This document shows, piece by piece, positions 1 through 64,000 of a stretch of DNA of 64,000 bases. How positions within the stretch are numbered: position 1 is the stretch's first letter; each line of letters begins with the position of its first letter. The DNA is taken from the NCBI GenBank assembly GCA_029882975.1, contig JAOUJW010000022.1, forward strand, positions 20,743-84,742, in the 5' to 3' direction. This stretch comes from Gammaproteobacteria bacterium (lineage in GTDB: Bacteria > Pseudomonadota > Gammaproteobacteria > SZUA-152). The notes under the pieces are model-generated. The model was given only the letters and a program-made list of their open reading frames with translations, did no database searches and was not told where the DNA came from. The position numbers and the translations under genes are program-made.

Positions 1-1
1 T

Positions 2-565
2 GTACAGACCATGTGTACCAATCGAGACCTGCCCTTACATATGGCTTTAGGAACGGGCAAAACAGATTTTACGATGGAGTCCAGCGCGCCGGTTGAGAGC
101 GTGCGTTGTATTGCCGGACCCAGTAAACCCAAAGCGTCACATGCAGAGAAAGCCACAGCGTGGCGTCTCATCAGTCATTTGTCTCTGAATTATTTGTCCA
201 TAGCCGATACCGATGATAAGCAAGGTGCCGCGTCCATGCGGGAGTTGTTGGCCTTGTACGGCGATCTGGCTGAATCTCATATTAAAAAGCAAATTGATGG
301 TGTGATTTCAGTTACTGCAAAACCGGTCACTCGCCGGGTGCCCGTACCCGGTCCTATCACCTTTGGTCGGGGTATGGAAGTGACGATTACGTTTGATGAA
401 AGCGCTTTTGAAGGTTTGGGGGTGTTTTCATTAGGTGCGGTAATGGAAGAATTTTTTGCCAAATATGTATCCATTAATTCGTTTACCGAAACGGTGATTC
501 GTACTGCAGAACGGGGGGAGATAATGCGATGGCCAGTAAGAGCCGGTCTGCGTCACATCCTTTAG
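2..565 (+). CDS. tssF: T6SS baseplate subunit TssF, C-terminal part (5' end outside window)
   Basis: The reading frame is open from base 2, so this is the last 187 residues of a larger protein; TssF is usually around 600 residues. The segment carries the CTNRDLP motif and the downstream RRVPVPGP and GRGMEVT stretches characteristic of TssF (VasA/ImpG) C-termini. TssF forms the T6SS baseplate wedge with TssG, TssE and TssK in the cytoplasm, docked on the membrane complex. The stop overlaps the tssG start by 37 bases, which suggests translational coupling. The ATG at 11 is internal, not a true start. Assignment is by family recognition plus the tssF-tssG-tssH order. Confidence 0.9.
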   Translation, partial: VQTMCTNRDLPLHMALGTGKTDFTMESSAPVESVRCIAGPSKPKASHAEKATAWRLISHLSLNYLSIADTDDKQGAASMRELLALYGDLAESHIKKQIDGVISVTAKPVTRRVPVPGPITFGRGMEVTITFDESAFEGLGVFSLGAVMEEFFAKYVSINSFTETVIRTAERGEIMRWPVRAGLRHIL

Positions 566-1593
566 CTGTTCTACAGTCGCTAAAGGAATCCACCTTGGCA
601 TTGCTAAATGCCATCAAAGAAGCGCCCTACAAGTATGGTTTTTTTCAAGCTGTGCGGCGACTCGAATGTGCCTATAGCGACAAACCACTCATCGGTCAGT
701 CATTAAGGCCGAAAGACGATCCGGTGCGCTTTCAGCAACCACCCTCCTTAGCTTTTGCTCCCTCCACCCTGTCCCAATTTAGTTTGGGGGAAAAAGGGCG
801 CCCGCCTAAGTTGAGTATCAATTTCTTCGGCTTGTTCGGACCGCAAGGGCCTTTACCGTTGCATTTAACCGAATACGCCTACGATCGGGCATTGAATTCC
901 AGTGATACCACCTTTGCTGGATTTGCCGATATGTTTCATCATCGCATGATTTCGCTGTATTACCGCGCCTGGGCCAATACCCAGCCCACCGTGAGCTATG
1001 ATCGACCGCAAGCGGATCGATTTTCCGCCTATGTGGGTTCCATTATGGGTTTTGGTTTGACCAGCCTGCGTAATCGTGAAGAATTACCGGACCGAGTTAA
1101 GTTGTTTTACGCCGGCTTGTTGGCGAGTCAAACTCGCAATGCCAGTAATTTGCAGGCTATGATCAGCAGTTTTTTTCAAGTAAACGCTCGGATTGAACAG
1201 TTTGTGGGGCAGTGGATGGAACTGCCGAAGGAATGCCGCATGTTGTTGGGGATTACCCGGGAGACCTGCACTTTGGGTGTAAATGCGGCCGTGGGTAACA
1301 AAGCCTGGGAAAGTCAGCAAAAGTTTCGCATTGTGTTGGGCCCATTGTCCAAAGAGGAATATTTGCGCATGCTACCCGGAGGGGAAAGTATTAAGCGGTT
1401 GCAGACTTTGGTAAGAGCCTATGTGGGTGATGAGTTTGATTGGGACATGCAGTTGATTATGAAAAAGGAAAGCATGCCCATGTTTCGTTTGGGTATAAAT
1501 GGGGATTTGGGGTGGACGACTCGTGTATGGAGCAGGACCATAGAAAGGGATGTGGACCGTTTGATTATTCACCCCGGAAAAATCCGCAAATGA
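529..1593 (+). CDS. tssG: T6SS baseplate subunit TssG
   Basis: A 354-residue protein of the TssG (VasB/ImpH) family, close to the family's usual length of about 330-360. Typical signatures are the N-terminal FFQAVRRLE segment, the FFGLFGPQGPLP stretch around residues 98-110 and the DMFHHRM stretch soon after. TssG is the second baseplate wedge subunit, pairing with TssF in the cytoplasm. The ATG at 529 follows a purine-rich GGGGGGAG at 514-521 inside the end of tssF, supporting this start. It lies 21 bases upstream of tssH. No truncation or missing segment was noticed. Confidence 0.93.
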   Translation: MASKSRSASHPLAVLQSLKESTLALLNAIKEAPYKYGFFQAVRRLECAYSDKPLIGQSLRPKDDPVRFQQPPSLAFAPSTLSQFSLGEKGRPPKLSINFFGLFGPQGPLPLHLTEYAYDRALNSSDTTFAGFADMFHHRMISLYYRAWANTQPTVSYDRPQADRFSAYVGSIMGFGLTSLRNREELPDRVKLFYAGLLASQTRNASNLQAMISSFFQVNARIEQFVGQWMELPKECRMLLGITRETCTLGVNAAVGNKAWESQQKFRIVLGPLSKEEYLRMLPGGESIKRLQTLVRAYVGDEFDWDMQLIMKKESMPMFRLGINGDLGWTTRVWSRTIERDVDRLIIHPGKIRK

Positions 1594-1614
1594 ATTGTTT
1601 AGAAGGGTAGAGAT

Positions 1615-4335
1615 ATGGCAGAAATAAATCGTGTCGCGTTGTTTGGTAAGTTAAACAGCTTGGGGTATAAGGCCATTGAGAGTGCCACCGTATTTTGCAA
1701 AATGCGCGGTAATCCCTATGTGGAATTGGTTCACTGGTTCCATCAAATATTGCAATTGCAGAACTCCGATTTACATCGGATTATTAAGCAGTTCAATATT
1801 GATCCGGCCAGAATTGCCAAGGATTTCACTGAATCACTGGATAAACTGCCCCGCGGTTCTACCTCGATTTCCGATTTGTCTTCCCATGTGGAGGAGGCGG
1901 TGGAAAGGGGTTGGGTTTATGCCACATTAATGTTTGGCGAATCCCAGGTGCGTTCCGCTTATTTAATGGTTGGCATTTTGAAAACTCCCTCTTTGCGTCG
2001 CGCCCTGTACTCCATTTCCTCGGAGTTCGAAAAAATCAATGTGGATACCTTGATTGATCGATTTGAGGAAGTCGTGAGTGGTTCACCGGAAGAAAGTCTC
2101 AGGGCTACAGACGGTTTTCAAGTGGGTGGTGGGGCGGCTCCGGGTGAAGCCAGTGGTGCTATCGCCCCGGCTCAAATGGGCAAGCAGGAAGCCTTACAGC
2201 AGTATACCGTTGACCTTACAGCACAAGCTCGTACCGGAGAGATGGATCCCATTGTGGGGCGGGACGAAGAAATCCGCCAAGTGGTGGATATATTGATGCG
2301 CAGGCGTCAAAACAACCCCATCTTAACCGGCGAAGCCGGTGTCGGTAAAACGGCAGTAGTGGAAGGTTTTGCACAAAAAATCGTGGCCGGTGACGTGCCG
2401 CCGCCTTTGCAGGACGTCACTCTGCGCACTCTGGATATTGGTTTGTTGCAAGCAGGCGCCAGTATGAAAGGAGAATTTGAAAACCGACTCAAACAGGTGA
2501 TTGAGGAAGTTCAGTCTTCAGAGAAACCCATAATACTTTTTATCGATGAAGCCCATACCTTGATTGGTGCCGGTGGTGCTGCCGGAACCGGTGATGCGGC
2601 CAATCTACTCAAACCGGCCTTAGCGCGGGGCACCTTGCGAACCGTTGCAGCGACCACGTGGGCCGAATACAAAAAGCATATTGAAAAGGATCCGGCACTG
2701 ACACGGCGTTTTCAAGTAGTTCAAGTGGATGAGCCCAGCGAAGAAAAAGCCATCTTAATGATGCGCGGTTTAACCTCCACGCTGGAACGGCACCACAAAG
2801 TCCAAATTCTGGATGAAGGCATAGAAGCAGCCGTAGTGCTTTCACACCGTTATATTCCGGCGCGACAGTTGCCTGACAAGTCGGTGAGTTTGCTGGATAC
2901 GGCCAGTGCTCGGGTAGCCATCAGCCAATATGCCGTGCCCGCAGAGGTTGATGATTGCCGCAAGCGTATTTGCGCATTGGAAACAGAGTTGGAAATCATC
3001 GCCCGAGAGAATGCCATTGGCGTTGATACCAGCGCCCGCAAAGCCGAAGCAGAAGACAAGTTACAGCAGGAAAAACAACGGTTGGAAGGACTGGAACATC
3101 GCTGGCAAACTGAAAAAGAGCTGGTGGACAATATATTAAACATCCGGGCTCAACTTCGGGGTGATAACAACAAAGTGGATGGTACGGACAGCGATTTGGA
3201 AGCGGCAGCGGATAAACACACCAAGTCCGAACTGAGTGAGGCGGACCGCGCCGGTTTAAAGGAACAACTGCAGTCCTTAACCCAGCAGTTGCTGGAACTG
3301 CAAGGGGAGAGCCCCTTGATTCTACCCAGTGTGGATGAGCAAGCGGTGGCTTCGGTCGTGGGGGACTGGACCGGAATTCCCGTGGGCAAGATGGTAAAAG
3401 ACGAAGTCGCCACGGTATTGGGTTTGGCGGATTCAATTAACGAGCGCGTGATCGGCCAAAAGCACGCCTTGGACATGATTGCCAAACGAGTACAGACTTC
3501 GCGTGCTAACTTGGACAACCCCAATAAGCCCATAGGTGTGTTTATGCTTTGCGGACCGTCCGGAGTGGGTAAAACAGAAACCGCCCTGGCTTTGGCTGAA
3601 GCTCTGTATGGCGGCGAACAAAATGTTATCACCATTAATATGAGCGAATTCCAGGAAGCACATACGGTATCCACTCTCAAAGGTGCACCTCCCGGTTATG
3701 TGGGGTACGGAGAAGGCGGAGTCTTAACCGAAGCGGTAAGACGTAAACCCTATAGTGTGGTGTTATTGGATGAAGTGGAAAAAGCACATTCTGACGTTCA
3801 CGAAATCTTCTTTCAGGTATTTGATAAAGGCGTGATGGAAGATGGGGAAGGGCGTTTAATCGATTTCAAAAACACGCTGATATTGCTAACTTCCAATGTT
3901 GGCAGTGAATTGATAATGAATATGTGCAAAGACCCGGAGTTACTTCCGGAACCGGAAGGAATCGCCAAAGCTCTGCGTGAACCATTGTTGAAAGTATTTC
4001 CTGCTGCTTTACTCGGGCGTTTGGTTACCATACCGTATTTTCCATTGAGCGACGCCATGGTAGCCAACATTACTCGCCTGCAACTGTCCAGAATCGAATC
4101 TCGTATTGCTGAGAACCACAAAGTACCGTTTACTTACGACGAGAATGTGGTGGAGTTAATCGGCAAACGCTGTACCGAGCTTGAAAGCGGCGGGCGTATG
4201 ATCGATGCCATTCTCACCAACACGATGCTACCGGAAATCAGTAAAGCGTTTCTGGGGCGAATGATGGATGGCAAAACGGTGGAGCGGGTGCATGTGGGTG
4301 TAGATGCCAGTGAGTTCAGTTATCAATTTGATTAG
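1615..4335 (+). CDS. tssH: T6SS AAA+ ATPase ClpV (TssH)
   Basis: A 906-residue Clp/Hsp100 ATPase with an N-terminal Clp-N-like domain, two AAA+ modules and a coiled-coil middle domain (about residues 440-560). The first Walker A is GEAGVGKT at residues 239-246 with Walker B FIDEA at 309-313; the second Walker A is GPSGVGKT at 647-654 followed by a VVLLDEVEKAH Walker B. ClpV extracts and recycles the contracted TssB/TssC sheath in the cytoplasm. Position directly after tssG separates it from housekeeping ClpB, as do the divergent N-domain and the usual ClpV length. Both ATPase sites look intact. It starts 21 bases after tssG and is probably in the same operon. Confidence 0.95.
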   Translation: MAEINRVALFGKLNSLGYKAIESATVFCKMRGNPYVELVHWFHQILQLQNSDLHRIIKQFNIDPARIAKDFTESLDKLPRGSTSISDLSSHVEEAVERGWVYATLMFGESQVRSAYLMVGILKTPSLRRALYSISSEFEKINVDTLIDRFEEVVSGSPEESLRATDGFQVGGGAAPGEASGAIAPAQMGKQEALQQYTVDLTAQARTGEMDPIVGRDEEIRQVVDILMRRRQNNPILTGEAGVGKTAVVEGFAQKIVAGDVPPPLQDVTLRTLDIGLLQAGASMKGEFENRLKQVIEEVQSSEKPIILFIDEAHTLIGAGGAAGTGDAANLLKPALARGTLRTVAATTWAEYKKHIEKDPALTRRFQVVQVDEPSEEKAILMMRGLTSTLERHHKVQILDEGIEAAVVLSHRYIPARQLPDKSVSLLDTASARVAISQYAVPAEVDDCRKRICALETELEIIARENAIGVDTSARKAEAEDKLQQEKQRLEGLEHRWQTEKELVDNILNIRAQLRGDNNKVDGTDSDLEAAADKHTKSELSEADRAGLKEQLQSLTQQLLELQGESPLILPSVDEQAVASVVGDWTGIPVGKMVKDEVATVLGLADSINERVIGQKHALDMIAKRVQTSRANLDNPNKPIGVFMLCGPSGVGKTETALALAEALYGGEQNVITINMSEFQEAHTVSTLKGAPPGYVGYGEGGVLTEAVRRKPYSVVLLDEVEKAHSDVHEIFFQVFDKGVMEDGEGRLIDFKNTLILLTSNVGSELIMNMCKDPELLPEPEGIAKALREPLLKVFPAALLGRLVTIPYFPLSDAMVANITRLQLSRIESRIAENHKVPFTYDENVVELIGKRCTELESGGRMIDAILTNTMLPEISKAFLGRMMDGKTVERVHVGVDASEFSYQFD

Positions 4336-4369
4336 TCATCTACAAAATAGGATAATCTGATCTATATTT

Positions 4370-4385
4370 ATTGTTAATTAACAAT
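4370..4385. repeat. 16-base perfect palindrome between tssH and the next gene
   Basis: ATTGTTAATTAACAAT is a perfect palindrome without a spacer, 35 bases after the tssH stop and upstream of the small gene at 4501. It is AT-rich and has no T-run, so it is not a standard terminator. A dimeric regulator site is possible; no specific factor is recognised. Confidence 0.5.
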
Positions 4386-4460
4386 GGCATACAATGGGCT
4401 CATCAACGAGACTTTAAGGTTGGATTCGGAGTCGCTTGTGAAAGGAGAGAGAGCTTCTGT

Positions 4461-4514
4461 ATGTCATTGAATATTAACAAAAATAGGAGCATAAGGCCAC
4501 ATGCGTCGCGCTAA
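4461..4514 (+). other. Possible 17-codon leader peptide overlapping the next gene's start
   Basis: ATG at 4461 follows a strong AAGGAGAG at 4442-4449 and opens a 17-codon frame ending in TAA at 4512-4514. That stop lies one base before a second in-frame ATG (4516) of the downstream 94-residue gene, a geometry suited to translational coupling. The peptide has no recognisable function. It may be chance; the ribosome site is the main support. Confidence 0.25.
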
Positions 4515-4785
4515 AATGACTGAAGTCAACTATTACGATTTTCGAGTGCAGTTGCAAAGAGCAACTGATCGGGGCTGCCGTATCGAAAGGGGTGATGGTG
4601 ACAAGTGGAAAGAATACATCAGAGATAACGACATAAAGGAAGTGGCTGCGGTTTCTATAGGTAATGCACAATTTGAAAAAGTAAAGCCCGTCGTGATTAA
4701 CTGCAACGGCAGTTGGGACGGGTTTTATGTCTATTCGGAGGATGCCGAAGCTGTACTCAAATGGCAGCATGAAGCCGACGGTTAA
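4501..4785 (+). CDS. Small hypothetical protein in T6SS locus
   Basis: A 94-residue cytoplasmic-looking, highly charged protein without signal peptide or membrane segment; I do not recognise the family. ATG 4501 has an AAGG six bases upstream and an AGGAG further up; a second in-frame ATG at 4516 (residue 6) directly follows the possible leader frame and may be the real start. The gene sits between clpV and vgrG on the same strand, so a T6SS accessory role is conceivable by position only. It is separated from tssH by 165 bases holding a palindrome, so it may have its own promoter. The 282 bases after it, up to vgrG, hold no gene I can support. Confidence 0.6.
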   Translation: MRRAKMTEVNYYDFRVQLQRATDRGCRIERGDGDKWKEYIRDNDIKEVAAVSIGNAQFEKVKPVVINCNGSWDGFYVYSEDAEAVLKWQHEADG

Positions 4786-5067
4786 GGACGGCTAAGGACA
4801 GTTAAGTTATGTGAATATTCACATACACTCTATTTCTCGTTGCTGTATTTCCCATCGATAGTAGAATCTATTCCAATAACGCAGTTCGTCGAATTGGTCA
4901 ATATTTGATCAGTTGGTTCAGGCCTGAACTTAATTGGGTCAAGACTTGAAAGGGTCACGCCCAGGTCCGTCACTTGGCACAAGAATAAATCCGGCGGTCC
5001 CAGGCGAAATTCAATAATCGAAGATTGAACAGCCCTGTAACTGGTTTTAGGGTGAAGGAAAGCTAGA

Positions 5068-6882
5068 ATGCCATTAAGAGGATCATTGGGAATTTCCACG
5101 CCGTTAGGTGATGATGTCTTACAGCTGTATAGTTTGAATGGAACTGAAACGCTGGGGCGTTTATTCCAATACGAATTGGAGTTACTCAGTAAGGATGACA
5201 ACATCGACCTGGACAAGATACTGGCGCAACGCGTCACGATCAAGGTTACACTCCTGGATAACAGCACACGCCATATAGACGGTTACGTCTGCGAGTTCAG
5301 TCAAACCGGTAACCGAGGCAACTATTCCGCCTACCGAGCAGTGATTCGTCCCTGGCTTTGGTTTTTAACTCGAACCTCCGATTGTCGCATTTTCCAAGAA
5401 ATGAAAGTTCCGGATATTATCAAACAGGTGTTCCGTGATTTGGGGTATTCGGATTTTGAAGACACCCTGAGTGGTAATTATCGCAAATGGGATTACTGTG
5501 TTCAGTATCGAGAGTCAGACTACAATTTCATCAGCCGATTGATGGAGCAGGAAGGCATCTATTACTACTTCAAACATACGGAAGGCAAACACACGTTGGT
5601 ACTTTCCGATTCCATCAGCTCACATCAGACTTTTTCGGGCTACGAAGAAATTCCTTATTTCCCACCGCAAGAGCGTGCGAATCGGGAACGGGATCATATA
5701 GATGGTTGGATGCTGACCCGCGAAGTGCATCCGGGTATAGTGGCTTTAAACGCATATGATTTTGAAAAACCAAAAGTGGATTTGGCCGCCAAATCCAGCA
5801 TCATTCGTTCTCATGATGTGGCAGATTACGAAATCTATGATTATCCCGGTGAGTATATAGAACACTCCGATGGTGATAATTATGCGCAGATACGAGTACA
5901 GGAATTACAAGCCAAATTTGAGAAATCTACGGCAACGGCGAATGCCAGAGGTGTCGCTACCGGAAGTTTGTTTAAGTTAACGCAATTTACCCGAGCAGAT
6001 CAGAATCGGGAATATTTGATTATCTCCACGCAATATGAAATGCGGGCTGCCGGATTTGAAAGCGGTGGTTCGGTATCCGAAGAAGACACTTTCCAATGCA
6101 CCTTCAAAGCGATGGACAGTCACACCCAATTTCGATCACCTCGAATTACCCCTAAGCCGGTGGTACAGGGACCCCAAACGGCAGTCGTGGTTGGGAAAGC
6201 CGGTGAAGAAATTTGGACGGATAAATACGGCCGTGTCAAAGTTCAATTTCACTGGGACCGCTATGGAAAATCCGATGAAAACAGCTCTTGCTGGGTTCGG
6301 GTGGCTCAAGTGTGGGCGGGCAAGCGTTGGGGCGCTATGCATATTCCACGTATGGGGCAGGAAGTCATTGTGGATTTTCTCGAAGGCGACCCGGATCGAC
6401 CGATTATTACCGGTCGCGTGTACAACGCCGACAATATGCCTCCGTATGATTTGCCTGCCAACAAAACGCAAAGCGGCGTAAAGAGCAGAAGTTCCAAGAG
6501 CGGCACCGATGCCAACTTTAATGAAATTCGTTTTGAGGATCTCAAGGGCAAGGAGCAGCTCTATATCCATGCGGAGAAGGATCAAGACAACATTGTTGAA
6601 AACAATGAAACCACAGACGTGGGCAAAGACCGAACCGAAAAAGTCGGCAATAACGAAAAGATCACAATTGGAAAAAACAAAACTGATGATGTCGGCACAG
6701 ACTACTCCATCAAGGTAGGCAAAAATACCGTGATAGATTCCGGTGACTCGATTGTATTTAAAACCGGTAGCGCCAGCATCATTATGAAAAAAGACGGCAA
6801 GATACAAATTAAAGGTTCAGATATTCTTATCAAAGCCAGTGGCAATATTAAGCTCAAAGGCTCCAAAATATCTGAAAATTAG
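5068..6882 (+). CDS. vgrG: T6SS spike protein VgrG (TssI)
   Basis: A 604-residue VgrG. The N-terminal two thirds match the gp27-like part (RESDYNFISRLMEQEGIYYYF is the classic segment near residue 150). A gp5 OB-fold follows at about 372-452 with WTDKYGRVKVQFHWDR and the EGDPDRPIITGRVYN end. The C-terminus (about 500-604) is a gp5-type beta-helix with short NET/VGK/IGK-like periodic repeats. There is no C-terminal extension, so this is a structural rather than an evolved, toxin-bearing VgrG. It trimerises to form the puncturing tip on the Hcp tube. ATG 5068 follows AAGGAAAG. Downstream genes are spike-loading proteins. Confidence 0.95.
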   Translation: MPLRGSLGISTPLGDDVLQLYSLNGTETLGRLFQYELELLSKDDNIDLDKILAQRVTIKVTLLDNSTRHIDGYVCEFSQTGNRGNYSAYRAVIRPWLWFLTRTSDCRIFQEMKVPDIIKQVFRDLGYSDFEDTLSGNYRKWDYCVQYRESDYNFISRLMEQEGIYYYFKHTEGKHTLVLSDSISSHQTFSGYEEIPYFPPQERANRERDHIDGWMLTREVHPGIVALNAYDFEKPKVDLAAKSSIIRSHDVADYEIYDYPGEYIEHSDGDNYAQIRVQELQAKFEKSTATANARGVATGSLFKLTQFTRADQNREYLIISTQYEMRAAGFESGGSVSEEDTFQCTFKAMDSHTQFRSPRITPKPVVQGPQTAVVVGKAGEEIWTDKYGRVKVQFHWDRYGKSDENSSCWVRVAQVWAGKRWGAMHIPRMGQEVIVDFLEGDPDRPIITGRVYNADNMPPYDLPANKTQSGVKSRSSKSGTDANFNEIRFEDLKGKEQLYIHAEKDQDNIVENNETTDVGKDRTEKVGNNEKITIGKNKTDDVGTDYSIKVGKNTVIDSGDSIVFKTGSASIIMKKDGKIQIKGSDILIKASGNIKLKGSKISEN

Positions 6883-6915
6883 TCTAAGGATCTGGTTTTA
6901 CTGCGGTAACTAAAA

Positions 6916-7977
6916 GTGACATTTAAAGGTATAGAAAACAGCACACCCTTTAGTACGGAAATGACACTTTTGTGCGACGACCGGGGGCGTGAAGTGATGG
7001 TCGTATATGCCAAAGCCACATTTGATATAACAGATGCGCGCACAATCAAATTGGCACCCGAGCAGGTGCCGCTGAATATGGCAGGTGAATACCTGGACGA
7101 GCCGGGCAAATCCAGCATGACTTGCGCACCCGAATGCAGTTTCATAAAGCTGGGTACGGATGTAGCGTTATTGGGACATGCCCATGCTCCGGGCGGGCAG
7201 GAAGTGTGCGAACTGGAAGTATTTTTCCGGGTTGGGCCGGTCAGCAAACGCGTACATGTGTTTGGAGATCGCCATTGGCACTATCAGGAACACGACGGCC
7301 AAGCTCATTGGGTCATGGGTGAAACTCAAGGGTTTACCAGCATGCCCTTGGTTTATGAGCGGGCTTTCGGTGGTTTCGATGACTCTGCCGAAGATGAAAA
7401 AGATCATGAGGTAAGTGATTACAATCCCATTGGCACCGGGTTAATCGCAAAAAGAACCGCCTATAAGGATCCTGTGGCGCTGCCAAATCTGGAACACCCG
7501 GACTATTTGATCGGCAGCGTAGATGATCGGCCGCCGCCGGCAAATTTCGGTTTTATCGGACCGGATTGGGAGCCACGACGGCAGTTGGCAGGCAACTATG
7601 ATGCGGAATGGGAAAAGACCCGCAGTCCTTTGCTACCGTTGGACTTTAATCACTGGTTTTTTAACGCTGCTCACCCGGACTTGCGTGTTTCCGGTTACTT
7701 GCGTGGTAATGAAACGATAGAAGTCATTAATGCATCCGCTTTGGGGGCCTTAAACCTGGAACTGCCGGGGTATAAACCCATGGTGACCTTGGATTTGTTG
7801 GGTCGTCGACGCATGAAGCTGGAGTGTATGATGGACAGCTTGACAGTCAATACAGATACCAACAACGTACAGGTGCTATGGCGGGCCGAGTTAGACGTAT
7901 CGAAACTGCTAAACCATATGGAAACAGTGAAAATTAGTTTGGCGAAACTGAAAACCGATAAGAATTTGGCAGCCTGA
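6916..7977 (+). CDS. DUF2169 domain protein, putative T6SS effector adaptor
   Basis: A 353-residue protein of the DUF2169 family, recognised from its STPFSTEMTLLCDDRGREV opening, a mid-protein PLVYERAFGG segment and HPDLRV near the end. DUF2169 proteins are repeatedly encoded beside VgrG and PAAR-like genes and are thought to help load effectors on the spike. The start is GTG (6916), 33 bases after vgrG; no convincing ribosome site precedes it and the next in-frame ATG is at residue 16, inside the conserved region, so GTG is preferred. It is 11 bases upstream of the DUF4150 gene, which implies co-transcription. Confidence 0.82.
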   Translation: MTFKGIENSTPFSTEMTLLCDDRGREVMVVYAKATFDITDARTIKLAPEQVPLNMAGEYLDEPGKSSMTCAPECSFIKLGTDVALLGHAHAPGGQEVCELEVFFRVGPVSKRVHVFGDRHWHYQEHDGQAHWVMGETQGFTSMPLVYERAFGGFDDSAEDEKDHEVSDYNPIGTGLIAKRTAYKDPVALPNLEHPDYLIGSVDDRPPPANFGFIGPDWEPRRQLAGNYDAEWEKTRSPLLPLDFNHWFFNAAHPDLRVSGYLRGNETIEVINASALGALNLELPGYKPMVTLDLLGRRRMKLECMMDSLTVNTDTNNVQVLWRAELDVSKLLNHMETVKISLAKLKTDKNLAA

Positions 7978-7988
7978 GGAGAAACAGT

Positions 7989-8420
7989 GTGGGTGTAACC
8001 GTTGGGGTAAATTCTCGATCCGTGGTGCATAAAGGTAGTAGCGGGATTACGCCGTGTTTCCCGGACGTCTGCTTGACCCAATGCGGACCGCCGGTAGTAC
8101 CCATACCGTACCCCAATATTGCCGTCTCAAAGGATACAGCCAAGGGCAGTAAGACTGTCAAATGCGATGGTAATCCCATTTGTTTGAAGGATTCCAATTT
8201 TAGTAAAAGTACCGGTGATGAACCCGGGTCTCATAAAGGCGTGGCCTCAGGTACGATCAAACAAAAAGCGGAGTTTGTGACTTGGTCCTTTGATACTTTT
8301 GTAGAAGGTAAGAATGTAGAACGGGCGTTTGACCAGATGGTGCACAACAATAAAAATACGGCGCCGTTTCCGGTAATACAAATACCCATTATTGTCATAA
8401 TGCCGGAAATTCAGCCCTGA
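7989..8420 (+). CDS. DUF4150 PAAR-like spike-tip protein
   Basis: A 143-residue protein with the DUF4150 (PAAR-like) layout: N-terminal VHKGSSG, a cysteine-containing PDVCLTQCGPPVVPIPYPN, then SKDTAKGSKTVKCDGNPICL. PAAR-like proteins sharpen the VgrG trimer and can carry effector domains; this one ends soon after the core, so it carries no visible toxin. The start is GTG at 7989, preceded by GGAG about six bases upstream that overlaps the end of the DUF2169 gene. It is in the same operon as its neighbours. The family call rests on motif recognition. Confidence 0.82.
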   Translation: MGVTVGVNSRSVVHKGSSGITPCFPDVCLTQCGPPVVPIPYPNIAVSKDTAKGSKTVKCDGNPICLKDSNFSKSTGDEPGSHKGVASGTIKQKAEFVTWSFDTFVEGKNVERAFDQMVHNNKNTAPFPVIQIPIIVIMPEIQP

Positions 8421-8456
8421 CCGGCGCCAGGAAAAACGTAAGAAAAGGTGAATCCC

Positions 8457-9035
8457 ATGAAATCACAAGTCAATAAAACCGGTATGCACAAGACCAGCAC
8501 CAAGACTTTAGAATCAGAACCGCTGATGGAAGTGTTGAACAAGCCTGTACGTTCCAGTTATCGAGTGCCCATTCATCAAGAGGACAACCAAAGTTTTAAC
8601 GGTACAGTAATTGGTGAAATCATTGCCTTGGAAGATAGCAACGGTACTGCGGAAGTGTTTGTGACTTATCCCAACAGCCCCTATCGGTCACCGTTATTGG
8701 CTTTGACTACGGTGGACATCAGAAAAAGTGACTTGGGTAAACACGTGGCCTTGTCTTTTGATCAAGCTGATCCGTCACGGCCGATTATAATGGGGATTAT
8801 TAAAAACTCCCAACGGGTAAAAGAACTGGAGCTGGATAGTCAGGATCAAGCACTTAGTGCATCCTTGGATGGTGATGTGGTAGCTTTGAATGCGGATAAA
8901 GAAATTGTACTTAAATGCGGTAAATCCAGTATTACTCTCACCAAAGCCGGTAAAATAATTATTCGTGGCGAATACATTGTAAGTCGGTCCACGGGTGTTA
9001 ACAGCATTAAAGGCGGTTCAGTGAAAATAAATTAA
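8457..9035 (+). CDS. DUF6484 domain protein, T6SS-associated
   Basis: A 192-residue protein from ATG 8457, which has AAAAGGTG six bases upstream; a GTG at 8448 would add three residues. The middle part (about 45-125) has the NGTVIGEI...VFVTYPNSP...FDQADPSRPIIMGII pattern of DUF6484, resembling the VgrG OB-fold ending EGDPDRPIITG. The C-terminus has LKCGKSSITLTKAGKIIIRG, very like the end of VgrG beta-helices. It therefore looks like a mini-VgrG-like element lacking the gp27 part. Such genes cluster with DUF2169 and DUF4150 in T6SS loci; the exact role is unknown. No signal peptide. Confidence 0.75.
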   Translation: MKSQVNKTGMHKTSTKTLESEPLMEVLNKPVRSSYRVPIHQEDNQSFNGTVIGEIIALEDSNGTAEVFVTYPNSPYRSPLLALTTVDIRKSDLGKHVALSFDQADPSRPIIMGIIKNSQRVKELELDSQDQALSASLDGDVVALNADKEIVLKCGKSSITLTKAGKIIIRGEYIVSRSTGVNSIKGGSVKIN

Positions 9036-9144
9036 ACAGATATAGCTATTGCTGTGTTCTGTGTAACGTTATTCACTATAACAATAATAAATACGATTAC
9101 TATAAAGCCTGTAAACACTTAAAAGACGGAATCGGAATGTTGTA

Positions 9145-10368
9145 ATGTCACAGGAAATATTAAGAAAGCACGCCGAACAATTTGCTGAAGGTTCCTCGTT
9201 TCTTTGGCTGTTGCGGGAACTGGCTTTACGTTCACCCAATTACAATATTCACGATCTGGCTGAGTTAGATGAACGTATCGAAGCCCACCTGGACGGATTG
9301 CGCGCGGCAGGTACTATTGCCTGGGAGATTTGCGAAGAAGAGTTGGCTTGGGAAGAGGCCGGAGAGGTATTTACCGCGGCCGCCGTAGCCTATTCGATTC
9401 AAGACGACAAAGCTATCGATCGGGTACTGCAAGTCGCTACTCAATCAGTGGTTTTATCCAAGGGTATGTCATCGGCATTGGCCTGGATGGGCAAAGAGGC
9501 ATCCATGCCTTATATCGAATCCATGATTCAGTCCGAAGAGTCCATAATTAAACGTATGGGAGTGTCGGCCGCTTCCATACAGCGAATTGATTTGGGTGAA
9601 AAATTAAATAAACTCATAGAAAACGGTGACCCCATTGTTGCCGGTCGGGCAATCAAAGCAGTGGGCGAATTGGGGCGAGTGGATCTGCTTGATGCGTGTC
9701 TTGCCAATTTGCAACACGAGGATCCCTATCAACGATATTGGGCAGCCTGGTCTTCAACCTTATTGGGGGATCGTTCCAAACCGATTGCTGTTTTAAGTAA
9801 GTTTGATCAAATGGAACCCTTGCACGCAGAGAGAGCTTGTGAATTGATGGGGCGCAGTATGAGCCTGGAAAAAGCGCAGGAATGGTTAAAAGTCTTGGCT
9901 GCGGAAGAACAGTATCGACGTTTGGCGGTGATATTTGCCGGTTCCGTAGGCACCCCCGTTCTGATACCCTGGTTGATCAATATGATGACTATAGAGGAAT
10001 TAAGTCGCGTAGCCGGTTCTGCGTTTACGGCCATCACCGGTGCAGATATTGTGGATAATCAACTGGCGGGTGACGTGCCCGATTTTGTAGCTGCCGAACC
10101 CAATGAAGATCCCAAGGACGAAAATGTGGCTATGGATGCGGATGAAGATCTGGCCTGGCCCGATGTAAACAAAGTCTCTCATTGGTGGGCCGAGCATAAG
10201 GGTAATTTCGATATGCATACCCGATATTTGTTTGGCTACCCTATAGAGAATAAAAATCTCGAAACCGTTCTGGCTGTTGCCAAACAGCCTCAGCGTTGGT
10301 CAGCCGCTATGGAATCCGCTTTATCCTCACCTCATCAACCCTTGATAGAAATTCGGACTCGTCAATAG
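9145..10368 (+). CDS. TIGR02270-family HEAT-like repeat protein, T6SS-associated
   Basis: A 407-residue, mostly helical acidic protein matching the TIGR02270 family commonly found in T6SS loci. The opening (FAEGSSFLWLLRE, then L-x-ELDERIEAHLDGL) is the family signature; residues about 60-300 form HEAT-like helical repeats of alternating Ala/Leu helices. The C-terminal part is acidic (DEDLAW) followed by WWxxHKG. Function is unknown; scaffold or effector handling is inferred from repeats and neighbours. It follows the DUF6484 gene after 109 AT-rich bases that could contain a promoter. It appears to be the last gene of the T6SS module. Confidence 0.8.
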   Translation: MSQEILRKHAEQFAEGSSFLWLLRELALRSPNYNIHDLAELDERIEAHLDGLRAAGTIAWEICEEELAWEEAGEVFTAAAVAYSIQDDKAIDRVLQVATQSVVLSKGMSSALAWMGKEASMPYIESMIQSEESIIKRMGVSAASIQRIDLGEKLNKLIENGDPIVAGRAIKAVGELGRVDLLDACLANLQHEDPYQRYWAAWSSTLLGDRSKPIAVLSKFDQMEPLHAERACELMGRSMSLEKAQEWLKVLAAEEQYRRLAVIFAGSVGTPVLIPWLINMMTIEELSRVAGSAFTAITGADIVDNQLAGDVPDFVAAEPNEDPKDENVAMDADEDLAWPDVNKVSHWWAEHKGNFDMHTRYLFGYPIENKNLETVLAVAKQPQRWSAAMESALSSPHQPLIEIRTRQ

Positions 10369-10491
10369 TAGAGCAGTGTTCAGAAACAAGATGGCTGAGA
10401 GTTGCTCGGTATTTGTTAGCCGGTATTTCGTGATTTATTCACCTGCTGCTACCCCCGGAATTTGTTAAGCTGGTGCTAGGCGACCTTGATT

Positions 10492-10506
10492 ATACGCTAA
10501 GCGTAT
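10492..10506. repeat. 15-base inverted repeat
   Basis: ATACGCTAAGCGTAT has perfect 7-base arms around one base, in the AT-rich gap between the TIGR02270 gene and the autotransporter gene. It could be an operator for the downstream gene; no T-run follows. Confidence 0.45.
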
Positions 10507-10576
10507 TAGTTGTAATGTGTTAATAACGTATTCATATAACCTGTGTTCACATCGACAATATTCATATAAACAAAGC

Positions 10577-10595
10577 CACCTCGATTTTCGAGGTG
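10577..10595. repeat. Hairpin upstream of autotransporter gene
   Basis: CACCTCGA-TTT-TCGAGGTG forms a perfect 8-base stem with a 3-base loop, followed by AAAAT on the + strand. It lies about 70 bases before the likely start, in the probable 5' untranslated region or promoter. It might be a terminator for the upstream module (in reverse it is preceded by an A-rich stretch) or a regulatory hairpin. Confidence 0.45.
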
Positions 10596-10654
10596 AAAAT
10601 AGTGGTATCATTGCTCAGTTAATTTGATAGCAAAATCAAGCTATTTTGGTTTTA

Positions 10655-10663
10655 GGGGGGGGG
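10655..10663 (+). repeat. Run of nine G at the ribosome-binding region of an outer-membrane gene
   Basis: Nine consecutive G (10655-10663) followed by AAG lie immediately before the preferred GTG start at 10667. The tract is in frame downstream of a possible TTG start at 10646, so slippage could shift either the ribosome-site spacing or the frame. Confidence 0.7.
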
Positions 10664-10666
10664 AAG

Positions 10667-12259
10667 GTGAAGCTATTTTTCATGCGGCATAATTGTCGCT
10701 CATATATTGCTCTCGCATTGGTGCTGTTTCTGGTAAGTTTTCAGGCACGTGCTGTTGTTACCATTCATGTAACGGCAACCACAGGCGTGCCGCTACCCAT
10801 TAACTTGACAACTACATTAGAGAGTTATATTGCGCCGGATATAACATTAATAACTTTTCCTGCCGGAGGAATAGTCGCCAAAACCTCGGCAACTACGCTC
10901 GAGTACACCCCCAACCCGGGATTTGTGGGTTCGGATTTTTTTGAATACACCGTATTAGATAGCAACAATTTACCTGAGGTAGGTGTTGTGAATATCCTGG
11001 TGGGTTCTCTCGAAAACGCAGGCTACACAGTATACGACGCTATTGGTCACATGCTTGATGATATTTGCAACCAGGACCCTCGACCAAGCAATGCTTGTGC
11101 GGAATGGACGGTTATTCAAAATCTCCCCGTGGAAGATCGTCGCGAGGTGTTGGGTAAACTGGCCCCGGATCAACTGGCGGCTCAGCTGCAACAGGGCAGT
11201 GAGCTGGTGCTGGATCAATTGGAAAGCGTCAGTCGACGTTTAGCGACTTTGCGCAAGGCTATGAAATACTCCAGTAGTGGCGCATTGACTTTTAAACATT
11301 ACGACGACGGCATACCCGACGTTTACGGTGAAGGCAGTCCAAAAATCGCCAATTTGGTCACAAGCCAGAGTGGAGGGGCCGCAAGCGGTGACAGTTTCCT
11401 GAGTCGATCACGTATGAGTTGGTACATTGATAATTCCAACCGCGGCGGATCGCAGAACCCCACTCTTCGGGAAGAAGGCTTTGATTTTCTCAGCCAAAAC
11501 TTTAACGGCGGTTTGGATCTGACTTTTGGTTCTGCCGGGGTGGCGGGTATTGCATTTGGCTACGGTAAATCGGAATTGGATTTATCATTTAATTCCGGGG
11601 AGTTGTTGTCTTCCGGGTTCAGTAATTCTCTTTACGGCAGTTTCTATATGACGCCAGGCAGTTATTTTGATGTTGTAATCAATAACGCTTTTATAAATTT
11701 GGAATCCAACCGTAACGCGAATTTTGGTTCCATTGTCGATGTGGCAGTAGGCAAAACCGATTCCTGGATGACGGCTTTAACTTTAGCGGTAGGTGTAGAA
11801 GCCAATTTGGGGCCGCTGACCATGTCCATAGAAAAGACGTTTAATTACGTAAAAACCACTATAGCTGCGTATGCGGAGAGCAGCGCTAATTTGAGTAACC
11901 CTCTGGTATTTGGGTTTGATGAACACATCAATGAGCAGGCGAAATCCGTTTTAACCTCCCGATTTTCCTACGCTCAGGGATTCCCCTGGGGTGCCGTTAA
12001 TCATCAACTGGATTTCTCCTACCACTATTTGTACAAAGGCGATGGCGAGCGTTTTTCAGGTTATTTGGTGGCGGCACCGGAAGCCGGTAGTTTTGTTTTC
12101 TCCAGTGACGCGGAAGACATGAATTATGCTCAAATAGGATACGGCGCCAATTTGCTATTTCCCGGCGGAACAATGGTTTACCTTCGCGTGGATACCACCC
12201 AACTGCGTAATAACTATCGGGACATTGGCAGCGCCCTGGGATTAAGAATGGAATTCTAA
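10667..12259 (+). CDS. Autotransporter-like outer-membrane beta-barrel protein with Ig-like N-terminal domain
   Basis: From GTG 10667 this is a 530-residue protein: a signal peptide ending near FQARA, then one Ig/cadherin-like domain (ATTLEYTPNPGFVGSDFFEY is a typical strand pattern), a helical segment with LAPDQLAAQLQQGSELVLDQ, and a C-terminal autotransporter-type barrel (about the last 280 residues) ending in phenylalanine, as outer-membrane proteins do. The very short passenger suggests display of one Ig-like domain and not a released factor. Start is uncertain: TTG 10646 and ATG 10682 are alternatives; 10682 also leaves a good signal peptide. The nine-G tract just upstream could make expression variable. 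It has no obvious operon partner. Confidence 0.8.
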   Translation: MKLFFMRHNCRSYIALALVLFLVSFQARAVVTIHVTATTGVPLPINLTTTLESYIAPDITLITFPAGGIVAKTSATTLEYTPNPGFVGSDFFEYTVLDSNNLPEVGVVNILVGSLENAGYTVYDAIGHMLDDICNQDPRPSNACAEWTVIQNLPVEDRREVLGKLAPDQLAAQLQQGSELVLDQLESVSRRLATLRKAMKYSSSGALTFKHYDDGIPDVYGEGSPKIANLVTSQSGGAASGDSFLSRSRMSWYIDNSNRGGSQNPTLREEGFDFLSQNFNGGLDLTFGSAGVAGIAFGYGKSELDLSFNSGELLSSGFSNSLYGSFYMTPGSYFDVVINNAFINLESNRNANFGSIVDVAVGKTDSWMTALTLAVGVEANLGPLTMSIEKTFNYVKTTIAAYAESSANLSNPLVFGFDEHINEQAKSVLTSRFSYAQGFPWGAVNHQLDFSYHYLYKGDGERFSGYLVAAPEAGSFVFSSDAEDMNYAQIGYGANLLFPGGTMVYLRVDTTQLRNNYRDIGSALGLRMEF

Positions 12260-12397
12260 AGCCTGGATTTATATCAGTAAAACAAAGACTTGCCTTTACA
12301 TTGCCGGCAAAGTACTGCCCGGGTTTGCCTGGGTTTATCTTAAGGACCTTGATTCAAGCACACGCCTGTCTATATCATTGCTTTCTTTTTCAGAGAC

Positions 12398-12420
12398 GCT
12401 TGGAACCCTGAGTTCCAAGC
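12398..12420. repeat. Perfect hairpin 31 bases upstream of cmoA
   Basis: GCTTGGAAC-CCTGA-GTTCCAAGC has a perfect 9-base stem and 5-base loop. No T-run follows on the + strand, so it is a weak terminator candidate; it lies in the cmoA leader and could affect its expression. Confidence 0.5.
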
Positions 12421-12451
12421 CCCTTGGTATTGTCATGAATCAAATAGTGTC

Positions 12452-13246
12452 ATGAGTAAGCAAAAGCAACCGGGCGAGGACAGGGTCTACGCTGCTCCCC
12501 GTGATATGATTGTGGATTTTGAGTTTGACGAGCGTGTAGCTCATGTGTTTTCCGATATGGTGCGCCGTTCCGTGCCTGCCTACCATACTATTTTAACCAT
12601 GACCGGTTTGTTGGCAGAACAATACGCTCAAGCGGACAGCTATTGTTACGATCTGGGGTGTTCTTTAGGAGCCGTTACGCTGGCCATGCGCAGCCGTATT
12701 TCCCAAACGGGCGTGATCATTGTCGGCGTGGACAATTCCCAGGCCATGATTCAAAAATGTCGGGAGCATATTGCTCGGTATGATCAAGACCAGGCGCAGG
12801 AAAATAGAGAAAATACACAGGTTCAGCTACTATGTGCCGATATTGAATCGGTACCCATCGACAATGCATCGGTAGTGGTTCTGAATCTAACCTTACAATT
12901 TATTCCTCCACAGCGACGATTGCAGATTTTGAAAAAAATCCATACAGGACTGCGTCCCGGTGGCATCGTGGTGATTACCGAAAAAGTCGTTTTTACGCAA
13001 ACCGAGGAACAACAGTTCCAAGAGCAAATGCACATCGCCTTCAAGAAAGCCAATGCGTATAGCGATTTGGAAATCAGTCAAAAACGACAGGCACTGGAAA
13101 ACGTATTGGTACCGGAAAGTCTCGACGTGCACCAACAGCGCTTAAAAGACGCCGGTTTTCATCAAGCCTATGTGTGTTGTCAGTGTTTTAATTTCGCCAC
13201 GATTGTCGGCATTAAATCCAGCGCCGGTATAAAATCCAGCGTATGA
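12452..13246 (+). CDS. cmoA: Carboxy-S-adenosyl-L-methionine synthase CmoA
   Basis: A 264-residue class I SAM-fold protein. CmoA converts SAM and prephenate to carboxy-SAM, the donor CmoB uses to make 5-carboxymethoxyuridine at tRNA wobble position 34. The DLGCSLGAVTL motif (about residues 65-75) replaces the ordinary methyltransferase motif I and is characteristic of CmoA; the opening segment (RVYAAPRDMIVDFEFDERVAHVFSDMV, quoted in part as DFEFDERVAHVFSDMV) is also diagnostic. Length is slightly above the usual 245-250, with a repeated IKSSAGIKSSV tail. It overlaps cmoB by four bases (ATGA), so the two are translationally coupled. Confidence 0.95.
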   Translation: MSKQKQPGEDRVYAAPRDMIVDFEFDERVAHVFSDMVRRSVPAYHTILTMTGLLAEQYAQADSYCYDLGCSLGAVTLAMRSRISQTGVIIVGVDNSQAMIQKCREHIARYDQDQAQENRENTQVQLLCADIESVPIDNASVVVLNLTLQFIPPQRRLQILKKIHTGLRPGGIVVITEKVVFTQTEEQQFQEQMHIAFKKANAYSDLEISQKRQALENVLVPESLDVHQQRLKDAGFHQAYVCCQCFNFATIVGIKSSAGIKSSV

Positions 13247-14205
13247 TGGATTACGAAAAATTTTTCACGGCTCTGGGCGAACCGGAGCTGCAATCCTGGG
13301 CAGAGTCCGTATTACCTCTGGCAGAACAAAAACTGCAATCTCACGGTGACGTACCGAAATGGGCGGATGCCATCCAGCAACTACCGTCGTTATCCCTGGA
13401 CGAATTAGAGCTAAACAACAGCGTCCGTTTGGGCCCCGCACTGGACAGCACGGATCCTCGCAAGGAAAGTTTGCAACAGCAATTGATGCACTTACATCCC
13501 TGGCGCAAAGGTCCCTTTGATTTATTTGGTGTTCACATAGACACCGAGTGGCGCTCCGACTGGAAGTGGGATAGGGTACGACATCATATTGCCGATTTAA
13601 AAGGGCGACGGGTATTGGATGTGGGTTGCGGTAACGGCTATCACTGCTGGCGCATGGCCGGTGCCGGCGCCAAAACCGTCATTGGCATAGATCCCACCCT
13701 GGTGTTTGTGATGCAGTATCAGGCCTTACAACACTATATCAACAGCTCCAGTGTGACCGTATTACCTCTGGGAATTGATGAGGTCCCTAAAGAGCCTTTA
13801 TTCGATACGGTGTTTTCCATGGGCGTGCTGTACCACCGTCGTTCGCCATTGGATCATTTACTGGAACTCAAGGCTTTGCTGCGCCCCGGCGGCCAATTGG
13901 TATTGGAAACCCTGGTCATCCAAGCGGGTGAGCAGGAGGTCTTAGTCCCTCAAGACCGATACGCCCAAATGCGCAATGTATGGTTTATTCCCAGTACACA
14001 GTTATTACAAGTCTGGCTGCGCCGCTGCGGCTACAACAATGTACGTTTAGCGGATGTCAATGTCACCAGCACAGAGGAACAACGCAGTACTGCATGGATG
14101 ACGTTTCAATCGTTGCAGGATTATTTGCAGCCACAAGATCATACCAAGACCGTGGAAGGGTATCCGGCACCGGTACGGGCTGTGGTGATTGCGGAGCGGG
14201 ATTGA
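13243..14205 (+). CDS. cmoB: tRNA U34 carboxymethyltransferase CmoB
   Basis: A 320-residue protein of normal CmoB length. CmoB transfers the carboxymethyl group from carboxy-SAM to 5-hydroxyuridine 34 in tRNA in the cytoplasm. Visible family signatures are LHPWRKGPF near residue 84, WRSDWKWDR, the nucleotide-binding VLDVGCGNGYHCWRM and VFSMGVLYHRRSPLDHL. The start overlaps the cmoA stop (ATGATG), making the pair an operon. The gene is intact. Downstream begins a stretch of small, mainly - strand genes. Confidence 0.95.
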   Translation: MMDYEKFFTALGEPELQSWAESVLPLAEQKLQSHGDVPKWADAIQQLPSLSLDELELNNSVRLGPALDSTDPRKESLQQQLMHLHPWRKGPFDLFGVHIDTEWRSDWKWDRVRHHIADLKGRRVLDVGCGNGYHCWRMAGAGAKTVIGIDPTLVFVMQYQALQHYINSSSVTVLPLGIDEVPKEPLFDTVFSMGVLYHRRSPLDHLLELKALLRPGGQLVLETLVIQAGEQEVLVPQDRYAQMRNVWFIPSTQLLQVWLRRCGYNNVRLADVNVTSTEEQRSTAWMTFQSLQDYLQPQDHTKTVEGYPAPVRAVVIAERD

Positions 14206-14303
14206 ACTATCAAACGGGGACATCAGATGGGTTCGCCAGTGTTGTGAAGCGAGTGGTTTGAGCCATTTGCTTAAGCTACGTGCAAGCTGTATAGGGCCAT
14301 TGT

Positions 14304-14320
14304 CCACCAATAGCGGACTC
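14304..14320. repeat. Dispersed short repeat, copy A
   Basis: CCACCAATAGCGGACTC shares the core CCAATAGCGGAC with copies near 19696 and 20247. It lies between the cmoB stop and the stop of the - strand gene at 14399, that is, 3' of that gene. Confidence 0.45.
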
Positions 14321-14398
14321 TTATAGAATAAAGTAATATTCAAATCATCGACGGACTTACTACTGCCCCCCTTGCTCTTAAAGCTGAACAAGTAAACA

Positions 14399-14581
14399 TC
14401 ATACCGCACTGATATTTTGTTTTTGAATATTTTCTAATTGCTCAATGATATCCTCTATGGCCATTATGTCGTGGTAATCGTCACCCATTTCTTCATCGTC
14501 ACGGTCTGTTAACTCTTTGAGATGTCTTCTTAATGAAATTAGCACGTAGTTAAGCTGCTTTGGGCTAAGGTCTATATTCAT
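14399..14581 (-). CDS. Small acidic hypothetical protein
   Basis: A 60-residue acidic, probably helical protein (a DRDDEEMGDDYHD core between two Leu-rich helices). No signal peptide or membrane segment; family not recognised. The ATG is preceded on the - strand by AGAGAG at suitable spacing. The size and acidity are compatible with an antitoxin or immunity protein, but no partner is identified, so this is only a suggestion. Confidence 0.55.
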   Translation of the reverse strand: MNIDLSPKQLNYVLISLRRHLKELTDRDDEEMGDDYHDIMAIEDIIEQLENIQKQNISAV

Positions 14582-14762
14582 ATTTTCTCTCTGATTTTGT
14601 TATTTTCCAAATACGTCTGAACTTGCTTTTTCAAAATTAATCAATGCAACAAGTTCCAGGAATGCCCTGACGGTTTTTTCGCTTTTTACGGTTAAGGTGC
14701 AATGTCCCGGTGGCTTCCGTCATAGACAAGTTCCAATCCTGCCGGGATGGATTGACCGTGTT

Positions 14763-15158
14763 CTATTTTCCACCAAAATTGTTTCTAACATTGGAGTAGG
14801 TGTTTTTGTATGCTTTTTTCGCAGAGCCGGTCATCGGTCCTGGACCAATCCAAACAAAAGATTTAGGAAACATTTTTTTGATAAACATTGATAAACCTTG
14901 GCCGGGTTTTACGGTAAAACTATCCAGGTCTTGCTCCTCGATCCTACCTTCTTGTGTATCTACCCCTATATCAAACCATCGTAAATAATCTGCTCCTGGG
15001 GCGTTTTTCCCTCCGGAACGAATTGAATCTTCGTTCAATGCTACATCAGTCGACCACAATATCGTTCCAGGAACAATGTTTTTCGATTAGATATATGCAA
15101 GCACTTCGTCTGTCGAATATATCTCTCTAGAAGCACGATCTGTTGCCGGATCTCCCAT
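14763..15158 (-). pseudogene. Hypothetical gene interrupted by an in-frame TAA
   Basis: Read on the - strand, ATG at 15158 has an excellent AGGAGGG ribosome site and opens a frame of 23 codons that stops at TAA (15089-15087). The same frame then continues without further stops for 108 codons to 14763. The continuation starts with SKNIVPGTILWSTDVALNED and holds FVWIGPGPMTGSAKKAYKNT near the end. A TTG at 15059 could restart translation, giving 98 residues. The simplest reading is a 131-residue gene with one nonsense change; the family is not recognised. A sequencing error or an internal TTG start would be alternatives. Confidence 0.55.
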
Positions 15159-15500
15159 TTTCCCTCCTTAGCTTAACGACTAAAAACTAGTTGTTTATTT
15201 TCCATGGTTGCTACTGGAAACGATTATTTGAGTTTCTTACTTTATAACAGCTCACAGGCTATACTTTCAAATTCGAAAACGGAAATTGAGCTTATAGACA
15301 GATGGTGTCAGTGGAAAAACTGGAGGCCTGGGAAGGCTGGCTAAAATATATACAGTCGAGGGTGTCGGTCTCTCGTTACATTTGTAGGTTAATGTTAGCG
15401 CAAAAAATCAGGGGCAGATTTATAACAGTGGAAACACAGCGGCAACCAAGAAGTTCACACCCTTTGGTCCGACCCCAACGCTCTCTTATGCGCTACAAAA
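15159..15500. other. Gene-free stretch with repeat-like fragments
   Basis: No gene is supported. A + strand frame at 15302-15562 lacks a ribosome site and overlaps the convincing - strand gene at 15501. The stretch holds AGGGGCAGATTTATAA at 15410-15425 and AAGTTCACACCCTTTGGTCC at 15450-15469 followed by GACCCC; both resemble intergenic repeat elements seen near REP-associated transposases, by memory only. Confidence 0.4.
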
Positions 15501-16217
15501 TCATCCATTGTGATTCTGAGGCAATTCATGTCCCGGTCGAGTTATCACTATTTGGGTGCTAAACAGGCCATTATCGCTCTTTACTTGAATTTGGCCGGAA
15601 GATTGTTGCCAACCTAGTCTGGAAGGAAAATCTTGGATGAATTTATCCATAGTTTCTTTCGATTCATGGTTGAAATTCAAAAAGCATAGTGTGCTGCGAC
15701 ACTCCGTAGAACCGACCGTGGTGCCGGGAAATGTATCGCTGCTCACAATCGATAGAATAGCACTGCTCGCCGAATCGCTCCAATTTGGGTCACGATCCTG
15801 GTTTTCAAATTCATCTATTAAATTATCGAAACGTTGCTGGATTTGTAATTGTTCTTCTTCTTGTGTTTGGGTAGGTGCCAGCGCTGTTTTAACCGTGCTT
15901 TCTGACTTAGCTGAATAGGATACAAGGTCTTGAGTTTTCGGTAGCGAGTCAATCAGTGAACGTATTTGCTCTAACGAATGATTTGTTCTGGCTTGCAGTT
16001 CCATCATTTGATCGGTCAACTGATCTTGTTTCTCTGCTATCGCTAAGTAGTGTTCATTGTTACCTCCATTTTCCAACGAATAGCCGGTGTTAGAGGGCGC
16101 GGCGTGCTGTGAAGGCACGACGCTTTGTGAATTCTCTTGGGAGAAAAGCACACCTAATGTCACCAGTGAGACAACAAAAGCGGCTATCGAAAGGTAAGAA
16201 ACGAAAGAACGCGACAT
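15501..16217 (-). CDS. Hypothetical membrane-anchored periplasmic protein
   Basis: A 238-residue protein with one N-terminal membrane segment (about residues 8-25, YLSIAAFVVSLVTLGVLF), then a polar linker, a coiled-coil-like stretch (about 60-85, QDQLTDQMMELQARTN) and a C-terminal globular part with two cysteines (ECRSTLCFLNF), possibly a disulfide. The ATG has AGGGAG upstream. The C-terminal pattern resembles widespread unnamed gammaproteobacterial proteins, but no function is known. It lies 22 bases downstream of the 16240 gene on the same strand, so the two are probably co-transcribed. Confidence 0.7.
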   Translation of the reverse strand: MSRSFVSYLSIAAFVVSLVTLGVLFSQENSQSVVPSQHAAPSNTGYSLENGGNNEHYLAIAEKQDQLTDQMMELQARTNHSLEQIRSLIDSLPKTQDLVSYSAKSESTVKTALAPTQTQEEEQLQIQQRFDNLIDEFENQDRDPNWSDSASSAILSIVSSDTFPGTTVGSTECRSTLCFLNFNHESKETMDKFIQDFPSRLGWQQSSGQIQVKSDNGLFSTQIVITRPGHELPQNHNG

Positions 16218-16239
16218 TGGGTGATACTCCCTTTATTGC

Positions 16240-16683
16240 TTAATTGTAGCGATATTGAACAATACGGTGTGAATAAGGAACATTGCATTTAATATAAACG
16301 CTTCCATTCAATGGGATGCTGAGACCTGAAAAGCCAATATACTTAGTTCCCGTACCACTCGTACTTGCGCTTGTAAAGGCATATAGGCTTCCGCTTTGGT
16401 ACTGGCTGTACGCGGTACAGGAAGTATCAGCGCTTGTGTTATCCACCACCGTCATTGTTAGATTCAGTGTTTCAGCGGCAAATACTTCCCTTTGGACCGG
16501 ACAATATACTTCAGTATTAGTGTTGTATGAAACGATCTGACCGCTCCACTTTTGTACATTGACCTGATCTTCATTTAACGCTTCACATTCAGATCCCACA
16601 CTGACACCAGCAGAAGTAGCGTGAGAAGCAAATGCGTAAAGGAAAAAGGAACAAAAATATACTGCTCGGGAAAAAAGAGTCAT
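16240..16683 (-). CDS. Hypothetical secreted protein
   Basis: A 147-residue protein with a clear signal peptide (cleavage probably after ASHA) and a Ser/Thr/Tyr-rich mature part with four cysteines at likely disulfide spacing. The mature part looks beta-rich. ATG is preceded by AAGGAG. The family is not recognised; similar small secreted proteins occur in myxobacteria and gammaproteobacteria. It is probably the first gene of a two-gene unit with the downstream membrane-anchored protein. Confidence 0.7.
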   Translation of the reverse strand: MTLFSRAVYFCSFFLYAFASHATSAGVSVGSECEALNEDQVNVQKWSGQIVSYNTNTEVYCPVQREVFAAETLNLTMTVVDNTSADTSCTAYSQYQSGSLYAFTSASTSGTGTKYIGFSGLSIPLNGSVYIKCNVPYSHRIVQYRYN

Positions 16684-17117
16684 TGATTATCTCCTTATAG
16701 AATGTAAATAACCACAATCATTGCGTCACTATGAAATAGTATAGTAATTATACGGTTTTAGAACTGTTGTTTTCGACAGGGTGTGTCTCTGATCGGAGAC
16801 AAACAGAAATAATGAGACAGAAAAACCGAGGATGTTGAGTATTTCACAAACCTATGTACAGGTTGCGTGACCTCTGATATTTAGTCCACTCTATCATATC
16901 ACTGGAGGTCCTTTTGGGACTCGTTATCCAGGGGTAACGGGTACGAGGCTGAAAACAACGATGCGTAGGGTCTGTTGTCGGCCAAAAGCCAATTTCATAT
17001 GTTTAAATAGTTAATTATTATGCGGTAGTTTCGCATAGTAAGTAAGTATCTAAATAGATGCTATGCTATTCAAATACCAACTCACCCTACGTCGTTATTC
17101 ACTATAAAGGTGCTAAC
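16684..17117. other. Divergent intergenic region
   Basis: 434 AT-rich bases between the - strand gene at 16240 and the + strand TPR gene. It must hold promoters for both directions, but I cannot place them with confidence. A weak inverted repeat (GTTA...TAAC around 16922-16938) is present. No gene or RNA is recognised. Confidence 0.4.
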
Positions 17118-18827
17118 ATGCTGCGCACATTATTTAAAAAACACGCCATTTCAAAAACAATTTCCGTGCTTCTTATTTTCATTACAGTAGCGTTAATAAT
17201 TACTAGTGACAACGATAAACATGCGACAACAGAAGAAGCCGATAATTTGGCAAAGAGGGCTAACAAAGCTTTTGAGTCCGGTAACTACAAACTGGCTGCT
17301 TCATATTTTGAGGCAGCACTAGTTAAATATTTGCAGAATGACGCTGACCACTCGCAAATAGCTAATCTGCGAAACAACCTTGGAGTGGTGTGGAAAGAGC
17401 TCGGTGATTACGAAAAATCGCTGGATCATTTTCAAGCAGCTATTGAAGTATATTCAGAAATAGTCGGCAATAACCCTATTAACTCAAATACTCTGCAGCT
17501 AAATATGGCAAACTCTTTCTTGAACATAAGCAGTATATGGTTAGATCGCAAAGAGCCAGATAAAGCCCTCTCTTTTATTGAAGCAAGCGAAGAGAAATAC
17601 AAGGAATCCACAACAAGTAAACCAAAGCATACTGCTGCTGTTTTGGGCAATTTAGCACTTTATTGGACTATAAAAAACAATCACGGTAAGGCCATAGAAT
17701 TACTCAAGCAAGCAGAATCTATCTTACTGGCCGATGGTAACAACAATCTACCACTGGTTGCCAAAACAAGAGTTAATTTGGGAAACAGTATGTATGAATT
17801 AGGTGACTACGATAATTCGATAAAGTACATAGAAATGGCGGTACAAAACACTGAATCCATTTACGGTATGGACCATCCATCACTTGCGCTCATGTGGACA
17901 ACAATTGGTAATGCATGGAACATGAAGGGGAATTATGATTTAGCCCTGGATTATTTGACTAAGGCTCTGAAGAGTGATTTGAAGAACTACGGAGAAGAAC
18001 ACCCTAATGTGGCAATAGATTGGAACAATTTGGCGAATATTCTTATAACTATGGAAGACTTTGATCGCGCTATAGAATATGGAGAAAAAGCACGAACCCT
18101 ATTGGTAAAAAGTTTTGGAAAAAAATACGCTGGTCTTAGTATGGTATACGGTAGTATTGGTACGGCGTATACAAAAAAAGGGGACTATTCGAGTGGTGAG
18201 TCCTATTATAAAAAAGCGCTATCGCTCGATACACAATTGTACGGTGAAAATCATCCTCTTGTCGCTAACGATATGTTAAATATGAGCGTAATTTTTCAAT
18301 ATCAAGGGTTATATGAAAAAAGCATTGATTATTTAAACCGAGTAGAAACCATCACGATCAAAAATCTTGGTGAAAAACATCCTAATTTAGTTGCAGTTTA
18401 CACTAATCTGGGAGTCAGCTGGGATTCTATGGGCGAGTTGGAGAAAGCATTTTCGTACTATGAAAAAGCATTGCAAATTAATATAGAAGCCTTTGGAGAA
18501 AAACATCCTGACGTGGCTATGTTAAATGGAAATATAGCAATTTTGTTAGCCAAACAGGGGGACTACACAAGATCCATTCAACGATTTGATTATGCATTGA
18601 AAGCTAGCATTAGAACCTATGGTGAAATTACCCTGGTTGTATCTGAACTACAGGAAAACTATGCAGTGGCTTTATATGGCGCAGGGAATCGCACAAAAGC
18701 GAAAAATCTTTTTACAAAATCTTTTGAAACGAGAGAAAAGTTGCTTGGATCAGATCATCCAATTACGCTACACTCAAAAAATCGGTTATCGGAAATATCT
18801 CGCATTATTACCCATTCTATGGACTGA
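17118..18827 (+). CDS. Membrane-anchored kinesin-light-chain-like TPR protein
   Basis: From ATG 17118 (AAAGGTG upstream) this is 569 residues; an upstream ATG at 17058 would add 20 residues ahead of the membrane segment and is less likely. One N-terminal membrane segment (about 13-32) is followed by roughly ten TPR units of the 42-residue kinesin-light-chain type, with recurring YG-x-x-HP linkers (YGMDHPSLA, YGEEHPNVA, YGENHPLVA, FGEKHPDVA). There is no catalytic domain at either end. Such repeats mediate protein-protein contact; location is inferred as periplasmic or membrane-bound. AT content is visibly higher than in the flanking core genes, consistent with acquisition. Confidence 0.8.
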   Translation: MLRTLFKKHAISKTISVLLIFITVALIITSDNDKHATTEEADNLAKRANKAFESGNYKLAASYFEAALVKYLQNDADHSQIANLRNNLGVVWKELGDYEKSLDHFQAAIEVYSEIVGNNPINSNTLQLNMANSFLNISSIWLDRKEPDKALSFIEASEEKYKESTTSKPKHTAAVLGNLALYWTIKNNHGKAIELLKQAESILLADGNNNLPLVAKTRVNLGNSMYELGDYDNSIKYIEMAVQNTESIYGMDHPSLALMWTTIGNAWNMKGNYDLALDYLTKALKSDLKNYGEEHPNVAIDWNNLANILITMEDFDRAIEYGEKARTLLVKSFGKKYAGLSMVYGSIGTAYTKKGDYSSGESYYKKALSLDTQLYGENHPLVANDMLNMSVIFQYQGLYEKSIDYLNRVETITIKNLGEKHPNLVAVYTNLGVSWDSMGELEKAFSYYEKALQINIEAFGEKHPDVAMLNGNIAILLAKQGDYTRSIQRFDYALKASIRTYGEITLVVSELQENYAVALYGAGNRTKAKNLFTKSFETREKLLGSDHPITLHSKNRLSEISRIITHSMD

Positions 18828-19126
18828 AAAGTCTGAAATCCTAAAGAGAAATTACCCGGCAAAGGGTTTAATTGCAGGGCAAACTAACAGAGATTACACT
18901 GCTTAACCAATAATGAGGAATATAGTTGGCAACGCGTTTTATGAAAGCTGAGAAAACAGCTGTCATCGACCATAACCAGACTCTCAGGCAAAAGAGCGAG
19001 AATTGACACTTACACCGAAAGCGGACCGCCGTTTTTTTTCAAAACAACATTACTAGTCTTGACTCGCACAATATACGAGTTTGATATTTAGTAAAACAAC
19101 TACTCACGGCTAATCAATCAATTCAA
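18828..19126. other. Gap between convergent genes
   Basis: 299 bases between the TPR gene and the cytochrome gene, whose 3' ends face each other. It holds a dispersed repeat copy (18966-18986) and a GC stem-like GCGGACCGCCG followed by eight T (19019-19038), which may serve as a terminator. CTCTCAGGCAAAAG at 18980 resembles part of a glycine riboswitch but has no second half and no downstream gene. Confidence 0.4.
18966..18986. repeat. Dispersed short repeat, copy B
   Basis: TCGACCATAACCAGACTCTC plus A matches the copy at 21017 (TTCGACCATAACCGGACACT) nearly throughout. It lies 3' of the - strand cytochrome gene. Confidence 0.5.
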
Positions 19127-19615
19127 TCACTTAGCAATATTGAACTGCTGTTGATATTTTCGTGTTTCCTCGGGCCAACGGCTTTTAATAAAGCTTAATA
19201 CTGCCCAAATATCACTATCGCTTAAAGTGTCCTTCCAGGCAGGCATATCACTTTTATAACCTTCTGGAGCATTTGGCGGTATCAAACCGAACTTAGTAAT
19301 TTCAAATAAAACAATATCGGAATGATGCCAGGTGTGGCCTGTTTCATCGTGTGGAGGTGCGGGAAGTTTTCCATTGGGTTTTCGAACACGCCAATTTGGT
19401 TGACCTTCCAAATTTTTACCGTGACACAATGAACAAAAACGCATATAAGCCTTTAGGCCACGCTGAACTTGTTCATGATTGTTTGGATCCGACAAGCCAT
19501 TTAGTTTCTCAGCAAACGCGGTGTTTGAAATAAGACTAGCAGTAATAAATAGCACAGTCGGTAACAGTCGTTTAGTGAAATGCTTGCGGCTTGCCACCGT
19601 TATTTTGAATAACAT
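19127..19615 (-). CDS. Periplasmic c-type cytochrome
   Basis: A 162-residue secreted monoheme cytochrome c. A signal peptide runs to about residue 35 (NTAFA). The heme site is CSLCH at residues 61-65, and Met124 in SDMPAW is the probable distal ligand, in the usual position for class I cytochromes. The rest (SDSDIWAVLSFIKSRWP) is the typical C-terminal helix. It probably transfers electrons in the periplasm; the partner is unknown because no oxidase or dehydrogenase is adjacent. The ATG has AGGA upstream. Its neighbours are unrelated accessory genes, so it may be an independent cassette. Confidence 0.85.
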   Translation of the reverse strand: MLFKITVASRKHFTKRLLPTVLFITASLISNTAFAEKLNGLSDPNNHEQVQRGLKAYMRFCSLCHGKNLEGQPNWRVRKPNGKLPAPPHDETGHTWHHSDIVLFEITKFGLIPPNAPEGYKSDMPAWKDTLSDSDIWAVLSFIKSRWPEETRKYQQQFNIAK

Positions 19616-19695
19616 GTATTATTCCTATATATTCTATACCTGTTTCCGATCTAAAGGATAGCATGAATATTTTGCAATCGTCATGCCGACGACAA

Positions 19696-19714
19696 CGGCC
19701 AATAGCGGACATTT
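19696..19714. repeat. Dispersed short repeat, copy C
   Basis: CGGCCAATAGCGGACATTT; shares GGCCARTAGCGGAC with copy D. It lies 3' of the - strand macro-domain gene. Confidence 0.5.
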
Positions 19715-19772
19715 CACTAAAACTATAGCTGCCTTATCTGGAGTGGTACCAATTGAGTCGGATAAGGTATGA

Positions 19773-20229
19773 TTACGGTTTGAACCTCACCAATGTATGG
19801 TTTTCGCCATCTAATTCTTTATTAATGATATCCTTTATAACTTCCCAGTCGCCACCTGCGAGGCCTGCCCCAATGAGCGGATAACCAATTATTTTACCTG
19901 AAAAATTTTCTTTTACTTTTTTCATAACTTTTCTAATCGCATCATAGTCCGCTTTTACTCCAACACCACGCCAATGAAACTGAGTATACGCATTCACGAT
20001 GGTAAATTCTGCTCCGGTCCCTTTTACTGTGGCATGTGAATAGTCACCCAATTTTTCCCTAGATCCCTTTTCGGTTTTTACAGTCAGCTGCATAGGCTTC
20101 AGGATAGTTGTTCTTAATTGTCAAAGCGATCCCTTTACCCATTTGGCATTGGCAATTGCAGACGTGGACTATTACATCAAATTCACCCTCAGCAGCTAAT
20201 TCTAGTAAATCACCTTCCATTTCGTTCAT
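19773..20229 (-). pseudogene. Macro-domain (ADP-ribose-binding) gene split by a frameshift
   Basis: Two - strand frames together make one macro-domain protein of about 150 residues. The first (ATG 20229, 56 codons to TAG at 20059) reads GDLLELAAEGEFDVIVH, then NCQCQMGKGIALTIKNNYPE, the N-terminal half of the fold. The second, in another frame, continues as KTEKGSREKLGDYS, VNAYTQFHWRG and GYPLIGAGLAGGDWEVI, the ADP-ribose-binding second half. The frames join if one A is removed from a run of five A near 20075-20079. Macro domains bind or hydrolyse ADP-ribose derivatives. A recent +1 frameshift, a sequencing error or A-run slippage all fit. The second half alone would lack the first ligand loop. 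Confidence 0.75.
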
Positions 20230-20246
20230 ATAATTCTACCTACACA

Positions 20247-20265
20247 TTCGGCCAGTAGCGGACTC
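20247..20265. repeat. Dispersed short repeat, copy D
   Basis: TTCGGCCAGTAGCGGACTC, between the macro-domain gene start and the stop of the next - strand gene, that is, 3' of the latter. Confidence 0.5.
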
Positions 20266-20291
20266 CAATTGAGAGTGCTTTGTTGCTTACC

Positions 20292-20948
20292 TCAAAGCCC
20301 TGGTGTAGAGGTGGAGGAAGAATCAAACATGTAATTAATCGGTGATTCTCCACCACCCAATTCATATACAACTGTATTATTGGTAAATCCACGATGACAT
20401 GCACTATTTTTCGGTGCTATCCCAACTTTCTGCGCTGTCTCTTCGTGTATACTAATTGTGACAGTATAGTCGTAACACCCATCATCATATGTTGCGATTA
20501 TTTGGCTATCGCTATAATCCTGTATTTCCCAAATGTTAACTCGTGCATCCAACAATGGTGGTGCTTTTGAATATTTAATTTCATCTGTATTCACAGACGC
20601 AATCGCTTCATAACATTTATTAGACGACCGCATGCATCTTATTTGTACGCTATTAATCGAATATTTTATGGATCGTAATTGTCGATTCCACCGGGGAAAC
20701 CCTTCCAATGGGTTGTTGCCCAAATCAGCTCGTAATTTTATCGCATCAATATTTTTCAGAATCCAAGTCCCTTCTATTTCCTCTATCTCACGTAGGGGTG
20801 GTTTTTTTAGAAAACTCAAAAATTTTGGATGCGGTCTAAGGCTTGAAATACTACCGTTACCTCCCGCATCAGCAGGTATGGTAATAACGAATAAGGCAAC
20901 CAAAAACATGGCATATGACGTTAGTTTTAGATACCGCGCGTTTTTCAA
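20292..20948 (-). CDS. Hypothetical secreted protein
   Basis: A 218-residue protein with a signal peptide (cleavage probably after IPADA) and a mature part with several cysteines and mixed strand pattern. The start is TTG at 20948, supported by GGAGGA about nine bases upstream on the - strand. No family recognised. It stands alone between two copies of the dispersed repeat. Confidence 0.65.
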   Translation of the reverse strand: MKNARYLKLTSYAMFLVALFVITIPADAGGNGSISSLRPHPKFLSFLKKPPLREIEEIEGTWILKNIDAIKLRADLGNNPLEGFPRWNRQLRSIKYSINSVQIRCMRSSNKCYEAIASVNTDEIKYSKAPPLLDARVNIWEIQDYSDSQIIATYDDGCYDYTVTISIHEETAQKVGIAPKNSACHRGFTNNTVVYELGGGESPINYMFDSSSTSTPGL

Positions 20949-21016
20949 TATATTCTTCCTCCGCCCGAAATTCCGGTCTACAAAAAATAGCTAGTAAGTC
21001 TAGATATACTTATGCG

Positions 21017-21038
21017 TTCGACCATAACCGGACACTCA
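21017..21038. repeat. Dispersed short repeat, copy E
   Basis: TTCGACCATAACCGGACACT plus CA, 16 bases from the stop of the - strand gene at 21054. Near-identical to copy B. Confidence 0.5.
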
Positions 21039-21053
21039 CAAAAACGTAGATAT

Positions 21054-22031
21054 CTAGAGTTCCCGAATTGCGTCAGCCCCAAAAAGCTGAAATTGCCTTA
21101 GGTGCTCTTCTCTAATAGATTCGTAGTTAAATTTATCATCAAGAAGCTCAACAATTGCATTAGCCCAGTTACGATGCTTCGCCATTTCTGGATGACCATT
21201 CAGCCAAAGGTTTTGTTTGTATTCCGCATCAATATAAAAAAGTGAGTTGCCAAATTTGTCCCCTTCAGATTTATTTGTCCTATCAGTAGCTGGGGTGATA
21301 CCAAACAACTTCGAATATTCACCTATACCGATACTGGATTGCGACTCCGACACTCTGATATGCAAAGTTACATAATTTGTGTCAAAGAGAATCGATAAAG
21401 TATTGCTACCTTCTTCTGATTCAACAGATATGGCAACATCAGGTGGGAAAGTTGCTTCGCCGCCGAACGGCTTAGGTATGTCTTCATATAGTCCCTTTTT
21501 TACAAAATAATTATCCGGAATTGAATCGTAAATTTCCTTTATTTTAATAACTTTACCTTTTTTCTCCTCTATTCTCTGCCAGCGTAGTGTGACTCCATTT
21601 GGAGCACGAGTTTTTTTTGCAATTACATTCCAGCTTTTATGAAATCTTTCGAAGATTGATTTAATTACTATATACTGAATCGCATCAAAATACTTATTAC
21701 TCCCAAAATTGATGTCGATGATTTCTTTGCTTTTCTTCGGAAGGTCGTTAGGGTCGATATTTTGTGTGCAGACGTTAAGGTCAAATGAATAGGGAAGTCT
21801 AAGATTTAATGGCCTATAGCTCGGTAACCCGTAAAATACTGCCACGGGTATAGATTTCGACCAAGATTCTTGTTTGTTTGAAATTGACTCTTTAGTGATA
21901 AAGCCCAGTGTGCCTATCAGCATTGCCGTAGCAAAAGTTAAAACTACACGATCAGAATCTCTGTTGAACAAAGTGTACGTGAAGACACCACAAACAAGGA
22001 TAACTGATAGAATAATAAGAAATATTTTCAT
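21054..22031 (-). CDS. Hypothetical membrane protein
   Basis: A 325-residue protein with two N-terminal membrane helices (about residues 3-20 and 29-46) joined by a short NRDSDR loop, then a large soluble part of about 270 residues on the cytoplasmic side if the first helix enters inwards. The soluble part is charged and contains no motif I recognise. The ATG has AAGGAA upstream. It is the last gene of the accessory stretch before the alpha-2-macroglobulin operon and is read divergently from it. Confidence 0.65.
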   Translation of the reverse strand: MKIFLIILSVILVCGVFTYTLFNRDSDRVVLTFATAMLIGTLGFITKESISNKQESWSKSIPVAVFYGLPSYRPLNLRLPYSFDLNVCTQNIDPNDLPKKSKEIIDINFGSNKYFDAIQYIVIKSIFERFHKSWNVIAKKTRAPNGVTLRWQRIEEKKGKVIKIKEIYDSIPDNYFVKKGLYEDIPKPFGGEATFPPDVAISVESEEGSNTLSILFDTNYVTLHIRVSESQSSIGIGEYSKLFGITPATDRTNKSEGDKFGNSLFYIDAEYKQNLWLNGHPEMAKHRNWANAIVELLDDKFNYESIREEHLRQFQLFGADAIREL

Positions 22032-22834
22032 CTAATTTGTTCCTTGTTTGCTAATGGATTACTACAACCTGACTGTCTGCAATGGTTCGAAGTTTCCAAC
22101 CTCAACACCAATTCCTGAGTGTCGGCTTTAGGCACAGGCTGTGTAAAAACACTTTTCACACAGCCTGGGCACATACGAGCAAGACAACCCACCCGTCACA
22201 GGCCAAACCTAAAAATTAAAACAAAAGACGTGTTATTTAGATACGAAAGACACGCCGAAACTTGATTGCTATTTGTGCCCGTATTGACAATACAGAGCAC
22301 TTGACTGCGTCGGCTGAAATGAAATGTTTCTAATTATTTTTATATGAAGATTGTTGAATACTATTTTACTTTCTTAAATGAGTAAAGCAAAAAGAGAGGA
22401 GGCGGGTGGTGGTTACTGTGCCGTTAAAAACCAAAATAGATCGACCCGGATGTTGAGATAACCGCAACTTAGAAAGTAGACTAATCCGCTTCTATGTCGA
22501 TGTGTGGGCAGGGGATCTGGCAGGAGGCACCGCGCGGTAGCCGGGACAAGCTATGTCCGAGTAGCTTTTGAGAATCCGGTGTTTTTGTTCTAGACCGGCT
22601 TGCATTGGGGTGGTTGGGCGACGACAGTGCCACACTGTATTTGTACTATTCTTAACCACGCAGCGCCAGAATATTGACAGATTTCGTCCAATTTCATCAG
22701 TTTTTACCACAAAGTTGCCACAATCGTTGCATAGACTTTCCTAAGAGAAATTGAAAGAGAAATAAAAAGAGAAATTAAGCGTTAAACTAAAACAGCGACG
22801 CCCCCTGCGTAATCCTGCTAAAAAGGAAAAGAGT
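22032..22834. other. Long gene-free divergent region
   Basis: About 800 bases between divergent genes. It contains a strong hairpin (22135-22167) and, near 22746-22775, three AGAGAAAT repeats just before the alpha-2-macroglobulin gene. A - strand frame at 22492-22710 has no ribosome site or protein-like composition. Promoters for the operon at 22835 must lie here but are not placed. Confidence 0.45.
22135..22167. repeat. Strong inverted repeat
   Basis: CAGGCTGTGT at 22135-22144 pairs perfectly with ACACAGCCTG at 22158-22167. Inside it AAAA pairs with TTTT across ACAC, making an extended hairpin with one bulged base. No T-run follows the stem on either strand, so it is not a classic terminator. 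Confidence 0.55.
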
Positions 22835-25800
22835 ATGAGTTTTGACGATCCCGGCAACGAATCCGGTAAAGAACAACCCGGCAGTCCGGCTGCCAAACCC
22901 GGTAAAACCAACTATTTGATGTTGATTCCCATTGTTGGGCTTTTGGCTGCTTTGTTTGCCTTGGTGAGCTACTTGGGGCCTGACACAAGTACCCAGTCGG
23001 TGACCCAAGACCCGGTGTGGAGCGAATACGTCAGTGCTCGCAGCAGCAGTCAAATTTCCGTAAAAGACCCCATTCGCATTCGTTTTGTTCATGATGTGGT
23101 CGCCGCAGATAAACTCAACACCCCGGTCAAAGAACGAATTCGAATTGAGCCGGGCATAGTGTTCAAAGCGCGCTTTATCAATCCGCGCGAAATAGAGATA
23201 AAACCCAATGCGGCTCTGCCGTCGGGGAAACGATTTACCGTAACGGTCAATACCGACGGTTTGGATAGTATTCCCAAGCAATTAAAAGAATACACTTTTG
23301 CCGTTTCCACCATCAGCCAAAACTATGAAATCCACATTGATGGTTTAAAAGCTCAATCGGGTAAAAAGAATCATTTGGTGGTCAGCGGGCGTTTGAGTAC
23401 GGCGGATATTGTCTCGGATTCGGCTGTGGAGAAAATGCTGCAGGCCCGTTTTAATCAGCAAGCCTTAGCGATTACCTGGGTTCACAACGAAGACCAGAAA
23501 CATCACGAATTTACCTTAGAAGCCGTTGAGCGTGCCAAGGAACCCGCTGAAATAAAACTGCAATGGGAAGGAGGCCCCATTGGCGTTGCCACCTCGGGTT
23601 CGCGCAATATCAGTGTTCCGGCTTTGGGGGTGTTTAAAGTGACCTTTGCCAAGGTGGTGTACGGCAGCAGTCAAAAAATTGAGGTGCGGTTTTCGGACAG
23701 TTTGAATCCCAGGCAAAATGTTAAAGACCACATTCGCTTGGAGGGGCCGTTTACCACCCAAGTACAGGCTAATGTTCTCACGCTATATCCAGGGAATACC
23801 CTTATGGGGGCTGTGGCACTGGAAGTGGGGGACGCTATCCAAAACGAACACGGTGACAAGCTGGGCAGTGTGTTTCGTACCAGTCTTAACTTTACCAGCC
23901 AAAAACCGCAGGTAAAGTTTTCCGGTCGTGGTGTGATTTTGCCGGAAAACAAGTTTTTGGCCATTCCGTTTGAAGCCATGAACGTGCATTCGGTTCAGGT
24001 TACGGCGTTTCGTATCTATGAGCAAAACATCGGCCAGTTCTTGCAGTCCAATCAGTTGGATGGCAATAGCGAGTTGGAGCGGGTCGGTCGCTTTATCTGG
24101 CGCAAGACCATTAAGCTCACCGATGCCAAACCGGAAAGTTGGAACCGTTATTCTCTGGATGCTACGGATTTATTGAAAAAACATCCGGGTGGTTTATTCC
24201 GTTTGACCTTATCCATCAATCGCGGTAATTCGCTTTACAGTTGTCCCGAGGAAGACAGCAATCAGGTAGTGCGTAAAGAAGCGGATTTTACCAACTACGA
24301 GGACTTAAATGTTGCAGAGTCCAGCAATTGGGAATTTGCCGAAACCTATTTTGGCCAGAATACCCAAAACGATTGGCGCGACCGACACAATCCCTGTAAA
24401 GATGCCTATTACCAATTAGCCAACAATGTGAGTGCGACTCGCAATTTTATGGCATCCAATATTGGTATCATCGCCAAGCGGGATAAATCCGGCGTTATGC
24501 ACCTGACGACTACGGATTTACGTACAGCAAAACCCCTGTCCGGCGTTAATATCGAACTGTATAACTTCCAAAATAACAAGATCCGTTCGCAACGCAGCGA
24601 TGACAATGGTTTTGCTATCGTTAAAGATAATAAAACAAACAGCGCTACGCCTTTTTACGCCAAAGCCCTAAAAGGCGATCAAGTGGGTTATCTCAAATTA
24701 AGCAGCGGGTCGGCTTTACCCGTGAGTCATTTTGATGTGGGTGGTCACAAACTGCAACAAGGCGTTAAGGGTTTTATCTATGGGGAGCGCGGTGTGTGGC
24801 GTCCGGGGGACGAGGTCCATCTCACTTTCGTGCTGGAAGACAAACAAAAACTCTTGCCGGAAAAGCATCCGGTATCCCTGAGTCTTATTAACCCCAAGGG
24901 CCAATTGGTAAAGCAATTGAATAATGCTTCGCCAGTCGGCAAGTTTTATCGCTTTAGTTTTACAACCGACACGCAGGCACCTACGGGCAATTGGACAGCC
25001 CAAGCCAAATTGGGCGGTCGCATATTTACCAAGAAACTGAAAATTGAAACGGTGGTTCCTAATCGTTTGAAAATGGAGCTGCAAATGCCTTCCGAAACCT
25101 TGGTGGGCAATGACGGGGCCATCGAAGGGAAGCTATTTGCGCAATGGCTGCACGGTGCCACGGCCGCCGGACTCAAAGCGGACATAGAGGTTCGGTTTGC
25201 GCCCACCACCACTCGATTCGGACGATTTCAAGACTTCAATTTTGACGATCCGGTACGCGAGTTCAATGAAGGCACATTGAGCTTTTTGGAAGGGGTGTTG
25301 GATCAAGAAGGCTATTTAAATTTTAACAAAGAACTCAAAACCCGCAGTGATGCGCCGGGAATGTTGAATGCCTATTTTAACACCCGCGTATTTGAAGAGA
25401 GCGGGGCTTTTAGTACCAGTTCCAGTCGTTTTACGTATCATCCCTTTAATCAGTACGTGGGTGTCAAACTGCCCAAAGGAGATCCCAGCCGCGGCATGCT
25501 GTTAACGGATGTGGATCATGCGGTGGAAATCGCCACCCTGGATGCCAAAGGCAACCCTGTGGCGGTAAAAGATGTGGAAGTCTCTTTGTACAAAATCCAT
25601 TGGCGCTGGTGGTGGGAAAAAGGTGCAGATTCTCTGGCCCAATATGCCAGCGCCAGTCAACATCAACGTCTGCAACAGGGCAGTATCAGCACCGATAAAG
25701 ACGGTAAAGGTCAGTGGACTCTGAACATCAAATACCCGGACTGGGGCCGTTACCTGGTGCGAGCCTGTAACAAGGACGACAGCGCTGGTACCAGCAATCG

Positions 25801-28534
25801 TTCCGCTGATCGTTCCAAGGCCGGCGGCAAACACTGCACCGGTAAAATCGTCTATATCGACTGGCCGGGATGGGCCGGGCGCGCCCAGGAACAATCCGGT
25901 CCCGGTGCCAGTGTGCTCAATCTGTCGGTAGAGAAGCAACAATACCAGGTAGGGGAAACCGCCGTAATTAACTTGCCGCCGGCGACGCAAGGGCGAGCCT
26001 TATTGAGTCTGGAAACGGGAAGCCATATTTTGCAACAGCGTTGGTTGCAATTGTCTAAAGACAAAAATCGTTTTGAAGTACCGGTGACCGCCGCGATGGC
26101 GCCCAATGTCTATGTGAGTGTTACTTTGATTCAGCCGCACCAGGACAAAAACAACGACCGGCCCATACGCCTTTATGGTGTTGTGCCGATCCAAGTGAAT
26201 GATCCGCAGACTCGCTTAGAGCCACAACTACAAGCCGCCGATGAATGGGCGCCCCATGCCCAGGTGGATGTGTCTGTCTCAGAAGCCAAAGGTCGACCCA
26301 TGACTTACACTCTGGCCATGGTGGATGAGGGCTTGTTGGGTTTAACCGCGTTTAAAACGCCCGATTTACACCAACATTTTTATAAAAAAGAAGCCTTGGG
26401 AATTACCACTTGGGATTTGTATGACCAGGTCTTAAACGCCTATGGCGGTGATTTGGAACGATTGCTGGCCCTGGGCGGCGGTGAGGACGGTGCTGATAAA
26501 GAGGCCAAAGAAAAACGTCGTTTCCCACCGGTGGTGCAGTTTTTTGGTCCCTTTCAGCTTAAGGCCAAAGAAAGTGCCAATCATGCCATCAAATTGCCGG
26601 GATACATTGGTGCGGTGCGATTGATGGTGGTCGCGGCCCATGACAGCAGCTACGGTTTGGTGGATAAATCCGTATATGTACGCCAACCGGTCATGGTATT
26701 GCCCACGGCGCCACGGGTGATTGGTGCTGAAGAGGACTTTACCTTACCGGTTTCTGTGTTTGTCAGTGATCCTGAGGTAAAACAAGTGCAAGTGCAGATC
26801 AAAACCGACGACTATTTTTCCGTGAACGGTGAGGACAAGATTTCTTTGTCCTTCAACAAAACCGGTGATCAAATCGGGTTTCTGCGGTTACACGCCGGTG
26901 CCAAGATCGGTAAGGGAAAAATCAGCGTGTTGGCTCAAAGTGGCAAACACAAAGCGGAAGCGCAGATCCATCTCAGCGTCAGAGCGCCCAACCCACCCAC
27001 CACCCAGCATGTACATAAGGAATTAAAACCCGGTGAAAGTTGGACTCATAAAGTGGTGCCTTTTGGTTTGGAAAACACCAATGAAATATCCATGGACGTG
27101 TCCTCACTGCCGTCCATGAATCTGGACAGTCGCTTAAAGTATTTGCTGCGCTACCCTTTCGGGTGCCTGGAGCAAACCACGTCCTCCGTGTTTCCGCAAT
27201 TGTATTTAAAAGACATTGTGCGCCTGGATGAGCAGGAAAAACATAGAGTGGACAACCATATTCATGTGGCGATCGACAAGATTCAACGGTTTCAACACGC
27301 AGACGGCAGTTTTTATTACTGGCCGGGAGGCGGGCGTTACAGTTCCTGGTCCAACAGCTATGCCGGACATTTTCTGGTAGAAGCGGAAAAACGCGGCTAC
27401 TTTATGCCCGGAGACATGTTGGAAAAATGGTACGCGAATCAGGCCCAACGTGCCGCGGGCTGGACCAGCGGTGATGATCAATCGGCTTTGGATCAAGCGT
27501 ATCGTTTGTATACCCTGGCATTGGCCAATCGCGCTGAATTGGGCGCTATGAATCGGTTGCGGGAACACAGCGGTTTAAATGATACTTCTCGCTGGTATCT
27601 GGGTGCGGCGTATATGCTGTCCGGACAACCGCAAGCGGCAGAGGAACTCATTAACCGCTTGGGTTTGGAGTTCAGCGACTATTCCTACCCCAATCACAGT
27701 TTTGGTTCCGCCATGCGAGACAAAGCCGTGGCCTTGAATACCTTGGTGTTGATGCAGCGGGATGAAGCGGCGTTACAACTGATTCGGGAAATATCCAAAT
27801 CCCTGGCCTCGGATCATTGGTATAGCACCCAATCTGTCGCTTATGCTTTGTCATCCATTGGTCGCTACGTTGGTGCTAATGCTGATGCCAGTTCTGGTGC
27901 CAATGCCGATTCCAAGGTTTTGAGTTTGACCCAGCGTTGGGGCGATCAAGAACAAAGCCTGCAATGGAATAAGCCCGTGCTTAAACACGCTTTGGATAAT
28001 GTCGCCACCGCCGGTACGGAACTGAGCTTAAGCAATCCCAATCAACGCCCCTTGTTTGTGACGCTGAACATGAGCGGGATTCCCAAAGCCGGATCGGAAC
28101 AGGCCTATGAGCGCAGTTTGGCTTTGCAGGTAAAATACACCGATGCTAACGGCGATGCTCTGAGCGTAGAGCAACTGAAACAGGGAACAGATGCGCGCAT
28201 AGAAGTGCGGGTCACCAATACCGCCGGCCATAAGCTGGATAATCTGGCCTTGTCACATATTCTGCCGGCCGGTTGGGAGATTAAAAACGAACGCATGTCC
28301 GCCGGCGAAGACGACGCGGTGCTGCTCAATAGCGCGATGGATTATCGCGATATTCGTGATGATCGCGTCTATACCTTTTTCAACCTGGAAAACAATGAAG
28401 AAAAGGTATTCACCATTGTGTTTAATGCGGCTTATGCGGGTAAATACTATCTACCGGGCATATTGGTGGAAGACATGTACGACGCCAAGAAACAAGCCCG
28501 CAGCAAGGGGCAGTGGGTGGAAGTGGTTCGCTAA
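22835..28534 (+). CDS. Bacterial alpha-2-macroglobulin, thioester type
   Basis: An 1899-residue protein of the bacterial alpha-2-macroglobulin family (YfhM-like). A short cytoplasmic Pro/Lys tail is followed by one membrane segment (about 28-47), so it is anchored by a helix, without a lipobox. Macroglobulin-type beta domains fill most of the chain; the thioester motif CLEQ is at residues 1444-1447 in YPFGCLEQTTS, followed by the helical thioester domain. These proteins trap proteases in the periplasm and are thought to protect the envelope together with PbpC, which follows 38 bases later. A Gly-Ala-Asn-Ala-Asp repeat near residue 1685 is a small local duplication. Start chosen at ATG 22835 after AAAAGG. 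Confidence 0.93.
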   Translation: MSFDDPGNESGKEQPGSPAAKPGKTNYLMLIPIVGLLAALFALVSYLGPDTSTQSVTQDPVWSEYVSARSSSQISVKDPIRIRFVHDVVAADKLNTPVKERIRIEPGIVFKARFINPREIEIKPNAALPSGKRFTVTVNTDGLDSIPKQLKEYTFAVSTISQNYEIHIDGLKAQSGKKNHLVVSGRLSTADIVSDSAVEKMLQARFNQQALAITWVHNEDQKHHEFTLEAVERAKEPAEIKLQWEGGPIGVATSGSRNISVPALGVFKVTFAKVVYGSSQKIEVRFSDSLNPRQNVKDHIRLEGPFTTQVQANVLTLYPGNTLMGAVALEVGDAIQNEHGDKLGSVFRTSLNFTSQKPQVKFSGRGVILPENKFLAIPFEAMNVHSVQVTAFRIYEQNIGQFLQSNQLDGNSELERVGRFIWRKTIKLTDAKPESWNRYSLDATDLLKKHPGGLFRLTLSINRGNSLYSCPEEDSNQVVRKEADFTNYEDLNVAESSNWEFAETYFGQNTQNDWRDRHNPCKDAYYQLANNVSATRNFMASNIGIIAKRDKSGVMHLTTTDLRTAKPLSGVNIELYNFQNNKIRSQRSDDNGFAIVKDNKTNSATPFYAKALKGDQVGYLKLSSGSALPVSHFDVGGHKLQQGVKGFIYGERGVWRPGDEVHLTFVLEDKQKLLPEKHPVSLSLINPKGQLVKQLNNASPVGKFYRFSFTTDTQAPTGNWTAQAKLGGRIFTKKLKIETVVPNRLKMELQMPSETLVGNDGAIEGKLFAQWLHGATAAGLKADIEVRFAPTTTRFGRFQDFNFDDPVREFNEGTLSFLEGVLDQEGYLNFNKELKTRSDAPGMLNAYFNTRVFEESGAFSTSSSRFTYHPFNQYVGVKLPKGDPSRGMLLTDVDHAVEIATLDAKGNPVAVKDVEVSLYKIHWRWWWEKGADSLAQYASASQHQRLQQGSISTDKDGKGQWTLNIKYPDWGRYLVRACNKDDSAGTSNRSADRSKAGGKHCTGKIVYIDWPGWAGRAQEQSGPGASVLNLSVEKQQYQVGETAVINLPPATQGRALLSLETGSHILQQRWLQLSKDKNRFEVPVTAAMAPNVYVSVTLIQPHQDKNNDRPIRLYGVVPIQVNDPQTRLEPQLQAADEWAPHAQVDVSVSEAKGRPMTYTLAMVDEGLLGLTAFKTPDLHQHFYKKEALGITTWDLYDQVLNAYGGDLERLLALGGGEDGADKEAKEKRRFPPVVQFFGPFQLKAKESANHAIKLPGYIGAVRLMVVAAHDSSYGLVDKSVYVRQPVMVLPTAPRVIGAEEDFTLPVSVFVSDPEVKQVQVQIKTDDYFSVNGEDKISLSFNKTGDQIGFLRLHAGAKIGKGKISVLAQSGKHKAEAQIHLSVRAPNPPTTQHVHKELKPGESWTHKVVPFGLENTNEISMDVSSLPSMNLDSRLKYLLRYPFGCLEQTTSSVFPQLYLKDIVRLDEQEKHRVDNHIHVAIDKIQRFQHADGSFYYWPGGGRYSSWSNSYAGHFLVEAEKRGYFMPGDMLEKWYANQAQRAAGWTSGDDQSALDQAYRLYTLALANRAELGAMNRLREHSGLNDTSRWYLGAAYMLSGQPQAAEELINRLGLEFSDYSYPNHSFGSAMRDKAVALNTLVLMQRDEAALQLIREISKSLASDHWYSTQSVAYALSSIGRYVGANADASSGANADSKVLSLTQRWGDQEQSLQWNKPVLKHALDNVATAGTELSLSNPNQRPLFVTLNMSGIPKAGSEQAYERSLALQVKYTDANGDALSVEQLKQGTDARIEVRVTNTAGHKLDNLALSHILPAGWEIKNERMSAGEDDAVLLNSAMDYRDIRDDRVYTFFNLENNEEKVFTIVFNAAYAGKYYLPGILVEDMYDAKKQARSKGQWVEVVR

Positions 28535-28572
28535 GCAAAAGCGCAAGAGCCAAAAGAGTATAAGAGTAAGCC

Positions 28573-30978
28573 ATGGTGCTGAAACTACCTAAAGTACGCA
28601 TAGCGACAGCGGTATTGACACTGCCTGCCTTGGCAGCAATCGCGCTGTTGTCGTGCGTGCTTGCTTACGGGTTCAGCTTGCGTATGAGTTTACCGCCGGG
28701 TCTGTTTAACGACCCGGTTTCTCCCGTGCTCTTGAGCCGCGAAGGTAAACTGCTGGGGGCTTCCATCGCTGCAGATCAGCAATGGCGTTTTCCGGCTACG
28801 GAACGGGTGCCGCAAAAGTTTAAGACTGCGTTGTTAACTTTTGAAGACAAACGTTTTGACTCCCACTGGGGAGTGGATCTGTTGGCCTTGGGTAGGGCTA
28901 TGCGTCAAAACATCAACAAGGGCAGGGTAGTCAGTGGTGCCAGTACCTTAACCATGCAAGTGATTCGGTTGGCGCGTAAGAACCCGCGTCGAACTCTGCT
29001 GGAAAAAATCAAGGAAATGCTGCTGGCCTCGCGGTTGGAGTGGTCATACGATAAAGATGAGATATTGGCCCTGTATGCGGCGAACGCGCCCTTCGGGGGT
29101 AATATTGTGGGATTGGAAGCGGCGGCCTGGCGTTATTTCGGTCGCAGTGCGCAACAACTGAGTTGGGCAGAAAGTGCCATGTTAGCGGTTTTACCGAACA
29201 ACCCCGCCAGCATGCATCCCGGTCGTAATCGCAATGAACTAACCCAAAAACGCAACCGTTTATTACAGCGACTGCAGGAAAATGGCGTTTTGGACGCAAT
29301 GCAATTGCAGTTGGCACAGGCGGAACCCCTGGTACAAAAACCCCGGCCTTTGCCACGTTTGGCACCGCATCTATTGGCCACCTTAAAAACCCGTTATCCC
29401 AACACATCGCAGTTTCGAACAACCGTCAATTATGCGCGTCAAAACCGCTTGAACGACTTGGTTGCCAATCATGCTTTATGGTTGGCGCCGCAGGGCATTC
29501 ACAACGCGGCCGTACTGGTTTTGGATAACCGCTCCTTTGAAGTGGTGGCTTATGCCGGTAACAGTCCCGCCAGCGGAAAACACAAAGGTCATGCGGTGGA
29601 CTTAATCCATCGTCCTCGCAGCACCGGTAGTATTCTAAAACCGCTGTTGTTTGCCGGCATGCTGCAAAGCGGTGAAATCGTATCCACATCCTTAGTTCCC
29701 GATGTGCCGGCTCGTTTTAATGGCTATCGCCCGGAGAACTATGATCGCAGTTATCGCGGTGCGGTGCCTGCCAAAGAAGCGCTGGCGCGCTCCCTAAATA
29801 TTCCCGCCGTGTTAATGTTGCAACGTCACGGTATCGGTAAGTTTTATGATTTTTTACAACGCATGGGCATGAGTACTTTGTTTCGCTCGCCGGACGGTTA
29901 TGGGCTTACCCTTATACTGGGTGGTGCCGAGGGGTCTTTATGGGAACTGACCCAGATGTACGCCAATATGGCTTATATAGCCCGACAAGACCAACGCCAC
30001 TACGATCGCAACTATTTGCAAGCAAAAGTATTACAGAGTCAAAACACACAGGGTCAATATCCTTGGGAAATTCAAGCCGGTGCCGCCTGGCTGACCCTGC
30101 AGGCTCTTAACGATGTGAACCGACCCGGTGAGGAAAACAATTGGCGCAGTTTTTCCAGTTCGCAAAAAATTGCCTGGAAAACCGGAACCAGCTACGGTTT
30201 ACGCGACGCCTGGGCCATCGGCAGTAACCAACGCTACACCGTTGGGGTTTGGGTGGGTAATGCGGACGGGGAAGGCAAGGCCGGGTTGACCGGGTTAAGC
30301 GCTGCAGCACCTTTATTATTTGATGTGTTTAACAGCCTGCCGCAAACGCCCTGGTTTAGCAAACCCGAGGCTTTGCTTAAGCAAGTGAGCGTGTGTAAAA
30401 AAGACGGCTTATTGTCCAATGGGCATTGCCAGACAGAAGCCCAATGGGCACCGGTGGAGGCACCGTTTCAACAAGTGAGCCGTCGCTTTAAGCGAGTGCA
30501 CTTGGATACTCAGGGTCAATGGCAGGTTCACAGTCGTTGTGAAAGCACCGCCAACATGCAACATCGTAACTGGTTTGTATTACCCCCGGTGCAGGCCTTT
30601 TACTATAAACATCATCATCTGGATTACAAACCGTTGCCGGATTTTCGGGCCGACTGTCGCCAGGTAAGTGCGGGATTCAATACTTTTGAAATTCTATCCC
30701 CGCAAGTCGGAGCCCAAATCTACATTCCCGTGGATTTGGGTGAACGCCGGGAAAAAACTCTGCTGGAAGCCAAGCACAAAGACTCCGAAGCCACCTTGTA
30801 TTGGCATCTCAACGAAGAATACCTGGGAGAAACCCAAGTGTTTCACCAGATGGCCGTAGATCTAACACCGGGTAAATACCGACTGACTATTGTGGATCAG
30901 AATGGGGCGGAGCAACACCGCCGGTTTGAAATACTGGGATTAACACGGGTGGCTGAGTCAAACGTGATGTTGCCATAG
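28573..30978 (+). CDS. pbpC: Penicillin-binding protein 1C
   Basis: An 801-residue bifunctional peptidoglycan synthase. A membrane segment (about 11-32) precedes the GT51 glycosyltransferase with catalytic Glu91 in FEDKRFDSHWGVD and GASTLTMQ at 122-129. The transpeptidase has SxxK at 353-356 (SILK), SLN at 407-409 and KTGT at 536-539. The C-terminal PBP1C-specific domain (about 680-790) is present. It polymerises and cross-links peptidoglycan on the periplasmic face. Pairing with the alpha-2-macroglobulin gene upstream is the conserved arrangement in proteobacteria, with an inferred role in repair after envelope breach. All catalytic motifs are intact. Confidence 0.95.
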   Translation: MVLKLPKVRIATAVLTLPALAAIALLSCVLAYGFSLRMSLPPGLFNDPVSPVLLSREGKLLGASIAADQQWRFPATERVPQKFKTALLTFEDKRFDSHWGVDLLALGRAMRQNINKGRVVSGASTLTMQVIRLARKNPRRTLLEKIKEMLLASRLEWSYDKDEILALYAANAPFGGNIVGLEAAAWRYFGRSAQQLSWAESAMLAVLPNNPASMHPGRNRNELTQKRNRLLQRLQENGVLDAMQLQLAQAEPLVQKPRPLPRLAPHLLATLKTRYPNTSQFRTTVNYARQNRLNDLVANHALWLAPQGIHNAAVLVLDNRSFEVVAYAGNSPASGKHKGHAVDLIHRPRSTGSILKPLLFAGMLQSGEIVSTSLVPDVPARFNGYRPENYDRSYRGAVPAKEALARSLNIPAVLMLQRHGIGKFYDFLQRMGMSTLFRSPDGYGLTLILGGAEGSLWELTQMYANMAYIARQDQRHYDRNYLQAKVLQSQNTQGQYPWEIQAGAAWLTLQALNDVNRPGEENNWRSFSSSQKIAWKTGTSYGLRDAWAIGSNQRYTVGVWVGNADGEGKAGLTGLSAAAPLLFDVFNSLPQTPWFSKPEALLKQVSVCKKDGLLSNGHCQTEAQWAPVEAPFQQVSRRFKRVHLDTQGQWQVHSRCESTANMQHRNWFVLPPVQAFYYKHHHLDYKPLPDFRADCRQVSAGFNTFEILSPQVGAQIYIPVDLGERREKTLLEAKHKDSEATLYWHLNEEYLGETQVFHQMAVDLTPGKYRLTIVDQNGAEQHRRFEILGLTRVAESNVMLP

Positions 30979-30995
30979 TCTTGTTGAAAACAGAA

Positions 30996-31018
30996 ACCCC
31001 CAGGCATTGGTCGGGGGT
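30996..31018 (+). terminator. Possible terminator after pbpC
   Basis: ACCCCC and GGGGGT form a six-base stem around an 11-base loop, 18 bases after the pbpC stop. The following sequence has only a weak T-rich stretch, so termination efficiency is uncertain. Confidence 0.4.
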
Positions 31019-31048
31019 CTAATAGATTTTCAATTGCGTGTAATAGAT

Positions 31049-31294
31049 CTATTCACTGAGCATGATTCTTCCGCCGATGGAACCGATCAAGAACTGTTCC
31101 CCAAGTCGTTGTAAAGCTCGACCATGGATCAACCGGGTATTTAGGTCCAGCCCGTAGATTCCGTATTCAAAAGAAAGCAAGCGACCCTTGTCATCGGCTG
31201 CGTAGGCCACGCCTTGATCCACGACAACGTCAGGGTAACAAACATTTACCCGGTCCATTCCATAGTATTCATGTCCATGAATGTTGTTTTTCAT
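31049..31294 (-). CDS. Small hypothetical protein
   Basis: An 81-residue frame between convergently placed genes. It contains repeated beta-strand-like phrases (VAYAADDKGRLLSF, FLIGSIGGRIMLSE) reminiscent of one or two beta-propeller blades, so it may be a propeller fragment or a small independent protein. It has no signal peptide and no clear ribosome site. Support is composition only. Confidence 0.35.
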   Translation of the reverse strand: MKNNIHGHEYYGMDRVNVCYPDVVVDQGVAYAADDKGRLLSFEYGIYGLDLNTRLIHGRALQRLGEQFLIGSIGGRIMLSE

Positions 31295-31472
31295 TTACGC
31301 CACACCGATTATCCGCCGGACGATCCGTTCAAAGAAGATTGCCTAAAAAAAGATAAATAAACAATATATGGATGGGAGAAAAGAGGCTGATTCACCCAAC
31401 ATTCAGGTGGCATTGTTCGCTCCATCTACTGCGGGTATTAGGAAAACAGGTTGGGGAAAAGCACTAGCAGAG

Positions 31473-31508
31473 AAAAAGCGTTTCCGCCCGCTGTAACAGC
31501 GGGCGGAA
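31473..31508 (-). terminator. Rho-independent terminator of the OmpA-like gene
   Basis: On the - strand a perfect 12-base GC-rich stem (TTCCGCCCGCTG pairing with CAGCGGGCGGAA, three-base loop, 31482-31508) is followed after ACGC by five T (31473-31477). It lies about 40 bases after the stop of the gene at 31547. Confidence 0.75.
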
Positions 31509-31546
31509 CTCAGGTCGCCGCGAGTGGGCGGAACACTAGGTAGAGA

Positions 31547-32284
31547 CTAATAGGAGCTGACAACTAAATCGGACGGTACTGTTGCTTCTTCGTATTTAAA
31601 TTCCACCCGACGGTTTTCTTTCCAATTATTTTCCTCGTGCAATGGAAAGGATTCGCCATAATTGTTTACGGTAATCAAATCGCTGCTGACACCGTATTGC
31701 AACAGAATGTTGACAACTTTCTCAGCGCGTTTTTCGCTGAGCTTGTAATTATAAGCGGCAGATCCTTGGGCATCGGAGTGAGCCTCCAGAACCAAGTGTA
31801 AGCCGGGGTTGTTCATCAGATAAGTGGCGTGTTGCTGTAATATTTCCAGATCATCAGCGGATATTTCGGTTTGATTGGCGTCAAAATGAAATCGAGATTT
31901 TTCCGGTGTCTCCGTTAAGATCCGTTCCGGCTGTGACAGCTTGACTTCCATTAAGCCGGATTCCTCTGCTGTTTCTGAGCTAATGTCTGCGATGGTTTCC
32001 TCGGCGCTAACAATGGTATCGCTGACAATGGTATCGCTGACAATGGCATCGTTGATAATGGTTTCCTCGACCTGGGGGATGGCAACCGTGTCTGAGAAAT
32101 CATTAACGGTGGAGGTTTCGGTGCTCACCAGGTCTTCATGTTGGGTAGTTTCAACAGCAGTGATGTTTTCCGATTTCATGGAAAGTGAGGTCTTGGAACC
32201 ATTTCCGGCACACCCAATGGCCAGCACTAAGGGTAGAACGGTAAAAGCGCTTGCTTTCAAAATGCTTGAAGGTTTAAGTTTCAT
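31547..32284 (-). CDS. OmpA-family outer-membrane lipoprotein
   Basis: A 245-residue protein. The signal peptide ends in a lipobox with Cys25 (LAIGC), so it is a lipoprotein. A low-complexity linker (about 35-125) includes a DTIVS-type repeat encoded by a 15-base tandem repeat. The C-terminal OmpA-like peptidoglycan-binding domain covers about 130-235, with FHFDANQTEIS, the LEAHSD segment and NRRVEF. It probably tethers the outer membrane to peptidoglycan, like Pal or related proteins, but it is not in a tol-pal context. A strong terminator follows. Confidence 0.87.
   Translation of the reverse strand: MKLKPSSILKASAFTVLPLVLAIGCAGNGSKTSLSMKSENITAVETTQHEDLVSTETSTVNDFSDTVAIPQVEETIINDAIVSDTIVSDTIVSAEETIADISSETAEESGLMEVKLSQPERILTETPEKSRFHFDANQTEISADDLEILQQHATYLMNNPGLHLVLEAHSDAQGSAAYNYKLSEKRAEKVVNILLQYGVSSDLITVNNYGESFPLHEENNWKENRRVEFKYEEATVPSDLVVSSY
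32006..32065. repeat. Four 15-base tandem repeats inside the OmpA-like gene
   Basis: Four consecutive copies of a GCTGACAATGGTATC-like unit (two nearly identical, two with two to four changes) encode repeated D-x-I-V-S pentapeptides in the linker. Being a multiple of three, copy changes would not break the frame. Confidence 0.7.
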
Positions 32285-32470
32285 GATGGTGTCTCCTGTT
32301 TTACTGTGAATAGAAAGAGCGGTTGCTTAACAGTAATTAAACACAGGAAATATAGAGACACACGAAATCGTTAGTGACAATAGGGCGATAGATTGTGACA
32401 AAATATGACAGAACGGCTTTTTAGCCTCCATTTGGAGGCGTGCTCTCAAAGGGGGAATGGAAACCGTTGT

Positions 32471-33517
32471 TCAGCGGCTGCTGGCGAGTTTGGCTTTTAC
32501 TTTTTCAATGGACGCACTGCGGTGTTTGCTTTTGACAAAATTATGCGACATTTCATAATAGAATAACGCCTCAGTGAGATTGCCCAGTTTTTCATAGGCC
32601 AGCCCCATATTGTACGCAGCGTTACCTTTGTTCACCGAGCCCGATCGATCACTATTGAGAACATTGCGGCAGGCGTCCACCGCTTTAACAAACTGTCCTT
32701 GTGTGAGAAGTGCCATTCCCAAATTGGTCCAGGCTTTCCAGTTCTTGGGATTTTCTTTGGTGGCTTTCTTAAACGAGTTTACGGCTTTTCGGTATTGTTT
32801 GCGTTTATATTGCTTAAGTCCTTGCTCATACAAGTCCTGTGATTTGCCCGTGTTGTAGGAATTGAGCAGCTCCAGACGATAGCCGGAACTGGACTTTACT
32901 AGGCGCATTCTCGCCAACAAATCGCCACCGCTTGGTTGGCGTATATTATCGTCTTGGTTGAAAACCTTGGCTTTAAAAATGATGCCATCGGAGTCGTAGG
33001 AAATACCGCCACCGTTGGACATGACCCGTTGACCGTCTTGCAAACGTGAATTGACCCAAACCTTGACTTCGCTTTCATCAATGCGCACTACCATACCGGC
33101 ATCTGAAACGACGTAAGCTTCTTGGTAGGAGTGGCCGGCATTACCACCATCCGCGTAATCATAGATCAGAACCGTGTCATCACGTATGGCAACGAGATTG
33201 AGGAATACATAGTGGGCCGGTCCGACATAGCCGTGTTCCCACAGTTTTTGGTATGAATTATTAACTTTACGGTACAAAGCGGCGTTCACGTAAGCCCGTT
33301 CGCACTCTCCCCGGGTTTTGTCACCCATGACAATTTTGTATCCATACAAAGCTTTATCTTCGGGTCCAATGGCTGCAAAGTCCTGTTCCACAATGCATTG
33401 GTTTTTCGCTAGGGTAGAGTCCGTTAAAAGAATCTGTGGTTTTTGCAGTGAAGTTTGAGCAAATGCACTGGTATTGAGCAAGCCCGATAGAACTAAAAAT
33501 AGTAAAGGTTTGTTCAT
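32471..33517 (-). CDS. Secreted TPR-containing protein
   Basis: From ATG 33517 a 348-residue protein with a signal peptide (cleavage after TSAFA). The first 220 residues form an unrecognised domain (conserved-looking YDYADGGNAGHSYQEAYVV). About 225-330 holds three TPR units (LYEQGLKQYKRKQYRKAVNS; AWTNLGMALLTQGQFVKAVD; AYNMGLAYEKLGNLTEALFY). A GTG at 33535 would put six residues before the signal peptide, which is less likely. It is likely periplasmic, with a contact role through the TPRs. It is upstream of the OmpA-like gene on the same strand but 186 bases away, so a separate promoter is likely. Confidence 0.75.
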   Translation of the reverse strand: MNKPLLFLVLSGLLNTSAFAQTSLQKPQILLTDSTLAKNQCIVEQDFAAIGPEDKALYGYKIVMGDKTRGECERAYVNAALYRKVNNSYQKLWEHGYVGPAHYVFLNLVAIRDDTVLIYDYADGGNAGHSYQEAYVVSDAGMVVRIDESEVKVWVNSRLQDGQRVMSNGGGISYDSDGIIFKAKVFNQDDNIRQPSGGDLLARMRLVKSSSGYRLELLNSYNTGKSQDLYEQGLKQYKRKQYRKAVNSFKKATKENPKNWKAWTNLGMALLTQGQFVKAVDACRNVLNSDRSGSVNKGNAAYNMGLAYEKLGNLTEALFYYEMSHNFVKSKHRSASIEKVKAKLASSR

Positions 33518-33769
33518 GATCGACCGGTTTGGCACTCAAAATTAAGAATTACTAACCACTATCGGCACAGCTATGGAAGTATTGAGGGTTTATCGTTAGT
33601 CCGTATGATGAGGGTTTGAATGATCTATTACAGTTATATCCAGCTGTGAGAAATAAATGTAAGTCTATGTTATATATAGAAAATATAATTTGGCTCTAAT
33701 TGAAAAAAGATGCAACCTTTTTCACGGATTTTTCGTTCTTATTGATATACTGATTCAAGGGGACCGGAC

Positions 33770-36088
33770 ATGGGAATATTGGGGGGCACAATGATACCTA
33801 GAGCAAAAACCAGGCAAACCAGAGCTAAAACCATTCGTAACAGTATCACGGCTTGTATTGTGGCCGGCACAGCATTGCTGCTGTTGTCCTGTGACGATTC
33901 TAAAACAAGTACAAAAAACCCGACGAAATTGCCAATGTCCATATTGGCTCTTCAGCAACCTGAAAATTGTGATTCGCTCAAATCCTATGTTTCTCGTTCC
34001 ATTTTAAAACGCAATACCACTATCTATCGACATTTATCTTACTGTTACGACATGATCGCGAACCCGATGATTGGGGCTCCTGAAGCTTCTCCCGTTACTG
34101 GAGGAACTGCAGGAGGAACCTTAGCGGATCGGGCACCTGACGGTGTTTCCGATACCAATAACCAGGAGGTTGGCGTTAACGAAAGTGATATAGTAAAAGC
34201 AGACGCTAACGGTTTTATGTATATGTTAACCGGGAGACACTTGGTGGTGGCTAAAGGATTTCCGCCGACTGAGTTGAGCACTTTAAAAGAAGTAGACCTG
34301 GGTTTACATGGTACCCATTTATTCCTGGATAAGGCCAACCAACGAGCGATCGTTTTAGGGATGAATGATCAGCCATTTTATATCGGAACCCCATCTCCGT
34401 CGGATGGCATTGCCATTCGTCAACCCATGGTACCGGATGAGACTGCAATTCTGTTTTTCGATGTCAGTACACCGGAAAACCCAACATTGATCGAACACAT
34501 TAATGTTGCTGCCTATCTGCAAACCGGGAGACGCATTGACGAAAGGCTACATTTGGTCTTGCGAGAATACATCAGTCCACAAGCTCTTTATAACGACCCC
34601 GGTTTCTGGACGCTACGGCAAGCCTTTTGGGATAACGTCAGACAATTGCAATGCAGTGATCCCAATTTAACGGTGGCGGAAATAGAAGCGAATGAAAAGG
34701 TAGTTCAAGCCAAAATGGATTTGGCTGCCCATATTGATACTCTGGTGGCAGATATGAGCGACGCGGAGTTAGTTCCCAAAGCGACCCGAGTGAGTGCGGC
34801 AGGTATCACCGAAGAAATCCCATTCTTGTCCTGTCCTGATATTCAACACCCTGGTGTGGAGTCTAACCTGGGTTTACAAATAGTAGCCAGTGTCAATACC
34901 GATGGCAGCAATTTAGGGGCCACAGCCATCGTAAACAGTTCCTGGCAAGCTTATGCCAGCAGCGACCATTTGTATCTGGCTGCCAGCAGTCGTAACTGGT
35001 GGTGGCCGATGGAAGGCAATGACACTAAGTCACAAACGGCTATCTACAAGTTTCGTATATCGCCCGATCAAAAACCCCAATTCAGCGCAATGGGTACGGT
35101 GCCGGGTGTGACCCTGAACCAATTTAGTTTCAGTGAGCACAACGGCTATTTGAGAGTTGCAACAACTGAGGATGATTGGATACAACAAGACGGTGTATGG
35201 CAACGAGTGCAACAAAATGACGTGTTTGTATTGTCGCAAGCCAACACCGGTACGGCTGGAACGATGACCATACACGGTGAGTTGCGAGGATTGGCTCCGG
35301 GCGAGACCATTCATAGTTCCCGATTTATCGGCGACAAAGGCTACATAGTGACTTTCCGAAATATTGATCCCTTGTTTAGCCTGGACTTAAGTGATCCGGC
35401 TAATCCGCAAAAAAGAGGTGAGCTGCATATTCCCGGTGTGAGTACTTACATCCATCCCTACGACGAAAATCATTTAATTACCGCGGGGCGAGGTCAAGAA
35501 GGTACTCGACTCACGGGAATGCAATTGCAATTGTTTGATGTTTCCGATATGGACAATCCTGCCTTGTTGCATAGATATACTCCCGGATCAAATACCAATT
35601 GGGTATGGAGCGAAGCCCAATATAACCACTTGGCTTTCAACTTCTACAAACCTCGGGATTTATTGGCAATACCGGTGTCTTATTCGGATTCGCAATTGGT
35701 TTTTAATGGAATAATGGCATTTAACGTATCACCACAAAACGGATTTACCCTATTGGGTCAAGTGGATCACGCGGACCTTGTTAGAGAATATTACTGTGGT
35801 CCTGACGTGAATTTGTTACCCGGCTATAGCATCTATTGCAACGACAACAGATACTATTATTGGGGGCCCGCACGCCGGTCTGTGATTATGACCAGCGGCG
35901 CCGAAACCTTCTTATACAGTATATCCGATGTCGGTGTGAAAGCTTCAGAAGTGAGCGAGCTGTCCACTGTTCTTGGGCGAATACTGTTTCCGCTTCAAGC
36001 CTACCCATTTTATTATCTGGGTAATGTGGGCGGATCTCCCAGTGTTCCAACTGATGGTGCGGTTGGTGGGATCGTGCCAATAATGTAG
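33770..36088 (+). CDS. Secreted beta-propeller lipoprotein
   Basis: A 772-residue protein of the secreted beta-propeller family (PF09826-like), recognised from NNQEVGVNESDIVKADANGF and repeated blade motifs (LFFDVSTPENPTLIEH, LFSLDLSDPANPQKRGELHI, LQLFDVSDMDNPALLHR). The N-terminus has a lipobox with Cys41 (LLLLSC), so it is probably a lipoprotein. ATG 33770 follows AAGGGGA; a second ATG at 33791 after GGGGGG is also possible. Family function is unknown. It is 68 bases upstream of the ECF sigma gene on the same strand and may be in that regulon. Confidence 0.8.
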   Translation: MGILGGTMIPRAKTRQTRAKTIRNSITACIVAGTALLLLSCDDSKTSTKNPTKLPMSILALQQPENCDSLKSYVSRSILKRNTTIYRHLSYCYDMIANPMIGAPEASPVTGGTAGGTLADRAPDGVSDTNNQEVGVNESDIVKADANGFMYMLTGRHLVVAKGFPPTELSTLKEVDLGLHGTHLFLDKANQRAIVLGMNDQPFYIGTPSPSDGIAIRQPMVPDETAILFFDVSTPENPTLIEHINVAAYLQTGRRIDERLHLVLREYISPQALYNDPGFWTLRQAFWDNVRQLQCSDPNLTVAEIEANEKVVQAKMDLAAHIDTLVADMSDAELVPKATRVSAAGITEEIPFLSCPDIQHPGVESNLGLQIVASVNTDGSNLGATAIVNSSWQAYASSDHLYLAASSRNWWWPMEGNDTKSQTAIYKFRISPDQKPQFSAMGTVPGVTLNQFSFSEHNGYLRVATTEDDWIQQDGVWQRVQQNDVFVLSQANTGTAGTMTIHGELRGLAPGETIHSSRFIGDKGYIVTFRNIDPLFSLDLSDPANPQKRGELHIPGVSTYIHPYDENHLITAGRGQEGTRLTGMQLQLFDVSDMDNPALLHRYTPGSNTNWVWSEAQYNHLAFNFYKPRDLLAIPVSYSDSQLVFNGIMAFNVSPQNGFTLLGQVDHADLVREYYCGPDVNLLPGYSIYCNDNRYYYWGPARRSVIMTSGAETFLYSISDVGVKASEVSELSTVLGRILFPLQAYPFYYLGNVGGSPSVPTDGAVGGIVPIM

Positions 36089-36156
36089 CCTGACGATTTT
36101 CCCGTCCGGTGGGGAATGGTGCCGAGCGGGTTTGAATGAAAAGATAAAAGAATAAT

Positions 36157-36729
36157 ATGGCATTAACGTTTGAACAACTGGTTGAGACATACATCAACGA
36201 TATGTACTCATTGGCCTTGCGGTTAACCGGTTCCAAGGAAGGCGCCGAGGACCTGGTGCAGGATGTGTTCGTGAATTTGAACATGAAGAAAATGACATTC
36301 GGTCATGTGGAAAATCCGAGAGCCTGGCTGGCGCGAATACTGTACCGAACCTTTGTGGACCAGTGGCGCAAAGATCAGCGTTCACCGGTGACATTGATCA
36401 GCTATACGGAACAGGAAAAAACGGAGTATTGGGTAGATTCCATTGCTTGTGACGATATTGGCCCGGAGGATGCTCTTCAGGCGGATCAGGAACAAAAGAA
36501 AGTGACCATGGCATTAAGTTTTTTGAGTAAGGAACAAAGGAACATTTTAGTGTTGCACGATATGGAAGGCTACACGTTTGCAGAAATTGAAAAAATAACC
36601 GGCATTTCTATCGGTACATTGAAGTCTCGGTTGCACCGAGGCAGGGACAAGTTACTGGGTAAATTGAAAGGTGTAGTGGTTCATAGAGGTAAAAATCTTC
36701 GCAAGGAAACCAGTGGCAATGAAAATTAA
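36157..36729 (+). CDS. ECF-type RNA polymerase sigma factor
   Basis: A 190-residue group-4 sigma factor. Region 2 covers about residues 8-75 (the YSLALRLTGSKEGAEDLVQD helix and the RAWLARILYRTFVDQWRK promoter-melting helix); region 4 covers about 120-175 with FAEIEKITGISIGTLKSRLH. It directs RNA polymerase to a small envelope or stress regulon. The gene 24 bases downstream encodes a zinc-type anti-sigma factor, the usual arrangement. Target promoters are not identifiable by eye. Start has only a weak ribosome site. Confidence 0.92.
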   Translation: MALTFEQLVETYINDMYSLALRLTGSKEGAEDLVQDVFVNLNMKKMTFGHVENPRAWLARILYRTFVDQWRKDQRSPVTLISYTEQEKTEYWVDSIACDDIGPEDALQADQEQKKVTMALSFLSKEQRNILVLHDMEGYTFAEIEKITGISIGTLKSRLHRGRDKLLGKLKGVVVHRGKNLRKETSGNEN

Positions 36730-36753
36730 CGGCAGGAAAGTCAAGGGGGACGC

Positions 36754-37377
36754 ATGATGCAATGCGTGGACGCAATCGCTTTGCTTGATGATCATATTGA
36801 TAGTCAATTGTCAGCGAATCAAACCACTTTGCTTAATTTCCATTTGAGTACCTGTACTCGCTGTCGTCAGGAACTGTTTCAAAGAGAAATGTTAGTGCAG
36901 CGACTCAGCGAAATGGCGTCGGTTGCCGCACCGCAACATTTGAAGGATCGCATTATACGTCAGCGCCTGCAGAACCACCGCCAGAATGCGCGTTGGTTCT
37001 TTGGTGGTGTGGGCCTGGCGGCAACAATTATGCTGGCCGTGGTGAGTGTTTGGTTGTTGCAGCACACATTGGTTGATGCTCCTGTAGTAGTGGCAAAACA
37101 GGAAGCGAAGAATAACAATGATTTACATTTGTTGCTGCATTCAGCGCAAGGTTTGGAAGGGGTTCGGTTTTCCATTTTGGTACCAGAGTCGGTTCAACTC
37201 AAAGGCTATCCGGCGGGTACTAAAATCGCCTGGGTGGGTAAACTCAGGAAAGGTGAAAATATTCTGACTTTACCTTTGGTATCCAAGGCGCAAAAACCTC
37301 AGGTGGTCGTGTTGAAAATTGAGCATCGGGATGCGAAAAAGGAGTACCATATTCAGTTGGCAGCCAGGACAACCTGA
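36754..37377 (+). CDS. Membrane anti-sigma factor with zinc-finger domain
   Basis: A 207-residue protein with an N-terminal zf-HC2 / ZAS domain (H30-x3-C34-x2-C37 in FHLSTCTRCRQE), one membrane helix (about 82-104, GLAATIMLAVVSVWLLQ) and a periplasmic C-terminal domain of about 100 residues. It is expected to hold the adjacent ECF sigma at the membrane until a signal. The start ATGATG is preceded by AAGGGGG; either ATG may be used. Co-transcribed with the sigma gene. Confidence 0.9.
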   Translation: MMQCVDAIALLDDHIDSQLSANQTTLLNFHLSTCTRCRQELFQREMLVQRLSEMASVAAPQHLKDRIIRQRLQNHRQNARWFFGGVGLAATIMLAVVSVWLLQHTLVDAPVVVAKQEAKNNNDLHLLLHSAQGLEGVRFSILVPESVQLKGYPAGTKIAWVGKLRKGENILTLPLVSKAQKPQVVVLKIEHRDAKKEYHIQLAARTT

Positions 37378-37500
37378 GGCTTTGTTGAGGTCTGGTCAAG
37401 ATCTTGTAAAGTTCTGTTAAGGTCTTGGCAAAAGCATGTTTAGCGGGCTTACTGGATTTGATAGGATTTGCAGATAGATGAAGACAGTTAGAATGAGTTA

Positions 37501-37794
37501 ATGAAGATGGTAAATCAAAATAGAAGATACACCGAGTGGCTTAAGGCAGCGACCCTGATAGCCCTGTTATGCAGTGGCCAACTGTTAGCTGCGGATTTGG
37601 ACGACGTCACCATGCGGGTTATCGGATTGGAGGAAATTCCCGGTGACTCATTTAAAATCGAAATACCCCATTCGGCCATTGATGAAATGGCCACCATCAG
37701 TGAATTGAAAGGCGCTGTACCCGGAAGGCAAATAGAGGATGCTCTTATAACTTCACCCATAACAGGGGGTACCGTTCCACCACCGCAAGAATAG
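37501..37794 (+). CDS. Small secreted hypothetical protein
   Basis: A 97-residue protein with a signal peptide (cleavage after QLLAA) and a short mature part of about 65 acidic residues ending in GGTVPPPQE. The family is not recognised. It follows the anti-sigma gene by 123 bases and precedes the TPR-barrel gene by 42, so it is probably part of the sigma regulon or of a unit with the barrel protein. Possible substrate or ligand of that barrel, by position only. Confidence 0.6.
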   Translation: MKMVNQNRRYTEWLKAATLIALLCSGQLLAADLDDVTMRVIGLEEIPGDSFKIEIPHSAIDEMATISELKGAVPGRQIEDALITSPITGGTVPPPQE

Positions 37795-37836
37795 CTAGTT
37801 GAGAATCACGAAAATAATAAATGTACTGCAATAGAA

Positions 37837-39132
37837 GTGGACTGTCCTCTGAGAATTAAACGCATATCCCAACTGTTTTTTATCATTAGCATACACTTTT
37901 GCGGTATGCCCGGCCTATTGTACGCTCAAGATCGTTCTACAGTATATCCCAAATACAGTTCTGCGGCAGAAGAGGTCTTTAGTCAAGGATTGGAATTCTT
38001 TAAGGTAAAGGACTATAGCTCTGCAAAAACAGCATTTGAGAAAGCACGCGATATGGGGTTGAATAACTCAAGGCTGTTTTACAACCTCGGTGTTACCCAC
38101 TACAAACTGGAAAATTATCAACAGGCCTATGATGCGTTCCAGCTTGCCTTGAATCTGGAAGAGATGCGTTTCCTGGCACACTATAATAGCGCCTTGAGTG
38201 CGGAAAAACTGCAGCAAACAAAATCAGCTTTGGATCAATTGGTTTTGGCAAAAAATTATGCCCATAGCGTGAGTCAAAAAGAACTATTGCGCCGTTTGCA
38301 AAATCGTTTGGGTATATCGGAAACCTTTTCGTTGTCACATATGAGTATATTCTCCTATGGATACAGCGATAATGTGGCTTTTGCCAACGAAGACGTGGTG
38401 GCGAGCAGCGAATCCAAAGATCACTACTTTTCCTTGTCAGGAAGTGTCGGTTTACAGTCACGGTGGGGGTTAGGGGCCAATTTTCGTTATTTATTGCATC
38501 GCTATAGAGATATGGAGGCATATGATTATGACGATGGCAGCGCCGAACTAGCTTATTCGGGGCAAACCAAATCATTTCAATACCATAGTTCTTTGGATCT
38601 GAAGCGGGACTACCTGGGAGGTGATACTTTTACCGACCGTTACAGCGTAAGAGCCGGTGCGACCACTATTGTTTCAAGTACATCAGCGGGATTAAGCATG
38701 AGCTACGTTAAGGTTAAGCCCTTACAGACTAACTATTCATATTTAAAAGGCAATTCACAAAAGCTCAATTTGTTTATGCACTACAATCAAAATTGGCGCG
38801 CCGCTTATGAGGTCGAGGAAAACGAACGACTTAACAGTACTACAGTAAACGCATCACCCACGCGCAACAAGTTGTTGTTGTCCTTTCATCCAACCATAGG
38901 TAAAAAAAGCCGATTAAAGTTGGAGTTCAGCGCCAGAGAAAGCGAATTTTCCTCTATAGACAGTCTGTCCGCCAGGAGTGACCGTCAGCGTAAAGCCAGT
39001 GCAGAGTTTGTCTATGCTGTCAGTCCGCGATCATCACTGATTGTGGTTTGTGCCCGCTTGGTCAATGAGTCTACCGATCCCTTTTTCAACTTCGATACAA
39101 CCCATATATCTTTGGGTTTGGTTGTGCGTTGA
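37837..39132 (+). CDS. TPR plus outer-membrane barrel protein
   Basis: A 431-residue protein with signal peptide (cleavage after LLYAQ), an N-terminal TPR part (about 45-145, e.g. GLEFFKVKDYSSAKTAFEKA and LGVTHYKLENYQQAYDAFQL) and a C-terminal part of about 280 residues with alternating amphipathic strands typical of a barrel. The layout is like that of Slam-type proteins (TPR then barrel), but the Slam signature is not confirmed and the chain ends in R, without the usual F or W. Start is GTG 37837 with a weak ribosome site. Possibly regulated by the ECF sigma upstream. A role in surface display is inferred only. Confidence 0.65.
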   Translation: MDCPLRIKRISQLFFIISIHFCGMPGLLYAQDRSTVYPKYSSAAEEVFSQGLEFFKVKDYSSAKTAFEKARDMGLNNSRLFYNLGVTHYKLENYQQAYDAFQLALNLEEMRFLAHYNSALSAEKLQQTKSALDQLVLAKNYAHSVSQKELLRRLQNRLGISETFSLSHMSIFSYGYSDNVAFANEDVVASSESKDHYFSLSGSVGLQSRWGLGANFRYLLHRYRDMEAYDYDDGSAELAYSGQTKSFQYHSSLDLKRDYLGGDTFTDRYSVRAGATTIVSSTSAGLSMSYVKVKPLQTNYSYLKGNSQKLNLFMHYNQNWRAAYEVEENERLNSTTVNASPTRNKLLLSFHPTIGKKSRLKLEFSARESEFSSIDSLSARSDRQRKASAEFVYAVSPRSSLIVVCARLVNESTDPFFNFDTTHISLGLVVR

Positions 39133-39146
39133 TTGGCGTTTGGCGG

Positions 39147-39956
39147 CTAAGATTTCTTGGCTGTCACCAGTAAATACTGATGCGGCATAAGCAAACGACC
39201 TTCCTTGATAAAATCCCGAGCAAACTGCGCCATCTCATCCCGAATTTCTCCTCTTTGGTCATCGGGCAGGGCGTCATATTGGACTTTGAGAATCTCTGAA
39301 GCTTCGACTGTATCCCAATAGGCGTCAAAGGATTCGAAATTATAGTTAAACTCCCTTTTCTCAATGGTGAAATCCTTGAATCCCGCTTCCACCAAAAGAT
39401 TTTCCATGGCGCCGGGTACTCCCAGTGAAGTGACCTTATCCAGTGGGGGATGAAATTCGGTGGCAATGCGATTCTTGAAAACGGAGTAAATCCAATACAT
39501 GGTCAGCATGGTTTCGGGAGTACTCCATACGGTTAGAGCAGCAGTGCCCTGTGGTTTTAGCACTCGATGTATTTCTCGCAATCCTTGCAGCGGGTCTTGA
39601 AATAACATAACGCCAAAACGACATAAGACGCGATCAAAAGATTCATTTTCGAATGTGAGTGCTTCAGCGGGCATAGTTTGAAAACTAATGTTTTTCAAAC
39701 CCTCTTTTTCTACTTTACCCTGAGCCACTCCGACCATGCCGGCTGCCGAATCGGTTCCTGTAATGGTAACGCTTCCGGCGGTTTGCCGGGCCAGGGTGAG
39801 CGCCGGTTCGCCGGTTCCGGAGGCGACATCCAATATATTATCCCCCGGCTGGGCATCCAACTGCGCCAACACGGCATTACCCACTGGTTCGATGTGAGGT
39901 ATCCACAAATCGAATTTTTCAGCCATTAAATGCCAGTCTATTTGTGCCGTGCTCAT
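39147..39956 (-). CDS. Class I SAM-dependent methyltransferase
   Basis: A 269-residue methyltransferase of the UbiE/MenG-like type. Motif I is ILDVASGTGEPALTLAR (about residues 38-54), followed by a TGTDSAAGMV acidic loop and the VLCRFGVMLF post-motif. Substrate unknown. Its ATG has GAGGT upstream on the - strand. It stands alone between the barrel gene and the kinase gene, so context does not suggest a substrate. Confidence 0.85.
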   Translation of the reverse strand: MSTAQIDWHLMAEKFDLWIPHIEPVGNAVLAQLDAQPGDNILDVASGTGEPALTLARQTAGSVTITGTDSAAGMVGVAQGKVEKEGLKNISFQTMPAEALTFENESFDRVLCRFGVMLFQDPLQGLREIHRVLKPQGTAALTVWSTPETMLTMYWIYSVFKNRIATEFHPPLDKVTSLGVPGAMENLLVEAGFKDFTIEKREFNYNFESFDAYWDTVEASEILKVQYDALPDDQRGEIRDEMAQFARDFIKEGRLLMPHQYLLVTAKKS

Positions 39957-40188
39957 GTTTTGGATACCTCGGTTAAGAAAACAGGCGAATTATACAGAGT
40001 TTTAAACTTGTCATGTAAAGTGCAGGTGTCGTAGCTCAGAGTATAGTCTATAAATAACATTAATAAAATTAATTAAGTCATTGTAATCGAGATTGAAAAC
40101 ATGCTGATTATGGCGGTCGGATATTTTTAAAGCTTGAGTGTTTATTGTCGATATAGCTGGAGGGTTTAAGGAATAAAATCGATTAATC

Positions 40189-41679
40189 ATGTCTGTGACC
40201 ACAATATTTCAGACTTCCACCAAAATAATAGAGTCGGGTAAAGAGGCATTACGTCATGCTCCGCTCATGGTGCAAAAACCACAAGTGGCTTTACTGTGGT
40301 TGAAAACGGCTCGGTCCGCACAAATTTCACTGCTGGCCATAATGCTCATCATGCCTGCTTTGGTTCCTAATATAATTACAAGCGCGTGGAATACGGTGTC
40401 GCCCCCAGAGCAACCTCGAGGCGCAATTTCGCGTATTTCCAATTTCTTTGATCGTATGCAGGGTAGCAGTACCACAGCAGAGCATCAATCTGACGAACGC
40501 AAGGCCACTGTGCAGACCATTTTGTGGTCAGGTTCTGCTTTATTAGTCATTGCATTGCTTTGCTTGCATATTCCTAATGCGGTTCAAGCTGCCACAGGTA
40601 TTGCTGCAGAAAAAGAGCGGGAGGCGGATGAGCGGTTGGGACGACAATCTAAAGAAAGTGTGTTGTTGTACCAAAGTGCTTTGGAGTTTTGCACTTTGCC
40701 AGAACAAATACAGCGCTTACAAGGTAAATTACTGGCATTGAAATCGGAAAGTGCTGAGACCACAGGACTCCTAACTTCTGAAACTAAAGTAAACGGCGTT
40801 TCGGAGCAACAGTTGCAAAACACGGCATACGTAAGCCCGGAGACAGAGCCACATAGCGACAGTTCGAGCCTGTCTACCCGTTATCGGGTCAATAAGCTTC
40901 TAGGAAAAGGCGCAATGGGGTATGTGTACTTAGCTTATGACACAGTGTTGGATCGTAATGTCGCGATAAAGCAATTATCTCCGCAATTGTGTGATGACGA
41001 ACAATTCATTGGTCGGTTTAAGCAGGAAGCCAAAGCTTTGGCAAAATTGAGTCATCCAAATATCGTTCAGGTATATGACTTGGTGGAGGATGCGGAAAAT
41101 ACTTGGATAGTAATGGAATTTGTTGAAGGTGACGAGTTGGCCAAACGGTTTACTCCGGGTAAACCATTGGAATTTAAATTTGCATTGGATGTCGCCAAAC
41201 AAATCAGTCAGGCTTTGGAGTATGCGCACAGCCAAGGTGTTGTACACCGCGATTTTAAACCGGAGAATGTAATGCTTACACCGGAAAACAAAGTCAAGAT
41301 TATGGATTTTGGATTGGCGCGCTATACCCATTCATCCGGCCTAACCCAGGTAGGTACAATCATGGGGTCGCCTGCATATATGAGTCCGGAGCAGGCTTCC
41401 GGAAAAGAAGTGGATTATCGCACGGATATTTATGCTTTTGGTGTTACGATGTATGTTATGTTCAGCGGTGTTATGCCATTTTATGGTGATATGCAAAGTG
41501 TCATTGCGCAACATCTTACCGCCGAGCCGCTTCCTCCCAAAAAACACAACAAACTATTACCTAAAGCGGTGGAACGAGTCATATTAAATATGCTGGAAAA
41601 GACGCCGGAAAACCGTCCTGGATCTATGCAAGAGATTTACAAAAGTCTATTGTCCGTGGCAACAAAAAAATCCGCCTGA
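40189..41679 (+). CDS. Membrane-bound Ser/Thr protein kinase
   Basis: A 496-residue Hanks-type kinase with unusual order: two N-terminal membrane segments (about 45-66 and 110-127), a linker, and then the kinase domain (about 232-490). Visible motifs are the Gly loop GKGAMG (239-244), catalytic Lys261 (VAIK), HRDFKPEN (353-360), DFG (373-375) and SPEQ (399-402). All catalytic residues are present. The kinase faces the cytoplasm. Most bacterial kinases of this class put the kinase first and the membrane helix after. No phosphatase or substrate gene is adjacent. Confidence 0.92.
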   Translation: MSVTTIFQTSTKIIESGKEALRHAPLMVQKPQVALLWLKTARSAQISLLAIMLIMPALVPNIITSAWNTVSPPEQPRGAISRISNFFDRMQGSSTTAEHQSDERKATVQTILWSGSALLVIALLCLHIPNAVQAATGIAAEKEREADERLGRQSKESVLLYQSALEFCTLPEQIQRLQGKLLALKSESAETTGLLTSETKVNGVSEQQLQNTAYVSPETEPHSDSSSLSTRYRVNKLLGKGAMGYVYLAYDTVLDRNVAIKQLSPQLCDDEQFIGRFKQEAKALAKLSHPNIVQVYDLVEDAENTWIVMEFVEGDELAKRFTPGKPLEFKFALDVAKQISQALEYAHSQGVVHRDFKPENVMLTPENKVKIMDFGLARYTHSSGLTQVGTIMGSPAYMSPEQASGKEVDYRTDIYAFGVTMYVMFSGVMPFYGDMQSVIAQHLTAEPLPPKKHNKLLPKAVERVILNMLEKTPENRPGSMQEIYKSLLSVATKKSA

Positions 41680-41986
41680 ATACCTACCATTTGAACGTCT
41701 TTTCGCTGTGGTTGGCCGAAAGAGGATGTGCCTAAGCCGGTACATTTGCGTCCACTTTGTAAAAATGGGGAAAAATACCGAGAAAATTGCCATATTTTGT
41801 CTTTCAACAGCACATCGGCTGGCAATTCCCTGTTGAAAAAACTACAATTAGCCGTCTTTAGTCACGTGACTCTAATTATTACACGCTTTTCGCCTACGTG
41901 ATTGCCAAGCGAAGGGTAAGCAACACGATCCGTGTGGAATACCCATCGCGTCTAAACAATAGCGTTCAATCATTGCGCTATTACGC

Positions 41987-42034
41987 TAAACGTACCACTA
42001 AACGCACCACTAAACGCACCACTAAACGTACCAC
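41987..42034. repeat. Four 12-base tandem repeats
   Basis: The unit TAAACGYACCAC recurs four times head to tail, with Y alternating between T and C, followed by a degenerate fifth copy in 42035-42047. The repeat is not in a gene. Confidence 0.75.
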
Positions 42035-42127
42035 AAAAAAGTACCACTAAAACCGGCAAAACATACCGGTAACAGAAACAGTAGTGGATCGCAACACCGA
42101 GTGACTCTTACTGCCGTGTGCCGGAGT

Positions 42128-42143
42128 TGATTCCATGGAATCA
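42128..42143. promoter_or_regulatory. 16-base perfect palindrome upstream of the aminomutase-like gene
   Basis: TGATTCCATGGAATCA is a perfect palindrome about 85 bases before the ATG at 42228, the position and symmetry expected of a dimeric regulator site. The regulator is unknown. Confidence 0.4.
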
Positions 42144-42227
42144 CTCAAAGGTTTTGCACACCTTAAAGAAACTCTGCAGTGACTGTCTCAAAGCCTTGAG
42201 ATAACAAATTAACTGAAATAGAGAGAC

Positions 42228-43571
42228 ATGAGCAAAATATTACAATTTTATAGAAAACGAGAACAATATCAGGATTTATTTAATGAAACTCAATCTTTTA
42301 AGGTTTTTACGGAACGTCAGTTGGGACAAATCTCTCAATTGCAGCGCCTGTCCGAAAAACAAAGATTTGACATGAAAGTGGTGGCCAATGTACTACCGTT
42401 TCGAGTAAATCAGTATGTTATTGACGAATTGATCAATTGGGCCAATATTCCTCACGATCCCCTATTTCAACTAACTTTTCCTCAGCCCGGTATGCTGGAA
42501 CCGCATGATTTTGACCGCATGGCACAAGCGCTGCGTGCTAATGCCGGCAAGGAGAAAATTAACGGCTTAGCCAAGGACATTCGTGCCAAATTGAATCCTC
42601 ATCCCGGAGGACAACAAAATCTGAATGTTCCCATCATCAATAATCAACCCATCGCGGGAATGCAACATAAATACCGCGAAACCGTTTTGTTCTTTCCCAG
42701 CCAGGGACAAACCTGCCACAGCTATTGCAGCTTTTGCTTTCGCTGGGCACAGTTCGTGGGTGATAAAGAATTGCGCTTTGCCAGTAACGAAACTTCGCGT
42801 CTGCATCAATACTTGCGTGTGAACAAAGAAGTGAGTGATCTGTTGATTACGGGTGGTGATCCCATGGTTATGAAGACCTCCCATTTACAGGACTACCTAT
42901 TACCCTTATTAGAAAAAGATTTTGAACATATTCAAAATATACGCATCGGTACCAAAGCCATTTCGTTTTGGCCGCATCGATTTGTGTCTGACAACGATGC
43001 GGACGAACTTTTGGATGTGTTCCGAAGATTGGTGGCAGCCGGTAAACACGTGGCTATCATGACTCACTTTAATCACTGGCGGGAAATGGAAACGCCCATG
43101 GCCATAGAAGCGATTCGACGACTGCGTGCCACCGGTGCCGTACTTCGCAGTCAATCGCCGCTCATTAAGCACATCAACGATGATGCGGAGGTTTGGGCAA
43201 AAATGTGGCAAATGCAAACACGCTTGGGCATCATTCCGTACTATATGTTTGTGGAAAGGGACACAGGAGCCAAAGAATATTTTCAGGTACCCCTACATCG
43301 GGCCTGGAATATTTACCGCGAGGCTTTAAAAAAGGTGTCCGGGCTGTCGCGTACTGTCAGGGGGCCCTCCATGAGTGCCACACCCGGAAAAGTGGAGATT
43401 CAGGGTGTGACAGAATTACAGGGTGAGAAAGTGTTTGCTTGTCGTATGATACAAGGTCGTGATCCGGACTGGGTGCAAAAACCCTTTTTTGCACAATACG
43501 ACGAAAGTGCCACTTGGCTTGATGATTTAAAACCCGCCTTTGGCGCAGACAAATTCTTTTTTGACTCTTAA
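42228..43571 (+). CDS. KamA-family radical SAM aminomutase
   Basis: A 447-residue protein of the lysine 2,3-aminomutase family. The 4Fe-4S/SAM motif is C163-x3-C167-x2-C170 (CHSYCSFC), followed by LLITGGDPMVMKT. The SATPGKVEI segment near residue 385 resembles the pyridoxal-phosphate lysine region of the family. Such enzymes move amino groups between carbons 2 and 3 of lysine or related amino acids. EpmB, the translation-factor enzyme, is shorter (about 340), so this is more likely a metabolic aminomutase; substrate cannot be read from sequence. ATG 42228 has AGAGAG upstream. Confidence 0.85.
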   Translation: MSKILQFYRKREQYQDLFNETQSFKVFTERQLGQISQLQRLSEKQRFDMKVVANVLPFRVNQYVIDELINWANIPHDPLFQLTFPQPGMLEPHDFDRMAQALRANAGKEKINGLAKDIRAKLNPHPGGQQNLNVPIINNQPIAGMQHKYRETVLFFPSQGQTCHSYCSFCFRWAQFVGDKELRFASNETSRLHQYLRVNKEVSDLLITGGDPMVMKTSHLQDYLLPLLEKDFEHIQNIRIGTKAISFWPHRFVSDNDADELLDVFRRLVAAGKHVAIMTHFNHWREMETPMAIEAIRRLRATGAVLRSQSPLIKHINDDAEVWAKMWQMQTRLGIIPYYMFVERDTGAKEYFQVPLHRAWNIYREALKKVSGLSRTVRGPSMSATPGKVEIQGVTELQGEKVFACRMIQGRDPDWVQKPFFAQYDESATWLDDLKPAFGADKFFFDS

Positions 43572-43588
43572 AATCGGCCTCGCAAATT

Positions 43589-44518
43589 TTATGTTTGTAT
43601 TTCCTGCGGCAGTGACTGCCTGAAAAACCCTAGCAGGCACAGTATGCAAAGAATGACGGCATGTCCGCCGCCACCGTCACTGCTGGATGCGGTACTACCT
43701 GGATTGGGGTCCGCCGGTACATCCAAAGCAGCCTGCGGTGTTGCCTCTGCCCCTGTCCCGCTGGAGAAGTTCTTGCGTGGGTTCTGGATGAATACTTGGT
43801 AGTGGTACAAAGTATTGTTGTTTAGAGATGTTATATTCACGCTGTTGGCCGGGCCTGCGTACACAACGTCTGCCGTACCCACCGTGTCACCGCTGCGATA
43901 ATCGCTGCCGTCAGTGGGCACAGTGCTTATGGCGGCGGTGTCTTGTAAAACCACGGCTTTATAGAAGTCGTCGCTGGGGTTGTCCCAGCTTAAATTAACG
44001 GCGGAATTATAAGCTGTGGCGGTCAACACCATGGCTGCGGCGGGTGCTGCACCTGTGTCTGTGCTAATGTGAATGTCACTGCACGAGTAGTAATTGGAAC
44101 TGCCGGAGGCGGTTACCATCACCTGGATTAATTGCAAGGTACAATCACAAGTGGTGTTGGGTAAGGTGATGTCCTGTTGATAAAACCCTGTATTGGTTGT
44201 GTCCGGAATGTTTTGACCAATTTGTTGAAAATTCTCGTCATTAGCTTGAGAAAGGGAAATCCTATAGTAACCTTCATGGTTGATGGTTTCCTCCCATTCC
44301 ACTGTGATGGTTTGACCGACTCCAAAAATAACCGGACTGGTTCGCATGGTGCCGCCACAGGGAGCCGTTTTTAAGCCATCGCTGTTAGTGCGTGGTGGGA
44401 TAACACCATCCAGTTTCCAACGGGCGTGGGCCCATAGGTTTTGGCTGTAAGCTGTTATGATCAACAGGCTCAAAATCAAAGAAAACTTGCTGACTACGAT
44501 CTTTGCTGGGTGCTGCAT
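43589..44518 (-). CDS. LPMO-like secreted protein with C-terminal anchor
   Basis: A 309-residue protein. Signal-peptide cleavage after NLWA would leave His31 (HARWKLDG) as the first residue, as in lytic polysaccharide monooxygenases, whose copper sits on an N-terminal histidine brace. A second histidine, His81 (TINHEGYYRISL), is in place to complete the brace. This fits the SCE4755-type LPMO-like family. A fibronectin-III-like segment (about 170-265) follows, then a Gly/Ser-rich SSSDGGGGHAVILCILCLLG tail with a hydrophobic stretch and Arg, resembling GlyGly-CTERM sorting tails. A strong AAGGAG precedes the ATG. Activity and substrate are inferred. Confidence 0.7.
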   Translation of the reverse strand: MQHPAKIVVSKFSLILSLLIITAYSQNLWAHARWKLDGVIPPRTNSDGLKTAPCGGTMRTSPVIFGVGQTITVEWEETINHEGYYRISLSQANDENFQQIGQNIPDTTNTGFYQQDITLPNTTCDCTLQLIQVMVTASGSSNYYSCSDIHISTDTGAAPAAAMVLTATAYNSAVNLSWDNPSDDFYKAVVLQDTAAISTVPTDGSDYRSGDTVGTADVVYAGPANSVNITSLNNNTLYHYQVFIQNPRKNFSSGTGAEATPQAALDVPADPNPGSTASSSDGGGGHAVILCILCLLGFFRQSLPQEIQT

Positions 44519-44990
44519 GGGGAACTCCTTGTGACTGGCTAAGATGTTGCAGATTTGCTGTACCGGGGAGAGCGAACTGCGGTTAGATCACTACATTCGT
44601 TTTTGGAGCATTGTCTGTCAAGCCATGAAGCCAAGCATTTCTCTTCATGTCGAACACCAGTAGCATAACGAAAACAATGCCTCCGGGTCAATGGACCTTG
44701 ACATCAGCTGCATTAATCCAAAATCTCCTACGTATCGTAGGAGTAGAAGTGTCATTGAGCTGAAGCCATTGGAGATGCAAATAGTAATTAGAGTCAAGTG
44801 CATATCGGGTAATATTTGACCAGTTGTGGTTTCAATATACGACGCTATCCGCCAGTGCAAAAGTGTTTAAAACTTGTTGATTGCTTGACATATTTTCCTC
44901 GCTGTCTAAGGTTTTAAGAGTCGGTTTTGGTCCATATACCCTATGTTTGAGTCACAATTCTTCTCTATCTGTCCGGCATAAGGAAATCAA
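44519..44990. other. Divergent intergenic region
   Basis: 472 bases between two divergent genes. A perfect CTCCTACG-TAT-CGTAGGAG hairpin lies at 44725-44743. The frames seen here lack ribosome sites and protein-like composition. No RNA recognised. Confidence 0.4.
44725..44743. repeat. Perfect inverted repeat in the gene-free gap
   Basis: CTCCTACG and CGTAGGAG with a TAT centre. It is symmetric, without a T-run, and could be an operator. Confidence 0.5.
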
Positions 44991-45458
44991 ATGTACAACA
45001 AACAAACTCTTGCCATTGGTACTTTATTTGCGTTGTTTGCTATGTTTATTTTGTTTCTCGGTTTGGCTTTGTGGGCATGGCCAAAATACAAGGTATACAA
45101 AAAGGAAATGGATGGTATTGCGTCGTTGAAAGAAGCGGAATGGAGCAAGAAAATACTCATCGAAGATGCCAAAGCCCGGGAAGCAGCGGCATTGCTGCAA
45201 GCCAAAGCCAAAGTGACGCTGGCCGAGGCTCAGGGAAAAGCCCAAATTGTCAAAGCCCAGGCCGAAGGTAAAGCCGATGTGGAAAGAGCCAAAGCCGCTG
45301 CAGAAGCCAACAAAATCATTGGAGAATCCCTTAAAAATAACGAGCAATACCTGCGCTATATTTGGATTAAAGGTTTGCAGGACGGCAATGGCGAAAGAAT
45401 TTATATTCCAACGGAAGCGAATTTACCGATTTTGGAAGCGGGCAGAGCAAAAAAATAA
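44991..45458 (+). CDS. Membrane-anchored coiled-coil protein, stomatin-tail-like
   Basis: A 155-residue protein with one N-terminal membrane helix (about 7-29) and an Ala/Lys/Glu-rich coiled coil (about 45-108). It ends in LRYIWIKGLQDGNGERIYIP, much like the C-terminal part of stomatin/prohibitin-type membrane proteins, but the SPFH domain itself is absent. It could be a scaffold that associates with a full SPFH protein encoded elsewhere. AAGGAA precedes the ATG. It is 14 bases upstream of the next small membrane gene; both are probably co-transcribed. Confidence 0.7.
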   Translation: MYNKQTLAIGTLFALFAMFILFLGLALWAWPKYKVYKKEMDGIASLKEAEWSKKILIEDAKAREAAALLQAKAKVTLAEAQGKAQIVKAQAEGKADVERAKAAAEANKIIGESLKNNEQYLRYIWIKGLQDGNGERIYIPTEANLPILEAGRAKK

Positions 45459-45472
45459 AGTAACTGGAAAGG

Positions 45473-45829
45473 GTGAAGTCACAGAGTATGGATGTACTGT
45501 CCATTATTCCCTATGCTTTTTTCGTCGTCGCAATCGTTTATTTTCATGTGGCTTGGGCTAAGCGACGTCTTAAACAATGGGCCGACGGCAGAAACTACAA
45601 AATACTTCGGTGCAAACTTCGATTGAAGAACGCCGGGCCTTTTTCCTATTTCACTACCAGCGGTAGTCAGTATATTTTTAGAATAAAAGTCATGGACGAT
45701 AAAGGCAATATCAGAAAAGGGTTTGCACGCGTGGGTGGCTATTTCTTTGGTTTGTTACGTAGGCAGGTGGAAGTGAAATGGGACAAAAAACACAGCTTAG
45801 AATCCTTTATAAATAGTCAAGAGGGTTAG
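45473..45829 (+). CDS. Small hypothetical membrane protein
   Basis: A 118-residue protein (GTG 45473; ATG 45488 is an alternative) with one N-terminal membrane helix (about 10-26) and a basic cytoplasmic part of about 90 residues with a FTTSGSQYIFRIKVMDDKGN beta-rich core. Family not recognised. It follows the stomatin-tail-like gene and probably works with it. Confidence 0.6.
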   Translation: MKSQSMDVLSIIPYAFFVVAIVYFHVAWAKRRLKQWADGRNYKILRCKLRLKNAGPFSYFTTSGSQYIFRIKVMDDKGNIRKGFARVGGYFFGLLRRQVEVKWDKKHSLESFINSQEG

Positions 45830-45937
45830 TCCACTCTGGGAGAATCTTCGGGTATCTACAGCATTAATGGCTCAATTCTACGCGGTTTTCATTAGCATTA
45901 TGCGGTGTTTCATTAGGGTGGTTAAGAATGTCATTGC

Positions 45938-47293
45938 CTAATCACTCGATGAATTCATCTGTTTCATTAAGCGAGTCACCATAAATCCCATAACCAGTAA
46001 CACCACCACCAGAATGCCCCATAATATCACTTTTTTGTAGCTCTTCGGCGGCGGTGGTGTTTCCAGTTTACCATCACCACCCAAGGCCTCAGGGGCGTTC
46101 AATGTTAAAGGCGTTACGGTTAGATCATGGCCATTTTCAATTTGTTCCGGTATGCGGGGGGGCGATACAATGGAGCCCGCGCGGCCAAAGGCGATGGTAT
46201 AAACTCCCGTTTCACTGCTTAACAGTCGCACAACATGAGGTTTGTAAGTAATTTCCAGTGTGGGTGCTTGATTGACAGTTTGATTGCGCTCTTCGATGTT
46301 TATTTTCCAATAGGGTGCGGTACTGTTCAGTGGTATATCGGGGGAGGTGACGGTTTTATCGGCAACGGCAAGCCGGTATATGGTGCCGCGGTGGTGTAAA
46401 TGATTAATGGTATTCGGGTCAGATCCACTGTATACACTGATTTTATAGATTGCATTGGAATCACCCGGTAACAATTTAAGGGATTGGGTTGGAAAGTACC
46501 CCCCCAATTGGTAAATATAGTTGTTGTCACCGGATTGAATCAGTCGGAGTGTCTGGGATTGAACTGTATCTGCAGTCTTGACGGACTTTTTGGCATTTTT
46601 ATTTAATTGCAGTAATCGAACCTTGTCCTGATCAAAATGAATCTTTATGTATCGTTGTAAACCGCTGACATCAACAATTTTTTGTTGCAGGGTTTGTTGA
46701 TTGTGCTCCAAGTGAAACAGTGCAGCGGAACCGACAGTACGCCAGTTAGTCAGATTTTTGCTGGTTTCAACGGTGACCACCGTTTTGGGTACTTCATCCG
46801 TGTTCCAGTTCAGCATTAAGGAATGAGATAAGATTCCACCGCTTCGTCCCAGTTTACTCTGGTCCACAATGTAGTAGGGGGCCGGTAGTTTGTTTTTGGA
46901 TTCGATATTATTGATGCTGACGATAGTGCCTGTATTGTCGCGTTTAAAATAAAGGTTCAAATTATCCGCCGGCCCATCGGCCGATTCAAACACGGGAAAA
47001 AAGTGTAAAACATGACTCGTTTCATAAGCTTGTGCCACAACCGGCGTCGGATTATGCTTAATGCTCAAGGGAACCATACCGCCAATAGGATCGAAAACCC
47101 GAAGGTCCTTTAAATCCCGGTTTTGGATATGGCTATAAATCGCGTTGTTTACGGTAAACTCGTATACCTGTCGTGCATTCAGCGGGACCTGTATCCCGTA
47201 TGCGAAATCGTTTTTACTAAGTTCCTCAGCATAGCTGTTGCCCATGAAGGGTATAGACGCGGCGGTTAGAAACAATAATCGTAGTGTGTTCAT
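45938..47293 (-). CDS. DUF3999 family secreted/membrane protein
   Basis: From ATG 47293 a 451-residue protein with signal peptide (cleavage near GNSYA), a beta-rich periplasmic body and a C-terminal membrane helix (about 423-443, VILWGILVVVLLVMGFMV). It fits DUF3999, a family regularly encoded beside DUF2339. The start overlaps the stop of the upstream DUF2339 gene by four bases (ATGA), so the two are translationally coupled. The function of the pair is unknown. An upstream extension of the frame to 47500 lies inside the other gene and is not used. Confidence 0.85.
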   Translation of the reverse strand: MNTLRLLFLTAASIPFMGNSYAEELSKNDFAYGIQVPLNARQVYEFTVNNAIYSHIQNRDLKDLRVFDPIGGMVPLSIKHNPTPVVAQAYETSHVLHFFPVFESADGPADNLNLYFKRDNTGTIVSINNIESKNKLPAPYYIVDQSKLGRSGGILSHSLMLNWNTDEVPKTVVTVETSKNLTNWRTVGSAALFHLEHNQQTLQQKIVDVSGLQRYIKIHFDQDKVRLLQLNKNAKKSVKTADTVQSQTLRLIQSGDNNYIYQLGGYFPTQSLKLLPGDSNAIYKISVYSGSDPNTINHLHHRGTIYRLAVADKTVTSPDIPLNSTAPYWKINIEERNQTVNQAPTLEITYKPHVVRLLSSETGVYTIAFGRAGSIVSPPRIPEQIENGHDLTVTPLTLNAPEALGGDGKLETPPPPKSYKKVILWGILVVVLLVMGFMVTRLMKQMNSSSD

Positions 47294-50109
47294 AAAGTAC
47301 CTTGAGTGGCTGATTCCGATCGTGGGACTGTTTTCTTTGGTGGTAAGGCGGCAAAATAACCTACGCCCAGCATCAAAAGCCCAACACCGATAAATGAGAC
47401 AATGCGTTCCACGGTTCCGACATTGGCAAGATCCAGAACAAACAACTTGAGTACCACCACGGCGATCAAACCGGCACCGGTCATCCAGACAATTCGCCAT
47501 TGCTTGCGATTCGCTAAAACCATTAAGCTGACAGCGACTACGGCCCAGAGTATGGATAAAGACATTTGTGCCAAGTCCGAACGCATTATGCCATCGGGGT
47601 TAAATGGCATGCCGGACCAATGGTGTATGGTTCGCAATAGTGCACTGTTAATCAGGATAAAGGCCAGCGCCGCCATAGCACTGCTGACCACAACCGGTGT
47701 TGGCCATGCAGTCGACAGCCGTTTTCGCTCGTGTTTTATATAAGTAAGTCCCCAGAAGCCCAGACACAGATAGCCAAACATAAAACTCAGATCCAAAGGG
47801 TTGAGGAAGGGAAAATAATCCAATGGGGCAGCATTGCCATTATGGCTGATGGATGCCAGAAAAATAAATACAAACACGTAAACGGCCAGTGGGCTGCATA
47901 CGAACTGGAAGTAGGTTTGACGGTGTTGAGCAAAGGGCCAACGGTTGCCGTTGCGAGCTTTTAGTATAGTGACCAGAGCCAGGGCAGGGATCAGTAAGAT
48001 TACCGTATCAGGCCAGCTGCTGTACATGGGTACGAATTGTTTGATCCACCAATGGGACTCTAAGCACGAGAGCAACAGTATCAGTGCCGCGCCGCTGACA
48101 TGGTGCAGTATACCCGGAGGTGATAACTCGGGGTAGTCATTGCGTTTTAACAGCCAATAAAAAACCGTTAGTGTTCCCAACCAGGCCGGTAGATTCCATT
48201 GCTCGAAGGCTCTACCATCATCCACGGCGTAGATTGCGCCTACACCTAAAAAGAGCAATATAATATGGTGCAGGCGTTGCATGTCTTGCCAGCGGTAACG
48301 ACTACCGATGGCGTAGACCAACAGAGCAGTCACACTGCCAAACAACAACAGCCAGGCCGCCGCATCCTTTATCGGTGTATGACCGTGTATCTCAAACAAG
48401 CCGGAGAAAAGCCACCACAACAAGCCCCAGGCCAGGGCGATACGATCCGTATGTTCCATATAGTATCGAATGCGGCTGTGGTTTTTAAAAATCAAATACG
48501 CGCTGAGACAACCTGCCAACGCCATTAACAGTCCGCTCACATAAGGGCTGTTCAATAACACCAGGTGGCTCTCATGATAGGCCTTGCTGATTTGTTTCAA
48601 TACAAACCAGGCGGCACCCAGCTGCAACAACAAGCCGGAAAAATAAGGTAATACCCGCCCTTGTTTAATAGCGATGTAAATAAGGGCAACCCCTTCCAGT
48701 GCCCAGGTGGCTGAGGTCCACTGGTCATCCAGGGCCAGCGGTATTGCCACGGTTCCAAATACCACACCAATGGCCAGGAAGGATTCACACAGTAGTCGTA
48801 TACCGTCTTTGCTATTGGTTTTGGCAATATACTTAAACAGTCCATAGGCCAGAAATACATAAAATACACAGGCCGCAATGGCGCTGTAAGCCAAGCCGAA
48901 TTCAATCTGTCGTACCAGGGCGTATTGCAGACCAAAGACAATAACCGGTGTACCGAAGACCAGAGTGCCGTCCACATAACCGCGCAGATTTACCGGCTGG
49001 CGCAAGGCAAACAGCACAGAGATCGCTACATAGAAAACGAAGAACAACACCAGAAAAGGTTCGGTACTGGCAAACAGCGAGTGTTGGTAGCGGAATACCC
49101 CCCAGGTCGTACCAATAACAAAGGTAAAAACAAATCCCACCAAGTTCAATGCGCGCCAGGATTTATACCAGGCGATGGCCAGTATGCCGGTATTCAACAG
49201 TGCAAAGTAGCTAAACAACATGACGTGGCTGCCGCCACCGCTGGACGTCAGTACCGGCGCAACGAAGCCTCCGGAGAAACCCAATAGGGCCAAGGCCTTT
49301 GAATCCTGTAAAACCGCCAAAGCGGCTGATAAGGCACAGGTAATCAATAAAAGGGTAAAAGCCATCCCCGGCGGGATTAAATCGTACAGTCGCATGGCGG
49401 CAAAACTGGTGAGATAAATCACCGCTACCCCGCCGCCTTGTAAAGCCAGAGAAAAGCCGGCATTTTTCAAGCGGGTGCGCCAACCTACCACTAACAAGGC
49501 CAATCCACCCAACGCTACGGCTGCCATACGCAGTTCAATGGGGACAAAACCTTGTTCTGCTGCGTATTTGACCAAAAATACCAGGCCGAAAAACAATATT
49601 ACAACGCCCACGCGAACCAGCGTGTTACCGCCGGTAAAATAATCGGTGATCCATTGCACAATGAGCGGAGTGGGTTCCGGTTTCGCATATGTGTCCGAGG
49701 GGCCTCGCGTAGGCGGTAGGCCGGGAACCGAATCCGGTTTTGGAGCAGTGGCAGGGGTTGGTGTCGATGATGAAGCTGTTACGGGTGCTGTGGATGGTTT
49801 GGGTTGCGCTGATACGGGTGCAGCCGGTTTTACCGCTTCCCTTTCGGCTTTGACCGTATCGGACATGGAAAAGTTGGTGGCAAGAGACACCGGGGGCGGA
49901 GCACGTTGTGGTTGCTCTGCTTCCTGGCGGGGTTGTAGTTTGTCACGCGCAGACAGGTATTGAACGGTACGTTTTACGTCGTTTAATTCCGAACGCAGTT
50001 TAATGACGCTGCTCAACAAATAACCGCATAGAGCTCCCAACAACAGGCCGGAAATTTTGGCGGTAACGGCGCCGATTCCTGCAAAAACCAATATAAACAA
50101 AAAAGTCAT
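47290..50109 (-). CDS. DUF2339 multi-pass membrane protein
   Basis: A 939-residue protein. It has one N-terminal helix, a coiled-coil and Pro/Ala-rich linker (about 35-140), then more than twenty membrane helices up to the end. This is the DUF2339 layout (YDTFTGGNTLVRVGVVILFF, quoted from the start of the helical part as ITDYFTGGNTLVRVGVVILF). It is coupled to the DUF3999 gene by an ATGA overlap. The family is unassigned; a role in envelope biology is inferred. The C-terminus ends in a soluble tail. Confidence 0.87.
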   Translation of the reverse strand: MTFLFILVFAGIGAVTAKISGLLLGALCGYLLSSVIKLRSELNDVKRTVQYLSARDKLQPRQEAEQPQRAPPPVSLATNFSMSDTVKAEREAVKPAAPVSAQPKPSTAPVTASSSTPTPATAPKPDSVPGLPPTRGPSDTYAKPEPTPLIVQWITDYFTGGNTLVRVGVVILFFGLVFLVKYAAEQGFVPIELRMAAVALGGLALLVVGWRTRLKNAGFSLALQGGGVAVIYLTSFAAMRLYDLIPPGMAFTLLLITCALSAALAVLQDSKALALLGFSGGFVAPVLTSSGGGSHVMLFSYFALLNTGILAIAWYKSWRALNLVGFVFTFVIGTTWGVFRYQHSLFASTEPFLVLFFVFYVAISVLFALRQPVNLRGYVDGTLVFGTPVIVFGLQYALVRQIEFGLAYSAIAACVFYVFLAYGLFKYIAKTNSKDGIRLLCESFLAIGVVFGTVAIPLALDDQWTSATWALEGVALIYIAIKQGRVLPYFSGLLLQLGAAWFVLKQISKAYHESHLVLLNSPYVSGLLMALAGCLSAYLIFKNHSRIRYYMEHTDRIALAWGLLWWLFSGLFEIHGHTPIKDAAAWLLLFGSVTALLVYAIGSRYRWQDMQRLHHIILLFLGVGAIYAVDDGRAFEQWNLPAWLGTLTVFYWLLKRNDYPELSPPGILHHVSGAALILLLSCLESHWWIKQFVPMYSSWPDTVILLIPALALVTILKARNGNRWPFAQHRQTYFQFVCSPLAVYVFVFIFLASISHNGNAAPLDYFPFLNPLDLSFMFGYLCLGFWGLTYIKHERKRLSTAWPTPVVVSSAMAALAFILINSALLRTIHHWSGMPFNPDGIMRSDLAQMSLSILWAVVAVSLMVLANRKQWRIVWMTGAGLIAVVVLKLFVLDLANVGTVERIVSFIGVGLLMLGVGYFAALPPKKTVPRSESATQGTL

Positions 50110-50340
50110 TGGAATACGTTAGCACAACTTTTTCTAGGTTGCTGTGAAATAAGCACATTTTCGGCATCCTAAGGTTTGTTGCAGGTGTCCATTTGGCATC
50201 CATTTGGCATCCATATGGGCAAAAGTGCTTCATGAATAAAGTTGTTGCGGTTAAACCTATGGTAAGAAGTCATTAGGCTGCTATATTTTGAGTCAGGTTC
50301 TATAGGGTTAATCTTCAGTAATCGTTGTGTAGGTAAACAA

Positions 50341-50787
50341 ATGAAAAAAATAGAAAATTTTTCCATAACCCCCATGTTCGGCGGAGAGGAAACCTGTTCC
50401 AAACTCAACTTTCAGGGGCAGGATTGTCAATTAATCTTGGAAGGGGTTGCTTTGGAAGCCCAGTTCCAAACGGAAAACGATCGCTACTTATTACTGTTGA
50501 CGGATGAGTTACCTCATGAAGAACAGGTGCATGTCTATTTATTAGACAATAAATGCCGGGTCTTGGATTCACTGGAAATTGGAGAGCCCTACACCACCGG
50601 GCTGTTACAAAACATCAAAATTGGAGTTAATGATGTGATTAATTTTACCTTTCCGAACGAAGCCAATCGATACCGTCTTCGTGTCATGGAAAAGTCAAAA
50701 CGTTCCATGTTTTCCACGCCGGTGAAGGCCGTTACCCAAAACAAGGGTCCCCTTCGAAAACGGTATTTACAAATCGAAGAGGCCTAG
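50341..50787 (+). CDS. Hypothetical cytoplasmic protein
   Basis: A 148-residue beta-rich protein with no signal peptide or membrane segment; I do not recognise a family. AGGT precedes ATG 50341. It is the only + strand gene before the cobalamin operon and has no obvious partner. The preceding 230 bases hold a short repeated CATTTGGCATC, twice in tandem. Confidence 0.6.
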   Translation: MKKIENFSITPMFGGEETCSKLNFQGQDCQLILEGVALEAQFQTENDRYLLLLTDELPHEEQVHVYLLDNKCRVLDSLEIGEPYTTGLLQNIKIGVNDVINFTFPNEANRYRLRVMEKSKRSMFSTPVKAVTQNKGPLRKRYLQIEEA

Positions 50788-50820
50788 GACGCAATAACAT
50801 ACCCCTGTGTTAAGCGCCGG

Positions 50821-51555
50821 CTAAAACGCAGCAACCGCAATCAATACACTGGCCTCAACCCATTCAATTAACGCACCTGCGGTATCGCCGGTGCTTCCGT
50901 GGATGCGTTGCAGCATGAGAAAACGCAATAACAAAAACACCAGGGTAGTGACAAAGATCGCGACAACGCCGGTACCTAATGTGGTGACTATAAGCAAAGC
51001 CAGGACAGCTATGACAACACTCCAATTGGGCAGCGGGGAGGGGTCGGTAAGTGCGTGTCCCAAACCGGACGAACGGGCATAAGGCGTGGTGAGGAACAGA
51101 ACTGGTATGCAGGCACGGGCCAGCATGGGGGTGAACAGCAGCCACAGCCACAGGTCTTTGGCCAGCAGAATTTGCAGGGCGGAAAATTTGAGCAATAGTA
51201 CCAATACCAGAGCAATCACAGCGGCAGGGCCACAGGTGGGATCTTTCATAATGTCCAGTGTGCGTTGCTTGTCACCCAGACCGCCGATCCAGGCATCGGC
51301 GCTGTCAGCCAGACCGTCCAGGTGCAAGGCTCCGCTGAGGAATACCCAAGCTGTCAGTACCATAGCCGCACTAAGGTTGTAATCGGTTTCCAACGCAGAA
51401 AACAACGCATATAAAGGCAGTAGGCAGACGCCCAGTATCAAACCTACCAAGGGGTAGTAGGGTAAAGAGCCTCTGATGTGTCGTTCTTCTATATTGCCCT
51501 TAACGGGTACGGGCAAACGGGTAAGAAACTGCAGAGCAACCAGAAAGGAGCGCAT
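50821..51555 (-). CDS. cobS: Adenosylcobinamide-GDP ribazoletransferase
   Basis: A 244-residue polytopic membrane protein, usual size for CobS. It joins alpha-ribazole(-phosphate) to adenosylcobinamide-GDP, the last step of cobalamin assembly at the membrane. LQFLTRLPVPV at the N-terminus and HLDGLADSADAW (about residues 77-88) are the family signatures. It is the last gene of the operon, 30 bases after cobC. Confidence 0.93.
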   Translation of the reverse strand: MRSFLVALQFLTRLPVPVKGNIEERHIRGSLPYYPLVGLILGVCLLPLYALFSALETDYNLSAAMVLTAWVFLSGALHLDGLADSADAWIGGLGDKQRTLDIMKDPTCGPAAVIALVLVLLLKFSALQILLAKDLWLWLLFTPMLARACIPVLFLTTPYARSSGLGHALTDPSPLPNWSVVIAVLALLIVTTLGTGVVAIFVTTLVFLLLRFLMLQRIHGSTGDTAGALIEWVEASVLIAVAAF

Positions 51556-51585
51556 GAGCTTAGACGTGCACCGTGTACATACGCG

Positions 51586-52218
51586 TCAGCATAACACCAG
51601 TTGAGCGTCTCGATAGCCGTCGGCGGTTTGGATGTGTTTGATGCGACTGATACCGGCGAAGGGCAGGTCAATATTGTAACCTTGTTGCCAGTCTATCCCT
51701 AAAACATCACCGAGTATGGCGCGGATGGTACCGGCGTGACAAATGACCAGCAAATGTTCTCCGGAAAACTGTTCACACATGGAACGCCAGGATGTGAGTA
51801 CGCGCTGTTGAAAATGGGCGTAATCCTCACCACCTGGGGGTGGATGTTTCACCGGGTCCGTCCAAAAGTTTTTCAGTGATTCGGGATCACTATGGAAAAC
51901 TTGCTCCGTGGTTTGTCCCTCCCAGGAACCGAAGTGCATTTCCCTCAAATCCGGTTCCAGACTGAGTGGCAAACGCAGCGATTGAGTCAACTCATTGGCA
52001 AATCCGGCGCAACGACGTAAGGGTGAACTAATGACCCGTTGCCAGGGTGAGTTGGCCACTTGAGTCAATCGGCGATGCATTTGCTCCCATCCGCGTGGTG
52101 TCAGAGGGTCATCACTACTGCCCCGAAAACAGGCTCCACCTTCGGGCTCACCGTGACGCATGAGATCAATAATGGTTTCGGTATCGGTTGTTGGGTGTAA
52201 CTGAGTCACATTATTCAT
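51586..52218 (-). CDS. cobC: Alpha-ribazole phosphatase (histidine phosphatase)
   Basis: A 210-residue histidine-phosphatase-superfamily protein with the RHG triad at residues 21-23 (LMRHGEPEGG) and a second LVICHAGTIRAIL block. CobC removes phosphate from alpha-ribazole phosphate or adenosylcobalamin phosphate. Placement between cobT and cobS supports this role over a generic phosphoglycerate mutase-like activity. It is five bases after cobT. Confidence 0.9.
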   Translation of the reverse strand: MNNVTQLHPTTDTETIIDLMRHGEPEGGACFRGSSDDPLTPRGWEQMHRRLTQVANSPWQRVISSPLRRCAGFANELTQSLRLPLSLEPDLREMHFGSWEGQTTEQVFHSDPESLKNFWTDPVKHPPPGGEDYAHFQQRVLTSWRSMCEQFSGEHLLVICHAGTIRAILGDVLGIDWQQGYNIDLPFAGISRIKHIQTADGYRDAQLVLC

Positions 52219-52223
52219 TCTTT

Positions 52224-53279
52224 TTAATTCTCTTTTTCCGATACCCCGGCCTCAGCGAAAGTAGCCATATTGGCGTGTAAGGCACAGGCCAGACGCAGCA
52301 AAGGCACGGCCGTAGCAGCACCGCTGCCTTCCCCCAGGCGCATGCCCATATCCAATAAGGGTTTGGCATCCAGGGCTTCCACAATATGGCGATGGCCCGG
52401 CTCGGCGGAGCGGTGTGCATAGAGGAACCATTGGGACGCACCGGGGCAAATGGCTTGGGCCAACAATGCAGCAACACTGCTGATAAAACCATCCACCAGA
52501 ACGGGAGTGCCGGTGTGGGCACAGGAAATAAACGCTCCGGTCATGGCGGCGATTTCAAACCCACCCAGGCAGCGCAGTACTTGCAAGGGATCATTCAATG
52601 CCGATTGGTGTAATTGTAAGGCTTGATTGATCACTTTGATTTTATGTTGTACACCGGAATCATCCAGCCCGGTGCCGGGTCCGGCTAATTCAGCGGCGTC
52701 CTGGTTTAATAAAGCACAAGCGACGGCTGCGGCAGCGGTGGTGTTGCCGATACCCATTTCCCCGCCGATGAACAAGTGGGTTTTTTCCAGAGCGGCTTTC
52801 TCTGCCGCCTGTCGTCCCGTATTTAGAGCGGCGAATAATTGTTGCTCGCTCATGGCAGCTTCCTGGGTGAAGTCTTGGGTGCCGGGGCCCAATCGGGCCT
52901 GTTGTACCAGGGGTAGATCGCCGGGGTCTACCGCCGTGCCCAGATTAATCACTTGCAAAGAAGCACCGATACTTTTGGCCAATACATTAATGGCAGCTCC
53001 ACCGCGGGCAAAGTTGCGAACCATTTCTGCAGTGACGGCCTGGGGAAAAGCCGACACCCCTTGTGCAGCCACACCATGGTCTCCGGCAAACACTGTAATG
53101 TGTACCGTATCGATTTGCGGTAACTCCCGGCCCTGTAGACCTGCCAATTGGATAGCAACGGTTTCCAAACGACCAAGAGCACCGGGAGGCTTGGTAAGCC
53201 GGCCTTGCCGATCCCTGGCCAGGTTTTGCATTTCTGTGTTTACGCTTGCACAGGGTACGTTGAGCCAATCAGCAGTCAT
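52224..53279 (-). CDS. cobT: Nicotinate-nucleotide-dimethylbenzimidazole phosphoribosyltransferase
   Basis: A 351-residue protein, the usual CobT size. It activates the lower ligand base as alpha-ribazole phosphate. Landmarks are GRLTKPPGALGRLE near residue 26, FAGDHGVAAQGVSAFP (65-80), GGEMGIGNTTAAAA and Glu317 in LGEGSGAA, the expected catalytic base by family numbering. It is 16 bases after cobU. Confidence 0.95.
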   Translation of the reverse strand: MTADWLNVPCASVNTEMQNLARDRQGRLTKPPGALGRLETVAIQLAGLQGRELPQIDTVHITVFAGDHGVAAQGVSAFPQAVTAEMVRNFARGGAAINVLAKSIGASLQVINLGTAVDPGDLPLVQQARLGPGTQDFTQEAAMSEQQLFAALNTGRQAAEKAALEKTHLFIGGEMGIGNTTAAAAVACALLNQDAAELAGPGTGLDDSGVQHKIKVINQALQLHQSALNDPLQVLRCLGGFEIAAMTGAFISCAHTGTPVLVDGFISSVAALLAQAICPGASQWFLYAHRSAEPGHRHIVEALDAKPLLDMGMRLGEGSGAATAVPLLRLACALHANMATFAEAGVSEKEN

Positions 53280-53295
53280 ACTTCTATCCTTTCGG

Positions 53296-53850
53296 TTAAA
53301 TTGCTCTTTTTAAATATGTGGGCAGACCGGCTACGGTTAACACCACCTCATCACACAGGGCGGCCAGTTGCTGGTGCAGTTTCCCCATGGTATCGCAGTA
53401 CTGACGTGCCAAGACATTATCGGGAACCAAACCCAAACCCGATTCGGTACTGACAAAAACAATAGCACCCGGCAGCTGTGGTAGGGCTTGCAGCAAGGAC
53501 TCTGTTTCCTGTTGATGTAATTGCGCATTGTTTTTTAATAACAAGTTGGTCTGCCAAAGGCTTAAACAGTCCACTAAAACACAGCGATCTGCCTGGCAAC
53601 TTTGTTCCAGGGCAGCGCTTAAGTACAGAGGTTCTTCTGTTAAACGCCAATCGTGCGGGCGTCGCTGCCGATGGGTCTTAATTCGCTGCGCCATTTCATC
53701 GTCTAAGGCGGTGGCTGTGGCAATATAAGTAACGCTCAAACCCAATTGTTGTGCTTGTTGTTGTACCAGAAGTTCAGCAAACTGGCTTTTCCCGGAACGT
53801 ATTCCACCCAGGACTAACTGTTTGATGGCGGGTGTGAATGCCGGTTTCAT
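53296..53850 (-). CDS. cobU: Adenosylcobinamide kinase/guanylyltransferase
   Basis: A 184-residue P-loop protein (GGIRSGKS, residues 15-22) of normal CobU length. It phosphorylates adenosylcobinamide and attaches GMP. The [11 protein letters not shown] segment carries the histidine expected to take the GMP. Its ATG overlaps the cobQ stop by four bases, so it is coupled to cobQ. Confidence 0.94.
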
Positions 53851-55421
53851 AATTGGGTTTCCATTTCCAGTTTGCTGGATTGCAGCAACTGTTCAATCGC
53901 CTGCATGTCCAAGTGTTGTTCCACCGCATTAGCCAAACGGTCAATGTCCTGTTCACGCCGCGCTTCATAATCCCAGCTATGGTCGAGGCGTAACCCGGCC
54001 CATTGCAGCAAGGCAGCGCAGGCTTGAGGATGATCGAATGCGCCATGCAGATAAGTACCGAGAATACGGTCGTCATCGGAACGGGCGCCGTCGGTCTGAG
54101 CCGAATCACCAACATCACGGTTATCCAAAACCACGACAGGCTTTTGCAGGGCATCGCCGCTACTGACTCCTGCGTGAATTTCATAACCCTTAATTCGGTA
54201 CTGCTTGTCATCAGTGTTTTCAGCGCCATTTTTATCAGCGCCAACATTGTCTTCAGCGCCATTGTTGAGTGATAACCATCCCGTAACATTACGTAATTGT
54301 TTTTGCTGAGTCAGCACAGTTTGCAATTGCAACAGGTCCAGGCCCTTGACGTAGGCTTGGGAGCTTTCCACCCCATGAGGGTCCAGTATGCTCTGGCCCA
54401 GCATTTGAAAACCGCCACAGATCCCCATGAGTTTTCCGCCATAACGCAGATGTTTATGAATAGCCTGCTCCCAACCGTGTTGGCGCAGCCAGTTTAAATC
54501 AGAGACGACGCTTTTACTGCCGGGTAATATAATTAAATCAGCGGCGGGTATATTTTGTTTGGCATCGACAAAACGCAGATCCACTTGAGAATGCAGGCGC
54601 AAGGCATCAAAGTCGGTGTGATTGCTCAAGCGGGGTAAGGCGGGCACAATGACGCGCAAAGGATCGGATACCTGTGCGACTCCGTCACGACGGGACAGGC
54701 TGTCTTCGCCTTCCAGATGCAAATCCTGTAAATAGGGTAATACCCCCTGTGTGTGTATGCCGGTTTCATGGTGTAACCAGTCCAGGCCCGGTTGTAACAA
54801 AGTGCTGTCACCGCGAAACCGATTGATCACAAACCCCTTAACCCGTCGGCGTTCTTTTTCGGATAGCAAGGACAGGGTGCCTACCAATTGGGCGAAGACA
54901 CCACCGCGGTCAATATCGGCTACAATCCATACCGGACAATTTACGGCTTCGGCGAAGCCCATATTGGCGATATCTTTAGCGCGTAAATTGATTTCCGCCG
55001 GGCTGCCTGCGCCTTCCACCAAAATCACATCGTATTGTTGTTGTAAGCGGTGGTACGACTGTAATACCGCCTGCATGGCTATGGGTTTATAGCGGTGATA
55101 ATCACGGGCATTCATATTGGCAACCGCGTGTCCCTGTACAATAACCTGGGAGCCCGTATCGGTGTTAGGTTTGAGCAATACCGGGTTCATATCCGTGTGC
55201 GCTGCAATACCCGCCGCTTGGGCCTGCAGAGCCTGGGCGCGGCCGATTTCGCCGCCGTCAACAGTCACAGCGGAATTTAAAGCCATGTTTTGTGGCTTGA
55301 AGGGTGCCACTTTAACGCCACGCCGGGCCAGTACCCGGCACAAACCGGTGACGACAGCGCTTTTACCGGCATCTGAAGTGGTGCCCTGAATCATGAGGCT
55401 GCCTCGTAATGGTTTAGGCAT
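53847..55421 (-). CDS. cobQ: Cobyric acid synthase
   Basis: From ATG 55421, which overlaps the cobD stop by one base (TAATG), a 524-residue protein. It amidates adenosylcobyrinic acid a,c-diamide at four positions using glutamine. The ATP site is GTTSDAGKS (about 13-21) and the glutamine-amidotransferase Cys335 lies in [11 protein letters not shown]. Near residue 400 there is a low-complexity Gly-Ala-Asp/Glu-Asn insert encoded by repeated TCAGCGCCA on the + strand. An ATG-like start at 55487 is less likely because it would lie inside cobD. Confidence 0.94.
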
Positions 55422-56545
55422 TACACCGCCTCCGCCTGTGGGCTGGATAAGAGTAAAGATTGCAAAGCCCGTTGCAGTCGCATCCATTGTGCTTCATTGG
55501 CGGGTAAGCCAAAACGTAAACTGGCCGGTTGTTCAAACAAACGTATCCAGATTCCCTGTTGCGCCAGTTGCGTCCGTACCGTTTCTGCGTGCGGTGTACG
55601 GATCCATTGGAACAGGGCCGTACCGTTGGTGGGGTGTAACACGTTTTGCCGTGACACATCGTGTAACGGCGAATCCAGTAACGACGTACTCAGTAACAGT
55701 GCGTTTTGTAACAACCCTTGCAAACGCTGCGATTGAATGGGCAAGGTCTGGCGAGTGCTGTCATGCCATGCCGTGTCCAGCAAGGCTTGCTTAGCCACTT
55801 GGCGGGCAGGGCCGTTTACGGTCCAGGGGCCCAGCATTTCCTGCAGGGTATGGAGTAATTCATATTGCGCCATGACAAAGCCCACGCGGGCACCGGCCAG
55901 GCCAAAAAACTTGCCCAAAGATCGCAAAACAATTAAACCGGGTAAACTTGCGTGGGCGCACAGGCTAAGTTCCGGTGTGCAATCCATGAAAGCTTCGTCC
56001 ACTACTAACCAGCCGCCTTGTTGTGCCAATTGTGCATGCCACGCTAACAATTGTTGTGGAGAAACGGTTTCGCCCGTAGGGTTGTTGGGGTTAACCAACA
56101 CGAGACAACTGAGTTGAGGCAGTTGCGCGGCAATCTCTTCAGAGTTCAAGGCAAGGACTTCAAACCCGGCCTGGTGCCAGACATGAGCGTGTTCGGCATA
56201 GCTGGGATGGATTAGGCCGATTTTTTGTTGGTTTGCAGCTAAGCTGCCGGAGAAACGCAAGCGCAGAGCCGGTAAAAGTTGAATGGCTGCTTGAGTACCG
56301 GCTACCGGTAATACCTGTTCGCAGCCATAATAGGACTGTGCGGCTGCAACCAAGCCGTCGTCGTCTTCGGGCAATCGGGCCCAGTGGCGTGAATCAATGG
56401 CGGGTACGGGCCAGGCATTGGGGTTGAGTCCGGTGGATAAATCCAACCATTGACTCAATTCAATGTCGTATTGTTTTGCTGCTTGCCGTAGGCGGCCGCC
56501 GTGCTCAAGCAAAACTGCCTCCCGCGGTCGTCCAATATAAGCCAA
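55421..56545 (-). CDS. cobD: Threonine-phosphate decarboxylase
   Basis: A 374-residue fold-type I PLP enzyme of the CobD/CobC type. It makes aminopropanol phosphate, used by CbiB to form cobinamide phosphate. PLP contacts are NPNNPTG (152-158), VVDEAFMD (181-188) and the Schiff-base Lys212 in [14 protein letters not shown]. Its 5' end overlaps cbiB by 41 bases, a longer overlap than others in the operon, and its stop overlaps cobQ. Confidence 0.92.
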
Positions 56546-57485
56546 AGAGCAAGATCGCCGCCAGGAGAAGCAGTATCGGCAGCAACCATATCAACAAGGC
56601 TCGAGCAAACAAATTGATGGCGGCCTTGATGTCTTGTGCCTGAGGTTCGTTACCGTTGCCCAGCTGTGGTCGTTGTTGTAACTGACCGTGGTAATAGGCC
56701 GGTCCACCCAATTGCAATGCGAGGGCACCGGCACCTGCGGCCATCACCGGACCGGCATTCGGGCTTTTCCATTGGGGTGATTGATGGCGCCAGCAGTGCA
56801 GGGCATTGCCAAACTTGCCTGCTATGGCATAACTTAATGCGGTAAGACGGGCGGGTATAAAGTTGAGCACATCATCCAAACGCGCGGCGGCCCAACCGAA
56901 ATGGAGAAAGCGTTCTGTTTTATAGCCCCACATGGCATCCAAGGTATTGCTTAACCGATAAAACACGACGCCCGGTGCACCTGCCAAGATAAACCAGAAT
57001 AGCGGGGCGAACACGGCGTCGTTACCGTTTTCCAGGGTGGACTCAATGGTGGCCTTAGCCATGTCCTTTGTGTCCATATTGGCGGTATCCCGGCTCACGA
57101 GAAATGATGTGTGTATACGAGCTTGCTCCAACTCACCTTGTTGTAAGGCCTTGCTGACGTTCAGGGCATGTTCCACCAGGCTGCGACTGCCCAAGGCCAA
57201 ATACAGGCACAAAACCGCCAGGGCGGTTTCAGCGGAGTGGGAAAAAGGGGAACTCAACAGCCAGTCGATGATCACCGCCGGAACCAGGGTCAACAGCAAA
57301 ACCGCCAATGCACCGCGCCGGCGGCTTTCGCTACGGTTTTTATTGAGCCAGGCTTCGGTTTTCTGTGCCAGGCGGCCAAAGCCCACCAAAGGATGGGCCC
57401 GGCGCGGTTCGCCCAACAATCCGTCCAATGCCACGGCCAGCAGTATACAGAGGCAGAGAGTGCTGATGCTTAGACCCGATAACAC
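56505..57485 (-). CDS. cbiB: Adenosylcobinamide-phosphate synthase
   Basis: A 326-residue integral membrane protein of the CbiB family; it joins aminopropanol (phosphate) to adenosylcobyric acid. Signatures are GLLGEPRRAHPLVGFGRLA near residue 24 and AKATIESTLENGNDAVFAPL near 145. The start is GTG at 57485 with no strong ribosome site; no better in-frame start is seen nearby. It follows the ferredoxin gene by 30 bases. Confidence 0.93.
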   Translation of the reverse strand: MLSGLSISTLCLCILLAVALDGLLGEPRRAHPLVGFGRLAQKTEAWLNKNRSESRRRGALAVLLLTLVPAVIIDWLLSSPFSHSAETALAVLCLYLALGSRSLVEHALNVSKALQQGELEQARIHTSFLVSRDTANMDTKDMAKATIESTLENGNDAVFAPLFWFILAGAPGVVFYRLSNTLDAMWGYKTERFLHFGWAAARLDDVLNFIPARLTALSYAIAGKFGNALHCWRHQSPQWKSPNAGPVMAAGAGALALQLGGPAYYHGQLQQRPQLGNGNEPQAQDIKAAINLFARALLIWLLPILLLLAAILLFGLYWTTAGGSFA

Positions 57486-57515
57486 GATGACGATTCTTTC
57501 AACGATTGTTGGCGC

Positions 57516-57893
57516 TTATGACGCGGAAGCGCATTCCGGGCCGCGATGATAAATCAAGTCTTGCACGGGTTTGCCGCCCACCAGGTGTTCCTTAATAATG
57601 CGGTCCAGATTGGCTTCGGTCACGTTGTAATACCAGATCCCGTCGGGCTGGATACACATAATGGGGCCGGACTTGCAGGTGGCAAAGCAGTGGGTGCGGG
57701 TACGCTTTACCCGTAGATCGCCCTTATCGATACCGGCTGCTTTGAACTTTTCCCCTAACAGTTCAAACAATTCCTGGGACTCGCCGTCTTCGGTGCAGCG
57801 TGGACCCACGCATACCAGCATGTGTCGGGCATAGTCCATCATCTTAGGTTTTTCCAGGGTCGCCGCATCCACGGCGCTATCCAAATCACTCAT
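57516..57893 (-). CDS. Thioredoxin-like 2Fe-2S ferredoxin
   Basis: A 125-residue protein with Cys28, Cys33, Cys69 and Cys73 placed as in thioredoxin-like 2Fe-2S ferredoxins (HMLVCVGPRC and HCFATCKSGPIM), followed by PDGIWYYNV. Similar genes occur in cobalamin operons and have been called CbiW in some genomes; this may be an electron donor to a redox step in corrin synthesis. Its ATG overlaps the cbiH stop by one base (TAATG), so coupling to cbiH is likely. Confidence 0.85.
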   Translation of the reverse strand: MSDLDSAVDAATLEKPKMMDYARHMLVCVGPRCTEDGESQELFELLGEKFKAAGIDKGDLRVKRTRTHCFATCKSGPIMCIQPDGIWYYNVTEANLDRIIKEHLVGGKPVQDLIYHRGPECASAS

Positions 57894-59269
57894 TAGGCTA
57901 TCTCCAGTTCTTCTGTGTTACAGATTTCGGTGTCGGAATAGGACTGCCACAACTGCTCAAACTGTTGCAGTGCTTGCGGTTCAAATTGTCCTTTCTCGCG
58001 TATCAAAGAGACGTTGAACACGCTTTCATCCTTGGTATCGGTGAATACCACACTGCGCAGACTGTCGCCGCGGCTCACCAGCCAGGCACTATGTACCTGG
58101 GTCCAATTAATATGTAAATGAAAATGATCGTTTTCGATATTGAGCCAGTTACCGCGGGACTTAAAATCCGCCGCGTCAATCATAAGTTCAGAGACGGCAC
58201 CGGCATCGCTGCGCACCACCGCGCGGATGCGGCCCCATTGTTTGGCGCTGTCGATGGCTTGCTGCAATTCATTAGGGGGTAGTGCCAGGGCCTTGAATTC
58301 ACCGGCGGGGCTATCCGCATCTGCTTCGCTGATGGCACTGAGTATGTGTCCCATGGGCATATCAAAATGTCGGGCGATGTCACGCAGGGAATGGGCTTTA
58401 CTGTCGCATAAATATTGGCGTACGCAGCTTTTCCAACCACCCAAACCCATGCTCAGGGAGCGGCCACGTTTTTCATTTTCCAAAGTAGATCCGGTGATAT
58501 CGTCGTATTTATTCGCATATCCCCGCGGCGTAATCATCAGGCCCTGGTCCATATAGGTGCTGCTGTTGCCAATGAGTACGGTGGTCAGCATGCCGATTTT
58601 GCATTCGGTCATTTTGTCCAGAGTGACCATTTGAATATCCTGCAAGTCCCGGTAGGCGGATTTGACAATGGCCACGGGTGTGTTGGCACTGCGATATTGC
58701 ATAATGATACGCTGGGCCTCAATAATATGTTGAGTACGGCGGCCGCTTTTGGGGTTGTACAAGGCAATGACAAAGTCACTTTTGGCGGCGGCGTCCAGCC
58801 GTTTGGCAATCACCGGCCAGGGCGTGAGCAAATCGGACAAGGAGATAGAGCAAAAATCGTGAGTCAAAGGCGCGCCCACCAGCGAGGCACAGGCGGACAG
58901 AGCCGTGCTGCCGGGAATGACTTCCACCTGAATACCACTGTCCGGGTTTTCAGGAACCGTCCAACCGGATTTTAAAAGCACTTCATACGTAGGGCCGGCC
59001 ATGCCGTAAACGCCAATATCACCGGAGGATATCAGCGCGACGGTTTTGCCCAGTTTGGCCTGTTCGTAAGCCTCGACACAACGGTCGATCTCCTCGGTCA
59101 TGCCTTTGCGTACCACTTCCTTGCCATCCAGCAAATGTTTTACCAGATTAATATAAGTGGAGTAGCCGATGACCACATCCGATTGCTCGATGGCTTGCAG
59201 CGCTCTTTGAGTCATGTGTTCCTGGGCGCCGGGGCCAAAACCCACCAGGAAAATTTTTCCATTCTTCAT
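57893..59269 (-). CDS. cbiH: Cobalt-precorrin-3B C17-methyltransferase fused to a ChuX/HutX-like domain
   Basis: From ATG 59269 (overlapping the previous stop as ATGA) a 458-residue protein, about twice the usual CbiH length (around 240-250). Residues 1-258 are a standard CbiH/CobJ methyltransferase (VGFGPGAQEHMT, ALISSGDIGVYGMAGP, IALYNPKSGRR), which methylates C17 and contracts the ring. Residues about 277-450 are extra. They follow the pattern of heme-utilisation ChuX/HutX/HemS-type domains: a helical start (SLRDIARHFDMP), QWGRIRAVVRSDAGAVSEL, NWLNIENDHFHLHIN, then SAWLVSRG and SVVFTDTKDESVFNVSLI. The domain call is by eye, from memory of the family. A 2Fe-2S ferredoxin gene follows at once. 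Confidence 0.85.
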   Translation of the reverse strand: MKNGKIFLVGFGPGAQEHMTQRALQAIEQSDVVIGYSTYINLVKHLLDGKEVVRKGMTEEIDRCVEAYEQAKLGKTVALISSGDIGVYGMAGPTYEVLLKSGWTVPENPDSGIQVEVIPGSTALSACASLVGAPLTHDFCSISLSDLLTPWPVIAKRLDAAAKSDFVIALYNPKSGRRTQHIIEAQRIIMQYRSANTPVAIVKSAYRDLQDIQMVTLDKMTECKIGMLTTVLIGNSSTYMDQGLMITPRGYANKYDDITGSTLENEKRGRSLSMGLGGWKSCVRQYLCDSKAHSLRDIARHFDMPMGHILSAISEADADSPAGEFKALALPPNELQQAIDSAKQWGRIRAVVRSDAGAVSELMIDAADFKSRGNWLNIENDHFHLHINWTQVHSAWLVSRGDSLRSVVFTDTKDESVFNVSLIREKGQFEPQALQQFEQLWQSYSDTEICNTEELEIA

Positions 59270-59706
59270 GCTAAAGTACCTTTTTTTGAATCTGCGTGTG
59301 CTGTTTTGCATCGGACGATGGAAACGGTGGCATTTTTTTCGTCGTCACCACGGTATTTGTGTTTTTCCACCAGTAAATCGTTCATATCGGTTTTCGCCGC
59401 CAGTAAGGCTGCGGCCTCAGCAACGGCTGGAGTGCCCATGTACTTGAGTACGGTCTCAGACGGGTTGGGTACGGGCACCTGGGCCAACTCTTGCGCGCTG
59501 AAAAACTGTAAAGGCCAATTGTGTTGTTGCGCCAATTGCAGCAAGGCGGGCTCATCATTTTTTTTGTCAATGGTCGCCAGGGCACTGACGTGATCCAGGT
59601 CCGCGTCAATTTGCTGCAAAGCTTGTTGCACAGCCGTTTGCAGGGTTTGCAACGAAGTACCTCGATCGCAACCCATGCCCAGAATGAGTTTGTTTGTTCC
59701 GGTCAC
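59266..59706 (-). CDS. CbiG C-terminal-domain protein (CobE-like)
   Basis: From GTG 59706 a 146-residue protein matching the CbiG C-terminal / CobE domain (LILGMGCDRGTSLQTLQTAV). In many genomes this domain is the end of CbiG; here it is a separate gene whose start overlaps the upstream cbiG stop as GTGA. An upstream extension of the frame to 59796 lies inside cbiG and is not used. It probably works with CbiG in the C-ring opening step. Confidence 0.85.
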   Translation of the reverse strand: MTGTNKLILGMGCDRGTSLQTLQTAVQQALQQIDADLDHVSALATIDKKNDEPALLQLAQQHNWPLQFFSAQELAQVPVPNPSETVLKYMGTPAVAEAAALLAAKTDMNDLLVEKHKYRGDDEKNATVSIVRCKTAHADSKKGTLA

Positions 59707-60476
59707 GAGGGCTGACCTTGGGGTGGGCGGTAGACCACCAGGCGTTCCTGTAATTGCTGCCACAACTGCTCCGGTATATCCCGTTCGGTAATCCATAACA
59801 CGGCTTTGTGTTGTTCCAGATCCACGGCGTCAAAGGAATCAAACAAATGGATGTTCTTGGGAAGTGGTGTGGGGCGTGTCCACCAGTTGCGGCTTCCATG
59901 TTCCTGAACTACGGCTATGGCTTCTTCATTAACGACATGAGCGGAGACGCGAGTGATGTTGATCTTGGGCGCTTCCACTTTCCAGCCCAGTTCCCTTCCT
60001 AAAATATCCACAGGAATGGTTTTGCCCACGTCCGAGGCCGTGGTGACCACCGGCGTTGCTTCCAGGATCTGAGCCAGTTTTTCTGCGTACGCATTGGCAC
60101 CGCCCACGTGCCCTGACAAGACCGGTATGACAAACTGAGCAGCATCATCCACGACTAAAACGCCGGGATCTTCATCCTTGGATTTTAAATGAGGGGCAAT
60201 CAAACGTATTACCGCGCCCAGGGAAACAAAAAATACAATTTGATCGAAATCTTGGAAAAGGGGGCCGATTTGATCCCGCAAAGCACCTTCGTAGACATTG
60301 ACCTTGTTCGGGATAGAATTCATGGTCTCTGCAAACTTGGCTGAGACAACCACATCCGCCTCGCTTATGCTGGGTGCCAGCGCCGCGACCTGTGCAGCGC
60401 CGTGTTTGGTGATCGCCACCAGGGCCACACGGACGGTTGTTTCACCATGGGTTTGACTCGGTTCGGTTTGTGTCAT
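59703..60476 (-). CDS. cbiG: Cobalt-precorrin-5A hydrolase CbiG, N-terminal and middle domains
   Basis: From ATG 60476, overlapping the cbiL stop as ATGA, a 257-residue protein. It has the N-terminal CbiG domain (VALVAITKHGAAQVAAL, then FFVSLGAVIRLIAPHLKSK and VLSGHVGGANAYAEKLA) and a middle domain, but not the C-terminal one, which is the next gene. CbiG opens the ring lactone and releases acetaldehyde in the oxygen-independent pathway. Its presence with cbiD argues for that pathway. Confidence 0.9.
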   Translation of the reverse strand: MTQTEPSQTHGETTVRVALVAITKHGAAQVAALAPSISEADVVVSAKFAETMNSIPNKVNVYEGALRDQIGPLFQDFDQIVFFVSLGAVIRLIAPHLKSKDEDPGVLVVDDAAQFVIPVLSGHVGGANAYAEKLAQILEATPVVTTASDVGKTIPVDILGRELGWKVEAPKINITRVSAHVVNEEAIAVVQEHGSRNWWTRPTPLPKNIHLFDSFDAVDLEQHKAVLWITERDIPEQLWQQLQERLVVYRPPQGQPS

Positions 60477-61288
60477 GCACTGATCTCCACGGTTTCGGAT
60501 TGGATTTCGGGTTTGTTTTGAGTTTTGGGTTTGCGACAACCTCGTTGCACCGGGTGTCGTTGCCGATGGGGATTGCGAACCAGCATCAAGGACAGATAGT
60601 TGACCTTTTGGCCTTTCAAAGTGGTGATGTCCCTGACCACCCGTTCTTCCGGTGTGCCTACTTTTTCGATAAAACGACATTGGCTAGCAATTTGTTGTTG
60701 TTGCAACAAATCGATAATGTCATCCAACAGTGGTTTCACTTTTAACAGTACCAGGGTGTCAAATTGGGGTAACAGGGAGGCAATGGTTTCAACGCCGTAT
60801 CCTGCGGGAATTATCGCCACCGTGTCGTCCACGTCCGCCAAGGGCATATCCAAGGCAGCGGCAGCCGCGTGAAAGGAAGGCACGCCGGCCACAGTTTCTA
60901 TGCGGACCGCGTCGTCCAAAGCGCGTACGCTACGGGATAAGTGGCCGAAGGTGGAGTATGTGGAAGCATCTCCTTCCACCAGAAACACCACATCCTGACC
61001 TTGTTGCAAGAAAGTCAGAACCGCTTGCGCCGCTTGCAACCAGTATTTACTCAGAATTTCCACATCATGGGTCATGGGGAATATGAGTGGTGATTGCTGC
61101 GTCGGCAGTTCCAGCCCGGCACGCAGGGCGATGGCCAGGGCGTAACTGTCACTGTTTTTTTTGCGTATCGGATACGTCCATACAGTGTCTTTGCGATTCA
61201 ACAGTTCCCAAGCGCGACGGGTGATTAAGCCCGGATCACCAGGGCCTAAGGAGACACCGTACAGTTTGCCTAATGACTTTTCAGTCAT
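60473..61288 (-). CDS. cbiL: Cobalt-precorrin-2 C20-methyltransferase
   Basis: From ATG 61288 a 271-residue protein, preceded by GGAGG within the end of cobL. The opening LYGVSLGPGDPGLITRRAW and the PIRKKNSDSYALAIA stretch are specific for precorrin-2 C20-methyltransferase among the related tetrapyrrole methylases. It methylates C20 using SAM. A Lys/Arg-rich tail after about residue 235 is longer than usual. It overlaps cobL by eight bases. Confidence 0.92.
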   Translation of the reverse strand: MTEKSLGKLYGVSLGPGDPGLITRRAWELLNRKDTVWTYPIRKKNSDSYALAIALRAGLELPTQQSPLIFPMTHDVEILSKYWLQAAQAVLTFLQQGQDVVFLVEGDASTYSTFGHLSRSVRALDDAVRIETVAGVPSFHAAAAALDMPLADVDDTVAIIPAGYGVETIASLLPQFDTLVLLKVKPLLDDIIDLLQQQQIASQCRFIEKVGTPEERVVRDITTLKGQKVNYLSLMLVRNPHRQRHPVQRGCRKPKTQNKPEIQSETVEISA

Positions 61289-62654
61289 GGTTGCCTCCCA
61301 TGTTATGGTCTTCGGTATGCCTGGGTTGGGCGCAAACAATCCAAACCGGGTTTTCAGCAGCCAGTCGATGCATATGCAGTATGGGTTGGCTGCGGTTGGC
61401 CTGTAGTTGTGTTACATCCCATTGGACTTGCGCTTTGCTTAAGGCATCAGTCGCTGTGCTCAGGTTCTCCAAGGTCACAAAGTTCATAACCAGGGTACCG
61501 TCAGGGCGTAATCGTTGCAGGCATAATTCAATAAGCTGTTGCAACTCACCACCGGAACCACCAATAAAAACTGCATCAGGGTCAGGCCAGTTGTGTAAAG
61601 GCTGTGGTGCTTTGTCATGTGTCAGTTGATAGTTCAGAATGCCCTGTTCGCGTTGGTTGTGTACGGCGATGGCGGCGTCATCCGGGTTTTTCTCCACTGC
61701 ATACACATAACCTTGTGAACACAGGCGGGCTGCCTCCAGCCCCACAGAACCGGACCCGGCGCCGATATCCCAAACAATGGAATCGCGGCGTAACTGCATC
61801 CGTGCCAGGGATACGGCGCGGACTTCGCGTTTGGTAATTAAGCCTTTATCCGGTTTACGCTGTTTGTAGACACTGTCTTGCAAACCGAACAGTGCTTTGT
61901 GTGTTTGTTCCACGCGTCGTTGCAGAATCACTATATTGGGATCGACAAACTGCATGGATACCGCTTGTTCCGCACTTAAACCTCTGTACACGCGCTGTTG
62001 TTTACCGAGTAAATCTTCGGTGACATGTAAATCCCAACACGCTTGTTGTTGTTCTTCCAGTATCAATCGGGCAATACGGTCCGGGGAATTGTCCGGGCTG
62101 GTGTAGACGGCAATCAAGTCGTGTTGTTGTATCGCTTGTAAAACGGCAAACAGACCGTGCTGTGGGCCTTTGTTGCTCTTTTCCCATTCACCGGCATCTT
62201 TACTGTGCACCGAACAAATATGTGCGTGTTGCCAGGCCAAACCCAGTTCAGCGAAAGCCAATTGATGCGCGCTGAGGTTGGGGTGGATGTGGCAACGCTG
62301 TGTTCCCAGTTTGGAAACCAGATATTTACCGATACCGTGACACAATGGGTCGCCACTGGCCAGTACCACCACCGTTTGCTGCTGTGCCAACGCATCCTCA
62401 ATCCACTGGGGCAGCATACGCAGTTGTCCGCTTAAGTCTTTTTGCGTGGAGTTTGGATGAAACAGCCCTTTGAGCAATTCCAGGGTACGTCGGCCGCCGA
62501 TGATCAAGTCCGCCTGTTGAATTAACGTAATGGCGGTTTCACTTAAGCTCCGTTCCGCGTTTTCCAAAACGCCGATAATGTGGCAGCATTGTGGTGCAAT
62601 CTCATGGCTGTGTGAGTGGGGACGGTCTGTCTCTGGTGTTGGCGTTTCAAGCAC
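61281..62654 (-). CDS. cobL: Precorrin-6Y C5,15-methyltransferase (CbiE-CbiT fusion)
   Basis: A 457-residue fusion. The CbiE-type methyltransferase is N-terminal (about 20-235, LIGGRRTLELLKG, VVLASGDPLCHGIG); the CbiT-type part follows (about 250-440) with DIGAGSGSVGLEAARL as the SAM site and DAVFIGGSGGEL. It methylates C5 and C15 and decarboxylates the side chain. The start is GTG 62654, overlapping the cbiD stop by eight bases. Named cobL for the fused form. Confidence 0.93.
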   Translation of the reverse strand: MLETPTPETDRPHSHSHEIAPQCCHIIGVLENAERSLSETAITLIQQADLIIGGRRTLELLKGLFHPNSTQKDLSGQLRMLPQWIEDALAQQQTVVVLASGDPLCHGIGKYLVSKLGTQRCHIHPNLSAHQLAFAELGLAWQHAHICSVHSKDAGEWEKSNKGPQHGLFAVLQAIQQHDLIAVYTSPDNSPDRIARLILEEQQQACWDLHVTEDLLGKQQRVYRGLSAEQAVSMQFVDPNIVILQRRVEQTHKALFGLQDSVYKQRKPDKGLITKREVRAVSLARMQLRRDSIVWDIGAGSGSVGLEAARLCSQGYVYAVEKNPDDAAIAVHNQREQGILNYQLTHDKAPQPLHNWPDPDAVFIGGSGGELQQLIELCLQRLRPDGTLVMNFVTLENLSTATDALSKAQVQWDVTQLQANRSQPILHMHRLAAENPVWIVCAQPRHTEDHNMGGNHD

Positions 62655-63783
62655 GGTCGTCTCCCGGACTTTGTTTTAAGTCGGATTCGTCCGGTTTGAT
62701 TTCGGCCAACTTATTACCTTCGAAATCGCACACCAGTACGGTGATATCAAATTGTTGTGGATAACGACTGCTGAGGGTCTTGATGACTTTTTGGCCCAGT
62801 GCTTGATAGAACTCCTGTACCAGTCCCAGTTCCTCCATGCGCTCACCGGCGTAGCGCGCCGTCTCGTTTTCGCGTATATCCTGGCAGACTTGTTCCGGCG
62901 CACCGATGCCGGCCGCCAGATCGGCCAATAAATCTGTATTTACCGCGTTGCGGTTGGCGTGGGTAATGGTTTCACCTTGGGCCATTTTGGTGAGCTTGCC
63001 CACCATGCCGCCAATGATCACATGGGGCAGTTTCTCTTTGACTACGGTATCCAAAGCATACTTAAGAAAATCGCCCATTTGCACAAAACACGCGGGTGCC
63101 AAATGGGGTAGTTCCCTGATGACGAACTTTTCCGTGCGCCCGCCGGTGGTGAGTACCACGGTGTCTTGACCCTGATTGGCGGCCACTTGTATGCCTTGTA
63201 TAACGCTGTCGCGAAAAGCGGCGGTGGAGTAGGGATGAACAATACCGGTGGTGCCCAATATGGATATACCGCCGAGAATTCCCAAACGCGCGTTAAGGGT
63301 TTTTTTAGCCATTTCCTCGCCACCCGGTACCGAGATCGTGACTTCCAGGCCTTTGCGTTGCAACAGACCGGCCCCGGCCAAACGTATATTTTCCTCTATG
63401 TTTTTTCGCGGAACCGGATTGATGGCGGGTCCGCCCACTTCCAGGCCCAGTCCGGCCATGGTCACTGTGCCCACACCTTCACCACCTTTAATGTCAACAT
63501 GGTCTTTGAGGTCGGTTATACGAACATCGGCCGTTAAGGGAGCTTTATCGGTACAGTCCGGATCATCACCCGCGTCTTTAATGACCACAGCATGGGCGCT
63601 GGACTTATCGCAGCGACCGTCGTTAACGCTAAAGCTCACCGCTTGCCCATTGGGAAGCAGGCATTCCACTTTCTCGGGCACACTGCCGTGTAATAGCCCC
63701 AACACAGCGGCACGGGCGGCAGCAGCGGAACAGGCTCCGGTGGTATATCCTTTGCGAGTACCTTTGGGTTTTTTCTGCATCAT
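62647..63783 (-). CDS. cbiD: Cobalt-precorrin-5B C1-methyltransferase
   Basis: A 378-residue CbiD of usual length, with GYTTGACSAAAARAAVLGL near the N-terminus and the GGRTEKFVIRELPHLAP block. CbiD methylates C1 and marks the oxygen-independent pathway. The start is one of two adjacent ATGs (63783 or 63780); a ribosome site is weak. It begins 10 bases after the cbiC stop. Confidence 0.94.
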   Translation of the reverse strand: MMQKKPKGTRKGYTTGACSAAAARAAVLGLLHGSVPEKVECLLPNGQAVSFSVNDGRCDKSSAHAVVIKDAGDDPDCTDKAPLTADVRITDLKDHVDIKGGEGVGTVTMAGLGLEVGGPAINPVPRKNIEENIRLAGAGLLQRKGLEVTISVPGGEEMAKKTLNARLGILGGISILGTTGIVHPYSTAAFRDSVIQGIQVAANQGQDTVVLTTGGRTEKFVIRELPHLAPACFVQMGDFLKYALDTVVKEKLPHVIIGGMVGKLTKMAQGETITHANRNAVNTDLLADLAAGIGAPEQVCQDIRENETARYAGERMEELGLVQEFYQALGQKVIKTLSSRYPQQFDITVLVCDFEGNKLAEIKPDESDLKQSPGDDRA

Positions 63784-63793
63784 AACGATTGGT

Positions 63794-64000
63794 TCAGTCG
63801 CTGTTGCGCTCGTTTGAGTCCATCTTGGCTTTTTGAGCGGCTTCGACCAACGCCAGTAAGGCGTGTATGGCTGAGACCACCAAGGTGGAACCGCCTTTGC
63901 GGCCTTGGGTAATTATCCAGGGCACTTGGGATATCTCACTTAACAGTTGTTTGGATTCCTCTGCAGATACAAATCCCACGGGCATGCCAATAATCAAGGC
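63794..64000 (-). CDS. cbiC: Precorrin-8X methylmutase, C-terminal part (5' end outside window)
   Basis: The last 68 residues of a CbiC/CobH protein; the frame is open to the window edge. The segment ALIIGMPVGFVSAEESK and ITQGRKGGSTLVVSAIHALL are the conserved C-terminal active-site region of the family. The enzyme moves a methyl group from C11 to C12 to give cobyrinate or hydrogenobyrinate. It is the most upstream operon gene visible here. Confidence 0.9.
   Translation of the reverse strand, partial: ALIIGMPVGFVSAEESKQLLSEISQVPWIITQGRKGGSTLVVSAIHALLALVEAAQKAKMDSNERNSD

Follow-up and report, generated by a model that had tools for sequence, protein, structure and literature searches.

A C-terminal ChuX/HutX-family domain on the ring-contraction enzyme CbiH in a gammaproteobacterial cobalamin operon

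Background

B12 synthesis has ring contraction as its hallmark step, and the way in which aerobes manage the oxygen-sensitive cobalt-early ('anaerobic') route is not, to our knowledge, settled. CbiH60 of Priestia (Bacillus) megaterium is a cobalt-early CbiH from an aerobic bacterium with a large C-terminal extension, which is reportedly nitrite/sulfite-reductase-like with a 4Fe-4S centre. The ChuX/HutX proteins (PF06228; PDB 2ovi, 6u9j, 5exv) are dimeric cytosolic heme carriers, and position 98 of ChuX is a residue reportedly studied as a heme ligand. HutX brings heme to the enzymes HutZ and HutW (an extract of PMC12670364). In the pathway passages of PMC7242693, CbiL makes cobalt-factor III and CbiH converts this to cobalt-precorrin-4. 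The name CbiH60 occurs in the title of a reference of PMC7242693 and in a table and a reference of PMC8390425, in the extracts of both articles.

The protein described here is a CbiH with a C-terminal extension of another kind. No nitrite/sulfite-reductase-like extension was matched in it; in contrast to CbiH60, it ends in a ChuX/HutX-type beta domain that has no cysteine. The domain shares with the ChuX/HutX carriers the single-repeat fold, the N-terminal helices and the second of two histidines, and has the H-x-H pair of HutX, but it is fused to CbiH within a cobalamin operon, at 15-18% identity to those carriers and far below the HutX equivalog cut-off. The heme-degrading HemS/ChuS/PhuS proteins (PF05171) have the same superfamily fold, but with two repeats (two matched stretches in the HemS and ChuS rows), whereas the protein studied here has one, with a single matched stretch for each of PF06228 and PF05171. 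The LFE_1968-like proteins (PF22684; PDB 3na2, from Leptospirillum, which probably belongs to this family) and Ava_4353 (PDB 3fm2) have no assigned function and, unlike the fusion, were solved as separate proteins. In the open-licence PMC literature no paper was found on LFE_1968, and no description was found of a fusion of CbiH with ChuX, which may be described elsewhere.

The fusion protein and its C-terminal domain

The window analysed is a stretch of 64,000 nucleotides from a Gammaproteobacteria bacterium (contig JAOUJW010000022.1), and its features are collected in Table 1. The database's own entry for the fusion protein, P0001, is the single source for a length of 458 aa; it begins at the second Met of the 472-aa ORF, so the start of cbiH-chuX is probably near 59269. 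The residue numbers H384, H386 and R349 refer to the 458-aa protein, and the same histidines are H398 and H400 in the ORF. The protein is almost twice as long as is usual for a CbiH, close to what the first-pass annotation had proposed, the CobJ/CbiH model having 239 positions.

Table 1. Features of the cobalamin gene cluster in the window
Feature	Position	Strand	Details
cobD-like aminotransferase, cobQ/cbiP, cobU, cobT, histidine phosphatase, cobS	50821..56545	-	PF00155, PF07685/PF01656, PF02283, PF02277, PF00300, PF02654
cbiB	56505..57485	-	PF03186
thioredoxin-like [2Fe-2S] ferredoxin	57516..57893	-	1-base overlap with cbiH; PF01257 25.2 bits, cut-off 24.8
cbiH-chuX fusion gene	57893..59311	-	single unbroken 472-aa ORF; TIGR01466 324.3 bits, cut-off 246.35; database entry P0001
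ChuX/HutX beta domain	57947..58333	-	ORF residues 327-455
H-L-H, candidate axial-ligand pair	58112..58120	-	H384/H386; both His in 117 of 120 listed homologues
conserved Arg R349	58223..58225	-	Arg in 120 of 120 listed homologues
linker and HutX-type N-terminal helices	58334..58501	-	ORF residues about 271-326; sub-cut-off TIGR04108 match from residue 297, three helices in model
CbiH/CobJ catalytic domain (TP_methylase)	58502..59263	-	ORF residues about 17-270; PF00590 19-232, TIGR01466 20-266
cbiG C-terminal part, separate ORF	59266..59796	-	PF01890
cbiG N-terminal and middle part	59703..60680	-	PF11760, PF11761
cbiL	60473..61339	-	TIGR01467 220 bits, over cut-off
cbiE-cbiT	61281..62654	-	PF00590 (TP_methylase); names CbiE, CbiT by eye
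cbiD	62647..63783	-	PF01888

Past the methylase domain, the profile matches of the whole protein are of the ChuX/HemS/LFE_1968 type only. In the two profile searches that the first-pass annotation had suggested, the C-terminal part is over the cut-off for PF06228 ChuX_HutX (47.9 bits against 25, E 1.6e-12, ORF residues 327-454) and for PF05171 HemS (36.6 bits against 24, E 5e-9, ORF residues 327-455). PF22684 LFE_1968-like is below its cut-off of 27 bits, at 19.0 for the whole protein and 21.3 for the domain alone. The whole HutX model, TIGR04108, begins its match at residue 297 and so covers the helices before the beta domain, but its scores of 26.9 and 30.5 bits are far under the equivalog cut-off of 110, which makes this domain a ChuX/HutX family member rather than a HutX orthologue. 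The structure prediction, also suggested earlier, has the ChuX/HutX fold over the entire domain, and the closest solved structures in the Foldseek comparison are heme-binding ChuX and HutX; absence from the VIA list, a re-look at the Foldseek hits, is not used as evidence. The orientation of the domain is uncertain in the full-length model, which has a pTM of 0.57. The resemblance to ChuX/HutX/HemS seen at first pass thus finds support in Pfam matches, predicted structure and conservation, and the motifs then quoted for the domain are present, HLH and QWGRIRAVVR (58211-58240) having been located in the DNA.

With residues 265-472 as query, 250 proteins including that of the window were obtained at E <= 1e-3. 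All of the 120 listed have the domain according to a profile built from 78 of them; as the query was the domain itself, this is not a rate. Four of the listed proteins fall short of 430 aa, and three of the four, which are partial, show no methylase domain. Conservation on this scale excludes a chance joining or an assembly chimera.

Histidine is found at H384 in 119 and at H386 in 118 of the 120 listed homologues, with one or both of the pair missing in three. Among 31 aligned rows one or both are also lost in L125, L127 and the degenerate L061. By a count along the alignment, the second histidine falls at position 98 in the ChuX chain 2ovi, so that the histidine at the ChuX position-98 / HutX HGH site is kept in the window protein. 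A signature confined to a cobalamin branch was considered for the H-x-H pair and rejected, as HutX carries the same pair in the alignment; the pair alone therefore does not point to cobalt. A pair of histidines can bind divalent metal, and we know of no cobalt role for HutX.

Distribution and history of the fusion

CobJ/CbiH is over the cut-off in 40 of 369 genomes from the window's class. The loci of 36 such genomes, taken with the window, comprise 21 with the fusion (20 loci and the window) and 16 without the domain, so the fusion is common rather than unique, which answers the call in the first-pass annotation for a survey of CbiH proteins. The remaining three genomes (G079, G220 and G289) have frames of 260-283 aa, leaving no room for a ChuX domain. 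In the comparisons below, the 20 other genomes are the 19 non-fused ones plus G213, which is below the CobJ/CbiH cut-off and is an extra in the 41-genome searches only. Because PF06228 at E <= 0.01 detects 17 of the 21 fused domains and misses four, counts were made with the profile from the 78 listed homologues, which is biased towards fused forms and could overlook domains of other kinds. Of 24 genomes in the order to which the window belongs, 22 match the full-length fusion profile somehow, many of them weakly to other methyltransferases; the match is near full length in 10 and covers positions 1-285 only in one. Among the named carriers are Methylobacter luteus, a Bathymodiolus methanotrophic symbiont, Ferrovum myxofaciens and a Mariprofundaceae bacterium; they comprise methanotrophs and, with Ferrovum, an iron oxidiser. 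Methylobacter luteus (G393, the genome of locus L038) has a second CbiH-ChuX with a ferredoxin on another contig (L174).

A set of 80 loci, chosen for similarity to the query, contains the clear fusion in 10 (L033-L042), a version split over two frames in L086 and a degenerate one without H-x-H in L061. A further 37 stop after a helical stub (L043-L060, L062-L079 and L093), and in the other 31 the extension is absent or the sequence is truncated. The helix-only CbiH keeps the linker and HutX-type helices, the portion at 58334..58501 in the window, and ends before the beta domain, often in a Glu/Ala-rich tail. The stub was recognised by a second profile in 19 of the 37, mostly weakly (12-40 bits), and in the others by reading the C-terminal tails. 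These loci have mostly betaproteobacterial titles (L063 is titled just 'Proteobacteria') and keep the same operon as the fused loci. PF06228 is unmatched in 11 of the 13 helix-only genomes searched; the other two, G402 and G404, have only paired, HemS-like matches in one frame.

In a quickly made tree of the catalytic domains of 78 CbiH proteins, with no bootstrap, the fused and helix-only forms group together (42 rows, SH-aLRT 88, not starred), and three state changes are needed among fused, helix-only and none. The fusion is a trait that clusters by lineage. Such counts cannot separate gain from loss. Our reading, tentative as to direction, is that the beta domain was gained once and lost at least twice, in the main Betaproteobacteria and in Accumulibacter.

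The cobalamin operon and the neighbouring ferredoxin

The fusion gene is part of a cobalamin gene set that runs from cbiD to cobS in the window. In this set, profiles were used to check CbiH, CbiG, CbiL, CbiB, the ferredoxin, CbiD, CobQ, CobU, CobT and CobS. Neighbour labels in the relatives' loci come from phmmer with representatives, the profile checks there covering CbiC of L038, DUF3209, the FAD domain and BluB in four loci and in P0079. The names CbiE, CbiT, CbiF and that of the L038 CbiX, which matches sirohydrochlorin-chelatase models below cut-off, are partly by eye. A frameshift in cbiG (59266-60680) was considered and rejected, as most relatives with this operon have the same split into an N-terminal/middle part and a C-terminal part; cbiG is one frame in L115 and L128, for example.

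The window reaches a contig end. Another contig of this genome, C39, opens with a partial cbiC, followed by cbiX and cbiF, and has a cobalamin riboswitch (L182:5281-5596) on the same strand upstream of these genes; an Rfam search of the window itself gave nothing. Together, the genes and riboswitch of C39 are probably the upstream part of the window operon beyond the contig break. The usual order in relatives is cbiF-X-C-D-ET-L-G-G-H, then a ferredoxin or BluB. Outside the cobalamin set, type VI secretion genes are found at 529-7977 (TssG, a ClpB/ClpV-like ATPase, a VgrG-like baseplate protein and a DUF2169 protein), and a predicted DUF2339 membrane protein of 939 aa (47290-50109) adjoins the cobalamin genes.

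The gene set is that of the cobalt-early (anaerobic) route: CbiX (over the PF01903 cut-off in the window's genome), CbiG and CbiD are present, and CobG has no match in the genome at E <= 1e-20. CobG is over the cut-off in none of the 21 fused genomes against 5 of the 20 others. The suggestion that the domain could help to oxidise a corrin intermediate is therefore not supported, and a CobG-like oxidation of the substrate is rejected for the window's genome, where CobG was not found.

A ferredoxin gene does follow cbiH, as annotated at first pass. It barely passes PF01257, and none of its matches to NCBIfam ferredoxin models reaches the cut-off. The redox partnership with the domain that had been read into this arrangement is not supported as specific, as the ferredoxin adjoins cbiH in 14 of 21 fused loci but also in 29 of the 37 where the beta domain is missing. 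In the other seven fused loci no ferredoxin was found next door; L117, one of these seven, breaks off about 0.9 kb past cbiH. A ferredoxin-like sequence is also in one open frame with CbiX in L082, L085, L087, L090, L092, L094, L095 and L098. The ferredoxin thus goes with the pathway and not with the domain, and a private redox partner is rejected as a specific link.

Standalone ChuX-like genes in other cobalamin operons

Unrelated bacteria, too, have ChuX-like proteins encoded within their B12 gene sets, there as genes of their own. A PF06228 search of 148 Nitrospirota genomes gave matches at E <= 0.01 in seven, two of them over the cut-off, and in all seven the ChuX-like gene lies between cbiD and an FAD-binding oxidoreductase, which itself comes after DUF3209. 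The placement is the same in L082, L170 and, by eye, L092. A search with the Nitrospirota-type protein gave 115 proteins, hypothetical or uncharacterized where named, with H-x-H in 113 and gaps at this site in two. The second type, represented by L087, lies between cbiG and cobQ in both loci seen, L087 and L090. Locus L087 is titled Myxococcota; L090 is titled Pseudomonadota, yet stands beside L087 in the tree. The L087-type search gave 42 proteins, all 42 with H-x-H. By hhalign probability, the L087 type and the fused domain match at 98.9% and the two standalone types at 88.7%, whereas the Nitrospirota type resembles the fused domain weakly (18%, E 0.0013).

The Nitrospirota operons (L082 and L085, at about 0.3-3.1 kb; L169, L170 and L176-L181) have a redox-looking module of CbiX with a ferredoxin-like sequence, DUF3209, FAD-binding oxidoreductase, ChuX-like gene and cbiD. 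In the open-licence PMC literature, no paper was found that treats DUF3209 together with cobalamin.

A possible role in holding a cobalt-tetrapyrrole

The CbiH-ChuX fusion is real and conserved, with a well-supported domain identity, and a role as carrier is plausible. We see an even chance that the C-terminal domain is a built-in tetrapyrrole carrier for CbiH, binding a cobalt-tetrapyrrole intermediate through the H-x-H pair. The domain would bind cobalt-factor III going in or cobalt-precorrin-4 coming out, with the cobalt coordinated by a histidine of the pair, and would pass the intermediate to or from the ring-contraction active site. The benefit that we infer would be sequestration of an air-sensitive cobalt intermediate in O2-respiring cells that use the cobalt-early route. 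The simplest reading would be a carrier that offers cobalt-factor III to CbiH or takes up cobalt-precorrin-4. Holding or handing over a tetrapyrrole, as envisaged at first pass, would fit the histidine pair, the operon context and the window's genome, in which PF06228 and PF05171 have no match besides the fusion.

The 37 related CbiH forms that lack the beta domain are the clearest counter-evidence to the carrier role, since with the same operon and a helical stub CbiH works without it. Some forms without H-x-H, the weak similarity of the Nitrospirota proteins and the lack of a BluB over the cut-off in the window's genome also count against it. The persistence of the stub where the beta domain is absent, the members without the histidines and the dimeric state of ChuX/HutX proteins would suit a domain that is structural, stabilising the CbiH dimer or docking the next enzyme with an empty pocket. 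Such a role is unlikely, however, as two histidines and one arginine are almost strictly retained, beyond a scaffold's need. Slightly less likely still is a domain that still binds heme rather than a B12 intermediate and serves CbiH as a switch under heme control or as an electron relay. The nearest solved relatives are heme-binding and the HutX pair is retained, but no PF06228 match was found outside CbiH in 20 of the 21 fused genomes (a search for PF06228 only), the window's genome has no other match to either family, and the standalone relatives checked are located among cobalamin genes. It is very improbable that the pair binds free cobalt, with the domain supplying or buffering it for the pathway; CbiX genes are present in these operons, but the pair is shared with HutX, and in the pathway passages of PMC7242693 cobalt insertion precedes the CbiH step, making CbiH the wrong place.

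Carriage of the cobalt intermediate by the fused domain may be part of something wider. We suggest tentatively, and as something short of an even prospect, that ChuX/HutX-type carriers include an overlooked B12 branch, a cobalt-tetrapyrrole chaperone fused to CbiH in Pseudomonadota and free in the Nitrospirota and Myxococcota-type operons, which would let O2-respiring cells use the cobalt-early pathway. Some entries named 'putative heme iron utilization protein' or 'ChuX/HutX family heme-like substrate-binding protein' may be B12 proteins. A conserved carrier domain on the ring-contraction enzyme would also give a residue-level test of intermediate channelling.

The oxygen argument for the domain is suggestive only. 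BluB is an O2-using enzyme and is over the cut-off in 18 of the 21 fused genomes against 11 of the 20 others. COX1-family oxidases, which occur in all 21 fused genomes and in 18 of the 20 others, do not tell the two groups apart, and the helix-only forms include aerobic genera. A strict aerobe-only rule is unsupported by these oxidase and BluB counts. BluB is itself found in fusions: P0079 and L129 (L129:5478-7589) have a triple fusion CbiH-ChuX-BluB, and a CysG-BluB fusion is located at L120:10434-12542.
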